Positions 1-64,000 of a stretch of DNA of 64,000 bases are shown here, one piece after another. The stretch spans positions 62,001 to 126,000 of the forward strand of contig NZ_BBYF01000013.1 of the NCBI RefSeq assembly GCF_001894745.1. Reading direction: 5' to 3'. The translations under genes and the position numbers were made by a program. This DNA comes from Paenibacillus sp. NAIST15-1 (lineage in GTDB: Bacteria; Bacillota; Bacilli; Paenibacillales; Paenibacillaceae). The first letter of the stretch is position 1. Every line of letters starts with the position of its first letter. A model generated the notes under the pieces. It had not been told where the DNA came from, did not search any database, and saw only the letters and a list, made by a program, of their open reading frames with translations.

Positions 1-155
1 ACTTGACCTTGTTCCAAGAAGGCTGGCAGAACATCTTCCGCGATGCCGAAGAAGGTTGCGCAGTAAGGGCAGGTTAAATTCAAAAATACCTCAACCTTAA
101 TAGGGGCGTCTTTCTGTCCAAAACTCAATTGTCTGTTCTCAATGTGATTGGTCAT
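1..155 (-). CDS. Thioredoxin-fold (DsbA-like) protein, partial
   Basis: Only the N-terminal ~51 codons are in the window; the gene runs off the left edge. The minus-strand ATG (153-155) opens MTNHIENRQL, continues through a beta strand (PIKVEVFLNLTC) and reaches a CPYC redox motif followed by a helix. That layout fits the thioredoxin-4/DsbA-like family, which forms or reduces disulfides. No signal peptide precedes the motif, so a cytoplasmic form is likely. The gene is divergent from the marR gene, with about 190 bp between them. The redox fold is a confident call from the motif; the exact subfamily and partner cannot be judged from this fragment. Confidence 0.7.
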   Translation of the reverse strand, partial: MTNHIENRQLSFGQKDAPIKVEVFLNLTCPYCATFFGIAEDVLPAFLEQGQ

Positions 156-281
156 GTTTAACCCGCTTTCTTAGAAGAATGTTGATACTAGTAAACTATA
201 ATTATTCCGACCTATATTGTCAACATTAATTGCTATCGGTTAAAAGCTAAGTTACCATACTACAATCCATTATCGAATAAT

Positions 282-310
282 TTGACTTATCGCAGCTGCC
301 CCTCTAATAT
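282..310 (+). promoter_or_regulatory. Sigma-A promoter of the marR operon
   Basis: TTGACT (282-287) and TAATAT (305-310) are separated by exactly 17 bp, a near-consensus vegetative promoter. The -10 box is overlapped by the palindrome at 306-329, so a bound repressor would block RNA polymerase. The start codon of marR lies 36 bp downstream of the -10. Confidence 0.7.
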
Positions 311-329
311 ATTAGGTATCTAACATATT
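306..329. promoter_or_regulatory. MarR-type operator, copy 1
   Basis: This is an imperfect palindrome with 10-nt arms, AATATATTAG and CTAACATATT, one mismatch between them and a 4-nt spacer. Length and AT-rich arms fit MarR-family operators. It covers the -10 and start region of the marR promoter, implying autorepression. A second copy with the same arms in inverted orientation lies at 797-820. Confidence 0.7.
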
Positions 330-345
330 TCAGAGGGTGAGCTGC

Positions 346-783
346 GTGAACATCTATGAACAAGTAAAACAAATTAATGAAGCTGATTATGCCATTAACC
401 GCTTGATTTTTAAACACTATGAACCATATTTAGCTAGCTCTATCACCACTCAGCAAGCCGTGTTGCTGGATATTGTATATGCAGCCAACAAAATAACGGT
501 AGGTGAGATTGCTATAGAAATGAACATTAGTTCTAGTGCAGTAAGCCAGCTTATTGCGAAGATGGAGAAAAACCAGTTTATTCATCGTGCTATCAATCCT
601 GATAATCGCCGAGAAGTGTTTATTACGCTAGGAATTAAAGGCGAGGAGTACTTTGAAAAGCAAGAATATGTCGAGCGCTCTGTGGCCGATCGTTTATTTT
701 CTAAACTAACTGTTGCCGAACGTAACGAGTTAGAAAGAATTACGAAAAAATTGAAACAAATTGCAGCTGAAGAGTTCATTTGA
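346..783 (+). CDS. MarR family transcriptional regulator
   Basis: A 145-aa protein with the winged-helix layout of MarR repressors. The recognition region reads EIAIEMNISSSAVSQLIAKMEK, the wing carries a DNRR-type motif (NPDNRREVFI), and a C-terminal dimerization helix follows. GTG at 346 was preferred over GTG at 337 because GAGG at 333-336 sits 9 nt upstream of it; at 337 that site would be adjacent. The gene is followed 51 nt later by a serine hydrolase gene, and near-identical palindromes precede both genes, so the two are probably co-controlled. The ligand is unknown. MarR family is sure; target genes are inferred. Confidence 0.9.
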   Translation: MNIYEQVKQINEADYAINRLIFKHYEPYLASSITTQQAVLLDIVYAANKITVGEIAIEMNISSSAVSQLIAKMEKNQFIHRAINPDNRREVFITLGIKGEEYFEKQEYVERSVADRLFSKLTVAERNELERITKKLKQIAAEEFI

Positions 784-796
784 GTTCTTCTCATCC

Positions 797-820
797 AATA
801 TGTTAGACAACTAATATATT
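797..820. promoter_or_regulatory. MarR-type operator, copy 2
   Basis: Arms AATATGTTAG and CTAATATATT with a 4-nt spacer; this is the reverse complement of the operator at 306-329 except in the spacer. It lies between marR and the serine hydrolase gene, two bases before that gene's ribosome site (AGGAGG, 822-827). I see no good promoter just upstream, so it may act as a roadblock or control an internal start. Confidence 0.65.
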
Positions 821-834
821 TAGGAGGCTTAATT

Positions 835-2052
835 ATGTTTAACTCTATTTATTCTACGCTTGAAAAAATCCAGTTCAATGGTGCAGTTTATGTAGAAACG
901 AGCAATAACGAAATTGTAGATGTGACAATAGGTTTTGCAGATATGAAGAATTCAGTTCCGATTACGGGGGAAACACTATTTAACATTGCTTCTTTAAGCA
1001 AAATGTACACTGCTGTAATGGTTCTTCAATTAATAGAGCAGAAGGTGATTCATTTTAAAGACAACCTAACAAAGTGGTTTGATACAAGTATCTTTAAAGA
1101 TGTAACGATTAAAGATTTGTTGATGCATACATCCGGTATCCCAGAATATATCGATAATTCTTCAGTTGAGAAAATTGAAGATATTTTACATAACAAGGAG
1201 CCTTATTTCCTACCAGGTAGCGGTTGGCTTTATACAAATACAAATTATGTTTTGCTAGCTAAAATTATCGAACAGGCAAGTCAACTTTCTTATGAGGATT
1301 ATTTACAAAGAATGATCGCCCAACCTCTTCAACTTCAAAACACGACAACGAAGCCAAAATTGAAACTAACTGCTGTCGGTAAGCTATTTGATTTTATAAA
1401 TCAGAAATATATCCATGCAACAGACGATCCGATTTTTAAAGATATCGATAAGAAACACGATTTTTATGGTGACGGAGGCATTTATGCAACAGCTCAAGAT
1501 ATAGCCCGATTTGTAAAAGGGTTTCTTCAAGGTAAATTAGTATCGCTTGAAATGGTGAATCGCGCCCTTACTCCTTCACCGTTACATAGCTCATATGGTT
1601 GTGGGTTTATCATTCAAGACGGTTCTATTGGTCACTCTGGTGGTTGGCCTGGCTATTCGTCGCATTGCTTATGTTCCGTGACAAGCGGAGAGGTGACGGT
1701 TCTCTTAACGAATGAAGAGGTAAGCCCTTTTTACGAGCAGCAAATATTAGAATTCTTAAACCAAGCTAGTGAAAGTAAAGAACCTGATGCTCCAAAGCAT
1801 CCTAGTATCATGAAATTCAATAGTGCTGATAATCTCGCAGGTACTTATCAACTCGCTGATGAATATCAAACATCCTTCATAATTAAAGAGGGAATAAACT
1901 CGTATATTATTTCTTTCCATGACCAACATGATACCCATTTATTTAAAGTGGAACCGAACCTGTATTGGATTCGAAATACGATGAGTTATATCGATATTTC
2001 TGAAGGAATCTTTATTGATGAGGGTGTAGAAATACCGTTTCATAAACTATAG
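835..2052 (+). CDS. Beta-lactamase-family serine hydrolase
   Basis: A 405-aa member of the class C beta-lactamase/penicillin-binding-protein-like hydrolases. The active-site motifs are all visible: SxxK as S53-L-S-K56, YxN as Y133-T-N135, and HSG at 267-269. The C-terminal ~100 residues form an extra beta-rich domain, as in many esterase-type members. There is no signal peptide, so it probably acts in the cytoplasm on an ester or amide rather than as a secreted drug-resistance enzyme. AGGAGG at 822-827 gives a strong start at ATG 835. Position behind marR with a matching operator suggests induction by the MarR ligand. The substrate cannot be deduced. Confidence 0.85.
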   Translation: MFNSIYSTLEKIQFNGAVYVETSNNEIVDVTIGFADMKNSVPITGETLFNIASLSKMYTAVMVLQLIEQKVIHFKDNLTKWFDTSIFKDVTIKDLLMHTSGIPEYIDNSSVEKIEDILHNKEPYFLPGSGWLYTNTNYVLLAKIIEQASQLSYEDYLQRMIAQPLQLQNTTTKPKLKLTAVGKLFDFINQKYIHATDDPIFKDIDKKHDFYGDGGIYATAQDIARFVKGFLQGKLVSLEMVNRALTPSPLHSSYGCGFIIQDGSIGHSGGWPGYSSHCLCSVTSGEVTVLLTNEEVSPFYEQQILEFLNQASESKEPDAPKHPSIMKFNSADNLAGTYQLADEYQTSFIIKEGINSYIISFHDQHDTHLFKVEPNLYWIRNTMSYIDISEGIFIDEGVEIPFHKL

Positions 2053-2067
2053 ATTAAGGAGTGAAAC

Positions 2068-2342
2068 TTGAAACAAATATTAATTTGTATGTTTCTGTCG
2101 AGTCTTCGAGATTGTAAATGGTAGGTAGCAACAACATCATCATCAACAACTGCAACAGTAACTGCAAATGAAAAGGCTACTGTATATGGAACAATCGTAT
2201 CTCTATCACCACAGAATCAAGTCGTTAGGGGAAAAATAGAGAAAACTGCACCGTGGGAATCAATGAATTCTAATGATGTAGAATCTATATATGTTTTTGT
2301 AAAAAGAATTCTGATGTACATGTTAAAGTTCAAGTTATTTTA
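2068..2342 (+). pseudogene. Broken small lipoprotein/secreted protein gene
   Basis: AAGGAG at 2056-2061 is followed 6 nt later by TTG 2068, opening MKQILICMFLSSL, which resembles a lipoprotein signal. The frame is interrupted by TAG at 2122-2124 and then continues without shift (VATTSSSTTATVTANEKATVYGTIV split over 2125-2202). Near 2300 the sequence only makes sense after a one-base shift at an A5 run (2301-2305), giving KNSDVHVKVQVI instead of the hydrophobic frame to the TAA at 2341. I read this as a decayed exported protein directly behind the serine hydrolase. A sequencing error at the A-run cannot be excluded, but the TAG is a separate lesion. Confidence 0.45.
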
Positions 2343-2429
2343 ATTTGTTTCTATTTAAATTAGTTTCTTGAAAGCCGACAATGCCATTCAAGTCGAAGTA
2401 ATCTAGTCCATTAACAGTTAAATAATACA

Positions 2430-2478
2430 ATGAGGCTACTCCAGTCCAAGGTGACTTAGGTGGGAGCCTCATTTTATT
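2430..2478 (+). terminator. Possible terminator downstream of the marR/hydrolase unit
   Basis: ATGAGGCT (2430-2437) can pair with AGCCTCAT (2465-2472), followed by a short T-rich run (TTTATTT). The loop is long (27 nt), so it is a weak candidate. It is the only hairpin of note after the broken lipoprotein gene. Confidence 0.35.
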
Positions 2479-3041
2479 TACAATGAGGGTTTGGATGGTA
2501 TGACCTGATCCAAACAAAAATCAATGACTATCCATACATTTATGTTTAAAATCAATACTAACAAATGGATTTTTTTATGTTATGATAATATTAATCCTCT
2601 AAAGGAGTCACGGCACCCCAGATATACAGCAAATGAGGAGATTCAATGGCTTTTGAATCTAGAGTTTAACAAAGGGGTCTCAATTGATATTCCTTTCCAC
2701 TGAGAACATGGATCTTTGCTCTCAGGTTGAATTTTTTGCTGTTAAGATTGCTGTTTACAAGTCGTTGGTGAGAAAAGCATATTGGGGATGATCGCTAATC
2801 CAAAATTGGTGGTACCACGATGTTATTGCGAAGAGCATTTTTCAAGTCCAAAAAAGCAGTACAGCGCAAACTAGGGGGCTCGCAGGGCGGTTATTCACTG
2901 GAATCGGAGCAAACCAAAGCAACATTCCTTGCAAGTAGTTGGGAGAAGGCCTTGGTTTTTATGCATCCCGATTGACTATCTGGATGAATGAGTCAAGCAG
3001 GCAGGTGCGCCTATATCTTTTCTACAAATACATTAGCATGT
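2479..3041. other. Non-coding stretch upstream of mqo
   Basis: No convincing reading frame is present on either strand. The sequence is AT-rich to about 2760. A T-box-like core, GGTGGTACCACG, occurs at 2808-2819, with GTTGGTGAGAAAAGC at 2764-2778 resembling a stem I fragment. There are no recognisable specifier or terminator parts. It most likely contains decayed regulatory or coding sequence plus the mqo promoter, which I could not place. Confidence 0.4.
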
Positions 3042-3054
3042 AAGGACGGTAAAA

Positions 3055-4557
3055 ATGATCAACAGACAAACTAAAACAGACGTTATCTTAATTGGTGCCG
3101 GAATTATGAGCGCGACTTTGGGGACAATGCTGAAAGAATTAGCACCGGATTGGGAAATTACAGTTTTTGAAAAGCTCGCTAACGCAGGAGAAGAAAGCTC
3201 TAACGAATGGAATAATGCAGGAACAGGGCATGCTGCGCTGTGTGAGCTTAACTACACCGTCGAGAAGAAGGACGGAACTATAGATATTAGCAAGGCGATT
3301 AAGATTAATGAACAATTCCAGCTTTCAAAGCAATTCTGGGCTTATCTCGTAAGCAGCAATTTAATTCGTAATCCGCAGGATTTTATTATGCCCTTGCCTC
3401 ATATGAGCTTAGTCCAAGGGGAAAGCAATGTCGCCTTTTTAAGAAAACGTTTTGAAGCGCTATCAAATAATCCGCTGTTTCAAGGTATGGAATTCTCCGA
3501 TGATACGGCCAAACTATCGGAATGGATTCCGCTTATTATGAAAGGCAGAACGACGAATGAGCCGATGGCAGCTACCAAAATTGACACCGGAACGGATGTT
3601 AACTTTGGCGCTTTAACGCGCATACTGCTTGACCATCTGAAGAGCAAAAACGTTGCGATTCAATACAAGCATAGTGTGGATGATCTGAAGCGGACGAAGG
3701 ATGGCTTATGGGAGCTGAAGGTTCGGAATCTGCAAAGCGGTACCGTCGAACGCTATTCGGCAAAGTTTGTCTTTATCGGCGGCGGGGGTGGCAGTCTTCA
3801 TTTGCTGCAAAAATCAGGAATTCCTGAAGGCAAAGGCATCGGTGGCTTCCCGGTAAGTGGATTGTTCATGGTATGCAATAATCCGGAAATAGTAGAGCAG
3901 CATCATGCCAAGGTATACGGGAAGGCTCCTGTTGGCGCTCCGCCAATGTCTGTCCCGCATCTGGATACTAGATATATTGATAACAAGAAGACATTGTTGT
4001 TCGGACCGTTTGCTGGCTTCTCGCCAAAGTTCTTGAAGACGGGCTCCATGTTCGATTTGATTACATCGGTGAAGCCGCATAATCTCTTTACGATGCTAGC
4101 AGCTGGAGCGAAGAACGTCCCATTGACAAGATACCTTATTCAACAAGTCATGTTATCCAAAGAAAAGCGCATGAAGGATTTACGGGACTTTGTCCCGGAC
4201 GCAAAAAGTGCGGATTGGGATTTGGTCGTGGCAGGTCAGCGTGTGCAAGTTATTAAAGATACGACACACGGCGGCAAAGGCACACTTCAATTCGGCACAG
4301 AAGTAATTAGTGCTGCTGATGGATCGATTGCGGCTTTGCTTGGTGCATCTCCAGGTGCTTCAACAGCCGTTCATGTCATGCTGCAGGTCATTAAGCAATG
4401 TTTCCCACAGTATGTGAAGGAGTGGGAGCCAAAAATCAAGCAAATGATTCCTTCCTATGGTGTAGCGCTTGCGGAAAACCCGGAGCTATTTAAAGAAATT
4501 CATGCGTTAACTGAACGTACGCTTGGTCTTAACAGTGAGCTTCAGCCCGTTGTGTAG
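3055..4557 (+). CDS. mqo: Malate:quinone oxidoreductase
   Basis: A 500-aa FAD-dependent, membrane-associated enzyme that oxidizes malate to oxaloacetate and passes electrons to the quinone pool, bypassing NAD-linked malate dehydrogenase. The N-terminal dinucleotide fold is clear ([13 protein letters not shown], residues 11-23) and is followed by the family motif [18 protein letters not shown]. The C-terminal FAD segment contains [14 protein letters not shown]. Length matches the family (about 490-500 aa), and there is no transmembrane helix. The start at ATG 3055 follows AAGGACGG. The gene stands alone and ends in a strong terminator at 4576-4615. Confidence 0.96.
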
Positions 4558-4575
4558 ACGATAAACATAATGAAG

Positions 4576-4615
4576 AGGCCTTAGTCCTGAGATTTACAGG
4601 ATCAAGGCCTTTTTA
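4576..4615 (+). terminator. Intrinsic terminator of mqo
   Basis: A 14-nt stem, 4576-4589 against 4597-4610, has two internal mismatches and a 7-nt loop, ending in a run of five T. It begins 18 nt after the mqo stop. On the other strand it may also end the convergent MerR gene. Confidence 0.85.
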
Positions 4616-4662
4616 GTAATCAAATATATCAGCTTATATGCCCATTTGTTCTGGGCGATGAG

Positions 4663-5412
4663 TTATGGATTTGTTGTCTCGAAAGACGCTGCCGCAGCTG
4701 CGAGATAATAAGCCAACCCAGTCTGCTGACTTTCGAGCATGTTAAGATGAAAATCATCACTAAGAAAAAATCGAGTCTGTGCTGCAAAGTCTTTAGCAGA
4801 CGTATTGTGCCCATGGTTATTCATAAACACCAAATGGTATCGAATAAGACTGACTATTTCCTCATCGTTATGCTTAATTCCATCTCGTAAGGAACTAGCC
4901 ATTTTGTTCATGAATGCCATGGCTTCAATTGCTTGTTCATTGATATTCTGAACTTTCTCAGGAGCAACCTCCAGAGAATCCATCCCGTAGGATGCCTTCA
5001 AATACTCATTTTGATCAGTCAGCGCTTTGTTCCACTCGTCTTCGCTTGCAAACCCTTTGAACATTTCCTTGTTATCCATAGTTTCCCCATCCTTTATACA
5101 CCCAATGGATTTACGCAATGTTTGAACAATGGTGTCCAACCTGTCTTTACGATGGAGGAGCAGCTCCTCCTGCTGGGCAAGAATAGATAGTCGATCTGAA
5201 TGATGTTCCATCATATCCTTGATTTGATCTAAGGAAAAATCTAATTCTCTGTAAAATAGAATCTCTTGCAGACGTTCAAGCTCTTTCGTTCCATATAACC
5301 GATATCCAGCTTCGCTTCGCTTGCTTGGCAAGAGGAGACCAATTTTGTGATAATGATGAAGCGTTTTGATTGTAATATTGGACATCTCGGATACTTCTTT
5401 TACGGTGTACAA
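4663..5412 (-). CDS. MerR family regulator with TipAS drug-binding domain
   Basis: A 249-aa TipA/Mta-like activator. Residues 1-70 form the MerR winged helix (VKEVSEMSNITIKTLHHYHKIGLL at the start), a coiled coil follows to about 110, and residues ~125-245 are a TipAS antibiotic-recognition domain (EWNKALTDQNEY through SLIRYHLVFMNNHG). TipAS proteins bind thiopeptides or other drugs and activate their own promoter. The TTG at 5412 was chosen because GGGAGG (5423-5428) lies 10 nt upstream. An ATG at 5469 would place the coding start inside the promoter at 5439-5469. The gene is autoregulated by inference and stands alone; the inducer is unknown. Confidence 0.88.
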   Translation of the reverse strand: MYTVKEVSEMSNITIKTLHHYHKIGLLLPSKRSEAGYRLYGTKELERLQEILFYRELDFSLDQIKDMMEHHSDRLSILAQQEELLLHRKDRLDTIVQTLRKSIGCIKDGETMDNKEMFKGFASEDEWNKALTDQNEYLKASYGMDSLEVAPEKVQNINEQAIEAMAFMNKMASSLRDGIKHNDEEIVSLIRYHLVFMNNHGHNTSAKDFAAQTRFFLSDDFHLNMLESQQTGLAYYLAAAAASFETTNP

Positions 5413-5438
5413 ACGATTGCTTCCTCCCTTCCTTATGT

Positions 5439-5469
5439 AGTGTAAGGCCTTCCCTAAGAGGAGAGTCAA
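5439..5469 (-). promoter_or_regulatory. MerR-type promoter with 19-bp spacer
   Basis: On the minus strand, TTGACT (5464-5469) and TACACT (5439-5444) are 19 bp apart. That is the overlong spacing that MerR-family activators untwist. The spacer holds an imperfect dyad (CTCC...TTA...GGAAGG) like BmrR/Mta operators. It drives the TipA-type gene just downstream, so positive autoregulation is expected. Confidence 0.7.
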
Positions 5470-5592
5470 GACGATTAGCTAGTGTTTGTTTTTTCGCAGG
5501 ATTTCTAATAATGATTCCGTTTCCGTTCTTCCGAAGCGAAGGTGAAAGGGAAGCAAAAACGTCAAATTCCCTCAGATGTAAGCAAATATCTT

Positions 5593-5619
5593 TTGTCATA
5601 ACACAATTGAATGTATAAT
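5593..5619 (+). promoter_or_regulatory. Possible promoter of the RpoA-CTD-like gene
   Basis: TATAAT at 5614-5619 is a perfect -10. The best -35, TTGTCA (5593-5598), has only 15 bp spacing. The coding start is 90 nt further on. The -10 is convincing; the -35 is weak. Confidence 0.35.
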
Positions 5620-5709
5620 CGTGGAAGGTGTTGTGGCTGCAGCATCTCGGCCTAAGATCTGCTTATCATGTACAATTAACAGCTAGCAATAGGAGAGGGG
5701 ACAACCACT

Positions 5710-6003
5710 ATGACCGCGTCCAATAAAACGCTAAGAACATGTAAACAGGGACATCAATATTATAAAAGCACAGATTGTCCAACTTGTCCGGTTTGTGAGC
5801 AAGCGCGCAAGCCGCAGGAGGGGTTTCTAGCGATTCTCTCAGCACCAGCTAGACGTGCGTTGGAGCACAATGGAATAACCACGTTGGAGGAACTGGCTAA
5901 GCACACCGAAAAAGAGATTATGAAATTTCACGGAATGGGCCCAGCGTCATTGCCTAAGCTTAGAAATGCATTGCAGGAAGCGGGCTTGTCATTCAAATCA
6001 TAA
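5710..6003 (+). CDS. RNA polymerase alpha-CTD-like small protein
   Basis: A 97-aa protein. Residues ~38-97 match the helix-hairpin-helix fold of the RNA polymerase alpha C-terminal domain (LSAPARRALEHNGITTLEEL, then GMGPASLPKLRNAL). In RpoA this fold contacts UP-element DNA and regulators. The first ~35 residues carry C11, H15, C23, C26 and C29, a likely zinc-binding knuckle absent from RpoA. Similar stand-alone proteins are known in Bacillota, but I know of no defined role. GGAGAGG precedes ATG 5710. The short spacing (about 60 nt) to the membrane protein gene suggests a two-gene unit. Confidence 0.8.
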   Translation: MTASNKTLRTCKQGHQYYKSTDCPTCPVCEQARKPQEGFLAILSAPARRALEHNGITTLEELAKHTEKEIMKFHGMGPASLPKLRNALQEAGLSFKS

Positions 6004-6063
6004 ACAATCGAACAGCAGAATGATCCTGATTATACTTCAAGTTGAAAGTTGAGGAGAATGTGG

Positions 6064-6837
6064 ATGTCGCTGTGGGCTCAGATTTTACTATACGGAGTAG
6101 TAGGAGCAGTGCTGTACTGCGGATTTTATGTTTGGACGCCAAAGCTAGTGAACAGGGGAGCCTCCCTTTTGTTTTCGTTCTGGTTCTTTTTATGGGCACC
6201 TGTCATCATGCTGTTGCCGGTAAGTATTTTGCTTTATTGGTTAGATGGCGGCGTTCTGTCTCTAGCATCCTTCATAGAGCGATTCCGCTTAACGCCTATT
6301 GATAGCCAGGACTGGCTGTGGGTCATTGGCGCCGTTTTGTTCACAATTTTATTTGATCAGTTATTAGAACCGGTAGGTAAATATTTCGCACGCAAACGCC
6401 TTTTTGCTCCACCTCCATACCTTCCGGCGCCTTTCAATCCGCTCAAGAAGTTTTCCATACCGCCTACTGAATTTTTTCATACACCGCTGCGTCGAAATGG
6501 GAAGCTGCTTGCTTGGTTCATTCCGCTGCATTTGATTGCTATGTTCAGCGAAGAGCTAATGTGGAGAGGGTATATGCTTCCCTTGCAAATCGATCTATTC
6601 GGTTCATACGCTTGGGTCGTTAACGGATTGCTGTGGGCTTGGTTGATACATGCATGCTTAAAATGGCATTTTATCGGAATGCTTCCGGGCATGCTCATTG
6701 CACCATGGATTGCACAGTATACGGGTTCGACGTGGGCTTCGTTCGCTGCACATGCAATTGGCAATGCGCCACTCTGGGTCTTGCTATGGATTGGCGTTAT
6801 GCATACGCCGACTACGAAGGTGGATAAAGGCTGCTAA
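6064..6837 (+). CDS. CPBP family intramembrane protein (putative Abi/CAAX-like protease)
   Basis: A 257-aa polytopic membrane protein with several hydrophobic segments. The CPBP signature is present: E163-E164 and R168 in SEELMWRGY, a second helix with H (WLIHACLKWHFIGMLPG) and a third helix ASFAAHAIGN. The family includes type II CAAX endopeptidases, bacteriocin-immunity proteins and proteins of unknown activity. The ATG at 6064 was chosen over 6058 because GAGGAG (6051-6056) then has 7-nt spacing. It follows the RpoA-CTD-like gene closely. Whether it is an active protease is uncertain. Confidence 0.8.
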   Translation: MSLWAQILLYGVVGAVLYCGFYVWTPKLVNRGASLLFSFWFFLWAPVIMLLPVSILLYWLDGGVLSLASFIERFRLTPIDSQDWLWVIGAVLFTILFDQLLEPVGKYFARKRLFAPPPYLPAPFNPLKKFSIPPTEFFHTPLRRNGKLLAWFIPLHLIAMFSEELMWRGYMLPLQIDLFGSYAWVVNGLLWAWLIHACLKWHFIGMLPGMLIAPWIAQYTGSTWASFAAHAIGNAPLWVLLWIGVMHTPTTKVDKGC

Positions 6838-7010
6838 AGGAGAAACTTCATCTGCACAGCAGTCCAGCAGCTCAGATGCTTCAGTGTAGCAATATCGAAG
6901 TGCCGCTCCCATCGCATTCACGTAGACAAGAGAAAGTGGGTTCAATCCTGCATTCGAAGATATAACGGGAACTATGTATGGTGTGGAGAGTGTGCACATG
7001 GTTAGTAACG

Positions 7011-7051
7011 AAGGAGCAACAGCCTCCACTTCTGGAAGACGGTTGCTCCTC
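7011..7051. terminator. Hairpin between convergent genes
   Basis: GGAGCAAC (7013-7020) pairs with GTTGCTCC (7042-7049), with further pairing possible inside. It lies between the + strand membrane protein gene and the - strand S41 peptidase gene. T-tracts on both sides are poor (CCTTCC / TTCGTT), so function as a bidirectional terminator is plausible but not certain. Confidence 0.45.
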
Positions 7052-7090
7052 CTTCCAATGTTATCGAATTAGACTGCACTACATCCGGAT

Positions 7091-8749
7091 TTATTGCAGC
7101 GCTTTAATCGCATATTCCAACTCCACATCTATACTATCAACATACTTGGCCTTAAACGTTTCTCTTGTTAGCGGAATTTGAATATCTGGGGTAACGCCTC
7201 CTTTTCCGCTAAAGTCGCTGTCGACTTGAATCTCATGGTTGCGGTTCAATGATCTGCCATCTGGCAATTGTACGACATATCCCTCTGGCAGCTGAATGGT
7301 AATCGGAGCTGTGTATAGACCAAATGAGCCATTGGTAGGCGTAAATCCAATGATTTTGACATTGGGCAGTCCTTTCAAGGCTAATGGAATTCCTTCTCCA
7401 GAGCTGACCGTTTGACTGTTGATTAAGATGGCGATTTTCCCGTTGAACGATGGTTCTGTTGGCGTGAGCGTTCTAGTTTCATTATGATCCAGCTCGAATT
7501 TGTGGGTATACCTGTTATAATAGCTCGTAATTTCGTAAAAGCGTTCCTCCTGTACAAAATGCCGGGCTATATCCGCTACTAATTGGTCTTCACCGCCTCG
7601 ATTATCTCGAACATCAATGATCAATCCTTTCATTTGATGATCCAGATATGCCTGCAACTTGGTAATCAATATTTCTTCCGGACTTGTAGCGAAGAGCTCC
7701 TTCTGAAAAGAATTAATCTTCAAATAGCCGTACCCGCTGCTTAATAATTGACCTTCAATGATGTCCTGTCCAGCATTCTCCCTTTGTAAAGTTAAAAAGT
7801 TGTCGTCGTATGCCTGAAGTGTAACTTTTTGGGTTTTCGTTTCGTTTAGATTGATAAAGGCGACTTGCACCTCTCTGCCAATTGGGGCTCGCGTCATAAG
7901 CAGACCTTGATGATGCATCTTCGCTTGTTCTGTGGCTAAAGAGGTAACAATGAAGCCTGAGTTATTATAAGCTTCTTTCGCATCACGGCCATCCCAAGTC
8001 ACAATCTCTGCACCGACTTTGATTCCTATCTGTTCAGCAGGACTATCCTTAATGACCTTGTTCACGAGTATCGTACCATCATCCAGCCGGATCGCGGTTA
8101 TGCCGAATCCGCCTCCAATTTCAGCCTTAAGCTCTGCCTTATTTTCTTTAAGTCCGACATGACCATCGGGAATGGAACTGACGTATTCCTTCAAGGTCTG
8201 GTAATAGAGCGCTTTATCCTGATTTTTCTCAGCTTTTTGGAAGATAGGCTCGAACTTACTTCTTAGCGCATCCCAATTGATTTTTTTCCAATCACTGAAC
8301 GGGTATTCCACTGACAGTCGCTCATTCATCTCCACAAATGCTTGGGAGTAGCTCAGGCTGCTTAAGTCGCTTACCGGATTGTACCTCAATTGCCCTGCGA
8401 ACATCAGTGCAGCTACAAGCGGGATCACCCCGACGATACAAACTATAATCCGCCATATTCGATACTTAGGAACAAGGATGCGTCGAGAAGGCTTGAATAC
8501 CTTTTTGATGGTACAAATGAATACGAGGAATGTCCAAGAATAGATGATCAAGGATAGATCTGAAGTATTCCCATCTAGAATGCTTATCACTGCTCCAAGA
8601 AGGGTGATACTCGGCACAAAGTCTAACCACCTGTAATATTTCTGAATCGGTACAGCATACCAGATCAGAACAAATAAATTCAAAGCGCTAAGGATTAAAT
8701 CCCAGACCGTAAACCACTTGATGGAATCAATCGTGCCGTAAAAGCTCAT
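7091..8749 (-). CDS. Membrane-anchored S41 family peptidase with PDZ domain
   Basis: A 552-aa protein. The N-terminal ~120 residues contain about four hydrophobic segments (near 15-33, 44-60, 66-82, 100-117). An S41 N-terminal region follows, then a PDZ-like domain (GTILVNKVIKDSPAEQIGIK, ~225-244) and the C-terminal S41 protease core. The nucleophile lies in TVSSGEG (S449/S450), with the upstream motif IIDVRDNRGG at 377-386. This family degrades misfolded or unstructured proteins outside the cell or at the membrane. GGAGAGG precedes ATG 8749. The multi-span N-terminus is longer than the single anchor of CtpA-type enzymes. The gene is a single unit, divergent from the lipoprotein gene. Confidence 0.88.
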   Translation of the reverse strand: MSFYGTIDSIKWFTVWDLILSALNLFVLIWYAVPIQKYYRWLDFVPSITLLGAVISILDGNTSDLSLIIYSWTFLVFICTIKKVFKPSRRILVPKYRIWRIIVCIVGVIPLVAALMFAGQLRYNPVSDLSSLSYSQAFVEMNERLSVEYPFSDWKKINWDALRSKFEPIFQKAEKNQDKALYYQTLKEYVSSIPDGHVGLKENKAELKAEIGGGFGITAIRLDDGTILVNKVIKDSPAEQIGIKVGAEIVTWDGRDAKEAYNNSGFIVTSLATEQAKMHHQGLLMTRAPIGREVQVAFINLNETKTQKVTLQAYDDNFLTLQRENAGQDIIEGQLLSSGYGYLKINSFQKELFATSPEEILITKLQAYLDHQMKGLIIDVRDNRGGEDQLVADIARHFVQEERFYEITSYYNRYTHKFELDHNETRTLTPTEPSFNGKIAILINSQTVSSGEGIPLALKGLPNVKIIGFTPTNGSFGLYTAPITIQLPEGYVVQLPDGRSLNRNHEIQVDSDFSGKGGVTPDIQIPLTRETFKAKYVDSIDVELEYAIKALQ

Positions 8750-8910
8750 GAAAGAGCACCTCTCCCCATAAAATCAGTTTCTATATAATGCCATTCAGAA
8801 GCTGCTTGAACGATACATAAATTGTTCCTAAATTTTCGCACGCTCGTGAATACTGCTCTACAGTGTGTCTGGTCTAAACAGCAATCTTATTTTGAAATGA
8901 GCTGATACTT

Positions 8911-9315
8911 ATGCATAAAGGAATCTTTACATTACTGCTTTTATTAATGTTGTTAGGCATTACCGGTTGTGGAAGTAAATCCATAGTTTCTATAGAGCTA
9001 GAGTGTCAAGGGTTGGAACGAGTGGAGAAGTGCAGCAATTATAGCAGTAGTAATGAGCAGATCATGAAGAAGTTCGAAAGGGCAACCGATACAGCGACGA
9101 AATTGCCAGGCGCATTAGATTACGCAGCAGAATATCGCATGACCATTACTTATTCTGACCATACGATTGCTAAGTACGATTTATCATTAGGTGCAGAGAG
9201 AGGAAAGAAAGGCTTACTAGTCGACCTGAATCATTCTGAAGTAGGATACGAAATAGGAAAAACCTATGCCAATCAACTGCGGGAAGTTATCAACAAATCG
9301 GGGAAGAGCGAGTAG
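8911..9315 (+). CDS. Small lipoprotein of unknown function
   Basis: A 134-aa protein with a type II signal peptide: a basic start (MHKG), a leucine-rich core, and the lipobox I17-T-G-C20. The mature part has two further cysteines (ECQGLERVEKC) that could form a disulfide. It ends in a mixed alpha/beta domain (EYRMTITYSDHTIAKYDLSL). I do not recognise the family. The ribosome site is weak (GAGCTG). A small DUF4181-like membrane protein gene follows about 70 nt later, possibly in the same transcript. Confidence 0.75.
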   Translation: MHKGIFTLLLLLMLLGITGCGSKSIVSIELECQGLERVEKCSNYSSSNEQIMKKFERATDTATKLPGALDYAAEYRMTITYSDHTIAKYDLSLGAERGKKGLLVDLNHSEVGYEIGKTYANQLREVINKSGKSE

Positions 9316-9384
9316 AAGAAATACGACTGCTTGAACGTACCCATGTAGAATTTCGAATCTGATAAAAATAAAGGGGTGAATACG

Positions 9385-9747
9385 ATGCCCAACTCATCTA
9401 TGATCTCATTTATCGTTCTTTTTATAGTGCTGCTTAAGTCGGTACTCAGCAGATTGATTATCGGGCCCGAAAAAACGGAGATTCGTGAAGAAGGCAAGAA
9501 ACTACAATGGTGGGGCTTGATCATAGTAGCGATTATCTATTTAGGTGTATTCTTCTTCTATTATGATTACATCTATTCCAAGACCATCGTATTGAAGATG
9601 TTTTGGATATCATTTTTGACGATTACAGGAGCGTTCAATTTTTTTATCGAATGGAAGTATTCCAGCAATCGAAAACAGTGTATCGTAACCGCGATCATTA
9701 TACCACTAGCAGCATTACTGGTTGCCGTTGTTATTTATGAACCTTGA
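9385..9747 (+). CDS. Small membrane protein, DUF4181-like
   Basis: A 120-aa protein with four hydrophobic stretches, starting MPNSSMISFIVLFIVLLK. A short conserved-looking cytosolic loop (PEKTEIREEGKKLQWWG) lies after the first helix. That layout resembles the DUF4181 family of small Bacillales membrane proteins; this is a resemblance only and no function is known. AAGGGG at 9371-9376 is 8 nt before ATG 9385, so I prefer that start to GTG 9376, which overlaps the ribosome site. Confidence 0.65.
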   Translation: MPNSSMISFIVLFIVLLKSVLSRLIIGPEKTEIREEGKKLQWWGLIIVAIIYLGVFFFYYDYIYSKTIVLKMFWISFLTITGAFNFFIEWKYSSNRKQCIVTAIIIPLAALLVAVVIYEP

Positions 9748-10074
9748 TTTCGTACAGACGGCTTCATTTTGGTTTGTGCTTCACCATTTGTAGCCGAAGA
9801 TGTTGATTATACCGTGCAAGAGTTGTTTGTATTGAAAAGATATCGGGGTACGAACATTGCATCGATCACAGTAGAGAAGGTGCTTGGGCAGCTTTCTGGG
9901 AAGATTTCCATCTGTCAGTTAGCAGCAAACCAACGAGCGGTAGCCTTTTGGAAGAAGTATTATCGGGAACATCATATTGATTACGTTGAAACTCAAGAGC
10001 GTATCCCGGTAGATGGACTTGAAGGATTGCGAGAAATTATTTCTCAATCCTTTGAAATCCAGCGCACATGTTGA
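9748..10074 (+). pseudogene. 5'-truncated GNAT acetyltransferase
   Basis: The frame is open from directly after the stop of the DUF4181-like gene and encodes the second half of a GNAT N-acetyltransferase. Seen are beta4 (DGFILVCASPF), beta4-alpha3 with YTVQELFVLKRYRGTNIAS, and the C-terminal part NQRAVAFWKKYYREH. The N-terminal ~60 residues (alpha1 to beta3) are missing and there is no start codon with a ribosome site. The acetyl-CoA motif (RYRGTNIAS where RxxGxG/A is usual) is also degenerate. I call it a remnant. The left breakpoint lies within a few bases of 9748. Confidence 0.7.
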
Positions 10075-10338
10075 GTCCATATATGATAGATCTCTAGGTA
10101 CGATGCTTGCTACCCTCAGGCAAATCCAAAGCATGTATCGGGAATAAGACTTGTTCGATTAATTCCTTAATCATTCGATGTATAAGCCACCCTCACGATA
10201 CCCAACATTCTCCTATTTATTTAGAAAACTTTAGGTGTTACACTAATTTGTCGATAGCGTAACGGATATTCATTATGTCTATTCTTATCAAGAGTAGCTC
10301 AAGGTAACAAAATACAGTCATCAGAGGGAATGATCATC

Positions 10339-11406
10339 ATGAAGAAACGTGCTGTAAGCTTACTTATTTTTATTTTTCTCCTAAGTTTGGCCCTTCCAGG
10401 ACAAGCTTCGATGGAAGCGGTTAGCCAAGAACCGATTATTAAAGATGGAAATCTCGAAAAATCGATTCGTTCATGGATAGGTAAAAAAGACGATGACCCA
10501 CTTACCAAAACGGATTTAGAATCTCTCACCGTTGTATCTTTGTCAGGTAAAGGAATTAAAGATCTGCAGGGATTGGAGTATGCCGTCAATATCACAGATC
10601 TCGATTTAGACATTAATGAAATTACTGATCTTGCACCGCTAAAGAAACTCTCAAAGATCCATACTCTCAGTCTCAAAGCAAATCAAATCTCATCGATTGA
10701 GGAATTGTCAGCTATGAAGGAGCTGAAATATCTAGAAATAAGTTGGAATCGGGTCTCATCCCTAGATGTAGTGAAACAATTGCCTCGTCTAATTGAGTTG
10801 GGCGCCGCCCACAATCAAATTTCGAATGTTCCAGCACTCTCTAGTGCCGCAGAATTAGCGTATTTGAAAATGGACGACAATGCGATAGAAGACATAGCTC
10901 CTCTCGGCAACATGAAAAAGTTGACATATCTTAATGTATCTAACAATAAAATTAAGGATTTCTCGCCGCTACGAATGCTGTCCAAAAGTCTGACATATCT
11001 GGGGATTGATGGACACCAGGTAACTGATCTTAAGCTGCTAGAAGGATTCAACAATCTCGAAGGTCTCTCTGCTAACAACAATAACATCGAGAGTCTTGCT
11101 CCTTTAGCAAAATTAACTAACTTGTCTACTTTGGATCTTTCTTCTAACAAGATTAAAGATATAGAACCATTAAACCATTTGAACAAGTTGGATTCCCTCT
11201 ACTTGAATAACAACCGAGTGTGGAATTTGGAACCGTTAAGAAATTTGAAAGCCCTAAAAATCCTACATTTGAACAACAACCGGGTGTGGGATTTGGAGCC
11301 GATTCAAAATAATAGTTATGATTTTCATTGGGATACGGGGGCAGAACGATACGGACTGCAGTTGAACGATAACTACTTGGACTTAAGCCAAGGCACCCAA
11401 ACCTAG
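10339..11406 (+). CDS. Secreted leucine-rich-repeat protein (amber-interrupted)
   Basis: This encodes 355 aa: a signal peptide (MKKRAVSLLIFIFLLSLALPGQAS), a short cap, and about eleven internalin-like LRRs of ~22 residues (pattern LxxLxLxxNxIxDIxPL). Such proteins act at the cell surface in binding, not catalysis. The frame ends at TAG 11404-11406, but the same frame stays open beyond it and encodes a stalk domain (to 11829), so the original protein was probably LRR plus stalk. ATG 10339 was chosen because AGAGGGA (10323-10329) is about 9 nt upstream; ATG 10330 would touch it. Confidence 0.85.
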   Translation: MKKRAVSLLIFIFLLSLALPGQASMEAVSQEPIIKDGNLEKSIRSWIGKKDDDPLTKTDLESLTVVSLSGKGIKDLQGLEYAVNITDLDLDINEITDLAPLKKLSKIHTLSLKANQISSIEELSAMKELKYLEISWNRVSSLDVVKQLPRLIELGAAHNQISNVPALSSAAELAYLKMDDNAIEDIAPLGNMKKLTYLNVSNNKIKDFSPLRMLSKSLTYLGIDGHQVTDLKLLEGFNNLEGLSANNNNIESLAPLAKLTNLSTLDLSSNKIKDIEPLNHLNKLDSLYLNNNRVWNLEPLRNLKALKILHLNNNRVWDLEPIQNNSYDFHWDTGAERYGLQLNDNYLDLSQGTQT

Positions 11407-11829
11407 AAAATATTTAAAAAATTAAATGCGGATAACTATGGTATTAAGTCTCAGCGTAAGACTCAACGCTTGGTGATCGGCAGCAAGACAGCCTATGTGG
11501 GCGACAGTATCTACAATCTAACAGCAGCGCCATTCATTCAGACAGGCCGTACCTACGTACCTATCCGTTTCATTTCCGAGAAACTTGGGGCAAATGTAAG
11601 TTGGAACCAGAGTACGAAGGAGGTAACGATTCAAAAAGACAGCAAAACGATTCGTTGGGTTGTGGGGAATAGGCAAGTTAAGATAAACCAGCGAACTGTG
11701 ATGTCCGACGCTCCTTTACTACTGAGAAATAACAGCACGTTTGTTCCAGTTCGCTTTGTGTCGGAGCAGCTTAATACTTCGGTTGAATATTTAGGCAGCA
11801 AAAAAATGGTCATCATATTCCCAGAATAA
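11407..11829 (+). pseudogene. Stalk (copper amine oxidase N-like) domain, cut off by an in-frame TAG
   Basis: In the same frame as the LRR gene and directly after its TAG, the sequence reads KIFKKLNADNYGIKS and then a stalk domain. The domain has two repeats, each with a typical strand pair (YVPIRFISEKLGANVSWN and FVPVRFVSEQLNTSVEYL). This domain is common at the ends of Paenibacillus surface proteins. No ribosome site precedes GTG 11470, so independent translation is unlikely. The piece is either dead or reached only by TAG readthrough. Confidence 0.7.
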
Positions 11830-11853
11830 GACCGCATAACAGAACTCAATTTT

Positions 11854-11890
11854 GGACGCATCTAAGGACAACTGGATTGCGTCCTGTTTC
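11854..11890 (+). terminator. Terminator after the LRR/stalk gene
   Basis: GGACGCA (11854-11860) pairs with TGCGTCC (11878-11884), followed by TGTTTCTTT. The position, 25 nt after the stalk-domain stop, fits. Confidence 0.5.
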
Positions 11891-11959
11891 TTTACTTGCT
11901 GTTACAGACAGCGCGGAGAATATGGCGGAGACATTTTTTGAAAAAATCGAGTTAATCGA

Positions 11960-11997
11960 CAAACGTTAAGAAAGTCCATCCTTAAGCAGGATGGACT
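11960..11997 (-). terminator. Terminator of rluF
   Basis: A perfect 9-bp stem (11973-11981 with 11989-11997) has a 7-nt loop and lies 17 nt downstream of the rluF stop. On the minus strand it is followed by TTCTT and AACGTTTG. Confidence 0.75.
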
Positions 11998-12014
11998 CTA
12001 ATGTCCCTTAGTTT

Positions 12015-12728
12015 TTACCATTCTTTTGGCTCATAATTTAAGTCTCTAAATAATTGAGATAGCTCCTTCTTTGATAAATCTCTCCATTGTCCAACAGGAA
12101 GGTTGGCTAAATGAATATTCATGATTCGGATTCTTTGCAATCGGCGAACGCTGTATCCTAATGCAGTGCACATGCGGCGAATTTGACGATTAAGCCCCTG
12201 TGTCAAAATGATTTGAAAATCAAATCTTGATAATTGAACTACTTTACAAGGCAGTGTTGTTGTACCTAATATTCTGACACCCTCTGACATCCTCTTCAAG
12301 AATTCAGGAGTAATTGGCTTGTCTACTGCAACGATATATTCCTTTTCGTGCTTATTTTCAGCACGCAGAATTTCGTTAACAATGTCGCCATCGTTTGTAA
12401 GTAGAATTAGGCCCTCTGAATCTTTATCCAGGCGTCCAATATGAAATATTCGTAATGGATGGTTGACGAAATCAACAATATTCCCCTTTACACCTTTTTC
12501 TGTTGTACTAGTGATGCCTACAGGTTTATTTAAGGCAATATAGACATTATGCTTTGCTTCTCGGTTTTGGATTGGATTGCCATCTACTCGAACGTCATCC
12601 CCAGCTTCAACTTGGCTTCCTATAGTTGCAAGTTTACCATTAATAGTAACTCTTCCATCGGTAATTAATTTATCGGCACCTCGTCTAGATGCTTTTCCAG
12701 ATTCACTTATATATTTATTAATACGCAT
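12015..12728 (-). CDS. rluF: 23S rRNA pseudouridine synthase, RluF type
   Basis: A 237-aa RsuA/RluB/RluF-family enzyme that isomerizes uridine to pseudouridine in 23S rRNA (U2604 for RluF). Residues 1-47 are the S4 RNA-binding domain ([20 protein letters not shown]). The catalytic aspartate is D101 in [12 protein letters not shown]. RluF-like features include [30 protein letters not shown], and [15 protein letters not shown] near the C-terminus. Length is close to the shorter Gram-positive members. It is an isolated gene on the minus strand with its own terminator. Confidence 0.88.
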
Positions 12729-12793
12729 GCTGACACATCCTTAATGAGAGGATTATTTAATTAGATACTAACTATACTTTATTTTAAGGATGA

Positions 12794-13318
12794 ATCACAT
12801 ACTATTATTCAGATATAACGGATAAAAATTTGTTCCAAAAGTATCCATCCTTTTATTTACATAGAAGCTATTCACCCGTATATCCAACGGTAGATATTGT
12901 TGTTTCAGCCGATGGACATAAATTAGAACTAGATTCGATAACGCTGACATTTTATCAAGCACCTGGTCATACGAATGATGGTTTATTTACAGTGATCGAA
13001 CCATATGGTCTATTTTGTTCTGGAGATTACCTGTCAGATGTTGAGTTTCCGTTCATCTTTAGCAGTTATGAAGACTATGTACATACGATCAATAAAGCAG
13101 AAAATATTTTGCTAAATCATCAAATAACGACTCACATACCTGGACACGGATCGACAACACAGAATCAGGAGGAAATTCAAAAAAGGATAAACAGTTCAAA
13201 ATATTACTTAAAACAGCTTCTTCATGATAACGGAGAGTTAGAAAAATACTTAAGCAGGGAGTATCCATTTTTTGAAGGAATGAAGAGCATTCATGCTGAC
13301 AATAAAGAGATGGTCAAG
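12794..13318 (+). pseudogene. Truncated metallo-beta-lactamase-fold hydrolase
   Basis: The open frame encodes the C-terminal half of an MBL-fold enzyme: APGHTNDGLF (third metal motif), FCSGDYLSD (bridging aspartate motif) and THIPGHGST (last metal histidine). The first motif HxHxDH and everything before it are absent, and no credible start or ribosome site exists. At about 13,318 the reading frame runs into sequence that codes better on the other strand, so both ends look damaged. I treat it as a dead fragment. Confidence 0.65.
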
Positions 13319-13475
13319 GTGCCTTCCCCTCCTTCAAGCGGCTAAATGTCTGCATGAACTGCTCCTTCGTAATCGATACGGTCGATCCAATTTGGTTAAA
13401 TACAGCATGCGATTGGCGGATTGGAGCGTTTTGCATCGCCCCGCTAGATGAAGGGATTGGATGCAACAACGTCGT
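13314..13475 (-). pseudogene. Minus-strand gene remnant of unknown family
   Basis: On the minus strand, the frame ending at the TGA at 13314-13316 reads MQNAPIRQSHAVFNQIGSTV followed by SITKEQFMQTFSRLKEGKAP. That composition looks like a real protein C-terminus rather than noise. No ribosome site or start was found upstream and the frame fades beyond about 13475. I do not recognise the family. It abuts the truncated MBL fragment, which suggests a deletion joint near 13,318. Confidence 0.35.
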
Positions 13476-13630
13476 ATATCTAGAGAGACATTTGTTAATA
13501 CCAGTCTATGTGAACACCATTTAATTAACCAGCAAATTTACCAGTCGAAATTTTCCCTTGAATCATCATTTTTGGCATTATATTTGGTAAGAGAATTAGG
13601 AAACCAAAGAAAGAGAAATGAGGGATCGAA

Positions 13631-14107
13631 GTGTCGTATATCGTTGATTTTAAAAATGTGTCTACGGTTGGTTTAGAATCTTCACCTGTAGCAGAAACAC
13701 TTGCTGGTTTACGTGCTAACGAAGCCCGTTACTTCATGAATAAATACAAACATGAATTTACGGTTGTACCAGCTAGCGAAAGTCAGGAGAACCTTGATTA
13801 CGTGAATCGAATCTTGAAAGAGGAACGTGATATTGAGTTTGCGGCCAAACCTTTAGAAACGTCGCACTTTCAAGTGGAAAATATTCAAATCACCTACGTT
13901 TTTTATGAGGATGGTCTTGGGCTCAATGTCATGTATACGGTGGATGACCCGAAGAAGCGAGCTGTTGGATTTAAGCTTTCTGAGGGGATGGAGGTACCAA
14001 AGGAGTTAGAGGGGAAGTTTAAGTTTGCCAGACAGAAATCAAAATTGGCGGGAACAATTCGAGGCTCGTATTTTGTGATTAAAGGAGAATATGAATATAC
14101 ATTGTGA
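13631..14107 (+). CDS. Conserved hypothetical protein (158 aa)
   Basis: GTG 13631 is preceded by GAGGG at about 8-nt spacing. The protein is soluble and acidic-to-neutral, with no signal peptide or membrane helix. It has a central region DYVNRILKEERDIEFAAKPL and a beta-rich second half (ITYVFYEDGLGLNVMYTVDD, GSYFVIKGEYEYTL). I do not recognise the family. It is an independent unit closed by a good terminator at 14116-14145. The in-frame composition and strong downstream terminator support a real gene. Confidence 0.7.
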   Translation: MSYIVDFKNVSTVGLESSPVAETLAGLRANEARYFMNKYKHEFTVVPASESQENLDYVNRILKEERDIEFAAKPLETSHFQVENIQITYVFYEDGLGLNVMYTVDDPKKRAVGFKLSEGMEVPKELEGKFKFARQKSKLAGTIRGSYFVIKGEYEYTL

Positions 14108-14115
14108 CAATATGC

Positions 14116-14145
14116 AGGCCATCCACACTGGATGGCCTTAAAATT
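14116..14145 (+). terminator. Intrinsic terminator after the 158-aa gene
   Basis: GGCCATCC (14117-14124) pairs perfectly with GGATGGCC (14130-14137) over a 5-nt loop, followed by TTAAAATTT. It could also stop transcription arriving from the right. Confidence 0.75.
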
Positions 14146-14344
14146 TGCCGTTAAAGAAGCGCGATGAACTGTATTACAGGTAAGGCGAGAATGAGTTTTG
14201 AGGGATGTGAATGTTCAGCCTCAGCAGCTAGTACGTGGGGTAAGTAACGTTTCATGATATCGAACATTTGTTCTTTTCTGGGGAAGGCTATGATGGTACA
14301 ATACTCGTATGTGAAGCAGTAATTACATGATGAGGTGTGCGCAA

Positions 14345-14629
14345 ATGAATGATTATATCGTGATCAAGAAGCATAGATCCAATTATCCCAATCCGCTGAC
14401 GTTAATAAAGGGACAATCCGTCATTATGGGGGAAAAATATGAAGGGCCTGAGAATTGGGAGAACTGGATTTTCTGCACGACGCAATCAGAGGGAAACCAA
14501 AAAATCAGCGGATGGGTTCCGATGCAGCTCCTTGACACTAAGGGGACAGAAGCAATTGTCCTTGAGGATTATACCGCACGAGAATTGAATGCAGGAAATC
14601 TACAACTTGCAGATGATTATTTTTTATAA
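14345..14629 (+). CDS. Small SH3-like domain protein
   Basis: A 94-aa protein. It reads as a bacterial SH3-type barrel: DYIVIKKHRSNYPNPLTL, then a central GEKYEGPENWENWIFCTT and GWVPMQLLD, ending in an acidic tail. Such small cytoplasmic SH3 proteins occur in Bacillales, usually without known partners. ATG 14345 has TGAGGTG (14331-14337) about 8 nt upstream, so I prefer it to the earlier in-frame ATG 14327. The next gene begins 15 nt after its stop, so the pair is probably co-transcribed. Confidence 0.7.
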   Translation: MNDYIVIKKHRSNYPNPLTLIKGQSVIMGEKYEGPENWENWIFCTTQSEGNQKISGWVPMQLLDTKGTEAIVLEDYTARELNAGNLQLADDYFL

Positions 14630-14644
14630 GGGGTGGTTGGCGCA

Positions 14645-15040
14645 TTGAGTAACTCGCATATTCTAACAAGGACGGAAATAGAAAGACTCCTCGTTTTCAT
14701 TGATTGTTTTCAGGACGCCGATCATGAACATATTCGAATCGTGAACGGGTATCCTTGTGAAAGTGAAGTGGTTACCGCATTTCGAAAAGCGCTTGAAGAT
14801 AGTGGATTTTTGATTGTGTTTGATTGGAAAGCTTGGCTCGCGGCGCACGAAACCTATCAGGACATCAGGAATAATATCGATGAGCAAATTAGGAACGCGG
14901 ATATCGATACTCTTCGTAAACTTATGACCTGCTATATTCGTGGCGATCGATTCAATGAAGGAATGTTCGCAGCCGTTATTCAAAATGGGAATGTTTCGAT
15001 AATTTTGCGTCGATTAAGAGAGTTATTTCCGGAGGAATAA
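14645..15040 (+). CDS. DUF6508-like protein
   Basis: About 131 aa from TTG 14645. The C-terminal half matches the pattern I associate with DUF6508: FDWKAWLAAHETY, then DTLRKLMTCYIRGDRFNEG and a final NGNVSIILRRLREL. Function is unknown for the family. It is all-helical with no signal or membrane segment. The start is uncertain: AAGGGG at 14628-14633 fits TTG 14645, while GTG 14633 has no ribosome site. It is coupled to the SH3-like gene and closed by a strong terminator. Confidence 0.7.
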   Translation: MSNSHILTRTEIERLLVFIDCFQDADHEHIRIVNGYPCESEVVTAFRKALEDSGFLIVFDWKAWLAAHETYQDIRNNIDEQIRNADIDTLRKLMTCYIRGDRFNEGMFAAVIQNGNVSIILRRLRELFPEE

Positions 15041-15063
15041 AGAGCACTATTAGGTGTCTAGTC

Positions 15064-15100
15064 AACGAGTTATGGCGAAAAAACGATAACTCGTTTTTTA
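15064..15100 (+). terminator. Intrinsic terminator
   Basis: AACGAGTTAT (15064-15073) pairs perfectly with ATAACTCGTT (15086-15095), followed by a T6 run. It separates the SH3/DUF6508 pair from the catabolic operon. Confidence 0.9.
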
Positions 15101-15107
15101 TATCCAT

Positions 15108-15123
15108 AAACATTATAACGTTA
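15108..15123. promoter_or_regulatory. GntR-type operator, upstream copy
   Basis: AAACATTATAACGTTA is a near-palindrome (one mismatch in the inner arms) of the same sequence as the perfect copy at 15161-15176. It lies just upstream of the -35 box. The two centres are 53 bp apart, about five helical turns. Confidence 0.6.
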
Positions 15124-15125
15124 TA

Positions 15126-15154
15126 TTGACGTCGGTAACATGCGGTGCTACTAT
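15126..15154 (+). promoter_or_regulatory. Sigma-A promoter of the catabolic operon
   Basis: TTGACG (15126-15131) and TACTAT (15149-15154) are spaced by 17 bp. Operator-like palindromes lie on both sides. The first coding start is 100 bp downstream. Confidence 0.7.
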
Positions 15155-15160
15155 GAATTC

Positions 15161-15176
15161 AAACATTATAATGTTT
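15161..15176. promoter_or_regulatory. GntR-type operator, perfect palindrome
   Basis: AAACATTATAATGTTT is a perfect 16-bp palindrome covering the expected transcription start. The GntR/UTRA regulator encoded last in the operon (19238) is the natural candidate to bind it. Confidence 0.65.
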
Positions 15177-15253
15177 CGCTTAGTCTTTATCCTTCCAATG
15201 TGAAATCAAGTTGTTAGATTGATAGATTGTTTACGCGAAGCGAGGTGAGCAGC

Positions 15254-16384
15254 ATGAGCGAACGGATCGTCATAAGAGGCGTGAAGTATGTGGACGGTAC
15301 AGAAATAGACATCGTAGTCGATGATGGAACTCTCTCCGCCATCACGGAAGCAGGCAAGGGTCAAGGTGGCCGGATATTGGATTACAGCGGAACGAATACA
15401 TACGTGTCAAGCGGCTGGATTGATATGCACGTCCATGCCTTCGAGGAATTTGATCCTTATGGCGACGCTATTGATAAGATTGGTGTCGAGCAAGGCGTTG
15501 CGACCATCATTGATGCCGGAAGCTTGGGGGCAGAGCGAATAGGGGAACTGAAGGAGAAGGCGGAACAATCTGTCACGAATGTGCTGGCATTCCTTAATAT
15601 CTCCAAAATTGGACTGAAGCGTATCGATGAATTGTCGGATATGTCTTGGATCGATGAATCAGCGGTGAAGGAAGCGGTAGAACAATATAAAGACTTCATT
15701 GTTGGCCTCAAAGCTCGGATTAGTCGAAGTGTTGTGCTGGACGGCGGCATTGAACCGCTTCGCAAGGCACGGCAGTTTTCCGAAGACAGGGGGCTCCCTG
15801 TTATGGTGCACATCGGGTCGGCACCTCCGGATATTGAAGAGATCGTTCCTTATTTGCAGCAGAAGGATATCATCACACATTATTTAAATGGTAAAGCAAA
15901 CAACTTATTTGATGCGAAGGGAGAACCACTTCATGTGTTGAAGGAGGCGGTAGCACGCGGCGTCCATCTGGATGTTGGACACGGTACGGCGAGCTTCTCC
16001 TTCAAGGTAGCGGAAGCGGCTAAGTGTCATCACATTCCCGTGGATACAATCAGCTCGGACATTTATCGCGGCAACCGGCAGAACGGTCCTGTGTACAGCT
16101 TGGCGCATGTGCTGTCGAAGTTCTTGTACTTAGGGTATACGCTCGAAGAAGTGATCGATGGCGTAACGAAGCGTGCTGCGGAGTGGTTAGGCAAACCGGA
16201 GCTTGGTCGCATCCAAGTAGGAGATCGCGCGAACTTGACGCTGTTCGAAGTACGCAATGAGCCAATTGAACTCATCGATTCAGAAGGCGATGTCCGTATC
16301 GGGCATCAACATATCGTAACCAAGGGAGTGTTTGCAAATGGCGAGTACGTTGCATGTAAAGTACGGACTGAAGCGCGTCATTAA
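15254..16384 (+). CDS. Amidohydrolase/deacetylase family metallohydrolase
   Basis: A 376-aa dihydroorotase-like TIM-barrel enzyme of the type found beside DgaE-type lyases (EF_0837-like). The binuclear metal site is complete: H59 and H61 (DMHVHAF), the lysine to be carboxylated K153 (VGLKARIS), H186 (VHIGS), H209 (THYLNG) and D269 (SSDIYRGN). It probably removes an acyl or carbamoyl group from the substrate before deamination; this is inferred from context. ATG 15254 with GAGGTGAG upstream was preferred to the in-frame start at 15227. It is the first gene of the operon and overlaps the next gene by 47 nt, suggesting coupled translation. Confidence 0.85.
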   Translation: MSERIVIRGVKYVDGTEIDIVVDDGTLSAITEAGKGQGGRILDYSGTNTYVSSGWIDMHVHAFEEFDPYGDAIDKIGVEQGVATIIDAGSLGAERIGELKEKAEQSVTNVLAFLNISKIGLKRIDELSDMSWIDESAVKEAVEQYKDFIVGLKARISRSVVLDGGIEPLRKARQFSEDRGLPVMVHIGSAPPDIEEIVPYLQQKDIITHYLNGKANNLFDAKGEPLHVLKEAVARGVHLDVGHGTASFSFKVAEAAKCHHIPVDTISSDIYRGNRQNGPVYSLAHVLSKFLYLGYTLEEVIDGVTKRAAEWLGKPELGRIQVGDRANLTLFEVRNEPIELIDSEGDVRIGHQHIVTKGVFANGEYVACKVRTEARH

Positions 16385-17450
16385 TGCCAGCGGACGCATG
16401 AGTATTCTCGGTGTATCGGCTGTGTCCGATACAGTAATGGAAGCGATGAAGGTCGGCGGACAGAGCTATGTAGAAATTGCCGACCTCGTCGATAAAGCAG
16501 GCGATTACGTTGCAGCGCTCATCGATTCCGAAGCTGCCGTTATTGTCAACTCAGCCTCAAGCGGGATTGCACTGTCTGTTGCGGGAATCGTGACACAAGG
16601 CAATCGCCGCAAGAGCCTCCGCCTGCATCAAGATCCGATTGAGAAGAACGAGATCATTATGTTAAAAGGTCATAATGTCCAATACGGTGCACCTGTCGAG
16701 ACGATGGTCTACTTAGGCGGCGGGAAACTCGTGGAGGTTGGGTATGCGAACGAAGGCAAGGCCGAGCATATCGAGGATGCTATTCATGAGCATACCGCGG
16801 CAATTCTCTATGTGAAATCCCACCATGCTGTGCAAAAAAACATGATATCCGTTGAGGAAGCTTGGGAAGTCGCGCAGCGTAATGGGGTACCGCTCATCGT
16901 CGATGCGGCTGCGGAAGAAGATTTGCACAAGTATGTGCAGGTATCTGACCTTGCGATCTATAGCGGCTCCAAAGCAATTGAAGGTCCAACGACAGGCATA
17001 GTGGCGGGCAAACGTCAAGCCATCGAATGGGTGAAGGAACAGCTTCACGGGATCGGGCGGAGCATGAAGGTAGGCAAAGAATCCGTGTTCGGACTGCTGC
17101 AGGCTTTGGACGAATATATGGTGAAGGAAGACAAGAGCGAACAGGAGAAGGCAGAGCTTGCCAAGCTTATGCCGCTGAATGAGCTCCAGGGTGTCACATG
17201 CACGATTGTACAGGATGAAGCGGGGCGTGCAATATACCGTGCTCGCATTCAGATCGATCCTGCTCTGGCCAGCACGACGGCGAAGGACGTTGTGAAGGGC
17301 TTGCAAGAAGGGGAGATCGCCATTTATACCCGTGACTACGGGGTTAGACAAGGATACTTCGATATCGATCCGCGTCCGCTTATGGGGGATGACATGGACG
17401 TCATTGAGTCACATATTCGCAAATTAGTGGGAGGGCCTACTCATGTCTAA
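16338..17450 (+). CDS. dgaE: DgaE-type PLP-dependent ammonia lyase
   Basis: A 370-aa fold-type I PLP enzyme related to SelA and to D-glucosaminate-6-phosphate ammonia lyase. The PLP lysine is K212 in IYSGSKAIEGPTTG, with the ring-binding aspartate D189 in LIVDAAAEE. The family eliminates ammonia from 2-amino-2-deoxy sugar acids to give 2-keto-3-deoxy acids. ATG 16338 has AAGGGAG about 9 nt upstream. The coding region starts inside the metallohydrolase gene and ends 8 nt inside the aldolase gene, so all three are tightly coupled. Because a sugar kinase follows, the substrate may be unphosphorylated here, unlike the Salmonella Dga system; that is inference. Confidence 0.85.
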   Translation: MASTLHVKYGLKRVINASGRMSILGVSAVSDTVMEAMKVGGQSYVEIADLVDKAGDYVAALIDSEAAVIVNSASSGIALSVAGIVTQGNRRKSLRLHQDPIEKNEIIMLKGHNVQYGAPVETMVYLGGGKLVEVGYANEGKAEHIEDAIHEHTAAILYVKSHHAVQKNMISVEEAWEVAQRNGVPLIVDAAAEEDLHKYVQVSDLAIYSGSKAIEGPTTGIVAGKRQAIEWVKEQLHGIGRSMKVGKESVFGLLQALDEYMVKEDKSEQEKAELAKLMPLNELQGVTCTIVQDEAGRAIYRARIQIDPALASTTAKDVVKGLQEGEIAIYTRDYGVRQGYFDIDPRPLMGDDMDVIESHIRKLVGGPTHV

Positions 17451-18198
17451 TATGGATAAACGTTTATACAAAGGACGCGCGGCGCTGAATGTGCTGGCAA
17501 ACAGTGTGGAAAATGCAAAGGAAATTTTCGAGGCGGCAGAAGGTCATGTACTTGTTGGCGTCCTGTCCAAAAATTATCCGACGGTTGAGTCTGCTGTAGA
17601 AGCGATGAAGGAATATGGCGCAGTGATTGACGACGCAGTTTCAATCGGACTCGGAGCTGGCGACAATCGTCAGGCGGCTGTAGTGGCAGAGATTGCGAAG
17701 CATTATGGCGGCGGTCATATCAATCAAGTATTCCCTTCGGTTGGGGCAACACGCGCGAACTTGAATGGCAAGGATAGCTGGATTAACAGCTTGGTATCGC
17801 CGACTGGGCAGGTGGGATACGTTAATATTTCGACAGGCCCAGTTAGTGCGGATCAGGCAGACAAGGCCATTGTTCCTATTAAGAGTGCAATTGCGCTTGT
17901 ACGCGACATGGGCGGGAATGCATTGAAATACTTCCCGATGAATGGGCTTGCTTGCGAAGAAGAGCTTCGGGCGGTTGCAAAGGCGTGCGGTGAAGAAGGG
18001 TTCGCACTAGAGCCGACTGGCGGCATTGATCTGGATAACTTTGAAGCGATCCTGCGCATTGCACTGGAAGCGAAGGTGCCAATTGTCATTCCACATGTGT
18101 ACTCTTCAATCGTGGACAAAGCAACGGGCAACACGAAGGTAGAGGATATTCGCACTTTATACGCTGAGATGAAGAAATGGGTCGAGTATTATGCCTAA
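17443..18198 (+). CDS. dagF: 2-dehydro-3-deoxy-phosphogluconate (KDGP) aldolase, DagF/DgaF type
   Basis: A 251-aa TIM-barrel aldolase of the KDGP aldolase family (DUF1341/PF07071 type, distinct from the Eda family). It is expected to cleave 2-keto-3-deoxy-6-phosphogluconate to pyruvate and glyceraldehyde 3-phosphate. Family-like segments include GVLSKNYPTVESAVEAM, NALKYFPMNGL (likely with the Schiff-base lysine) and ALEPTGGIDLDN. GGGAGG lies just before ATG 17443. It overlaps dgaE by 8 nt and the kinase gene by 8 nt. Family assignment is firm; exact sugar stereochemistry is not. Confidence 0.87.
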   Translation: MSNMDKRLYKGRAALNVLANSVENAKEIFEAAEGHVLVGVLSKNYPTVESAVEAMKEYGAVIDDAVSIGLGAGDNRQAAVVAEIAKHYGGGHINQVFPSVGATRANLNGKDSWINSLVSPTGQVGYVNISTGPVSADQADKAIVPIKSAIALVRDMGGNALKYFPMNGLACEEELRAVAKACGEEGFALEPTGGIDLDNFEAILRIALEAKVPIVIPHVYSSIVDKATGNTKVEDIRTLYAEMKKWVEYYA

Positions 18199-19228
18199 TG
18201 TGCCTAAGCTGGGCATGAAGAAGGTAGCGGCCTTCGGCGAAGTGATGATGCGACTGACGGTGCCTGGCGTGGAGCGATTAAGCCAAGCAAGTCATCTGGA
18301 TTACTCGTTTTCGGGTACAGGCGTCAACGTTAGCTCGCAGCTTGCTCGCTTCGGCCATGATGCCTATTTGATATCGCGGCTGCCAGACAATCCGCTTGGC
18401 GAAGCTGCGGAGGCATATCTGCGCAAGCTCGGGATAGGCACGGCATTCATTAGCCATGGCGGCAAATACATCGGCATGTACTTTTTAGAACAAGGATTCG
18501 GTCCCCGTCCTGGGCGCGTAACTTATACAGATCGGCTTGGAAGCAGCTTCAATACGGCGCCCGATGATGTGTATCCATACAGTGAGATTGCTGGCAGCAT
18601 CGATGCGATTCACTTCTGCGGCATTGCACTCGCGATGAATGATGGTGTTCGACAACATATGAAGGCATTAGCTGCCGCCGTCAAGGCTGCGGGAGGTACT
18701 GTCATCTTCGATTGCAACTATCGTCCTGCGCATTGGGGCGAAGAGGGCTATGTGAAGGCAAGAGCACATTATGAAGAGATGCTCAGGTTTGCGGACATCG
18801 TCATGATGAATGAGAAGGACGCGATGCTGACGCTCGGGATGGAGACGGAGAAGACGGAGCGGCGTGAACAGCTGGAGGAGTTGATTCCTCGAGTTGCGAA
18901 GCTGTATAATATTTCGGTCATAGCAGGTACTCATCGCGCTATTCACGAGAATCAGACGCATTCCTTGCAAGGCTTCATGTATAAGCAGGAATCCTTTACC
19001 TTCTCGGAACGATTAACGTTTGCGGTTCATGATCGGATCGGAGCGGGGGATGCCTATACATGCGGTATTTTGCACGGAGAATTCCAAGGCTTTGCTCCAG
19101 AGCAGACGGTAGAGTTCGCCGCTGCTTCCAGCATGCTTGCGCACACATTTGAGGGTGATACACCAATGGCCACGGAGCGTGAGGTGCTGCGAGCTATGGT
19201 GGAGTCTGGGATAGATGTAGAAAGGTAG
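18191..19228 (+). CDS. PfkB family sugar kinase (KdgK-like)
   Basis: A 345-aa ribokinase-family enzyme. The N-terminal GEVMMRLTVPG resembles the KDG kinase opening, and SFSGTGVNVSSQLARFG is the substrate-side signature. The catalytic loop is DRIGAGDAYTCG with base D287. It is proposed to phosphorylate 2-keto-3-deoxygluconate made by the lyase so that the aldolase can use it. No PTS or other transporter gene is present in the operon, so phosphorylation on entry is not provided here, which explains a kinase. The ATG overlaps the aldolase stop by 8 nt. Substrate is inferred from context. Confidence 0.82.
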   Translation: MPNVPKLGMKKVAAFGEVMMRLTVPGVERLSQASHLDYSFSGTGVNVSSQLARFGHDAYLISRLPDNPLGEAAEAYLRKLGIGTAFISHGGKYIGMYFLEQGFGPRPGRVTYTDRLGSSFNTAPDDVYPYSEIAGSIDAIHFCGIALAMNDGVRQHMKALAAAVKAAGGTVIFDCNYRPAHWGEEGYVKARAHYEEMLRFADIVMMNEKDAMLTLGMETEKTERREQLEELIPRVAKLYNISVIAGTHRAIHENQTHSLQGFMYKQESFTFSERLTFAVHDRIGAGDAYTCGILHGEFQGFAPEQTVEFAAASSMLAHTFEGDTPMATEREVLRAMVESGIDVER

Positions 19229-19237
19229 GCAGTAACA

Positions 19238-19951
19238 TTGAGATTGTCACGCAACAAACGTCCCTTGTACGTACAGGTAAGAAATATTTTGCGAGAGCGC
19301 ATTTTGCACGGTGTATATCCGCTAGGGACATACATCCCTTCGGAACCGCAGCTTGAAGAAGAGTTCCAAGTTAGCAAAATTACAGTACGCAATGCAATTA
19401 TTGAGCTTGTGCAGGAAGGGTATGTGGAAAAAGGAAGCGGCAAGGGAACCAAGGTCATTCGCAATACTTCCGTCTCGAAGCTGTCCAAATGGAAGCGGTT
19501 CACGGAAATCCTAGTCGAAGAAGGCCACAAAATTCAGAAAAGAGTCATTCGGGCCGAGGTCATACACAATGAAGCAGGAACGATTCCATTTCCATTGTTC
19601 GGGGGACATTGCCTGTGCATTGAACGGGTATATGATTTGAACGGAACGCCATATATTCACTATACCCATTATGTAAGGCTGCAGGAGGAAGGGCTCGATC
19701 TATCTGAATTGAGCGAGCAGTCGCTGTATGAATGGCTCGAAGATCAGCATATCGAGCTTGGAAAATATAAAGACGAGTTTGCTGTTGCGACTGCACCAGA
19801 GGCTGCGAGATCAATACTTGAAGTCAGTCACGAAATGCCGCTATTAAAGCGTTCCCGCTATTCTTATGACATTGACGGGGCGTTGATTGAATATAGCGAA
19901 GGGTATTATCATACGGAACTTCATAGCTATGTTGTCAATTATGATGGTTAA
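19238..19951 (+). CDS. GntR family regulator with UTRA domain
   Basis: A 237-aa regulator of the HutC/FadR-like GntR subgroup. Residues 1-72 are the winged helix (PLYVQVRNILRERILHGVY, SKITVRNAIIELVQEGYV). Residues ~95-235 form the UTRA effector-binding domain, which usually binds a phosphorylated sugar or small acid. TTG 19238 is used with AAAGGTAGG upstream. It is the last gene of the operon and probably represses the operon promoter through the two palindromes at 15108-15123 and 15161-15176. No AAACATTATAATGTTT-like site was seen before the NRPS genes, so it likely does not control them. Confidence 0.88.
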   Translation: MRLSRNKRPLYVQVRNILRERILHGVYPLGTYIPSEPQLEEEFQVSKITVRNAIIELVQEGYVEKGSGKGTKVIRNTSVSKLSKWKRFTEILVEEGHKIQKRVIRAEVIHNEAGTIPFPLFGGHCLCIERVYDLNGTPYIHYTHYVRLQEEGLDLSELSEQSLYEWLEDQHIELGKYKDEFAVATAPEAARSILEVSHEMPLLKRSRYSYDIDGALIEYSEGYYHTELHSYVVNYDG

Positions 19952-19990
19952 ATCCATGCATGTTCGAATCAGATATACGTAAATTCATAA

Positions 19991-20068
19991 AAGACAGAAG
20001 CCCGCTCTTCATGCAAATTTCAGTTCGCTTGCATAGAGGAAGAGGGGCTTCTGTCTTGTTTTGTTTTA
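19991..20068 (+). terminator. Strong terminator of the catabolic operon
   Basis: A 13-bp perfect stem (19991-20003 with 20045-20057), with further pairing inside, is followed by GTTTTGTTTT. It isolates the operon from the synthetase genes. Confidence 0.92.
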
Positions 20069-20099
20069 GGGGATTGTGCAGCAGTGGGTGAATTGTGAA

Positions 20100-20168
20100 A
20101 AATGATTGACAAAAAACGGTGATCATTTACAAAAAATTAAAGAATTATGCTAATTTATAGTAAATGAT
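20100..20168. promoter_or_regulatory. Repeated half-sites upstream of the pbtA promoter
   Basis: AAATGAT occurs at 20100-20106 and 20162-20168, and its inverse ATCATTT at 20122-20128. The longer form GTAAATGAT (20160-20168) pairs with ATCATTTAC (20122-20130). The right-hand copy ends one base before the -35 box. A dimeric regulator site is plausible, but AT-richness makes chance matches possible. Confidence 0.35.
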
Positions 20169-20169
20169 A

Positions 20170-20198
20170 TTGTTAATGGCCTCAATACTGTATATAAT
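20170..20198 (+). promoter_or_regulatory. Sigma-A promoter of the NRPS genes
   Basis: TTGTTA (20170-20175) and a perfect TATAAT (20193-20198) are spaced by 17 bp. The implied 5' leader to GTG 20591 is about 385 nt, unusually long. It is the only strong promoter seen in this gap. Confidence 0.65.
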
Positions 20199-20590
20199 AC
20201 GTTATGGAAATCATTAACTTTCTCTACAAAAGGTGCATCTTCTTCCTCCATAGAATTACGCATGTAGAGTTTTATATGAGGAGGTGTCCAGCATCACAAG
20301 CAATGCCTAATTTGAGCCTCATAAATGTCTATATTCGTTTCTGCCTCTACACTACTTCGTCGCAATTTGTCAGGAACAGGTTTTGCCCGTAATCCAACTT
20401 AGATCCCCATCACAGTTTACGATTTTTCAACAATAACCTTGATAGCCACGATCATGACGAGCAATTATAACTTCATATAGCCATGGATCTTATCTCTTCT
20501 GCGGATATGATTGTGAACTCTTTTGGAACAGAATCCACTGATGATGTTTCCGGACGCTTACGAATATTTTTCGAATAGGGGAGAGTCAAC
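20199..20590 (+). other. Long untranslated leader of pbtA
   Basis: There is no convincing protein gene. GAGGAGGTG at 20278-20286 is a strong ribosome-site match, but the first ATG behind it (20303, a 29-codon frame to 20392) is 16-17 nt away, which is too far. I see no recognised riboswitch core. The last bases hold the pbtA ribosome site GGGGAGAG (20578-20585). Confidence 0.4.
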
Positions 20591-23500
20591 GTGAACGCGA
20601 ATCCTAACGAATGGTATCCTTTGACGCAAGCGCAGCGCAGAATCTGGTACACAGAAATGATGCATCCTAATACGTCAGTTACTACCGTTGCTGGAACAAT
20701 GTACATACGAGGCAAGGTAGACGTTGAGATTTTGAAAATGGCGATATATCAAGTGATCATGCAGCATGATGCCTTCCGAATACGAATCGCAATGACAGAC
20801 AATCAGCCGAAGCAGCAATTTGCTCCCGTAGAGCAAATCGTCCCTCACGTTGATTACTTAGAGTGGGATAATCAGAATGAAGCTGAGAGCTGGTTACAGC
20901 GATTTAATCATATTCCTATCCATATGTTCGACCCAGCGTTATATCACTTTGTCGTATTTAACGTCAATGATGAGGAAGCATGGTTCAATTTGAAAATGAA
21001 TCATATTGTAACGGATGGAGTCTCTTCTCATCTTATCGTTTATAAAATCATGAAGAATTATACAGCAATATTGAGTGGCAACGCGGACTCGGACGAACAA
21101 GAGAGCACTTACCTGGATTACATATTCGCGGAACGAGAGTATGAACAATCTGATCGATACGCGAAAGATAAGGCATATTGGCTGGATAAGTTCAGCACAA
21201 TGCCAGAAGTGATAGGTATCAAATCTTACCCTCCTCATTCAATCGGCACTGAGGCCAGTCGGACAAGCACCACGGTTAGCGGAGAAATGTACGAGAAGCT
21301 TTACCAATTTAGCCAGCAGCACAATATCAGTCTCTTTACTCTATTTCTAGGTTCTTTATACGCATTTCTATATAAGACGACAGGGAACAACGATATTGCT
21401 GTCGGTGCCGCTTATGCGAATCGAACTTCCAGGCAAGACAAGGATGCTCTGGGCATGTTCGTAAGCACGGTAGCCGCTCGTTTGACGATTACCCCAGACC
21501 AAGATGTACTAACCTTCCTACATAACGTTGCCAAAGAGCAAAAAGCAATTTTGCGACATCAGAAGTATCCTTACAACCAGCTTATTCTTGATTTAAGAGA
21601 GCAAAATAATAGTGTTGAGATTCAGGATTTGTACCGTATTTCCATCGACTATATGCCGATACGCTGGTTCAGTCACGGAGAACTAGCCGCCCGCCAACGC
21701 AGCAGCTTTTGCGGTCATGAGGTAGACGATTTTGCAGTTCACGTAGAAGATATGATGGATGATAATCAGATCATTTTCAATATCGATTATCGCAAACAGT
21801 TGTTCGAAGAGCATGAAGTCATTCGTATCATCGATCAAATGATGACCATCGTTGATCAGATGTTGAGTAATCCGAGCCAGAGCTTGCAGCAGTTGTCCAT
21901 GATCAGTGATAAGGAAGCTCAGATCATCCTGACACGCTTCAGCAACGGGAATTGGTCAACGCCGCAGCCAGTTGGACGAACGATTCACCAGTTGTTTGAG
22001 GAACAGGTCGAACGCACGCCTGATCAGGTTGCTGTCGTGTTCGGAGATCGGCACCTAACCTACAAGGAACTGAACGAACAAGCCAATTGCTTCGCTCGAA
22101 CATTGCGAGCCCATGGTGTAGCAGCAGAGCAATTCGTAGGCATCATGGCAGACCGCTCGATTGAGATGGTCGTCGGTATACTTGCAATATTGAAGGCGGG
22201 TGGAGCCTACGTTCCGATAGATCCTGAATATCCAGAAGAGCGCATTTTATATATGCTGGAAGACTCTAATGCAAGAGTACTCGTATCGCAAAGTCATTTA
22301 CAGACACGGCTCGGTTACACAGGAACATGGGTATTGCTTGATGATGAGAACGACTATGAAGCAAACCGCGATAACTTGGAGTCGGTCAACGAAGCACATC
22401 ATTTGGCTTATGTCATCTATACATCCGGTACAACTGGAAAGCCGAAGGGCGTCATGATTGAGCATAAGCAGATTACAGCCTTGGGGGATGCATGGAAGCA
22501 TGCCTATCAATTAGGCGAACCGGGAATTCGGACGCTGCAATGGGCAAGCTTCTCCTTCGACGTATTTACGGGAGACATGGTGCGAGCGCTGCTGTACGGA
22601 GGCGAGCTTATCATCTGCCCAAGCGAAGCGCGAGCTAATCCTGAAGCGATATGCGAGCTAATCGCAAGACATCGCATCCACATATTCGAATCAACCCCAG
22701 CCCTCGTTATTCCGTTGATGGATTATGTGCATGAACAAGGGAAGGATGTAAGCAGTCTGCGCCTGCTCGTTGTGGGCTCGGATCATTGCCCGGCTGCGGA
22801 ATATCGCAAGCTGATGGAACGATTCGGCTCGCAAATGAGAATCCTGAACAGCTATGGCGTGACTGAGGCTTGCGTCGATGCGTGCTATTACGAGAGAAAT
22901 GGTAGTGTGGATTTCATCACCATGCTTCCGATTGGTAAACCACTGCCTTCGGTATCCATGTACATTCTAGACGAGAACAAGGCGCTTCAGCCAATTGGAA
23001 TTGTAGGAGAGCTCTACATAGGTGGAGCCGGTGTCGGCAGAGGTTATTTGAACCGTGATGACTTGACAGCAGAAAAATTCGTTGATGACCCCTACTCACA
23101 AGGAAAGATGTATCGGACAGGTGATTTGGCAAGATGGCTGCCGGACGGAAACATCGAATACCTTGGAAGGCTCGATCATCAAGTCAAAATTCGGGGTAAC
23201 CGGATAGAAATAGGGGAAATTGAAACGCGCATGCTGCAAACATCACTCGTGCGGGAAGCCGTTATCGTAGCGCGCGAGGATGAAAATGGACTGAAAGCTC
23301 TGTGCGCCTATTATGTTGCCGACAGCGAGATATCCGTACAGCAATTGCGTTCAACCCTAGCAGAACAAGTACCGGATTATATGATTCCGTCTTATTTCAT
23401 GAAGCTGGAACGATTGCCGCTTACGCCGAACGGCAAAATCGATCGGAATGGATTGCCTGCACCGTCTGGTCAGGACTATTCCGGCAAGATTTATGTGGAG

Positions 23501-26500
23501 CCTCGTAACCAAGCGGAACAAACGCTGGCTAGCATCTGGCAAATGGTGCTTGGAGTCAAGCGAGTGGGTATTTTGGATCATTTCTTCGAGCTAGGTGGAG
23601 ATTCGATCAAGTCCATTCAAGTATCTTCTCGCATGCAGCAAGCTGGATATAAGCTGGATATCCGGGATCTGTTCAAGTATCCGACCATTGAACAAATAAG
23701 TCCACATCTGGTGGAGGTTCAGCGAAAAGCTGAGCAGGGAGAAGAGAGTGGTGAGGTTGGGCTCACTCCTATATTGCGCTGGTATTTTGATCGAGATGAA
23801 GTGAGTCTGCATCATTACAATCAATCCATAATGCTGCATCGCAAGGATGGATTCGATGAAGCGGCACTTCGCAATGCATTGCACAAGATAACGGAACATC
23901 ATGATGCGCTGCGCATGGTATTCCGCCGCACGGAACAGGGAGAATACGCGGCCTGGAACCGGAGAATCGAAGAAGGCGAGCTTTACCGTCTTGATGTGTT
24001 GGATATCAAGGAACGTTCCGCTGGCGTAGAAAGCGAAGAATCTCTTCACAACATGCTCATAGCTGAAGCCGATGTGATTCAGGCGGGGTTCGATATAGAG
24101 GCAGGGCCACTTGTAGGCGCAGGATTGTTCCGCTGCCCAGATGGAGATCACCTGCTTATCGTCATTCATCATGCTGTTATTGATGCCGTATCTTGGCGCA
24201 TTTTGCTCGAGGATCTTGCCGCCGGATACGAACAGGCACTTCAAGGCAGCGAGATTCGTCTCCCTGACAAGACCGACTCCTTCCGGTTATGGTCAAGACA
24301 GCTTTCAGCATATGCGCAGCAGTCTAACATGAACGAGGAGCTGAAATATTGGCACCAAGTCGCACAGACGACGATTACTCCACTGCCGACGGATTACGCG
24401 GGAATTGCTCTTCAACGAGATAGCGAATCGGTCACGGTTGAATGGAGTGCTATTGAGACCGAACTGCTGTTGAAGCAGGCGCATCGGGCCTATAACACGC
24501 AGATGGACGATCTTCTCTTAACGGCACTCGGCATTGCATTCCGGAGATGGTGTGGGCATGGGCGCATCCGAATTAATTTGGAAGGACATGGTCGGGAGTC
24601 GATCCTGCCAGATCTTGATATCACACGCACGGTAGGCTGGTTCACGAGTGAGTATCCGCAGCTTCTCGAGGTGGGCTCTGAGGAAGAACTGCCGCGAATC
24701 ATCAAGTCGGTCAAAGAAGATTTGCGAAGCATTCCGAATAAAGGGATCGGTTACGGCATTTGTCGATATTTATCAGACGCGGGTATGCAGGATGATTGGG
24801 GAACAGCACCTGAGGTTAGCTTCAACTACTTGGGGCAGTTCGACCAAGATTTCCAGAACAGCGGGTTTTCTCCATCGCCGTATTCTACAGGCAGCAATAT
24901 TGGGGGAGATCAGCTAAGACCTTATCTGCTGGACATGAATGGCATGGTCTCGGACGGCAAATTGCAGCTCGACATCAGCTATGGACGGACACAATATCGT
25001 GTCGAGACGATTGAGCGATTGGCAAGCTTGATTCGGGACAGCTTACTTGAAATCATCGATCATTGTGTGGCCAAGGAGCGAACAGAGCTCACGCCAAGTG
25101 ACGTGTCATTGCAGCGCATTAGCATTCAAGAGCTGGAGCAGATCGTTGAACGGACAAGCGGTATCGGTGAAGTAGAGGATATCTATGCATTAACGCCGAT
25201 GCAGAAGGGAATGTGGTTCCATACAGCAATGGACAGCCAGGCGGGGGCCTATTTCGAGCTTACACGCTTAACGCTTGAGGGAACGCTGAACATCGAAGCC
25301 TTCGCCGCAAGCTGGAATGAACTGGCGGCTCGGCATGCTGTATTCCGTACCAACTTCCTCGTCGATTCGAACGGCGAGCCGTTGCAAGTTGTATTTCGGA
25401 GCAAGCGCATCAGCGTAAAGTACGAAGATTGGCGTTCTCTGAATCCAAATGAGCAGGCTGTGGCGATTGGGAACGAAGCGGCCAAGGAACGCGCACAAGG
25501 CTTTGTCCTTGAGAATGGGGATGTCATGCGCGTGTCCGTACTCCAGACGGCAGACGAGGTGTATGAAGTTCTGTGGATCTCCCATCACATCGTCATGGAT
25601 GGTTGGTGCCTCCCGCTCGTCGCTGCTGAAGTATTCAGTACGTACTCCGCACTGGTGGAAGGCAACAAGCCGATTCTTGCTTCGGTACCTTCCTATAATC
25701 AATACATTCAATGGCTGGAGCGGCAGGATGAATCCGCAGCCGCGGCCTATTGGAACAATTATTTGTCTGGATTTGAAGAGACGACAGAACTTCCGCATAG
25801 CAAGGGGCGCAGACATTCTGGTCAATATGAAGCAGGTCAGGTTCAGATCGATCTAGGCACAAGCCTGAGCCTCGCTCTCAATCAAGCTGCAACGCAGCAT
25901 CAAGTGACATTGAATACATTGCTGCAGGCATCATGGGGAATTTTGCTCCAGAAATACAACAGAACTTCAGATATTGTATTCGGCAGCGTTGTATCCGGCA
26001 GACCAGCAGAACTAGTCGGAATCGAAGAGATGATTGGTTTGTTCATTAACACGATTCCCGTGCGTGTGAGCAGTCAGGCGCACGAAAGATTTGCAGAAGT
26101 AATGACGCGTATGCAAGAAGATGCATTGTCATCTGCCAAGCACGACTACTATCCGTTGTATGAAATCCAAGCACAGTGCACCCTGAAGCAGGATCTCATT
26201 ACTCACATCATGGTGCTTGAAAACTATCCGATGGAGCAGCAGCTCGATCAATTTAACAGTTCAGACGGCAGTGGACTGAAGCTGACAGACGTTACCGTAA
26301 CAGAACAGACGAATTATGATCTGAACCTCATCATCATACCTGGCGACAATATCGTCATTCGCTTCGATTTTAATAAACAAGCACTCGAAGAAGCGGATAT
26401 GAATGTGTTGAAGCAGCATCTGTTGCATGTACTGGAACAAGTTGCATCGAATCCGCGGATATCCATAGGAGAGCTGCAGCTGGCGACGGATGAAGAGCGT

Positions 26501-29500
26501 GCCGTAATGATGAGCGAATTTAATGATACGTTCGTGGCTTATCCGCGCGAGAAGTCGATCCATCGATTGTTCGAGGAGCGAGCTGAACATGAGCCAGACG
26601 CGCTAGCTGTCGTGTCTGGAAATGAACAGATGACCTACGGAGCGTTGAATGCCGCAGCCAATCGAATGGCTCGGAGACTCCGGCATGCCGGGGTAACGAG
26701 CGGTGAACTGGTTGGCATTTGCGCGGATCGATCGCTGGATATGGTCGTTGGCTTACTGGCAATTATGAAGTCCGGCGGGGCTTATGTACCGATCGACCCG
26801 GCTTACCCTCAAGAGCGGATTAGTGCAATGCTCGAAGATACATCCATTACGACGATGGTTACACAGAAGCATCTGTGCAGCTTATGGCCTGAACATCTTA
26901 ACGTGATCGTGCTGGATGTTAACGAGACAGACGTAAGCAACTTAATGGAAGATATAGAAAGTACAAACCTGTCTATTGATGGGGCTGGAGACGATTTGGC
27001 ATACATCATCTATACGTCAGGGTCTACGGGAACACCGAAAGGGGTTTGCGTAACGCACCGCGGGGTGGTCAGGCTCGTATGCGGCGCGACGTATGTCGAG
27101 ATCGACAGCTCGGATGTCTTCTTGCAAGGTTCCACAATCTCGTTCGATGCAGCAACCTTTGAAATATGGGGAAGTCTGCTGAATGGGGCTGCGCTGGCCA
27201 TCTTGCCTCCTGGCAATGTGTCGCTTACAGATTGGAGCGAAGCGATTCAGCGTCATCGGGTGACGACGTTGTGGATGACAGCTGGTTTGTTCCAGGTCAT
27301 GGTTGAACAGCAAATCGAGGGCTTCTACGGAGTCAAACAGCTGCTGGTGGGTGGAGATGTTGTATCTCCTACGCACGTGCGCAAAGTGATGGAGAAGCAT
27401 AACGGTATAAGGGTGATTAATGGCTACGGGCCGACGGAAAATACAACCTTCACCTGCTGCCATACCATTACGGCTGCTGATTTGGATCGAGGCTCGATTC
27501 CGATTGGCCGACCGATTGGCAATACGCGAGTGTATGTGCTGGATGAAGCTGGGGACGTTCTTCCCGTTGGCGTATGCGGCGAACTGTATGCGGGCGGAGA
27601 TGGCTTGGCACGAGGATACTTGAATCGTCCGGAATTGACGGCAGAGAAATTCGTGAATGATCCATTTATCCCAGGCGAACGCTTGTATCGGACAGGCGAT
27701 TTGGCGAGATGGCTGCCAGATGGTTCGATCGAATTTATCGGGCGCTGCGACGAACAAGTGAAGATTCGCGGTTACCGGATTGAACCAGGTGAGGTATTAG
27801 CCTATCTTCTGCGGGTCGATGAAGTAGGAGAGGCGGCTGTAATCGCGCGGGAGGATTCGAGTGGACAGAAGGAGCTATGCGCCTATTTCACAGCGGAAGT
27901 TGAGCTATCGGCTAGTGGACTAAGGGAGACACTGGCTCGTGAACTGCCAGCTTACATGATCCCGTCGCATTTTATTCAGATTGAAGAACTTCCTTTGACA
28001 CCTAACGGCAAGGTGGATCGCAGAGCCCTGCCTCAACCAGGGGAAGGAATGCGTTTGAATATGCAAATCCAGCCGCGCACGGAACTGGAAGCTAAGCTCG
28101 CACTCATCTGGAAGGATGTGCTTGGTCTCGAGAACGTAGGCGTTACAGATTCATTCTTTGAACTGGGCGGCCATTCCTTGCGCGCGACGACCCTCGTCAG
28201 CAAGGTGCATCGGGAGTTGAGTGTTGTGCTGCCACTGCAGGATGTATTCCGCTACCCGACGATTGAACAAATGTCTCTCGCCATACAGGGGATGCAGAAG
28301 GAAAGCTTTGCATCCATACCTCGGGTGGAAGACCGAGAGTGGTACCCGGTATCTTCCGCGCAGAAGCGGCTGTTCGTTCTTCATCAGATGGAGGGCGCAG
28401 AACTGTCCTACAATATGCCGGGCGTCATGGCGATTGAAGGCAAGCTCCATCGCGATCGCTTGGAGGCGGCATTCCGCAGCTTGATAGCAAGACATGAAGT
28501 GCTGCGTACCGGGTTCGAAATGCACAACGGGGAACCCATGCAGCGAATTTACAGCGATGTAGAATTTACTGTCGAGCATTGGACAGTTGGAGCTTCCTCG
28601 GAAGCGGAGTCAGTCATTCGCTCGTTCGTACGGGCGTTCCAATTGAATAAGCCACCGCTGCTTCGGGTCGGACTGATCGAAGTGGATGCGGATCGGCACC
28701 TGTTGCTGTTCGATATGCATCATATCATTTCGGACGGGGCATCCATGGGCATTTTGCTGGATGAATTCGTTGCACTGTATAGCGGCGAGGAATTGCCTGA
28801 ATTGCGTCTTCAGTACAAGGATTATGCTTCGTGGCAGCATTCGGAAGCATACTTGTCCAAGATGGAAGAACAGAAGGCGTATTGGCTGGAGTCATTGCGA
28901 GGCGAGCTTCCGGTTCTGCAGCTTCCAGTGGATTACACTCGGCCTGCATTCCGCAGCTTTGCAGGAAGCACACTGGAATTCATTGTTCCTGCCGACAAGG
29001 CGGATCAGCTTAAGCAGCTTGGAGCGGGTTCGGATGCCACGATGTACATGGTGCTGCTGGCGTTGTATACGGCCTTGCTTCACAAGTATACCGGACAAGA
29101 AGACGTCATCGTGGGGATGCCGATAGCCGGTAGAACGCATGCAGACATCGAGCCGCTTATCGGTATGTTCGTCAACACACTTCCACTCCGCCATTATCCG
29201 GCTGGAGAGAAGACGTTCCGCTCCTTCCTAGGGGAGGTTCGGCAATCCACATTACAAGCATATGAACACCAGGAATATCCGTTCGAGGAGCTTGTTGATC
29301 ATATTCAACCGACAAGAGATGTAAGCCGTAATCCAATATTCGATACTGTGCTCGTCCTGCAAAATACAGAAAAAGGCGCATGGTCCATCGATGGACTTGC
29401 CGTGACGCCGAATCCGATTGAGCATGCCGTTGCTAAGTTCGACCTTACACTTCATGTCGAAGAAGATGTCGATGGCCTGGCGTGCAGCATTGAATATGCA

Positions 29501-32500
29501 ACCGCCTTGTACAATCGAGAAACGATTGAACGGCTGGCATGCCATTTCAATCAATTGCTGGAAGCAGTCATAAGCAATCCCGATGCTCGGTTGGAGCAGC
29601 TTGGCATCATAACGGAGACAGAGAAGCAGCAATTGTTGGAACAGTTCAACGATACGTCAGCGGATTATCCGCGTGATAAGACGATTCACCGACTGTTCGA
29701 GGAACAGGTCGAAAGAACGCCTGATGCGATTGCTGTAACGGGAACAGACGGACTCTTGACTTACCAGGAGCTGAATGAACGGGCTAACAGCTTGGCGTGG
29801 GTACTGCGTGCAGAAGGCATCGGGGCAGACAAGCTGGTAGGCATCATGGCCGAGCGTACGACTGATATGCTTGTGGGGCTAATCGCCATACTCAAGGCGG
29901 GAGGAGCTTACGTACCAATCGATCCCGAATATCCAGACGAGCGCATCAGTTATATGCTGAGCGATTCCGGGGCAGATATTTTGCTATTGCCTCGACATCT
30001 GCGGGATCAAGTCGCCTATGAGGGCACCGTGTTGTTCCTTGATGACGAGCAGACATACAGCGGGGACAAGTCCAACCCGCCATCAGTCAACAAACCTTCC
30101 GATCTGGCTTATGTCATCTATACATCGGGAACGACTGGCAAGCCGAAGGGTACATTGATTGAACATAAGAACGTCGTGCGGCTGTTGTTCAACAGCAGAA
30201 ATCTGTTCGACTTCCGTTCAACCGATACATGGACGCTGTTCCACTCCTTCTGCTTCGACTTCTCGGTATGGGAAATGTACGGCGCTTTACTATACGGAGG
30301 GAAATTGGTGGTTGTACCGCAGCTGACAGCCAAAAACCCTGCGATGTTCCTGCAGCTGCTGGCTGAAGAGCGGGTAACGATTTTGAATCAGACTCCGACC
30401 TATTTCTATCAATTAATAAGGGAAGCACTTACGGATGGAAGCCCAGAATTGAACATTCGAATGGTGATCTTCGGCGGAGAAGCGCTGAGTCCGCAGCTGC
30501 TTAAGGACTGGAGAGCGAAATATCCGCGCACGCAATTGATCAATATGTATGGGATTACCGAGACTACGGTTCATGTCACGTACAAAGAGATCACGGAAAC
30601 CGAGATTGAGCAGGCAAGAAGCAATATCGGATTCCCAATTCCGACCTTGCGCATTTATATTCTGGATGCGAATCGACAATGCGTGCCAATAGGCGTGGCT
30701 GGGGAAATGTTCGTCGCAGGAGAAGGGCTTGCACGCGGATATTTGAATCGCCCTGAGTTGACCGCGGACAGATTCTGTGACAATCCATTCGAACCGGGCA
30801 GCAAGATGTACAAGACAGGCGACTTGGCGAAGTGGTTGCCAGACGGCAACATTGAATACCTAGGCCGGATTGATCATCAAGTAAAAATTCGCGGGTATCG
30901 GATCGAGCTAGGCGAGGTAGAAGCCCAAGTAACGAAGGTAGAATCGGTTCGTGAAGCCGTTGTTGTTGCACGAGAGGAGAATGGCGAAAAGCTGCTGTGT
31001 GCTTATTTCGTGGCGGATCGGCAACTGACCGTAGGGGAAATGAGAGCCGAATTGGCGCAGGAGCTGCCAGCTTACATGATTCCATCCTACTTCGTGCAGA
31101 TGGAGCGGATGCCGCTTACCTCCAACGGGAAGGTTGACCGCAAGGCGCTGCCTGCACCGGAAGGCAGCATCAACACGGGCAAGGAATACGTAGCGCCGCG
31201 TACACCAATGGAAGCTAGCTTAGCCCGCATGTGGGAGGAACTGCTTGGAATTGAGCAGGTCGGCGTGACAGACAATTTCTTCGAGCTAGGCGGACATTCC
31301 TTAAGAGCAACTGCGCTGGTTAACAGGGTGCACCAAGAGATGAATATCCAGTTGCCGCTGCGCGATGTGTTCCGCTTCTCTACGATAGAAGAACTGGCAG
31401 CTGCCATGTCCGAGATGGCGGAGGAATCCTATTCTTCGATACCAGTTGCTGAGGTTCAGGATCATTATCCGGTATCTTCCGCTCAGAAGCGGCTGTACAT
31501 CCTTCACCAGCTTGAAGGGGCAGAGCAGGGCTATAACATGCCTGGTATCATGCTGCTCGAAGGCGAGTTGGATCGAAGCAGGTTCGAGGCTGCATTCCGC
31601 AAATTGATTGCGCGTCACGATATTTTGCGTACCGGCTTCGAGCTTGTGCAGGGAGAGGCTGTACAGCGAATACACGATACTGTGGATTTCGCGATTGAAT
31701 ATCGGAAAGTCGAAAAACAAGAGGTTCAGCAGCAAGTAAAACAGTTCATCCGCACATTCGAGCTTGATAAGCCGCCGCTGCTTCGTGTCGGGTTGATCGA
31801 GATTGCGGAGACGAAGGAACAGCATGTGCTTCTGTTCGATATGCATCATATTATTTCCGACGGCGTATCGATCGGTATCGTGCTGCAGGAAATCATGCGG
31901 CACTATCACGGGGGACAGGTATCGCCGCTTCATATTCAATACAAGGATTATGCGGCATGGCAGCAATCAGAAGCCCAGAAAGAACAGTTGAGGCATCAGC
32001 AAGCATATTGGCTTGACCAATTCCAAGGTGAATTGCCGATATTGGAGCTGCCAACAGACTATGCTCGTCCGGCCATGCAGCAATACGGCGGTCTCACGCT
32101 GCCATTTAGGATCGATAAGGACGTGGCAGATGGTTTGAACCGAATTGCCGCTGACACCGGAACGACATTGTACATGGTTCTCCTAGCTGCTTATACCGTC
32201 ATGCTGCACAAGTATACGGGCCAAGAAGACATCGTGGTCGGAACACCGATTGCCGGCAGAACACATGAAGAACTTCAACCGTTAATTGGCATGTTCGTCA
32301 ATACGCTTGCCATTCGTGCTTATCCGGAAGGTGCTAAGGCATTCCGTTCATATCTGGATGAGATTAGAAGCACAATGCTGGGGGCTTACGAGCATCAACA
32401 GTATCCGTTTGAGGAATTGGTGGAAGGTCTGCAGTTGACTAGGGACTTAAGCCGCAATCCGCTGTTTGACACCATGTTCGCCCTAGACAATACGGACATG

Positions 32501-35500
32501 ATGGCTGATTCCCTGGGCGAGCTTCAAATGAAGCCATATCCGCTGGAATACACAATATCGAAGTTCGATGTGAGCTTGGATGTGAAGGCAGATGAGGCGG
32601 GGCTGGATTGCAGCTTCGAGTATGCGACTTCCTTGTTCAAATCAGAGACGATCCACCGCATGGCAGAGCATTTCAACCAATTGTTGAAGAACATCGTCAA
32701 TCACCCGGATGCGCAACTGGGCGAACTAGGGATGCTTACCATGCACGAGAGCGACGAGATCTTGCAGGTGTTCAATCCAACTCGCTCATTGAAAGCTCCT
32801 GACGGAACGATTCATCGATTGTTCGAAGAACAGGCAGAACGGACACCGGAGCAACCTGCAGTCGTATTCGGGAATAAGCGCATGACTTACCGCGAGTTGA
32901 ACGAACGGGCGAATAAGCTTGCGAGAACATTGCGGGCAGAAGGTGTGGAGCCAGATGACTTAATTGGCGTTATGGCCGATCGCTCGATTGATATGGTCGT
33001 GGCAGTTATGGCCGTCTTGAAGTCAGGCGGAGCTTATGTCCCGATTGATCCGGAATATCCGGAGGATCGCATTCGCTACATGCTGGAAGATGCGAAGGCA
33101 AGTATACTTCTGACGCAGTGTCATTTACAAGATAAAGTGACCTTCGAGGGAACGTGGGTGCTGCTGGAAGACGAAGCTTCCTATCATGAGGACGATACGA
33201 ACCTGGAGCCGAACTGCGAGCCAGACCATCTCTGTTATGTCATCTATACATCGGGTACAACCGGCAATCCGAAGGGAGTTATGATCGAGCATCGTCAGCT
33301 TGCTGCGATGGCAGAGGCTTGGAAGGCCGAGTATGAATTGCATGAGCTGGGCATTCGCTGGCTGCAATGGGCGAGCTTCTCGTTCGACGTATTCTCAGGT
33401 GATCTCGCTCGCACACTGCTGCATGGAGGAGAGCTTGTACTCTGCCCGAGCGATACAAGAGCGAACCCAGGTGCATTAGCAGAGCTTCTTCGCAGCAGCG
33501 GCATTCAGATGTTCGAATCGACACCTGCTCTCGTCATTCCGCTTATGGAGCATGTGTATGAGCATGGCCTGGACATCGACAGCCTGAGATTATTAATTAT
33601 TGGCTCCGATCTGTGTCCTGCAGATGAATTCCGCAAGCTGCGCGATCGCTTCAGTTCACACATGCGCATTATTAACAGCTATGGCGTCACGGAAGCTTGC
33701 GTTGATTCGAGCTACTATGAGCCGATTTCATCAGATTCAGTACGCTCTGTGCCAATCGGTAAGCCGCTTCCTTACGTATCGATGTACATTCTCGGTGAGA
33801 ACTTGTCGCTTCAGCCTGTTGGTCTGGCTGGAGAGCTGTATATCGCAGGCGCCGGAGTCGGACGCGGATACTGGAATAGGCCAGAAATGACAGCAGACAA
33901 ATTCGTGCGCGATCCGTTCGCTGACGGTCAACGCATGTATCGTACAGGGGATTTGGCGAAATGGCTGCCGGACGGCAACATTGAATTAATCGGGCGCACC
34001 GATCATCAGGTGAAAATTCGCGGCTACCGCATCGAAATCGGAGAGGTCGAATCGAAGCTGCAGCAAACGCCGCATATCCGCGAAGCAGCCGTCGTCGCGC
34101 AGGAAGATGGGGGAGGGCGGAAGGTACTGTGTGCTTATTACACATCCGATCGTGAGCTGACGGCAGGTGAATGGAGATCTGCATTGGCGAAGGAATTGCC
34201 GGCCTACATGATACCGTCGCACTTTATGAGGCTTGAGCGGATGCCGCTTACGCCTAACGGCAAGCTGGATCGCAAGGGACTTCCAGCACCGGAAGGCGCG
34301 GCGTATACGGGGACGGAATATGAAGCTCCACGCACGGATGCAGAGATTGCGCTGGCTGCCGCATGGCAGAGTGTCTTGCATGTGGAGCGGGTTGGAACGA
34401 ATGATCATTTCTTCGAACTGGGTGGAGATTCGATCAAATCGATTCAAGTGTCATCGCGTCTGCATCAGGCTGGATACAAGTTGGAAATACGCGACCTGTT
34501 CAAATACCCGACGATAGCGCAATTGAGTCTGCAGCTTCAGCCGATCGGCAGGATAGCCGATCAAGGCGAGGTGTCTGGCGAGGCTGAGCTGACGCCAATC
34601 CAACGCTGGTATTTCGGACTGGATCTAGATGACATGCATCATTATAACCAGTCGTTCATGCTGTATCGGCAGGACGGATTTAATGAGGAGGCTCTGCGCA
34701 AGACTTTACGAACCATCGTGGAGCATCATGATGCGCTGCGAATGGTATTCCGTAAATCAGACGCTGGGGTTACGGCTTGGAATCGGGCAATTGAAGAGGG
34801 GGAGCTGTTCGACTTCCTTGCCTTCGATATCGCAAACAGTGGAAATGCTGAACAGGTTATCGAAGCGAAAGCGAACGACATACAGGCTAGCATCGATTTG
34901 CAAGGCGGGCCGCTTGTGAAGGCTGGATTGTTCCGCTGCGAGCAAGGCCATCATCTGCTCATCGTGATCCACCATGCTGTCATGGATGGAGTATCATGGC
35001 GCATCCTGCTGGAGGATATCGCGACAGGCTATGAGCAAGCGTGCAAGGGTGACGACATCCGCTTGCCTTCGAAGACCGATTCTTATGCTACGTGGTCACG
35101 GAGTTTGGTCGAATATGCTGCACACACGGATTTGGGTCATGAGCGCAGCTATTGGAGACACGTCTTGAACGCTGGAGCGAATCCGCTGCCGAAGGACTTT
35201 GACACAGAATCAAGTCTGCAGCAGGACAGTAATTCCGTCACCGTAGCTTGGAATCAACAGGATACGGAGCATTTACTGAAGCGGGTGCACCGAGCCTATA
35301 ACACCGATATGAATGAGATCTTGCTGGCCGCTCTCGCGATAGCCATACAGAAATGGAGTGGGCACAATCAAATTCTCGTCAACCTAGAGGGTCATGGACG
35401 TGAGCCAATCGTAGGCGAATTAGATATTTCACGGACAGTCGGCTGGTTCACAAGCGAATATCCGGTTCTGCTGCAAGCGGAGCGAGATCGAGGTTTGGCG

Positions 35501-38500
35501 TACCACATCAAGAGAGCGAAGGAAGAATTGCGGCAGATTCCGAACAAGGGAATCGGTTACGGCATATGCCGCTACTTGTCTGAGCCGCAAGATAACTTGG
35601 AATGGGGAGCTGCCCCAGAGATTAGCTTCAACTACTTGGGACAATTCGATCAAGACTCGATGGGAAGCGGTATGATGTTGTCTCCATATTCGAAAGGTTC
35701 CGATGGAAGCGCCTTGCATACACGTCAATATGTCCTCGACATCAATGGCGCCATAACTGACGGCATATTGACCTTGGATATGAGCTACAGCGAGAAAGAG
35801 TACCGCAAGGAGACGATGGAACTGCTGGCAGGCCATTTCCACGAGAGTCTGCTTGAGATCATCGACCACTGTGTCTCACGTGAGAAGACAGAATTGACAC
35901 CGAGTGATCTCCTGCTGCAAGGACTGAGTATCGAACAGCTGGAGCAGATTGTTGTAGAGACGAAAGAGCTTGGCATCATCGAAAATATGTACATGCTGAC
36001 CCCGATGCAGAAGGGGATGTGGTTCCATAACGCTCTCGATGGTCAAGAAGGCGCATCGGGTGCTTATTTCGAACAAACCCGATTTACGCTGCGAGGTGAG
36101 CTTGATCCTGCCCTGTTTGCCCAGAGCCTGCACGAGCTGGCTGCCCGGCATTCCGTGCTGCGGACGAACTTCTGCAGCTTGGACGGGGAACCGGTACAGG
36201 TGGTGTTCAGGGAAGGACGAATTACATTCACGTACGAGGATCTGAGCCAATTGCCAGCTGATGAGCAAGCAGTTGTGATGGAACGTGTTGTCGCGAGCGA
36301 CAAGCTGCAAGGGTTCGATCTGGAACGCGATCCGCTTGTTCGCGTCACATTGATGCGTACGGAGGCATCTAGCTGCCATGTACTGTGGAGTTCTCATCAT
36401 ATTCTGATGGATGGCTGGTGCTTGCCGCAGTTGACGGACGAGTTGTTCCGCATATACTCAGCTGTCACGAATCATGCAGCCGGAACTACTGAAGCTACTG
36501 GAACGGTCGGAATTCCCGGATCTGCCGAATCCATGCGGAACAAAGAGGCCAACCTGCCTGACTATAGCCGATATATCGAATGGCTGGCAGAGCAGGACAT
36601 GAGTGCGGCGGCAGAATATTGGAACGGGTACTTGGCGGGCTACGAGCAGCAGACTCGATTGCCAAATGGGAAGATCACAGGCAAGGATAAGCCATATGTG
36701 CTGGAACAAGCGTCCCGCAAGCTCGGAATTGATCTTACTTCCCGTATGATTCGGATTGCCAAGCAGCATCAAGTTACGTTAAATACGCTGCTGCAAGCCG
36801 CTTGGGGGATCGTGCTTCAGAAGTATAACGGGACGCAAGATGTGGTGTTCGGCGGAGTCGTATCGGGTCGACCTGCTGATGTTCCGGGTGTCGAATCGAT
36901 GATTGGACTATTCATTAACACGATTCCGGTTCGTGTAAGCTGCGAAGCCGGCGCAAGCTTCTCAGACGTGATGGAGCAGCTGCAAAATGCGGCACTCGAA
37001 TCTGGGCGATATGATTATTATCCGCTCTATGAGATTCAATCGAGAACGTCACAGAAGTCGGAACTAATCAGCCACATCATGGTGTTTGAGAACTATCCAT
37101 TGGACGAACGAATGGAGCAAACCGGAGACGGTAACGACGGAGCTCTCGCTTTAACCGATGTTCAAGCAGCTGAACAGACCAATTATGATTTCAATCTAAT
37201 GGTCGTGCCGGGTGATGAACTTATCATTCGCTTTGATTTCAACTCGGAAGTGTATGATCGCGGTCATATGGAACGGCTGCATCATCATCTGATGCATGTA
37301 CTGGAGCAAGTAACAGGCAATCCTGCAATCTCCATTGCTGAAGTGCAGCTCGCTACCGAAGCGGAGAAGGCAGAAGTCCAATCTGCATTCAATGACACAG
37401 CTGTCGACTACCCTCGCGAACAGACGATTCATCGGATGTTCGAAGAGCAGGTGCAGTGGACGCCGGATGCTGCAGCAGTGCTGTATGGGGATGACGTCAT
37501 AACCTACCGAGAGCTGAACGAACGTGCGAACCGGCTGGCAAGGACGCTGCGTGCGGCAGGGGTTGAACCCGATCAGATTGTCGGTATTATGGCAGAGCGT
37601 TCTCTGGAGCTAATGGTTGGCATTATGGGGATTCTGAAGGCAGGAGGCGCCTATGTGCCTATCGCACCGGATTATCCAGAGGATCGCATTCGATATATGC
37701 TGGACGATTCCAAGGCTCAGGTGCTGCTTGTTCAAGGAAGCGCGGGAGAAGCGGTTGACTTCGCGGGCCGCATCATCAATCTGGATGATGCAGAAGCATA
37801 CGATGAGGACGGTTCGAATCCTGAGCCAGTCAACAAGCCGACCGATATCGCCTACATCATCTATACGTCGGGAACGACCGGACGTCCAAAAGGGGTTATG
37901 GTCGAGCATACTTCGGTCATCAACCGCTTGCTGTGGATGCAGAAGCGCTATCCGATAGGATCGGAAGATACGATTATGCAGAAGACGGCGATCACGTTTG
38001 ACGTATCGGTCTGGGAGCTGTTCTGGTGGGCATTTGTCGGCTCGAAGGTGCTTATGCTTTCAGTCGGTGGGGAGAAGAACCCACATGCGATTGTGGATGC
38101 GATTGAGCGTCACCGAATAACGACGATGCACTTCGTTCCATCCATGCTGCACGCGTTCCTTGAGCATGTGGAGCAAATGACAGATGCAGAGCGTGAGCGC
38201 GGTCTCGCACCGCTGCGGCAGGTGTTCACGAGTGGCGAGGCACTGCTTGCCTCACAGGTCGAGCGGTTCCACCGTTATATTGCACCTGCAAGCGGAGCGC
38301 AGCTTATTAATCTATACGGGCCGACTGAGGCGACGGTGGACGTAACGTACTTCGACTGCGAGCCAGGCCAGACTTATGTAAGTGTGCCGATTGGCAAGCC
38401 AATTGACAATACGAGCATTTATATCGTGAATGAGCATAATCAAGTGCAGCCGATCGGCGTTGCTGGTGAACTGTGCATCGCGGGAGTAGGGTTGGCGCGC

Positions 38501-40552
38501 GGTTACTGGAACCGTCCAGATCTGACAGCAGAGAAATTCGTTACAATTCCTTCCGTCGGCGAACGGATGTATCGAACCGGAGACTTGGCACGGTGGCTGC
38601 CTGACGGCAATATCGAATACTTGGGCCGAATCGACCATCAAGTGAAAATCCGCGGATATCGGATTGAATTGGGCGAGCTGGAAACTGCTCTGCTGAATGT
38701 CCAAGAAATTCGGGAGACGGTTGTAGTTGCGCGAGAAGAGGAAGACGGACAGAAATCACTCTGCGCCTATTATGTCGCAGATGGCGATCCAACGGTAGGT
38801 AACCTTAGAGCGGCGCTTGCTGCTGAACTGCCAAGCTACATGATTCCATCGTACTTCATTCAGCTGGAGCAGATGCCGCTGGCGCCGAACGGCAAGCTTG
38901 ATCGTAAAGCGCTCCCTGCTCCGAAGAACGTGATTCGGACGGGAACTGATCACGCCGCACCACGAACAGCATTGGAAGTGAAGCTCGTTCGCATATGGCA
39001 GGAAGTACTCGGTCTCGATCAAATCGGAGTGAAGGACGACTTCTTCGAATTGGGAGGGCACTCCTTGCGCGCAACTGCGTTGGCAAGCAAGGTAAGCAAG
39101 GAAATGCACGTTGCTCTTCCGCTGCGGGATATTTTCCACTATTCGACGCTGGAAGCGATGGCGCAGGCGATCGGCGAATTGGAGAAGCAGGAGCACCGAG
39201 CGATTCCTATCGCGTCAATGGCCGAGCATTATCCATTGGCTTCAGCCCAGAAGCGGTTATACATTCTGCACCAGGCTGAAGGAGCGCAGCAGAGCTACAA
39301 CATGCCGGGGGCGATGTCCGTCAGTGGACACATCGATCGAAATCGACTGGAAGCGGCGCTTCTGCAATTGATTACACGCCATGACACACTGCGCACAAGC
39401 TTCGAAATGGTTGATGGTGAGCCTGTACAGCGCGTACACCAGCACGTTGATTTCGCGTTAGAGTATTCGACTGCGAGAGAGAAGGATATCGATCAGGTTG
39501 CCGAGCAGTTTGTCCGCGATTTTGATCTGGAGCAGCCTCCACTACTGAGAGTCGGACTTGTCCAACTTGAGCAAGAAGAACAACATCTATTGCTGTTCGA
39601 TATGCATCACATCATTTCGGACGGGATCTCTATGGACATATTGGTTGATGAGCTTGCTCGCTTGTACAACGGGGAGGAACTTCCTCCACTTGAAATCCAG
39701 TACAAAGATTATGTGCTGTGGCAGCAAGCAGAAGCAAGCAGCGAGCAGATGAAGGAACATGAAGAATACTGGCTGCGGACATTGGGCAATGAACTTCCGT
39801 TACTGGAGCTGCCGACCGAATTTGCAAGAGGCGAACAGCGCAGCTATGAAGGAGATAAGCTGCACTTTGCGATTGATGGGCAGTTGAACGAGAAGCTGCA
39901 GCGCTTGGCATCCCAATCGGGAGCAACCCTATATATGGTGCTGCTGGCGGCTTATACGACCTTGCTTCATAAATATTCAGGACAAAATGACCTGGTTGTG
40001 GGTACCCCAATTGCGGGCAGAACCCATGTAGATGTAGAACCGCTAATTGGGATGTTCGTCAATTCGCTTGCGATTCGCAATTACCCAAATAATGACAAGA
40101 CGTTCCGCAGTTATTTAGAGGAAGTGAAGGAATCGACGCTGAGCGCCTTCGAGCATCAGGATTATCCGTTCGATAAGCTGGTGGAGCAGTTAGAGGATGC
40201 TTGGGTTCCAGGCCGTAATCCGGTATTCGACACAATGTTCGTCCTGCAGAACGCAAAAGCGCGCACGATCAACCTGGGAGAATTGGCCTTCGAGCCTCTA
40301 ATTCCATCACACACGGTTGCGAAATTCGATTTAACCTTGGAAATGGCTATCGAAGACGGCATGCTGAGCGGGCAGTTTGAATATTGCACAAAGCTGTTTT
40401 CCGCCAACATGATTGCGAATTTCGCAGAAGACTTCTTGGAAATTCTATCTCAAGCTTGCGAGCAGCCTGACATCCGCTTGGAGGATATTCAACTGAGCGG
40501 CAGTGCTTATCAAGAGGAAGAATTGGAAGAAGAAATTGACTTTGCATTCTAA
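20591..40552 (+). CDS. pbtA: NRPS PbtA: starter module and modules 2-5, ending in the C domain of module 6
   Basis: A 6,653-aa synthetase. Order: Cs-A-T-E / C-A-T / C-A-T / C-A-T-E / C-A-T / C. Carrier serines (4'-phosphopantetheine sites): S1005, S2529, S3570, S4614, S6158. Condensation/epimerization HH motifs begin near residues 137 (NHIVTDG), 1193 (E), 1665, 2710, 3752, 4794 (E), 5269 and 6339. My pocket readings: DVGELVSVDK, DAFMLGGTFK, DFWNIGMVHK, DVGELISVDK, DVWHFSLVDK, read as Orn/Dab-like, Val, Thr, Orn/Dab-like, Ser. Carriers before E domains have GGDSIKS; the others have GGHSLRA. C domains after E are D-C-L type ([11 protein letters not shown]). GTG 20591 follows GGGGAGAG. There is no thioesterase; the protein ends EEEIDFAF. 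Agreement with paenibacterin residues 1-5, including D-configuration at 1 and 4, supports the name. Confidence 0.93.
20606..25160 (+). other. Module 1: starter C - A(Orn-like) - T - E
   Basis: The starter C domain (about residues 5-440) has NHIVTDG, keeping the catalytic second His but with Asn in place of the first. It would acylate residue 1 with a fatty acid. The A pocket reads DVGELVSVDK (cationic, Orn/Dab class); T is GGDSI with S1005. The E domain motif is [10 protein letters not shown], so the usual Gly after Asp is Ala (A1199). Other E motifs ([34 protein letters not shown]) are intact. Confidence 0.85.
25165..28300 (+). other. Module 2: DCL - A(Val-like) - T
   Basis: The D-C-L condensation domain has HHIVMDGWC at residue 1665, as expected behind an E domain. 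The A pocket reads DAFMLGGTFK, close to the Val code DAFWLGGTFK with Met at position 278. Carrier [10 protein letters not shown]2529. No epimerase, so L-Val is expected. Confidence 0.8.
28301..31430 (+). other. Module 3: LCL - A(Thr) - T
   Basis: The L-C-L condensation domain has MHHIISDG (H2710). The A pocket reads DFWNIGMVHK, the canonical Thr code. Carrier S3570. In paenibacterin the Thr hydroxyl closes the lactone ring, so this residue is central to the product. Confidence 0.88.
31431..35960 (+). other. Module 4: LCL - A(Orn-like) - T - E
   Basis: The C domain has HHIISDG from H3752. The A pocket DVGELISVDK is nearly the same as module 1. Carrier GGDSIKSIQ (S4614). The E domain has a complete [10 protein letters not shown] (H4794), in contrast to module 1. 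Predicted residue: a D-configured Orn-type cation. Confidence 0.85.
35961..39180 (+). other. Module 5: DCL - A(Ser) - T
   Basis: D-C-L domain with HHILMDGWC (H5269). It carries a Thr/Gly-rich insertion around residues 5293-5318 ([19 protein letters not shown] region) not found in the sister domains. The A pocket DVWHFSLVDK is the canonical Ser code. The carrier is GGHSLRAT (S6158), so no epimerization. The A core is almost the same as that of module 8. Confidence 0.87.
39190..40549 (+). other. C-terminal condensation domain of PbtA (belongs to module 6)
   Basis: A complete L-C-L domain with [12 protein letters not shown] at residue 6214 and HHIISDG at 6339 closes the protein, with no A domain behind it. 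The last residues EEEIDFAF resemble the PbtB terminus DTIEFAF. It must act in trans with the A-T of module 6 on PbtB. Confidence 0.85.
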
Positions 40553-40663
40553 ATCGCTGCATTTGACACTGTTGTTCGGTTGTTAACGCGTCATTCATGA
40601 CACTAGGATTGGATTTCGTTCATTCGGGCTGCGTGCAATGGATTTACAGGCACGTACCCGGAT

Positions 40664-40678
40664 GGACGGATGCCGTCC
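40664..40678 (+). other. Small hairpin before pbtB
   Basis: GGACGG and CCGTCC flank a 3-nt loop, 41 nt upstream of ATG 40719. There is no T-run, so it is not a terminator; an mRNA-stability or spacing role is possible. Otherwise the 166-bp gap shows no promoter, and pbtA-pbtB are probably co-transcribed. Confidence 0.4.
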
Positions 40679-40718
40679 TCTAGGGGCTTTACTTGATTTG
40701 AGAGGGGAGATGATCAGA

Positions 40719-43200
40719 ATGGCTTTTGATAAAGAAATCGAATTTTGGAAAGCGAAACTCGATACTGAAGATACGCCTACGACTTTGCCCTACACGAGCA
40801 CTCCAAGCAGTGAAGCGGCACGACATTATTCCGTTTCTGTTACGATGCCTGCTGAAATTTCGGAACGAATTATTCGCATGTCTAAGGGCTCGCATCAAGC
40901 AGCCTTCATGATTTTACTAGGTGGCATCCAATGCTTGCTGCACAAATACACGAGTGAGAATCGCATCGTCATCGGCATGCCTATCGTGCGAAAAGCAGGG
41001 GAGAAGAGACTTCCCATCAATCAAGTCGTCCTATTGAAGGAGAATGTCAATGAAGAGCTCACGTTCAAATCCTTGCTTACTTCACTGAAACAATCCTTTA
41101 CAGAAGCGATTCGACATCAGCATATCCCCTTCCGGCTCATAACTGAGCAGATGAATGTACAAGAAAAGAATGGCTTGCCTGTCATCAATACGATGGCAGC
41201 TCTGAAGAATATACATACCGTTAACTTTATTCCAACGGTTGTTGCAGATGTATTGTTCCAATTTGAGTTCGAAGCTGAGAACCTCCTTTTGAGCGTTGTA
41301 TATAACGAACGTGTCTATGACTCGGTATTTATATCGCAAATCATTGAGCATTTGCAGCGCGTGCTGAGCATCGTATTGCTTGAGCCAAATACGAATTTAG
41401 GGGATCTTCGCTTACTTTCGGATGAGGAAACATCGCTGCTCCTGCACGGATTTAATACGACGGCTGCAGAGTATCCACGTGACCGAACAATTCATGAACT
41501 CTTCACGGAACAAGCACGTCGCACGCCGAATGCTGTTGCGGCAGTTTATGGGCAGCAACAGTTAACATATGCCGAGCTAAATGGAAGGGCGAACAGGCTG
41601 GCGCGTACGTTACAGAACGCTGGCGTTCGATCCGATCAGCTCGTTGGCATCATGGCCGAACGGTCGCTCGAAATGATTGTAGGCTTGCTAGCCATCATGA
41701 AGGCTGGCGGGGCCTATGTTCCGATCGACCCTGAATATCCGCAGGAGCGCATTCGTTATATGCTCGAGGATTCGGGAGCGCAGACGCTAATGCTTCAAGA
41801 CCATCTTCGCGAGCGTGTCACCTATGAAGGCACGATCGTGGATATGAATAGCGAACATAATTATCATGACGACGAGACGGAACTTTCCTCTGTGTCCGAT
41901 TCAAGCAACTTGGCATATGTCATCTATACTTCGGGCACGACAGGCAATCCGAAAGGGGTCATGATTGAACATAGAAGCGCAGTCAATGCGCTGTTGTGGA
42001 GAATTCGGACATACGGGCATTCTTCCTTCGACCGGGTTCTGCAATTGTTTTCATTTTCCTTTGACGGCTTCGTCATGAGCGCGTTCTGCTCATTATTGTC
42101 CGGCGCAGGTTTATTTTTACTTAAGGAAGAAGACGCGAAGGATCCGCTCGCCTTGCATGGCGCTATCAGCCAATCGGGAATCACGCACTTCATTTGCGTA
42201 CCAAATCTATACGGAGCGCTGCTCAATGTGATGCAGGCCGAATCTGTGTCTACGCTGCGTACAGTGACATTGGCTGGCGAGAGTGTCAGCAGTGCATTAG
42301 TAGCTAGAAGCAAGGAGCAGCTTCCTGATGTAAAGCTGTTTAATGAATATGGACCGACAGAGAACAGCGTCGTGGCGACCTGCGCAATCGGCCTCGAGAA
42401 GGATCAACCCATCACCATTGGTACACCGATCTCTAATGCGAGTGTACTGATTTTGAATACTTCTGGAGAGTTGCAGCCGTTACATGTGCCGGGCGAATTA
42501 TGCATAGCCGGTGAGGGACTGGCGAGAGGTTACTTGAACCGTCCGGAATTAACGGAAGAGAAATTTGCGGCTCATCCATTTGTGCCAGGTGAACGCATTT
42601 ACCATACTGGTGATTCCGCCAGATGGCTGCCGAACGGCACAATTGAATATTTGGGACGGATTGATCACCAAGTCAAAATCCGTGGATTCCGTATCGAGCT
42701 GGGCGAAATCGAGTCGAGCTTGAAGAAGGTAGCGGGTGTGCGAGAGGTCATCGTGGATGCTAGGCCGGACGGTAATGGCCAACATATGCTGTGTGCGTAC
42801 ATGGTAGCTGACGCTGAGCTTACTGTGACGGAATTAAGGGAGGCGTTGTCTTCCAATCTGCCGGATTACATGATTCCTTCTCACTTTGTGCAAATGGAAC
42901 AGCTGCCACTTACGCCAAGCGGCAAGCTGGATCGCAAGTCATTGCCCGATCCCCAAGCTAACATGGCTATTGGCACGGAGTATATTGCGCCTCGTACTCC
43001 ACTTGAAGAACGACTTGCGCAAATCTGGCAGGAGTCGCTTGGTGTGGAAAGGGTCGGCATCAAGGATAATTTCTTCGCCCTTGGCGGACACTCGCTGCGG
43101 GCAGCTACATTGGCAAGCAAGCTTCACAAGGAGTTGAACGTCAATGTGCCGCTTCGGGATTTGTTCCGCAATCCGACGATCGAAGAATTGGCTTTGCTTA
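40719..43200 (+). other. Module 6 (remainder): C-terminal C lobe - A(unassigned) - T
   Basis: Residues 1-235 start at the FWKAKL position of a C domain and run through LLHKYTSENRIVIGMPI to the end. The N-terminal lobe with HHxxxDG is absent. The A pocket reads DGMITAEVVK, which I cannot match to a standard code; paenibacterin has Val here. The carrier is [11 protein letters not shown] (S792) with Ala where the other carriers have Glu. Confidence 0.75.
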
Positions 43201-46200
43201 TGGAAGGGATGGAGCAGCAGGAGTTCAGCGCGATTGAACGGGTAAAGGAAAGCGAGTATTATTCGGTATCTTCAGCGCAAAAGAGGCTGTATGTCCTGCA
43301 GCAGCTCGAAGGTGCGGAACAGAGTTACAATATGCCGGGTGCCATGCTGCTGGAGGGACTGCTGGATAGAGAACGCCTCGAAGCCTCATTCCGCAAGCTG
43401 ATTGCACGACATGAGACACTGCGTACCGGATTCGAGCTGATGGACGGAGAACCGGTGCAGAAGGTGTATCAGGATGTAAGCTTTGCCATTGAGTATATGC
43501 AGACAAGCGAGGCGGAAGCGGCGCAGAAAGCCCGCGAATTTATCCGAGCGTTCGACTTGATGACTCCGCCGTTGATGAGGGTTGGCTTAATTGAAATGGC
43601 GCCGGATCGACATGTGCTCCTCTATGACATGCACCATATCATTTCTGACGGTGCATCTATGGGAGTCGTAGTAGAGGAGTTCGCTCGGTTGTATGGGGGT
43701 GAGGAGCTGCCACCGCTGCGTATTCAATATAAAGACTTTGCCGCTTGGCAGCAATCGGAAGCACAGCAGAAGCGCTCGAAGCAGCAGGAGGCCTACTGGC
43801 TGCAAGCATTTAGCGGCGAACTTCCTGTACTTGAGCTTCCAACGGATTACGCGCGCCCAGCCATTCAGAGCTACGAAGGGGAGACCTATGAATTTACGGT
43901 CGATTCGGATATAAGTACGGCATTGCAACGCCTCGCAGCGGATAGCGGAACGACGTTATACATGGTTCTGCTCGCAGCTTACACGGTGCTGCTGCATAAG
44001 TACACGGGTCAGGAAGATATTGTCGTCGGCACGACGAACGCAGGGAGAATGCACGACGATTTGCAGCCGCTTATTGGTATGTTCGTCAATACGCTCGCAA
44101 TTCGCAATTATCCGGCTGGAGAATCGACTTTCCGTGCTTATTTGGAACAAGTGAAGGAGCAGGCGTTAGCTGCATTTGAACATCAGGAGTACCCATTCGA
44201 AGAGCTTGTTGAGAAGCTTCATGTTACAAGAGACATGAGCCGCAACCCGCTGTTCGATACGATGTTCTCCCTACAAAATATGGAGAACAAGGATTTTGAA
44301 CTTCCAGGACTCCAATTGAAGCCGTATGGCTTCGAACACCAAATATCCAAGTTCGATCTCAGCTTGGACGTTGCGGAAGGAGCGGATGGGCTCGCTTGCA
44401 GCTTGGAGTATGCTTCGTCCTTATACAGACAAGACACAATCGTAAGAATGGCGGATCATTATCGACAGCTGCTTCATTCAATTGCACAGTCGCCTGAGGC
44501 GCAAATCTCCGTGCTCGGGATGTTGACGACGGGTGAGCAAGAGCAAATTCGATTCAAGTTCAATCATGATCCGTCAGAAATGGAGCAGAAGCACACGGTT
44601 CATCAACTCTTTGAGGAGCAGGCCGCTCTTACACCGGAACGAACTGCGGTCGTGCATGAGAATGAACAACTGTCGTATCGGGAGTTGAACGAGAGGGCGA
44701 ACCGTCTGGCACGTACGCTTCGTCAACACGGCGTGCAGCCGGAGCAGCTCGTCGGCATCTTGGCAGACCGTTCGCTGGACATGATCGTGGGCATTATGGC
44801 GATCTTGAAGGCAGGCGGCGCTTACGTTCCAATTGATCCGAAATATCCGGAAGAACGTATCCGTTACATGCTGGAGGATTCCAAGGCAAACGTATTGGTG
44901 ACGCAGAGCCATTTACAGTCTCTCTCATCGTTTGACGGTACATGGGTTCTGCTTGATGAGGAGTCATCCTATGCTGAGGATGCTGCCAATCTTGTGTCCA
45001 TCACTGAACCACAACACCTGGCTTACGTCATTTATACATCGGGCACGACCGGACAGCCGAAGGGTGCCATGATTGAGCACAGACAACTGACAGTTATGGC
45101 GAAGGCTTGGGAATGTGAATATCGTCTGCGGGAAGAAAGCATTCGCTGGATGCAATGGGCGAGCTTCTCATTCGACGTATTTTCAGGTGATTTGATTCGT
45201 GCGCTGCTGCATGGCGGGGAACTGGTTCTTTGCCCTGAGCATGCACGTGCGAATCCGGCTGCAATCTACGAATTGATCCGGAAGCATCGTCTTCATATGT
45301 TCGACTGCACGCCGTCTATCGTCATTCCGCTTATGGAATATGTGTATGAGAACAAGCTGGATATCAGCAGCTTGAAGCTTGTCGCCGTTGGATCGGACTA
45401 TTGCCCGCCGGATGAGTTTCAGAAGATGCTGGATCGATTCGGTTCGCAGTTCCGCATCATTAATAGCTATGGCGTGACTGAGACATGCATCGATGCCAGC
45501 TATTATGAACCAACGACTCCAACTGTTCCAAGAGCGCTACCGATTGGAAAACCATTGCCGGGTGTAACGATGTACATTATGGACGGACAACGTTCCTTGC
45601 TTCCGGTTGGTGTCATCGGTGAGCTTTATATCGGCGGCCCATGCGTCGGTCGCGGGTATTGGAATCGCCCAGAGATGACGAGTGAGAAATTCGTCGCAGA
45701 TCCATTCCTGCAGGATCACCGAATGTACCGCACAGGGGATCTGGCTCGTTGGATGCCGGATGGCAACATCGAATATTTAGGCCGTATCGACCATCAAGTG
45801 AAAATACGTGGTTACCGCATTGAGAACGGCGAAGTCGAGTCCAAGCTTCTCAAGGTGGAGACTGTTCGGGAGAGTGTCGTCGTGGCGCGTCAGGATCCGA
45901 ACGGGACAAAAGCATTATGCGCTTATTTCGTTGCGGATCGCAATCTGACGGTGAGTGAACTGAGAAGCGCATTGGCCGATGAATTGCCCGCATATATGAT
46001 TCCATCCTATTTCGTTCAACTGGATCGCCTGCCGCTCACACCGAACGGGAAAGTCGATCGCAAGGCGCTGCCTGCCCCGGAAGCGGGTGCGCACACGGGG
46101 ATTGAATACGTGGCGCCGCGCACGGAAGAGGAGTTAGCGCTGGCGAATGTATGGCAAACCGTCCTTGGTATTGAACGAGTCGGTGTGCTGGATCATTTCT

Positions 46201-49200
46201 TTGAGCTTGGAGGCGACTCCATCAAGTCTATCCAAGTTGCTTCCCGATTGCAGCAAGCAGGCTATAAGCTTGAAATTCGGGATCTGTTCAAGTATCCAAC
46301 GATTGCCCAACTGGGATCCCACTTGCAGAGGGTAAGCAAGGTTGCAGATCAGGGCGAAGTATCAGGTGACGTGCCGCTTACACCGATTCTTGGATGGTTT
46401 TTCGAACAGCAGTTTGCCGACGCGCATCACTATAACCAGTCGATCATGCTGTACCGGAGAGAAGGCTTTAACGAAGCGGCAATCCGCAATGTACTTCAGG
46501 CAGTAACGGAACATCACGATGCGCTGCGCATCGTATTCCGACGGAATGATCAAGGTGATTATACAGCTTGGAATCGCGCAATCGAAGAGGGAGAATTGTT
46601 CCATCTGGAAGTTCTGAACCTTACTGGCTCAGCATCAGGTGATCATGAGCAGAATGTACGGCAGATCATTGAAGCCAAGGCCACGGAGATTCAGCGCGGC
46701 TTCGACCTGCACGATGGGCCGTTGGCAAGAGCCGGATTGTTCCGTACCGATGAGGGGGATCATCTTCTGCTTGTTATGCACCATGGCGTTGTTGACGGTG
46801 TGTCCTGGCGCATCTTGCTGGAGGATATCGCTACTGGATATGAACAAGCGTTGAAGGGAGAGCCTGTTCGGCTGCCTGCCAAGACGGACAGCTTCCGCAC
46901 ATGGGCGAATCAGCTCGCGTCATATGCACGAAGCGAAGCCATGATAGAGGAACAAGTCTTCTGGGAACAGGCAGAAGCGAATGCAACGAGTATTTTGCCT
47001 TTGCCGAAGGATTTTGAAGCGAAGACATCCTTGCAACAGGATAGCGAGTCGGTCGTAGTGGAATGGAGCCGGGAGGAGACGGATATGCTGCTGAAGCATG
47101 TTCACCGGGCTTATAACACGGACATGAACGACATTCTGCTCGCGGCGCTCGGCATGGCTATACAGCAATGGTGTGGACATGAGAAAGCCCTAGTTACACT
47201 TGAAGGACACGGCCGCGAAAATATCATGCCGGAGCTTGATATTTCGCGCACTGTGGGGTGGTTCACGAGTGAATATCCATTCCTGCTCGAGAGCGATCCG
47301 AACAAGAGTTTGTCCTATCGAATCAAACGAATGAAGGAAAATTTGCGACGTATTCCGAATAAAGGCATCGGTTATGGCATTCATCGATATTTATCGGACT
47401 CAGGTACGGAAAATGTATCACGATCAGAAGCATCAGCTCAGCCAGAAATCAGCTTCAACTATTTGGGACAATTCGATCAGGATTTGCAGAACAATGAGAT
47501 GGAAGTCTCTTCATATTCGGGCGGAGCAGAGATAAGCGTTCGTCAGGCTCGTAACACCACACTTGATTTTAACGGGATGATATCGGCTGGGGTTCTTGCA
47601 TTGGAAGTGAGCTACAGCAGCAAGCAATACCGCCGCGATACGATCGACCGACTGGCAGGATTGCTGAAGGGAAGTTTGCAGGAGATCGTTGCCCACTGCG
47701 CATCGAAAGATAAGCCAGAATTGACACCAAGTGACGTATTGGTTAACGGGCTTGGTATTGAGGATCTGGAGCGTATTGCGGAGCAGACGAGGGATCTCGG
47801 GGACATCGAGAACATTTATGCACTGACGCCGATGCAGAAGGGAATGTGGTTCCATAACGCGATGGACGGTCAAGCGGGCGCTTATTTTGAACAGACTCGC
47901 TTTTCGATTCAAGGAGAGCTTGACGTTCAGCTATTCGCAAGCAGCCTAGATGTAATCGCGACGCGCCATGCGGTGCTTCGCACCAATTTCTTCAGCGGCT
48001 GGAACGGAGAATTGCTGCAAATTGTATACCGGAATAAGAATCTGGAATTTAGTTACGAGGATCTAACGGAATTGCCGGAGCATGAGAAGCAGGATCGAGT
48101 TGAAGCGATGGCGCAAGCTGACAAGCAGCGGGGCTTCAATCTGGAGCGCGATGCGCTCATGCGGGTGTCCGTGTTGCGGACGAGCGTGAACTGCAGTCAT
48201 GTCATTTGGAGCTCTCATCATATTCTGATGGATGGCTGGTGCTTGCCGCAGCTCACGCAAGAATGGCTCGAGACGTATTCCGATTCCGTAAATGGACGGT
48301 CAAGCAGCCGATCGGGAGCATCGCCATACAGTCTCTATATTGAATGGCTGTACAGGCAGGATTACACAGCTGCATCTCAGTATTGGAGTGACTATCTGTC
48401 GGATTACGATCAGCAAACGGTTCTTCCTCAGAAGAAATCGAGCGGGCGCAGCGATGTATATATTGCTGACAATCTCGTATTTGAACTGGGCGAGGCTTTA
48501 ACTGCGAAGATGCATCGGGTAGCGAAGCAGCATCAGCTGACGCTGAACACGCTAATGCAGGCGGCATGGGGCATTATTTTGCAGAAGTACAACAATACCG
48601 GCGACGCTGTATTCGGCGGAGTCGTATCGGGCAGACCGGCGGAAATCCCAGGCATTGAATCCATGATTGGACTATTCATTAACACCATTCCGATTCGTGT
48701 TGTGTGTGAAGCGGATGACAGATTTGCCGACGTGATGAAGCAACTTCAGGAGAAGGCACTGGAGTCAGGGCGGTATGATTATTATCCGCTGTATGACATA
48801 CAGGCGCTCAGCGCTCATAAGCAGGATTTGATTAATCATATTCTGGTGTTCGAAAATTACCCGATGGAAGAGCAAATGGAACAGGCTGGTGATGAGCGGG
48901 GACAATTGAACATTACTGACGTGCGGGTGGCCGAGCAGACGAGCTATGATTTCAATCTCGTAGTGATGCCTGGCGAGGATATGATGATTCGCCTCGAGTA
49001 CAATGCCGCCATGTATGTTCGAGCAGATATGGAGAGAGTGCGGCAGCATCTGATTCACGTCCTTGAGCAGGTAACAGCTGATCCGGCCATTGCTGTGAAA
49101 GATGTCCGTCTGGCGACCGACGTCGAGAAGGCAGAGCTTCTGACGGCATTCAATGATACGGAAGTCGAATATCCTCGCGAACAGATGATTCATCGGATGT

Positions 49201-52200
49201 TCGAGGAGCAGGTTCAGCGGACGCCGGATGCGGCGGCGGTGTTGTACGGAGCAGATACGATGACCTACCAGGAGATGAATGATCGTGCCAATCAGTTGGC
49301 GCGGACACTGCGAGCAGCAGGCGTTGTTCCGGATCAGATCGTCGGCATTATGGCGGAACGATCGTTAGAGCTAATGGTTGGCATCATGGGGATATTGAAA
49401 GCTGGCGGCGCTTATGTGCCGATCGCGCCGGATTATCCAGAAGAACGCATCCGATATATGCTGGACGATTCCGAGGCTCAAGTACTGATTGTTCAAGGCA
49501 GCGTGGGTGAAGCAATTGATTTTGCTGGCCGCGTTATTAATCTGGATGATGCTGACTCGTACGATCAGGATAACTCAAACCTTGAGGTGGTCAACAAGCC
49601 AACCGATATCGCCTACATCATCTATACATCTGGTACGACCGGACGTCCGAAAGGGGTTATGGTCGAGCATACGTCAGTCATCAACCGCTTGTTGTGGATG
49701 CAGAAGCGGTACCCGATTGATGCGAATGACACCATTATGCAGAAGACGGCGATCACGTTCGACGTATCTGTTTGGGAGCTGTTCTGGTGGGCATTTGTCG
49801 GATCGAAGGTGCTTATGCTTCCAGTTGGCGGAGAGAAGAATCCGGCAGCAATCGTTGAGGCGATTGAACAGTACGATATTACGACCATGCACTTCGTGCC
49901 ATCAATGCTGCACGCCTTCCTCGAGCATATCGAGCAGCTGCCTGAGGCAGAGCGTGATCGTCTGTCTCCACTCCAGCAGGTGTTCACGAGCGGTGAGGCG
50001 CTGTTGGCATCGCAGGTCGAGCGATTCCATCAGTATGTTGTACCTGCCAGCGGAGCACGACTCATCAATCTGTACGGTCCGACAGAGGCAACGGTTGATG
50101 TCACGTACTTCGACTGCGAACTAGGCCAAACGTATGTGAGTGTGCCGATTGGCAAGCCGATTGACAATACACGCATCTATATCGTGAACGAGCACAATCA
50201 AGTACAGCCGATCGGCATCGCGGGCGAACTGTGCATCGCGGGCGTCGGATTGGCGCGCGGATACTGGAACCGTCCAGAACTGACAGAAGAGAAATTCGTA
50301 TTGGTGCCTTCCGTGGGTGAACGGATGTACCGAACAGGTGATCTCGCGCGGTGGCTGCCAGACGGCAACATCGAATATTTAGGACGGATTGATCATCAGG
50401 TGAAAATCCGCGGCTATCGAATCGAGCTTGGCGAGCTGGAGACTGCGCTGCTGAATATTGACGCGGTTCGGGAGACAGTCGTCGTTGCGAGGGAAGACGA
50501 GAGCGGACAGAAGTCACTTTGCGCCTACTATGTAGCAGACGGAGAAGCAACAGTAAGTGACCTGCGAGCCGCACTTGCCGCCGAACTGCCAAGCTACATG
50601 ATTCCATCATACTTCGTAAGGCTGGAGCAGATGCCGCTGGCGCCGAACGGCAAGCTGGATCGCAAAGCTTTACCGGCTCCAGAGAGAAGCCTTCAAGTTG
50701 AATCGGAATATGTTGCTCCGCGCACGGAAGCGGAACAGATGCTGGCAACCGTATGGCAAGCCGTACTTGGCATCGAACGTGTCGGGATAACCGATCACTT
50801 CTTCGAGCTTGGCGGAGATTCCATCAAGTCCATTCAAGTGGCAGCAAGAATGCAGCAGGCGGGCTTCAAGCTTGAAATTCGCGACTTGTTCAAATACCCA
50901 ACGGTTACACAGTTGGTTCCATACATGCAGCCGATTAATCGAACGGCTGATCAGGGAGAAGTCGTCGGTGAGGTGCCGATGACACCGATTCTTCATTGGT
51001 TCGAGCATCAGCAGTTTGCGAATCCGCATCATTTCAATCAGTCGGTAATGCTGTATCGCAAGGATGGCTTTGTCGCAGATGCAGTGCGCAAGGCGCTTCA
51101 TAAGTTGGTTGAACACCACGATGCGCTTCGTATTGTAATTCAGAGAACGGAACAAGGAGAATTTTCGCTCTGGAATCGATCCCTAGTAGAGGGCGAACTC
51201 TTCAGTATGGAAGAGATCGATTTAACGGATCAGTCGGATTTTGCCGCAGCGATTGAAGCGGAAGCAAACCACATTCAAGGCAGTATTGATCTACAGGCAG
51301 GGCCTTTGGTCAAGGCAGGCTTATTCCACGGCAGTGATGGTGATCACTTGCTGCTCGTTATCCACCACGCAGTCATCGATGGCGTGTCTTGGAGAATATT
51401 GCTTGAGGATCTCGCATTAGGCTACGAACAGGCGCTGAATCAACGCCAAGTACGTCTGCCGATGAAGACGGACAGCTTCCGTACATGGGCGGAACAGCTA
51501 GTAGAGTATGCGAATAGTTCAGCGATGGATAAGGAATCTGCTTATTGGCTCGGCGTCGCGCAGACGAAAGTGGCCGCCCTGCCTAAAGACAGCGAGTGCA
51601 CGGTTTCCTTGCAGCGCGATAGTGAATCCGTCGTGCTCGAGTGGAATCGGGAAGATACAGAACGGCTTCTGAAGCATGTTCACCGTGCTTACAACACCGA
51701 AATGGATGATATTCTGCTCACAGCGCTTGGCAGGGCACTCATGAAGTGGCGCGGCATCGAGCGCATACTGGTTACGCTGGAAGGTCATGGTCGCGAGTCC
51801 ATTATACAAGGCATGGATATTACGCGGACGGTTGGCTGGTTTACGACCGAATATCCGTTTGAGCTCGTGACGGAAGCGAACGACAGTCTTGGATCTCAGA
51901 TCAAGAAGGTAAAAGAGGATTTGCGCCGCATTCCGAACAAAGGAATCGGGTACGGTCTGTTCCGGTATTTATCCAATTCGGGCAAACAGGCTTGGAATGA
52001 TGCGCCAACTACACAAATTCGTTACAACTACCTGGGACAGTTCGATGCGGACTTGAGCAATAACGAACTGAGTGTATCTCCATATGCAAGCGGTTCGGAG
52101 ATTAGCGATGAGCAGGAGCGCAAGTATCCGCTCGATATTAACGGCGTGATCGCAGAAGGCCAATTGACACTGGGATTAAGCTACAGCGTCAAGGAGTATC

Positions 52201-55200
52201 GCAAAGAGACTATGGAGAAATTGGGCGATTTCCTTACAGAATCACTGAAGGAAATTATCGCACACTGCGAATCACAGGAACGGACGCAATTGACGCCAAG
52301 TGATGTCTTGTTTAAGGGACTTAGCTTGGAGTGGCTGGATCGGATATCTTCGCAAATGCAGCATATCGGCGAGATCGAGAATGTATATGCATTGACGCCG
52401 ATGCAGAAGGGAATGTGGTTCCACAGCGCGATGGACAGTCTGACGGGGGCGTACCATGAGCAGACGATGTTCACATTGGAAGGTACGCTTGATGTGGAAC
52501 TGTTCTCCAGCAGTCTGAACGAATTGGCGAAGCGGCACGCTGTGTTGCGAACGAACTTCATTAGCGGCCCTCAAGGCGAACCGGTACAAGTCGTATTCCG
52601 GAACAAACCAATCGGATTCTCGTTCCAGGATGTGCGCGCTTTGAATGAAGAGGAACAGCAATCCTTCATTAAGGAAGCGGTCAGCAGTGACCAACTGCTT
52701 GGCTTCGATCTCGCACAAGGTGCCCTGATACGCGTATCGGCTATCCGTACAGGGGAATTGAGCTGCCGTGTACTGTGGAGCTCTCACCATATCCTGATGG
52801 ACGGCTGGTGCCTGCCACAGCTGATGCAAGAGCTGTTCGATACGTATGCCGCCTTGCTGCAGAAGAAGTCGCCGGATAGAACAGCGGTTCCAGCTTACAG
52901 CCAATACATTGAATGGCTAGGGCAGCAGGACGAGGAGGCGGCCGGGACTTATTGGTCTGCATACTTGGCTGATTACGATCAGGTAACAGAGATCCCGCAA
53001 GAATCATCGGCGGGAATCGATAGTGAACCATATAAGGCTGAAAAATGGAGTCGTGAATTGGATGCTGGCTTGAGCGCATCCATTAGCCGGACGGCGAGAC
53101 AGCATCAGGTTACGCTTAATACTTTACTGCAAGCGGCATGGGGCGTTATTTTGCAAAAATACAATGGCACAAATGATGTTGTGTTCGGCAGCGTCGTATC
53201 AGGCAGACCAGCAGAGGTGCCAGGCATTGAGACGATGATCGGCTTATTCATTAATACGATTCCGATCCGCGTCAAGTGCGAGGGAAGCACCAGCTTTGCG
53301 GAACTGATGGGGCTGCTTCAAGAACAAGCGCTGGAGTCCGGCAAGTACGATTATTATCCGCTGTATGAGATACAATCTCGAAGTGCGCTGAAGCAGAATG
53401 CGATCAGACAAATTATGGTGTTCGAGAACTACCCGATGGACGAACAGCTAGAGCAGGCGGGCGGCGACGAGCACGGTATGCCATCCTTAACTGATGTAGC
53501 GGTGGAGGAACAGACCAATTACGATTTCAACTTGATCGTTGTACCGGGAGAACAAATCTCTATTCGGTTTGATTACAATGCTAACCGCTTCGTACAAGCA
53601 GACATGGAACGGTTGATGGGGCATTTGAACAATATTTTGGAGCAGATCGTAGACAATCCACGGATTGCTGTAGAAGATCTGGAGCTCGCGACGGAAGCCG
53701 AGAAGTCGGAAGTGGTCCAATCATTCAACGATACATTTACGAATTACCCTCGAGACATGATGCTGCATCGCTTATTTGAGGAACAAGCCGAACGACATAC
53801 TGATGCAGTAGCCATCTCCTTCCGAGATGTCCAGATGACGTATCGTGATTTGAACGATCGGGCGAACCGATTGGCACGTACACTGCGGGCAGTCGGAGTT
53901 GGAACGGATAAGCTGGTAGGCCTCATGTCTGAACGTTCGCCGGATATGATTATTGGTATTCTGGCAATCTTGAAGGCAGGAGGCGGGTATGTGCCAATCG
54001 ATCCGGAATATCCGGAAGAACGGATTCGGTACATGCTTGAAGATTCCGGTGCGCGAATCATGCTGGCACAGCAGCACTTAACGGGGAAAATTCCAGTCAT
54101 GGACGCATCACCACTTGATGCAATTATCAATCTTGACACCGAAACATCCTATGACAGCAACGGTTCGAATCTTGAGGCGAACACAGACGCAAGCAGCGAG
54201 AACTTAGCCTGTGTCATCTACACATCCGGCACGACGGGTAAGCCGAAGGGGAACTTGACGACGCACCGCAATATTGTACGTGTGGTGAGAGAAACCGAGT
54301 ATATCGACATCACAAATCATGACAACGTGCTGCAAATGTCCAGCTATGCATTTGACGGGTCGACCTTCGACATCTATGGTGCACTGCTGAACGGGGCCAA
54401 GCTTGTTCTTGTACCACACGAGACGCTTCTGGAAGTACGGCAATTGGCTGAGTTGATCGTACAAGAGAAGATTTCGGTTATGTTCATCACGACGGCGTAC
54501 TTCAACGTACTGGTTGATGTCCAGGCTTCCTGCTTGAGCAATATTCGGGCTATCTTATTCGGTGGCGAACGGGTATCTGTCAGCCACGTCCGCAAGGCGC
54601 TCAATCATGTCGCGCCAGGTACACTCAAGCATGTATACGGCCCGACGGAGAGCACCGTATTTGCGACTTGCCACGATGTGTACGAAGTTCCGGAGAATGC
54701 GGTGACGGTACCGATTGGACGTCCGATCAGCAATACGTCAATCTATATCGTTGATGCGAACAATAAGCTGCAGCCAGTAGGCGTTGCCGGCGAGTTGTGC
54801 GTGGCAGGTGATGGATTGGCACGAGGATATTTGAATCGTCCAGACTTGACGGCAGAGAAGTTCGTCGATTCCCCGTACGTCCAGGGAGAGCGGATGTACC
54901 GCACGGGAGACTTGGCGAAATGGCTTCCTGACGGTTCCATTGAATATGTTGGCCGAATCGACCAACAGGTGAAAATTCGCGGATATCGGATTGAGCTAGG
55001 AGAAATCGAGGCGCAGCTGCTGAATGTAGAGGATGTGCAGGAAGCGGTCGTCGTCGCACGAGACACTGACACAAGCGAGAAGCAGCTATGCGCCTACTAT
55101 GTAGCGATGCGTCCGCTTGAGGCGAATCATTTGCGCGAAGTGCTGGGTCAAGCTATGCCAAGTTATATGCTTCCAGCGCACTTTATTCAGCTGGAACAGC

Positions 55201-58200
55201 TTCCACTCACACCGAACGGCAAGGTAGACCGCAAGGCGCTGCCGGCTCCGGAAGAAGGACGGAGCGGAGAGACTTTCGTTGCGCCGCGGACGCCGCTTGA
55301 AGCACAGCTTGTTCAAATTTGGCAGGATGTGCTCGGTATTAGCAGTGTAAGCGTGACGGATCATTTCTTCGAGTTGGGTGGTCATTCCCTGAAGGCGACG
55401 CTGCTCGTAAACAGACTGCATCAGGAGCTTAATATCGAGTTGCCGTTGAAAGACGTATTTCAATATCCGACGCTTGAAGTGATGGCGAAGCGACTCAGCA
55501 ATGCGGAGGGAAGCAGGCATGTGAGTATCCCGGTGGCGGCTCCAAGCCAGCATTATCCGGTGTCTTCGGCTCAAAAACGCTTGTATATTCTTCATCAGCT
55601 TGAAGGGGCGGAACTGAGTTACAACATGCCGAACATGATGCTGCTTGAGGGAGCTGTGGATCTTGGGCGATTGGAAGAAGCCTTCAAGAGACTGATTGAG
55701 CGCCATGATACGCTGCGCACTGGATTTGAGATTGTGAACGGCGAGCCTGTTCAACGGATTTACCCGGAAGTAGACTTCGCAATCGAGCATGTGCTCGCAA
55801 ACGAGGAAGGTGCTTCGAAGCTTATGCAGCAGTTTGTCCGTTCCTTCCAATTGGAGAAGCCGCCTCTGCTGCGAATCGGAGTTATCGAATTGGCGGAAGA
55901 ACGTTCCATTCTCATGTTCGATATGCATCATATCATCTCAGACGGTACGTCGATGGGCATTCTCATCAATGAGTTTGTCCGCTTGTACAGTGGAGAAGAG
56001 CTTACGCCGCTGCGGATTCAATATAAGGATTACGCCGTATGGCAGCAATCGGATACTCAGCAGGAGGCAATGAAGCTGCAAGAAGGATATTGGCTAAAGG
56101 TACTGGGTGGAGAGCTTCCGGTGCTGGAAATGCCGACGGACTCCATTCGTCCGACAACGCAAAGCTTCCGCGGAGATTTGCTGCAGTTCGATCTAGATCC
56201 ATTGAGAAGTGCGGGGCTGCGGAGAATTGCAGCGGAGAACGGAGCCACAATGTACATGGTGCTGCTCGCGCTGTACAAGACGATGCTTCACAAGTATTCC
56301 GCTCAAGAGGACATTATCGTAGGTACGCCGATCGCAGGCCGAAACCATGGAGACTTACAGCCGCTTCTCGGCATGTTCGTCAATACGCTGGCCATTCGAA
56401 GCTATCCGGCTGCCAGCAAGACTTTCTTATCCTATTTGGATGAAATAAAAGAAACAACACTTGCCGCCTTCGAGAATCAGAATTATCCATTCGAAGCATT
56501 GGTCGAACAGGTGCAAGTGATGCGCGATATGAGCCGCAATCCGGTATTTGATACGATGTTTATTTTGCAAAATGCGGATCAAGGTGAAATGAAGATTGAT
56601 GGGGTACGACTCCAGTCGGTGCCGAATGAACACACCGTATCCAAGTTCGATTTGACCTTCCAAGCGGAAGAGGATGAAGCGGAAATCGTGTGCAGCATTG
56701 AATACGCAACAGATTTATTCAAGCGAGGCACGATTGAGCGAATGGCAAGACATTTCGAACAATTAGTCGATTCGGTGCTGGATAACCCGCAAGCAAGTCT
56801 ATCTAACTTGAGCATGGTAACAAATGAGGAAAAGGCGCTGCTTCAGGATAAGTTCAATGATACGGATATGGCGCATCCAAGCGACAAGACGGTTCATGAA
56901 CTGTTCGCGGAACAGGTGGAGCGGACACCAGATGCTGTTGCTGTCGTCTCTGGCTGCGAGCAATTAAGCTACGGAGAGCTCAATCGGAAGGCGAATCAGC
57001 TAGCGTGGAAGCTGCGTGAGTATGGGGTGACCGCAGAGCAGCCTGTCGGCATTATTGTCGAGCGAACGCTGAATACAGTCGTCGCAGTGATGGCCGTACT
57101 CAAAGCATCGGGCACATTCGTACCGATCGATCCCGAATATCCAGAGACGCGTATTCGCTATATGCTGGCAGACAGCGGGGCTAAGCTGGTGTTGGCGCAA
57201 TCGGAGCTGCCGGGGATCATTCCTGATGACGTCCGCCTAATTGATGTACGCGATAAGTCCCTGTACCAAGGCGACGGAGCTGACGTACCGAATGGCAGCA
57301 AACCGTCCAACCTGCTCTATATCATCTACACATCCGGAACGACGGGCAATCCGAAAGGGGTCATGCTGGAGCACGGCAACATGGTCAACCTGCTGCATTA
57401 TCAGCAGAAAGGCACGAACATTCCGATGCCTTCGCGGATCTTGCAATATGCGTCCGGCAGCTTCGATGTATGCTATCAGGAAATGTTCTCTGCGCTCCTG
57501 TTCGGCGGAAGCCTGTATATGGTCGACAATGAGATGCGCAAGGATCCGGTACGCTTGTTCCAGGAAATCGAAAAGCATGAAATCGATGTGATGTTCATTC
57601 CAGTGGCGTTCCTGAAATTCATCTTCGCCGAGCCGGAGTGGGCCGAAGCATTCCCGCGCTGCGTTCGCCATATCATTACGGCGGGCGAGCAGTTGGTCGT
57701 GACACCGCAAGTGCAGGCGTGCTTGAAGCGACTCGATATCTGCCTGCACAACCATTACGGGCCATCGGAGACTCATGTCGTGACGACCTACACGATGACG
57801 CCGGAAGTTATCGAGGTTGGTCTGCCGCCAATCGGCAAGCCGATCGCGAACACGAGCATTTACATCGTGAACGACAGCTTCGACCTGCAGCCGATCGGCG
57901 TGAAGGGCGAGCTCTACGTATCCGGGGCAGGTGTCGGACGCGGGTACTGGGGGAGAACGGACTTGACGGAGGAGAAGTTCCTAGATAACCCGTTCGCACC
58001 TGGTGAGCGGCTGTACAAGACAGGTGACGTAGCGCGCTGGCTTCCAGACGGCAGCATCGAGTATGTGGGACGCAGCGACCATCAGGTGAAAATCCGGGGC
58101 TTCCGCATTGAGCTGGGCGAGGTGGAATCGCAGTTGCTTCATGTACCGGCGGTACAGGAGGCGACCGTGGTGGCGCTGGAAGATCATGCGGGACAGAAGC

Positions 58201-59996
58201 AGTTGTGCGCGTATTTCACAGCAGAGCGCTCGCTCACGGCGGGCGAGCTGCGGGCAGCATTGTCGCAGGAGCTGCCAGGCTACATGATTCCGTCCTACTT
58301 CGTACAGTTGGAGCGGCTGCCGCTGACGCCGAATGGGAAGATCGATCGGAGAGCGCTGCCGAAGCCAGAAGGCGGCATTGAGACTGGAACGGAGTATGTC
58401 GCGCCGCGTACAGATACGGAAGCAAGACTTGCAAGCATTTGGCAGGATGTATTGGGGTTAGCAAGCGTAGGCGTGAAGGACAACTTCTTCGAGCTGGGCG
58501 GTCACTCGCTGCGGGCAACGACGCTGGTGAGCAGGCTGTACAAGGAAATGAACGTCAACTTCCCGTTAAGAGGTGTGTTCCGTCATCCGACTATCGAGGA
58601 GATGTCTCAAGCAATCTCGCAAATGGAGACCTCATGGTATACAGCCATTCCGATTGCCGAGGAGCAAGAATACTATCCGTTATCTTCGGCTCAGTTGCGA
58701 CTCTATATCATGAGCCAGCTGGAAGGAAGCGAGCTCAGCTACAATATGCCTGGCATGTTGGTGCTTGAAGGACAGCTGAATCGAGATCAATTCCAGACAG
58801 CATTTTTGAAGCTCATCGCTCGTCACGAGACTTTACGTACTGGCTTTGAGATGGTAGACGGCGAGCCGATGCAGCGCATCCATCGCAATACGGAATTCGC
58901 TATTGACTACAGACAGGTATCCGAGGACGAAGTTCCGGAGATGATTGGACAATTTATCCGACCGTTCGACCTGGAGCATCCGCCATTATTGCGGGTCGGG
59001 TTGTTCGAAGTTGGGCAGGATCGGCATATTCTCGTCTTTGATATGCACCATATCATTTCTGACGGTGTCTCAATGAGCAATTTAGTTGATGAATTTACTC
59101 GATTGTATGCGAATGAAGAACGGCCGCCGCTGCGTATCCAGTACAAGGATTATGCGGTATGGCAGCAGACGAGTGAGAATCTTGAGAGGCTGAAGCACCA
59201 AGAAGACTATTGGATGAGTATGCTGCAAGGCGATCTTCCGAACACAGAGTTGCCGTTGGATTATGATAGAGCGGCGGTTCGCAGCTTCGAAGGGGAGCAG
59301 ATCGAATTCGAAATTAACCCGGTAGTGACGGGTCAGCTGAACCAACTTGCTTCTAATCATGAGTGCACACTGTACATGGTCTTAATGTCCGCCTATCAGA
59401 TTCTGTTATCCAAATATTGCGGTCAGGATGACATTATTGTCGGTACTCCTGTTGCGGGTCGCAATCATGCCGATTTGGAGCCGTTGATCGGTATGTTCGT
59501 CAATACCCTCGCGATTCGTAACCGTCCGCAGGGCGATAAAACGTTCCAATCGTTCTTGGCAGAGGTGAAAGAGACAACATTAGGTGCATTCGAACATCAG
59601 GAATATCCATTCGAGGAACTGATTGACCTCTTGAAGCTGCAGTGGGAGACAAGCCGCAATCCATTGTTCGATACGGTGTTCGTCCTCCAGAATACGGAGG
59701 AGCGTGAAGCCGGAATCGGTGGATTGACGATATCACCTTACGTGACAGATGACTCGGTCAGCGCGAAGTTCGATCTGACGCTGTCTGTATCGGAAGAAGA
59801 CGATGGGATGAAGGGAAGCTTCCTGTATGCTTCCAAGCTGTTCAAAGCAGCTGGCATACACAGAATGATGAGAGATTACTTGTCAATCCTGTCCCAAGTA
59901 TGCGAGAACCCTCGCATCCGCATTCAAGATATTTCGATAAGTGGACAGCAGACACAGGAAAAGAGCAAGATCGATACGATCGAGTTCGCGTTCTAA
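40719..59996 (+). CDS. pbtB: NRPS PbtB: modules 6-10, ending in the C domain of module 11
   Basis: A 6,425-aa synthetase from ATG 40719 (GAGGGGAG about 10 nt upstream; the in-frame ATG 40638 has no ribosome site). Order: C-lobe-A-T / C-A-T-E / C-A-T-E / C-A-T / C-A-T / C. Carrier serines: S792, S1834, S3368, S4890, S5930. HH motifs begin at H972, 2021 (E), 2500, 3549 (E), 4023, 5070 and 6110. Pocket readings: DGMITAEVVK (unassigned), DVGDVVSIDK (cationic), DVWHFSLVDK (Ser), DGFFLGVVFK (Ile), DVQFIAHVVK (Pro). Paenibacterin residues 6-10 are Val, D-Lys, D-Ser, Ile, Pro, which fits except for the odd first code. The N-terminal ~235 residues are only the second half of a C domain. There is no thioesterase; the protein ends DTIEFAF. 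Confidence 0.93.
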   Translation: MAFDKEIEFWKAKLDTEDTPTTLPYTSTPSSEAARHYSVSVTMPAEISERIIRMSKGSHQAAFMILLGGIQCLLHKYTSENRIVIGMPIVRKAGEKRLPINQVVLLKENVNEELTFKSLLTSLKQSFTEAIRHQHIPFRLITEQMNVQEKNGLPVINTMAALKNIHTVNFIPTVVADVLFQFEFEAENLLLSVVYNERVYDSVFISQIIEHLQRVLSIVLLEPNTNLGDLRLLSDEETSLLLHGFNTTAAEYPRDRTIHELFTEQARRTPNAVAAVYGQQQLTYAELNGRANRLARTLQNAGVRSDQLVGIMAERSLEMIVGLLAIMKAGGAYVPIDPEYPQERIRYMLEDSGAQTLMLQDHLRERVTYEGTIVDMNSEHNYHDDETELSSVSDSSNLAYVIYTSGTTGNPKGVMIEHRSAVNALLWRIRTYGHSSFDRVLQLFSFSFDGFVMSAFCSLLSGAGLFLLKEEDAKDPLALHGAISQSGITHFICVPNLYGALLNVMQAESVSTLRTVTLAGESVSSALVARSKEQLPDVKLFNEYGPTENSVVATCAIGLEKDQPITIGTPISNASVLILNTSGELQPLHVPGELCIAGEGLARGYLNRPELTEEKFAAHPFVPGERIYHTGDSARWLPNGTIEYLGRIDHQVKIRGFRIELGEIESSLKKVAGVREVIVDARPDGNGQHMLCAYMVADAELTVTELREALSSNLPDYMIPSHFVQMEQLPLTPSGKLDRKSLPDPQANMAIGTEYIAPRTPLEERLAQIWQESLGVERVGIKDNFFALGGHSLRAATLASKLHKELNVNVPLRDLFRNPTIEELALLMEGMEQQEFSAIERVKESEYYSVSSAQKRLYVLQQLEGAEQSYNMPGAMLLEGLLDRERLEASFRKLIARHETLRTGFELMDGEPVQKVYQDVSFAIEYMQTSEAEAAQKAREFIRAFDLMTPPLMRVGLIEMAPDRHVLLYDMHHIISDGASMGVVVEEFARLYGGEELPPLRIQYKDFAAWQQSEAQQKRSKQQEAYWLQAFSGELPVLELPTDYARPAIQSYEGETYEFTVDSDISTALQRLAADSGTTLYMVLLAAYTVLLHKYTGQEDIVVGTTNAGRMHDDLQPLIGMFVNTLAIRNYPAGESTFRAYLEQVKEQALAAFEHQEYPFEELVEKLHVTRDMSRNPLFDTMFSLQNMENKDFELPGLQLKPYGFEHQISKFDLSLDVAEGADGLACSLEYASSLYRQDTIVRMADHYRQLLHSIAQSPEAQISVLGMLTTGEQEQIRFKFNHDPSEMEQKHTVHQLFEEQAALTPERTAVVHENEQLSYRELNERANRLARTLRQHGVQPEQLVGILADRSLDMIVGIMAILKAGGAYVPIDPKYPEERIRYMLEDSKANVLVTQSHLQSLSSFDGTWVLLDEESSYAEDAANLVSITEPQHLAYVIYTSGTTGQPKGAMIEHRQLTVMAKAWECEYRLREESIRWMQWASFSFDVFSGDLIRALLHGGELVLCPEHARANPAAIYELIRKHRLHMFDCTPSIVIPLMEYVYENKLDISSLKLVAVGSDYCPPDEFQKMLDRFGSQFRIINSYGVTETCIDASYYEPTTPTVPRALPIGKPLPGVTMYIMDGQRSLLPVGVIGELYIGGPCVGRGYWNRPEMTSEKFVADPFLQDHRMYRTGDLARWMPDGNIEYLGRIDHQVKIRGYRIENGEVESKLLKVETVRESVVVARQDPNGTKALCAYFVADRNLTVSELRSALADELPAYMIPSYFVQLDRLPLTPNGKVDRKALPAPEAGAHTGIEYVAPRTEEELALANVWQTVLGIERVGVLDHFFELGGDSIKSIQVASRLQQAGYKLEIRDLFKYPTIAQLGSHLQRVSKVADQGEVSGDVPLTPILGWFFEQQFADAHHYNQSIMLYRREGFNEAAIRNVLQAVTEHHDALRIVFRRNDQGDYTAWNRAIEEGELFHLEVLNLTGSASGDHEQNVRQIIEAKATEIQRGFDLHDGPLARAGLFRTDEGDHLLLVMHHGVVDGVSWRILLEDIATGYEQALKGEPVRLPAKTDSFRTWANQLASYARSEAMIEEQVFWEQAEANATSILPLPKDFEAKTSLQQDSESVVVEWSREETDMLLKHVHRAYNTDMNDILLAALGMAIQQWCGHEKALVTLEGHGRENIMPELDISRTVGWFTSEYPFLLESDPNKSLSYRIKRMKENLRRIPNKGIGYGIHRYLSDSGTENVSRSEASAQPEISFNYLGQFDQDLQNNEMEVSSYSGGAEISVRQARNTTLDFNGMISAGVLALEVSYSSKQYRRDTIDRLAGLLKGSLQEIVAHCASKDKPELTPSDVLVNGLGIEDLERIAEQTRDLGDIENIYALTPMQKGMWFHNAMDGQAGAYFEQTRFSIQGELDVQLFASSLDVIATRHAVLRTNFFSGWNGELLQIVYRNKNLEFSYEDLTELPEHEKQDRVEAMAQADKQRGFNLERDALMRVSVLRTSVNCSHVIWSSHHILMDGWCLPQLTQEWLETYSDSVNGRSSSRSGASPYSLYIEWLYRQDYTAASQYWSDYLSDYDQQTVLPQKKSSGRSDVYIADNLVFELGEALTAKMHRVAKQHQLTLNTLMQAAWGIILQKYNNTGDAVFGGVVSGRPAEIPGIESMIGLFINTIPIRVVCEADDRFADVMKQLQEKALESGRYDYYPLYDIQALSAHKQDLINHILVFENYPMEEQMEQAGDERGQLNITDVRVAEQTSYDFNLVVMPGEDMMIRLEYNAAMYVRADMERVRQHLIHVLEQVTADPAIAVKDVRLATDVEKAELLTAFNDTEVEYPREQMIHRMFEEQVQRTPDAAAVLYGADTMTYQEMNDRANQLARTLRAAGVVPDQIVGIMAERSLELMVGIMGILKAGGAYVPIAPDYPEERIRYMLDDSEAQVLIVQGSVGEAIDFAGRVINLDDADSYDQDNSNLEVVNKPTDIAYIIYTSGTTGRPKGVMVEHTSVINRLLWMQKRYPIDANDTIMQKTAITFDVSVWELFWWAFVGSKVLMLPVGGEKNPAAIVEAIEQYDITTMHFVPSMLHAFLEHIEQLPEAERDRLSPLQQVFTSGEALLASQVERFHQYVVPASGARLINLYGPTEATVDVTYFDCELGQTYVSVPIGKPIDNTRIYIVNEHNQVQPIGIAGELCIAGVGLARGYWNRPELTEEKFVLVPSVGERMYRTGDLARWLPDGNIEYLGRIDHQVKIRGYRIELGELETALLNIDAVRETVVVAREDESGQKSLCAYYVADGEATVSDLRAALAAELPSYMIPSYFVRLEQMPLAPNGKLDRKALPAPERSLQVESEYVAPRTEAEQMLATVWQAVLGIERVGITDHFFELGGDSIKSIQVAARMQQAGFKLEIRDLFKYPTVTQLVPYMQPINRTADQGEVVGEVPMTPILHWFEHQQFANPHHFNQSVMLYRKDGFVADAVRKALHKLVEHHDALRIVIQRTEQGEFSLWNRSLVEGELFSMEEIDLTDQSDFAAAIEAEANHIQGSIDLQAGPLVKAGLFHGSDGDHLLLVIHHAVIDGVSWRILLEDLALGYEQALNQRQVRLPMKTDSFRTWAEQLVEYANSSAMDKESAYWLGVAQTKVAALPKDSECTVSLQRDSESVVLEWNREDTERLLKHVHRAYNTEMDDILLTALGRALMKWRGIERILVTLEGHGRESIIQGMDITRTVGWFTTEYPFELVTEANDSLGSQIKKVKEDLRRIPNKGIGYGLFRYLSNSGKQAWNDAPTTQIRYNYLGQFDADLSNNELSVSPYASGSEISDEQERKYPLDINGVIAEGQLTLGLSYSVKEYRKETMEKLGDFLTESLKEIIAHCESQERTQLTPSDVLFKGLSLEWLDRISSQMQHIGEIENVYALTPMQKGMWFHSAMDSLTGAYHEQTMFTLEGTLDVELFSSSLNELAKRHAVLRTNFISGPQGEPVQVVFRNKPIGFSFQDVRALNEEEQQSFIKEAVSSDQLLGFDLAQGALIRVSAIRTGELSCRVLWSSHHILMDGWCLPQLMQELFDTYAALLQKKSPDRTAVPAYSQYIEWLGQQDEEAAGTYWSAYLADYDQVTEIPQESSAGIDSEPYKAEKWSRELDAGLSASISRTARQHQVTLNTLLQAAWGVILQKYNGTNDVVFGSVVSGRPAEVPGIETMIGLFINTIPIRVKCEGSTSFAELMGLLQEQALESGKYDYYPLYEIQSRSALKQNAIRQIMVFENYPMDEQLEQAGGDEHGMPSLTDVAVEEQTNYDFNLIVVPGEQISIRFDYNANRFVQADMERLMGHLNNILEQIVDNPRIAVEDLELATEAEKSEVVQSFNDTFTNYPRDMMLHRLFEEQAERHTDAVAISFRDVQMTYRDLNDRANRLARTLRAVGVGTDKLVGLMSERSPDMIIGILAILKAGGGYVPIDPEYPEERIRYMLEDSGARIMLAQQHLTGKIPVMDASPLDAIINLDTETSYDSNGSNLEANTDASSENLACVIYTSGTTGKPKGNLTTHRNIVRVVRETEYIDITNHDNVLQMSSYAFDGSTFDIYGALLNGAKLVLVPHETLLEVRQLAELIVQEKISVMFITTAYFNVLVDVQASCLSNIRAILFGGERVSVSHVRKALNHVAPGTLKHVYGPTESTVFATCHDVYEVPENAVTVPIGRPISNTSIYIVDANNKLQPVGVAGELCVAGDGLARGYLNRPDLTAEKFVDSPYVQGERMYRTGDLAKWLPDGSIEYVGRIDQQVKIRGYRIELGEIEAQLLNVEDVQEAVVVARDTDTSEKQLCAYYVAMRPLEANHLREVLGQAMPSYMLPAHFIQLEQLPLTPNGKVDRKALPAPEEGRSGETFVAPRTPLEAQLVQIWQDVLGISSVSVTDHFFELGGHSLKATLLVNRLHQELNIELPLKDVFQYPTLEVMAKRLSNAEGSRHVSIPVAAPSQHYPVSSAQKRLYILHQLEGAELSYNMPNMMLLEGAVDLGRLEEAFKRLIERHDTLRTGFEIVNGEPVQRIYPEVDFAIEHVLANEEGASKLMQQFVRSFQLEKPPLLRIGVIELAEERSILMFDMHHIISDGTSMGILINEFVRLYSGEELTPLRIQYKDYAVWQQSDTQQEAMKLQEGYWLKVLGGELPVLEMPTDSIRPTTQSFRGDLLQFDLDPLRSAGLRRIAAENGATMYMVLLALYKTMLHKYSAQEDIIVGTPIAGRNHGDLQPLLGMFVNTLAIRSYPAASKTFLSYLDEIKETTLAAFENQNYPFEALVEQVQVMRDMSRNPVFDTMFILQNADQGEMKIDGVRLQSVPNEHTVSKFDLTFQAEEDEAEIVCSIEYATDLFKRGTIERMARHFEQLVDSVLDNPQASLSNLSMVTNEEKALLQDKFNDTDMAHPSDKTVHELFAEQVERTPDAVAVVSGCEQLSYGELNRKANQLAWKLREYGVTAEQPVGIIVERTLNTVVAVMAVLKASGTFVPIDPEYPETRIRYMLADSGAKLVLAQSELPGIIPDDVRLIDVRDKSLYQGDGADVPNGSKPSNLLYIIYTSGTTGNPKGVMLEHGNMVNLLHYQQKGTNIPMPSRILQYASGSFDVCYQEMFSALLFGGSLYMVDNEMRKDPVRLFQEIEKHEIDVMFIPVAFLKFIFAEPEWAEAFPRCVRHIITAGEQLVVTPQVQACLKRLDICLHNHYGPSETHVVTTYTMTPEVIEVGLPPIGKPIANTSIYIVNDSFDLQPIGVKGELYVSGAGVGRGYWGRTDLTEEKFLDNPFAPGERLYKTGDVARWLPDGSIEYVGRSDHQVKIRGFRIELGEVESQLLHVPAVQEATVVALEDHAGQKQLCAYFTAERSLTAGELRAALSQELPGYMIPSYFVQLERLPLTPNGKIDRRALPKPEGGIETGTEYVAPRTDTEARLASIWQDVLGLASVGVKDNFFELGGHSLRATTLVSRLYKEMNVNFPLRGVFRHPTIEEMSQAISQMETSWYTAIPIAEEQEYYPLSSAQLRLYIMSQLEGSELSYNMPGMLVLEGQLNRDQFQTAFLKLIARHETLRTGFEMVDGEPMQRIHRNTEFAIDYRQVSEDEVPEMIGQFIRPFDLEHPPLLRVGLFEVGQDRHILVFDMHHIISDGVSMSNLVDEFTRLYANEERPPLRIQYKDYAVWQQTSENLERLKHQEDYWMSMLQGDLPNTELPLDYDRAAVRSFEGEQIEFEINPVVTGQLNQLASNHECTLYMVLMSAYQILLSKYCGQDDIIVGTPVAGRNHADLEPLIGMFVNTLAIRNRPQGDKTFQSFLAEVKETTLGAFEHQEYPFEELIDLLKLQWETSRNPLFDTVFVLQNTEEREAGIGGLTISPYVTDDSVSAKFDLTLSVSEEDDGMKGSFLYASKLFKAAGIHRMMRDYLSILSQVCENPRIRIQDISISGQQTQEKSKIDTIEFAF
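43210..47780 (+). other. Module 7: LCL - A(Lys/Orn-like) - T - E
   Basis: C domain with MHHIISDG (H972). The A pocket DVGDVVSIDK belongs to the same cationic family as modules 1 and 4, but with Asp in place of Glu at position 278. Carrier [11 protein letters not shown] (S1834). E domain HHGVVDGVSW (H2021). This fits D-Lys in paenibacterin. Confidence 0.82.
47785..52340 (+). other. Module 8: DCL - A(Ser) - T - E
   Basis: D-C-L domain with HHILMDGWC (H2500). The A pocket DVWHFSLVDK = Ser; the A core is near-identical to module 5. Carrier GGDSIKSIQ (S3368). E domain HHAVIDGVSW (H3549), so D-Ser is expected. Confidence 0.86.
52345..55500 (+). other. Module 9: DCL - A(Ile) - T
   Basis: D-C-L domain with HHILMDGWC (H4023). 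The A pocket DGFFLGVVFK differs from the known Ile code DGFFLGVVYK only at position 331. Carrier GGHSLKATL (S4890). Confidence 0.83.
55510..58620 (+). other. Module 10: LCL - A(Pro) - T
   Basis: C domain with MHHIISDG (H5070). The A pocket DVQFIAHVVK is a Pro code (compare DVQLIAHVVK of GrsB). It is marked by FDVCYQEMF, IITAGEQ and HNHYGPSETH. Carrier S5930. Confidence 0.86.
58630..59993 (+). other. C-terminal condensation domain of PbtB (belongs to module 11)
   Basis: A complete L-C-L domain (YPLSSAQLRLYI at residue 5986, HHIISDG at 6110) closes PbtB and ends IDTIEFAF. It must pair with the C lobe-A-T at the start of PbtC, just as at the PbtA/PbtB joint. Confidence 0.85.
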
Positions 59997-60018
59997 AATG
60001 TGCTGGCAGCAGGTATTG

Positions 60019-60042
60019 CGGTAAGGCAGCAACGCCTTACCG
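60019..60042 (+). other. Hairpin downstream of pbtB
   Basis: CGGTAAGGC (60019-60027) pairs perfectly with GCCTTACCG (60034-60042) over a 6-nt loop, 22 nt after the pbtB stop. It lacks a T-run (TCTCCACC follows). Possible 3'-end protecting or pausing structure. Confidence 0.5.
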
Positions 60043-60188
60043 TCTCCACCCTGAGAAACCGCGCTTATCGAACGATCATAGCTAGGGTTGCAGCTCTATC
60101 AATTTGGTTAACTAGGTGCACAACCTTGTTCTACATTTGTACATGTACACAAGCGATACATGCTGAGCTTGGAATTATGTAATTGCGG

Positions 60189-60224
60189 GAGCGCGTGCCC
60201 GCTGTGGGGACGCGCTCTTCTATT
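60189..60224 (+). terminator. Possible attenuator between pbtB and pbtC
   Basis: GAGCGCGT (60189-60196) pairs with ACGCGCTC (60210-60217), followed by TTCTATT. The stem is GC-rich but the T-run is weak, so partial termination is more likely than complete. It lies 33 nt upstream of the pbtC start. Confidence 0.5.
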
Positions 60225-60257
60225 CCATTACACCCGTTAAGACAGGGAGGTTCACGA

Positions 60258-63200
60258 ATGAAGTCGGTATATGAGAAAGAAGAAGCCTATTGGAATGGAA
60301 TGTTTGATTCGGATGACAGCATGAGCATATTGCCATATTGCAGTACACACGGAAGAGAAGCGAATGCGGATACGAATGCCGCCAAAGTGTCTATGATCCG
60401 TGCACTCCCAACAGATCTGTCAGACAGAATGAACACTCTTGCGAATGGTTCGGATGTTGCCCTGTACATGATTGGATTGGCAGGGGCCACTTGCTTGCTC
60501 CACCATTATACGAACCGAGAAAATGTGCTTGTAGGCATGCCGACAATAGATGAACCGGATGATGACTCATCACCTCGTGACGTACTCATTATGAAGACGA
60601 ATTTGACACGCGAAAGCAGCTTCCGTTCCGTATTGGGGTCAATCAAGACAGCCGTCGGAGGAGCATTGGAGCATCGTCATCTTCCGTTTCGGAAAATGGT
60701 ACACAACCTAAACCTGGAGATGGACACGAACGGATTTCCGGTGATGAATACGGTAGTGTCTTATTCAGCCATACATACCGCTTCTATCGACCTTAGCGTC
60801 AGCTCCGACGTCATATTCCGATTCGATGCGAAGGACAATGGCCTTCATTTGGAGGTGCTTTATGATGAAAGCCGCTATGATGCCTCCTATATTGCCACTC
60901 TATTCGAACATTTTTTCCGACTGCTTCATTTTGTGTTATTCCAGCCAGACCAGCCTATCGGCAATGCCGTGTTATTGTCCGAAGATGAGAAGCATCGCCT
61001 GCTTCATGAATTTAATGATGTGTGGACGGATTTCCCTCGTCAAGCAACACTACATCAGTTCATTGAGGAACATGCGGAGCGACAGCCAGAGGCAATCGCG
61101 GTTTCTTATGAAGATACCAAGCTGACGTATCATGAGCTGAATACCCGGGCGAATCGCCTTGCCAGAACACTTAGATCTGAAGGTGTGCAGCCAGAAGCAC
61201 TAGTTGGGCTCATGGCTGAAAGATCGATCGACATGATTGTTGGGATGCTTGCCGTTTTGAAGGCGGGAGGCGGCTACGTCGCGATTGATCCGGAGTATCC
61301 GGAGGAGCGCGTTCGCTACATGCTGGAAGATTCGGGTGCTCGTGTCATTCTGGTTCAGCAGCATTTGCAGAAGCGTGTGCCAAATACGGAATCAGCAGCT
61401 AGACTCCTTATACTTGACGATGAGCAGTCTTATCATGAGGATGCTTCGAAGTTGGAATCGAAGAGTACAGCTGTAGATTTGGCTTGCGTCATCTACACTT
61501 CGGGGACAACGGGCAATCCCAAAGGTAACCTGACGACACACCGCAATATCGTACGCATCGTGAAGAATACCAACTATATCGAAATTACGGAGCAGGATAA
61601 GGTACTGCAATTATCGAGTTATTCTTTCGATGGCTCCGCGTTCGATATTTTCGGGGCATTAACGAATGGGGCCCAACTGGTTCTTGTTCCTCATCATACA
61701 TTGCTTGATGCACGCAAGCTGGCGGAGCTGATCGAAACGGATCAAATATCGGTCATGCTGATTACTACCGCTTATTTCAATGTTCTTGTTGACGTAAACG
61801 TATCCTGCCTGCGTCATATCCGCGCGATATTGTTCGGAGGCGAGCGCTCCTCTGTCGCGCATGTCCGTAAAGCACTTGAACAGACAGGTCCGGGAAGACT
61901 GAAGCATGCCTACGGCCCTTCTGAAAGCACGGTATATGCGACATGGCATGATGTGACAGAGATTCCGGAGCGAGCCGTAAGTGTACCGATCGGTCGTCCA
62001 ATCAGTAATACAGCCATTTATATCGTCAATGAACGAAATGATTTACAGCCAATAGGGGTACCCGGTGAGCTGTGTGTAGCGGGAGAAGGGTTAGTTCGCG
62101 GATATTTGAACCGTCCAGAACTGACTGCACAGAAATTCGTTGATAATCCGTTCGTACCGGGAGAGCGCATGTATCGTACTGGGGACTTGGCGAGATGGCT
62201 GCCGGACGGAACGATTGAATATGTTGGCCGAATGGATGATCAGGTGAAAATCAGAGGTCATCGCATCGAGATTGGGGAAGTAGAGGCGCAGCTGCTCAAA
62301 GTGGCGCCGATTCAGAAGGCGACGATTGTCGTCCGAGGCCGCGAGGACGGAGAGAAGCAGCTGTGCGCATATTATGTAGCAGATCGTCTGCTTCCTGCAG
62401 GCGAGATTAGAACAATGCTTGCCAAAGAACTGCCTAGTTATATGATTCCGGCATACTTCATTCAGCTTGAACAGATGCCGTTGACGACTAACGGCAAGGT
62501 AGATCGCAAAGCCCTGCCAGAACCGGAAGAGCACGTACAAGCAGAGACGGAATATGTGGCGCCTAGAAGTGAACAGGAAATTCGGCTTGCGAGAGTCTGG
62601 CAGGAAGTGCTCGGTCTAAGCCGAGTCGGTGCAAAGGATCATTTCTTCGAGCTGGGCGGCCATTCATTACGAGCGACGACACTGGTCAGCAAGCTGCACA
62701 AAGAAGAGAATATCAGCCTGTCTCTGCGCGATGTGTTCCGCAATCCTACTTTGGAAGCGATGGCCGCGCTCATGGAAGATGCTCAAGGACGCAAATTCGC
62801 ATCCATCCCGACAGTTGAGGAGAAGGATGTATATCCGGTATCTTCGGTGCAGAAGAGATTGTTCATTTTGCATCAGCTGGAAGGAGCTGAGCAGAGCTAT
62901 AACATGCCAGGGGCATTACTGCTTGAGGGCGATGTTGACCGGAACCGATTGGAGTATGCATTCCGTCAGCTGATCACACGTCACGAAACGCTTCGCACCG
63001 GCTTTGAAATGGTGAATGGAGAACCTGTGCAGCGCATTTATCCGACTGTTGATTTTGTAGTGGAAGAGATGTCAGTCCTGGAAAGGTCGGAAGTCGAGGA
63101 GAAAATCCGGCAATTCATTCGCGCTTTCGATCTGTCCACAGCGCCACTGTTCAGGGCGGGGCTGATTGAGCTTGCTCCTCAGCGTCACATTCTCCTGTTC

Positions 63201-64000
63201 GACATGCACCATATCATTTCGGACGGCACGTCAATTGGCATTATGATCGAGGAATTCACAAGCTTATACAGTGGGAATGAGCTTGAGCCGCTTCGCATTC
63301 AGTACAAGGACTTTGCTGCGTGGCAACGTTCCGAGGAGCAGATCGAGCAGTTGAAGCGCCAAGAAACTTATTGGTTGCAGCAAATGGAAGGCGTACTTCC
63401 TGTGCTTGAGCTGCCTACTGATTATGTACGTCCTGCTGTACAGAGTCATAATGGTGCGCTGTTCGAGTTCTCGCTTGATCGCGAGCAGAGCCAAGACTTA
63501 AGGAAATTAGCCGCCGATACGAGAACGACCTTGTACATGGTGCTGCTAGCGGCATACACGATCATCCTTCACAAGTATTCAGGCCAGGAAGACATTGTTG
63601 TAGGAACACCGATTGCGGGTCGAACGCATGACGATGTGCAGCCGCTTATCGGTATGTTCGTCAACACGCTGGCGATTCGCAATTATCCTTCAGGGTCCAA
63701 GACTGTGCTTACCTACTTGGAGGAAATCAAAGAAACGACGCTGGGAGCGTTCGAGCATCAGGACTATCCGTTCGAGGAACTCGTGGAGAACGTGCAAATT
63801 TCGCGAGATATGAGTCGTCATCCGGTGTTCGACACGATGTTCGCCCTTGAGAATACAGAGCATCGGGAATTCGATCTGGATGGTCTTCAGGTGAAGCCAT
63901 ACGGTGCTGAATATGGCATGGCTAAGTTCGACTTGAATCTGACCGTAACAGAAGATGGCGATGGACTCTACTGCACCATGGAGTATGCTACAGCATTGTA
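60258..64000 (+). CDS. pbtC: NRPS PbtC, N-terminal part: module 11 and start of module 12
   Basis: ATG 60258 has GGGAGG (60245-60250) 7 nt upstream. 1,247 codons are present before the right edge cuts the gene. Residues 1-250 are the C-terminal lobe of a condensation domain (EEAYWNGMF onward) without HHxxxDG, related to the start of PbtB. The A domain (~264-760) reads DGFLLGAVYK, an Ile/Val-type pocket. Carrier GGHSLRATT has S803. An L-C-L condensation domain begins with YPVSSVQKRLFI at residue 859, has HHIISDG at H984, and is incomplete. Paenibacterin continues Val-Lys-Ile, so two more A domains and a thioesterase are expected outside the window. Confidence 0.9.
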   Translation, partial: MKSVYEKEEAYWNGMFDSDDSMSILPYCSTHGREANADTNAAKVSMIRALPTDLSDRMNTLANGSDVALYMIGLAGATCLLHHYTNRENVLVGMPTIDEPDDDSSPRDVLIMKTNLTRESSFRSVLGSIKTAVGGALEHRHLPFRKMVHNLNLEMDTNGFPVMNTVVSYSAIHTASIDLSVSSDVIFRFDAKDNGLHLEVLYDESRYDASYIATLFEHFFRLLHFVLFQPDQPIGNAVLLSEDEKHRLLHEFNDVWTDFPRQATLHQFIEEHAERQPEAIAVSYEDTKLTYHELNTRANRLARTLRSEGVQPEALVGLMAERSIDMIVGMLAVLKAGGGYVAIDPEYPEERVRYMLEDSGARVILVQQHLQKRVPNTESAARLLILDDEQSYHEDASKLESKSTAVDLACVIYTSGTTGNPKGNLTTHRNIVRIVKNTNYIEITEQDKVLQLSSYSFDGSAFDIFGALTNGAQLVLVPHHTLLDARKLAELIETDQISVMLITTAYFNVLVDVNVSCLRHIRAILFGGERSSVAHVRKALEQTGPGRLKHAYGPSESTVYATWHDVTEIPERAVSVPIGRPISNTAIYIVNERNDLQPIGVPGELCVAGEGLVRGYLNRPELTAQKFVDNPFVPGERMYRTGDLARWLPDGTIEYVGRMDDQVKIRGHRIEIGEVEAQLLKVAPIQKATIVVRGREDGEKQLCAYYVADRLLPAGEIRTMLAKELPSYMIPAYFIQLEQMPLTTNGKVDRKALPEPEEHVQAETEYVAPRSEQEIRLARVWQEVLGLSRVGAKDHFFELGGHSLRATTLVSKLHKEENISLSLRDVFRNPTLEAMAALMEDAQGRKFASIPTVEEKDVYPVSSVQKRLFILHQLEGAEQSYNMPGALLLEGDVDRNRLEYAFRQLITRHETLRTGFEMVNGEPVQRIYPTVDFVVEEMSVLERSEVEEKIRQFIRAFDLSTAPLFRAGLIELAPQRHILLFDMHHIISDGTSIGIMIEEFTSLYSGNELEPLRIQYKDFAAWQRSEEQIEQLKRQETYWLQQMEGVLPVLELPTDYVRPAVQSHNGALFEFSLDREQSQDLRKLAADTRTTLYMVLLAAYTIILHKYSGQEDIVVGTPIAGRTHDDVQPLIGMFVNTLAIRNYPSGSKTVLTYLEEIKETTLGAFEHQDYPFEELVENVQISRDMSRHPVFDTMFALENTEHREFDLDGLQVKPYGAEYGMAKFDLNLTVTEDGDGLYCTMEYATAL

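Follow-up and report, generated by a model that had tools for sequence, protein, structure and literature searches.

A C-lobe without its catalytic partner as a putative docking acceptor at split modules of Bacilli NRPS

In Bacillus NRPS, COM domains of the TycA/TycB type join subunits in a helix-hand manner. According to the accessible text of a review (PMC11546977), COM domains also occur within modules (Fage et al. 2021), so that docking of the COM type is already known at joints inside a module, and truncated products resulted when the donor tails of modules 2, 3 and 6 were removed from the bacillomycin D synthetase (Lv et al. 2022), with two of the bacillomycin D mutants continuing to make bacillomycin D. 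In the rhabdopeptide NRPS, a short C-terminal peptide is bound by the N-terminal domain of the next subunit (accessible text of PMC6195595), whilst ThdA of the thermoactinoamide synthetase begins with a truncated C domain (C*) before its A domain that is described as probably inactive and as possibly affecting A selectivity (accessible text of PMC7253712). Subunit recognition at modules split between C and A domains is poorly described in the literature searched, and no description of the pair reported below was found in that search, which covered mainly open-access papers.

The window analysed here, a stretch of 64,000 nucleotides from Paenibacillus sp. NAIST15-1, contains two such joints, PbtA-PbtB and PbtB-PbtC, between the very large subunits of a synthetase for a paenibacterin-like antibiotic (Table 1). 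The C domain at the end of PbtA matched positions 2-452 of the Pfam PF00668 profile (430 bits), with HHIISDG at residue 6339. The first about 240 residues of PbtB matched Condensation positions 191-456 alone (84 bits, E 1.2e-23), and HHxxxDG was absent from PbtB ahead of its next C domain. This layout bears out the initial annotation, which had placed a complete C domain at the PbtA end, a C-lobe lacking HHxxxDG at the PbtB start (hereafter half-C) and one and a half C domains of module 6 across the two proteins. The longest PbtB ORF begins at 40638; we took the ATG at 40719, which has a good ribosome-binding site GAGAGGGGAG, as the better start, with FW then at residues 9-10. The PbtB and PbtC half-Cs have the C-terminal lobe fold of PF00668 and lack the N-lobe with HHxxxDG of a complete catalytic domain, and both N-termini gave just Condensation and AMP-binding (Pfam, E 0.001), with no small docking domain of the TubC/NDD type. 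No N-lobe coding remnant was detected in the three forward frames of the 166-nt PbtA-PbtB gap, so the PbtB start is not a frameshifted full domain; this gap, together with recurrence of the layout in other families, also led us to reject a truncated-gene artefact. Two features had escaped the initial annotation: the PbtB-PbtC joint repeats the arrangement of a complete C domain followed by a half-C start (Pfam), and PbtA and PbtB both terminate in [DE]FAF.

Table 1. Features at the PbtA-PbtB and PbtB-PbtC joints, in positions of the window
Feature	Position	Strand	Basis or remark
PbtA ORF	20591-40552	+	complete C domain at its end
PbtA terminal complete C domain (C of module 6)	39200..40510	+	HHIISDG at about 39605-39625
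PbtA C-terminal tail (...EEEIDFAF), proposed donor docking motif	40514..40549	+	sequence and family pattern
PbtA-PbtB intergenic gap, 166 nt	40553..40718	+	ribosome-binding site at about 40700-40709; no N-lobe remnant seen
PbtB N-terminal half-C (C-lobe only), proposed docking acceptor	40719..41444	+	Pfam profile, tree, sub-domain mapping
A and T domains of module 6, directly 3' of PbtB half-C	41490..43193	+	sub-domain mapping
PbtB terminal complete C domain (C of module 11)	58644..59957	+	Condensation 2-453
PbtB C-terminal tail EKSKIDTIEFAF (...DTIEFAF), proposed donor docking motif	59958..59993	+	
PbtC N-terminal half-C; gene continues past window end	60258..61004	+	Condensation 189-456

Our survey sample comprised 181 distinct half-C N-termini from the class Bacilli, collected by similarity to PbtB and PbtC, with identical halves counted once. 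An adjacent upstream NRPS ORF was present for 146 of these and missing for 35; it ended in a complete C domain in 137 of the 146 (21 genera, 6 families) and in a T domain in seven. The 137 tails comprised 89 distinct last-eight sequences, with F-x-F ends in 101 and hydrophobic-x-hydrophobic ends in 128, and the acidic/hydrophobic consensus was [VLI][DE]x[IV][DE]FxF-COOH, to which some tails fit loosely (FELDDLKI, LGLIEISI, GAQGEFGL). What is conserved in the partner is the stretch of 5-8 residues that closes the upstream protein, and these joints show the matched C- and N-terminal elements expected of NRPS docking pairs in general (137/146 C-ended, 128/137 tails). As a control, we took 16 distinct tails from NRPS ORFs in which T was the final domain recognised; none was FxF. 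HHxxxDG occurred in 0 of the 146 half-Cs; the donors end in C, and 131 of the 137 carried the literal motif within their last 460 residues. Half-type matches were N-terminal in 213 of 215 cases. The half-C, for which the initial annotation had suggested a survey of other Paenibacillus NRPS, recurs many times: present in 7 families, it is neither a one-off nor limited to that genus.

Within selected NRPS stretches of the host genome, with C and E ends assigned by our own reading, four C-ending proteins carried F-x-F tails (IDFAF, IEFAF, IDFKF, DTFSF), each followed by a half-C, and three proteins read as E-ended (..LDSLFA, ..EIGDKD, ..LENKF; C/E-fold end) were without FxF. PmxE-like proteins ended in ..IDIIF in five of six regions, the sixth showing no NRPS end, and, among iturin-type loci, relatives from B. 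velezensis and others possessed the half-C with the tail DSIQLNF. A tailed C domain followed by a half-C-A start is a layout common to polymyxin-like and iturin/mycosubtilin/bacillomycin D-like loci, names that we assume from the size of the genes, the order of the domains and the names of the hosts; modules 2 and 6 of the bacillomycin D synthetase are presumably C|A splits of the half-C type, judging by the iturin-type layout. One protein with an FxF tail (L258, QLNFHF) departed from the pattern, its next ORF beginning with a full C domain. In L216, L261 and L262 a second C-lobe stands between half-C and A domain. One C domain spread across two overlapping ORFs (G000:C14, L033) is a different thing and was not counted.

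Phylogenetic analysis placed all 86 half-Cs sampled on one side of a branch, opposite 47 full C-lobes and one starter lobe (SH-aLRT 99), within a quick tree in which many inner branches were weak (63 of 130 open) and two long rows were joined. The same split came out of an earlier FastTree (62 half rows, 89 full), whose branch values were 0.63 and 1.0 either side of the drawn root; short or edge matches and near-copies were left out of both. Gathering half-Cs by similarity to PbtB and PbtC favours a single branch, a limit on the 86/86 result, with which independent half-C origins are unsupported. The starter lobe (L038; G000:C1 611109-617864), which sits at a starter module without an upstream NRPS partner, fell outside the half-C branch, its placing unsure because its own branch is long. 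In a profile comparison, each of the 146 partnered half-Cs scored at least 65.7 bits higher with a half model than with one of full C-lobes, and none of 229 full C-lobes scored better with the half model. When 62 half-C representatives were aligned with 89 full ones, halves were about 14 columns shorter at the latch and 4 before the floor-loop motif, and in a predicted model the full-lobe strands 348-350 and 353-357 had no counterpart in the PbtC half. By alignment and model, the half-C lacks the crossover elements of a complete C domain, the missing segments being what we take to be the latch and floor loop. A solved half-C relative was not found by sequence, the best PDB matches being ordinary C domains (E 2.4e-10 or weaker). 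The two window half-Cs gave pN/pS values of 0.18 and 0.24, compared with 0.15-0.17 in neighbouring A and C regions.

We propose, with a probability of roughly three in four, that the half-C and the upstream tail dock the two subunits to each other, the half-C as acceptor and the tail as donor. The upstream subunit retains the complete, catalytic C domain of the module that is split and finishes in a short acidic/hydrophobic tail, whilst the downstream subunit opens with a C-lobe stripped of catalytic lobe and latch. By binding the half-C, the tail would bring the A-T part of that module up to the C domain of the upstream subunit, allowing the chain to pass in the right order. The half-C probably doubles as the A domain's platform, since its position is that of the C-lobe that an A domain usually touches. 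The anatomy, its recurrence, the tail motif, the single branch of the sampled rows and the constraint are observations, from which we infer the binding, the face involved, any specificity of pairing and the platform role.

The initial annotation had suggested that the spare lobe docks by recognising the upstream C domain. Its docking part agrees with the single tree branch, the N-terminal position of the half-type matches and the upstream ORFs that pair a complete C domain with a tail of one type; its choice of target finds no particular support, the tail being the conserved partner feature and the more likely partner of the half-C. Tail variation followed the half-C (correlation 0.389) about as well as it followed its own attached C-lobe (0.329; exceeded by the half-C value in 0.76 of bootstraps) and better than the adjacent A region (0.169; exceeded in 1.00 of 200 bootstraps). 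These values come from 76 representatives, out of 79 chosen from 133 of the 137 pairs. The own-C-lobe value and a partial value of 0.265 between N-lobe and half-C indicate that part of the tail signal reflects junctions inherited as units. At residue level (137 pairs, effective 85) the top covarying pairs may be shared ancestry, and we drew no contact from them. Two tethered AlphaFold2 models gave the tail moderate confidence (pLDDT blocks 67 and 73; 65 and 57; scores alone), and part of the untranslated linker in the first scored 56-63, so the contrast between tail and linker is small. A short helix of moderate pLDDT was predicted before the FxF end in both models, and in comparisons with solved structures the aligned range started in tail residues for some PCP-C structures (ranges alone).

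Other explanations account for parts of these observations. The half-C could be mainly an A-domain platform or gatekeeper, kept at the C-A split for stability or selectivity with docking elsewhere, which we consider unlikely. C-lobes contact A domains; the accessible text of PMC11546977 reports that McyB A selectivity was shifted by a co-expressed C-terminal subdomain alone, that of PMC7253712 also cites a gatekeeping role, and half-lobes occur at starter modules without an upstream NRPS partner, for example at G000:C1 and in ThdA. Such a role would nevertheless leave unexplained the conserved partner tail and the half-Cs' single branch apart from ordinary C-lobes, from which the G000:C1 starter lobe is absent (long branch, place unsure); moreover, the platform's place is already occupied by the second C-lobe in L216, L261 and L262.

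We give very little credence to an exchange of lobes, whereby half-C and upstream N-lobe would make a hybrid C domain: the half-C is homologous to a C-lobe and adjoins a full C domain, but by alignment and model it lacks the elements that clasp an N-lobe, and the upstream C domain has no lobe missing. It is likewise highly improbable that gene fission or recombination between N-lobe and C-lobe left the half-C behind as a relic without function. Although the break coincides with the site of engineered C-subdomain swaps (XUC; accessible text of PMC11546977), where natural recombination is plausible, a relic would hardly show a single branch shared by the sampled rows, constraint near that of neighbouring domains, a spread over seven families and a matched partner tail.

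If the docking proposal is correct, a tail and an independently folding lobe would explain the C|A-split joints of several known antibiotics, and software could predict subunit order by matching proteins that end in FxF with proteins that begin with a half-C. In polymyxin synthesis, for example, pmxE acts before pmxA though the pmxE gene lies downstream. The pair would also serve engineers as a connector that can be moved between systems, placed where swaps are already made. We put at about even odds the broader view that this decatalysed C-lobe is a separate, single-origin docking family that orders many Bacilli assembly lines, clinically and agriculturally relevant ones included (paenibacterin-like, polymyxin-like and iturin-like), and that has a C-terminal FxF code as its counterpart; with modules split at the C-subdomain boundary of engineered exchange units, the natural subunits would then be ready-made cassettes.

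Compared with the described systems, the pair shares with COM domains a short C-terminal donor and an N-terminal acceptor at subunit joints, and the short helix predicted with moderate confidence before FxF in both models resembles the COM donor helix. However, the COM donor motif TPSD was absent from the last 40 residues of all 137 tails and the acceptor motif L(T/S)P(M/L)QEG from all 146 half-Cs; the donor follows a C rather than an E domain, and the acceptor here is an entire C-lobe (about 240 residues) ahead of an A domain, whereas COM acceptors are the N-terminal edge of a full C domain. Rhabdopeptide docking differs in using a small NDD before C and a CDD after T, where here the acceptor is a C-lobe. 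ThdA C* resembles the half-C as a truncated C domain before A, yet stands at a starter module without an upstream partner. The iturin/mycosubtilin/bacillomycin D and polymyxin types make other peptides and have other tails (DSIQLNF; ..IDIIF) than the DTIEFAF seen here. Since COM docking within modules has already been reported, the half-C and its tail would represent a variant of known docking, with a C-lobe as the acceptor.

The domain models and ORF readings bore out the initial annotation, which had described a complete condensation (C) domain closing PbtA and only the C-terminal lobe of such a domain (half-C) opening PbtB. Within the window the domain models recognised five A-T pairs in each of PbtA and PbtB, plus the first pair of PbtC; the five in PbtA show that the split module was rightly numbered 6. 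Module 11, at the PbtB/PbtC junction, is split likewise, with PbtC starting with a half-C. The whole of PbtC holds three A-T pairs, giving 13 across the three proteins, in agreement with a 13-residue lipopeptide such as paenibacterin; the name Pbt was accepted, provisionally, on this module layout. A further NRPS ORF of 9621 residues (G000:C13 142456-171318, L022 and L023) lies ~16 kb past the window and is open at the contig end.

Split-module features in the host genome (G000)
Feature	Location	Observation
PbtA	20591-40552	complete C domain at C-terminal end (ORF reading and domain models)
PbtB start	ATG 40719, preferred start	FW at residues 9-10
PbtC half-C	60258-61004	domain models
Junction in PKS/NRPS cluster	contig C10	tail PAEIDFKF
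Junction	contig C3	tail LLTDTFSF

Other Paenibacillus had been proposed as a place to look for the same half-domain, and among 19 genomes of the genus 17 matched the PbtB half-C at E 1e-20. The PbtC half-C found matches in 61 of the 295 genomes of the family. An alignment of 46 half-C rows matched 91 of the 398 genomes of the class at E 1e-35, ordinary C-lobes counted in. Taking as half-C loci those among the matches listed whose surrounding DNA was fetched and read, we found 181 distinct half-C N-termini, 146 with an adjacent upstream NRPS ORF, which closed with a complete C domain in 137 cases. The remaining nine comprised seven T-ended ORFs and two with only a C-lobe recognised (tails SVEFVF and SIDFVF); half-C proteins downstream of a T-ending NRPS protein were seen at L234, L235, L236, L226 and L229. 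C-ended partners spanned 21 genera and six families, and half-Cs with any upstream NRPS ORF seven families, whilst 35 half-Cs, 15 of them PmxA-like, had no adjacent partner. For six of the 137 terminal C domains the final 460 residues contained no literal HHxxxDG (L103, L230, L227, L237, L062 and L215). Two half-C proteins stand in series in genomes G039 (L133/L135) and G061 (L132/L136), where a small half-C-A-T protein with no C domain lies between a C-tail protein and the second half-C protein, possibly giving one C domain two acceptors.

The last residues of these upstream proteins (tails) share a hydrophobic ending: among 137 tails, 101 end in FxF, 126 in [FL]x[FLI] and 128 in hydrophobic-x-hydrophobic, a few of the latter being loose fits (e.g. 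FELDDLKI, LGLIEISI). The nine outside it (IEVDFF-type, DFS or FGFSFE) look like the motif displaced by one residue. Across 89 distinct last-8 sequences, F occupied -1 in 78 and -3 in 70, D or E -4 in 62, and I -5 in 50. FxF was found in 0 of 16 control tails from distinct NRPS ORFs with T as the last recognised domain. The control listing held 19 further ORFs with a terminal C/E-fold domain, of which 14 had tails of the hydrophobic type (PmxE-like, iturin-like or L147) and five did not (three read as E, one with more protein after, one fragment). At locus L258 (reverse strand 171-7946), an exception to tail/half-C adjacency, an NRPS protein with tail SDQLNFHF precedes an ORF opening with a full C domain, half-C ORFs lying elsewhere in the region.

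PbtA ends in EEEIDFAF and PbtB in DTIEFAF, and the relatives examined keep these junction-specific tails as [ET]IDF[AV]F and [DE][TS]I[EQ]F[AVS]F, respectively. Stretches fetched around search matches, which made up the host-genome survey, contained two more junctions outside the window; to the places surveyed, a later listing adds two C-like sites on contigs C5 and C10. Three host proteins with a terminal domain read as E have tails of other kinds. At L033 (G000:C14 94079-101353 / 101341-111045) one C domain is shared by two overlapping ORFs, through a frameshift or a true split; this locus was not taken as an instance of the docking pattern.

The half-C is distinguishable from the lobe of an intact domain. 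With a profile trained on PbtB and 45 of the fetched halves, the smallest difference from the full C-lobe was 65.7 bits over 146 halves, and none of 229 full domains fell on the wrong side; in a tree of 134 rows, all 86 half-Cs grouped across one branch (SH-aLRT 99), outside which lay the lobe of starter module L038. That protein (G000:C1 611109-617864) is a starter-type NRPS opening with a C-lobe remnant, with no upstream NRPS partner seen. Half-type hits were N-terminal in 213 of 215 cases, the others being a weak match inside a full C domain (L037) and the second of tandem C-lobes (L216). Relative to the full C-lobe, the alignment has ~14 columns fewer at the latch and four fewer before the GMFVNT motif, and two strands are absent from the predicted model; the half-C thus seems fitted to existence without an N-lobe. 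Against one related genome, pN/pS was 0.18 for the PbtB half-C and 0.24 for that of PbtC; the A parts and the terminal C domain of PbtA gave 0.15-0.17.

Shared variation bears on whether tail and half-C are linked or simply neighbours. Over 76 representative junctions, tail distance correlated with half-C distance at 0.389 (0.251-0.506) but with the adjoining A region at only 0.169, the latter adding 0.041 given the half-C, which speaks for a link beyond mere adjacency. Correlations with the C-lobe and N-lobe of the tail's own protein were 0.329 and 0.327, and the half-C advantage over these was not significant at 76 junctions. The half-C is probably also a platform supporting the adjoining A domain. 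Proteins at L216 (G397), L258, L261 (G363) and L262 (G427) consist of a half-C, a second C-lobe and then A, with no N-lobe, and appear to separate the docking lobe from the A-platform lobe; in G397 the nearest upstream NRPS protein (L259, ~2.3 kb away) ends with a C domain and tail GDFEFNF. We consider it most likely, at roughly three chances in four, that tail and half-C form a docking pair, with the platform role as its companion rather than its rival.

Since PbtB and PbtC share a reading frame, the C domain, tail, intergenic DNA and half-C were modelled as a single chain with AlphaFold2, entering intergenic stops as Gly and supplying 30 relatives. Mean pLDDT was 80 and pTM 0.69, with a predicted tail helix at 430-436 and pLDDT of 67 and 73 for the tail blocks; 66 of the ~87 linker residues fell below 50, yet one stretch reached 56-63. 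A chain joining the PmxA tail to the PmxB half gave pLDDT 65 and 57 across residues 11-30 and a predicted helix at 13-19, with residues 1-10 and 27-76 below 50. In both models the tail is sharper than most of its surroundings, which is weakly compatible with docking.

Similar arrangements recur in known synthetases. PmxE, the partner of the PmxA-like half-C proteins, is encoded at another place in the cluster; its C-terminus reads ..IDIIF in five of six regions fetched, the sixth (L176) having no visible NRPS end. The half-C of one Bacillus locus, searched against named genomes, returned 12 loci, with hosts including B. velezensis, B. siamensis, B. inaquosorum, B. tequilensis, B. halotolerans and B. 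atrophaeus; in 11 the protein upstream closes with C-T-C-A-T-C, and its tail is DSIQLNF or a near variant (layout checked with Pfam at one locus, L251). The twelfth, from Paenibacillus sp. ACRRX, carries ETIQFAF, a tail of the Pbt type. We take the C-T-C-A-T-C ending to be that of the A subunit of iturin, mycosubtilin and bacillomycin D synthetases, and modules 2 and 6 of the last to be C|A splits; if so, donor-tail deletions there represent a partial in vivo test of half-C/tail docking. In a review, such deletions in modules 2, 3 and 6 of bacillomycin D synthetase are described as giving truncated linear products, and two deletion mutants as still producing bacillomycin D (PMC11546977).

Novelty is limited chiefly by Fage et al. 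and Lv et al., where the half-C may be described as an acceptor. Although the tested motifs of the communication-mediating (COM) docking pairs of Bacillus NRPS were absent from tail and half-C, which are therefore not to be classed as COM, the proposed pair would be analogous to COM pairs in its manner of working.
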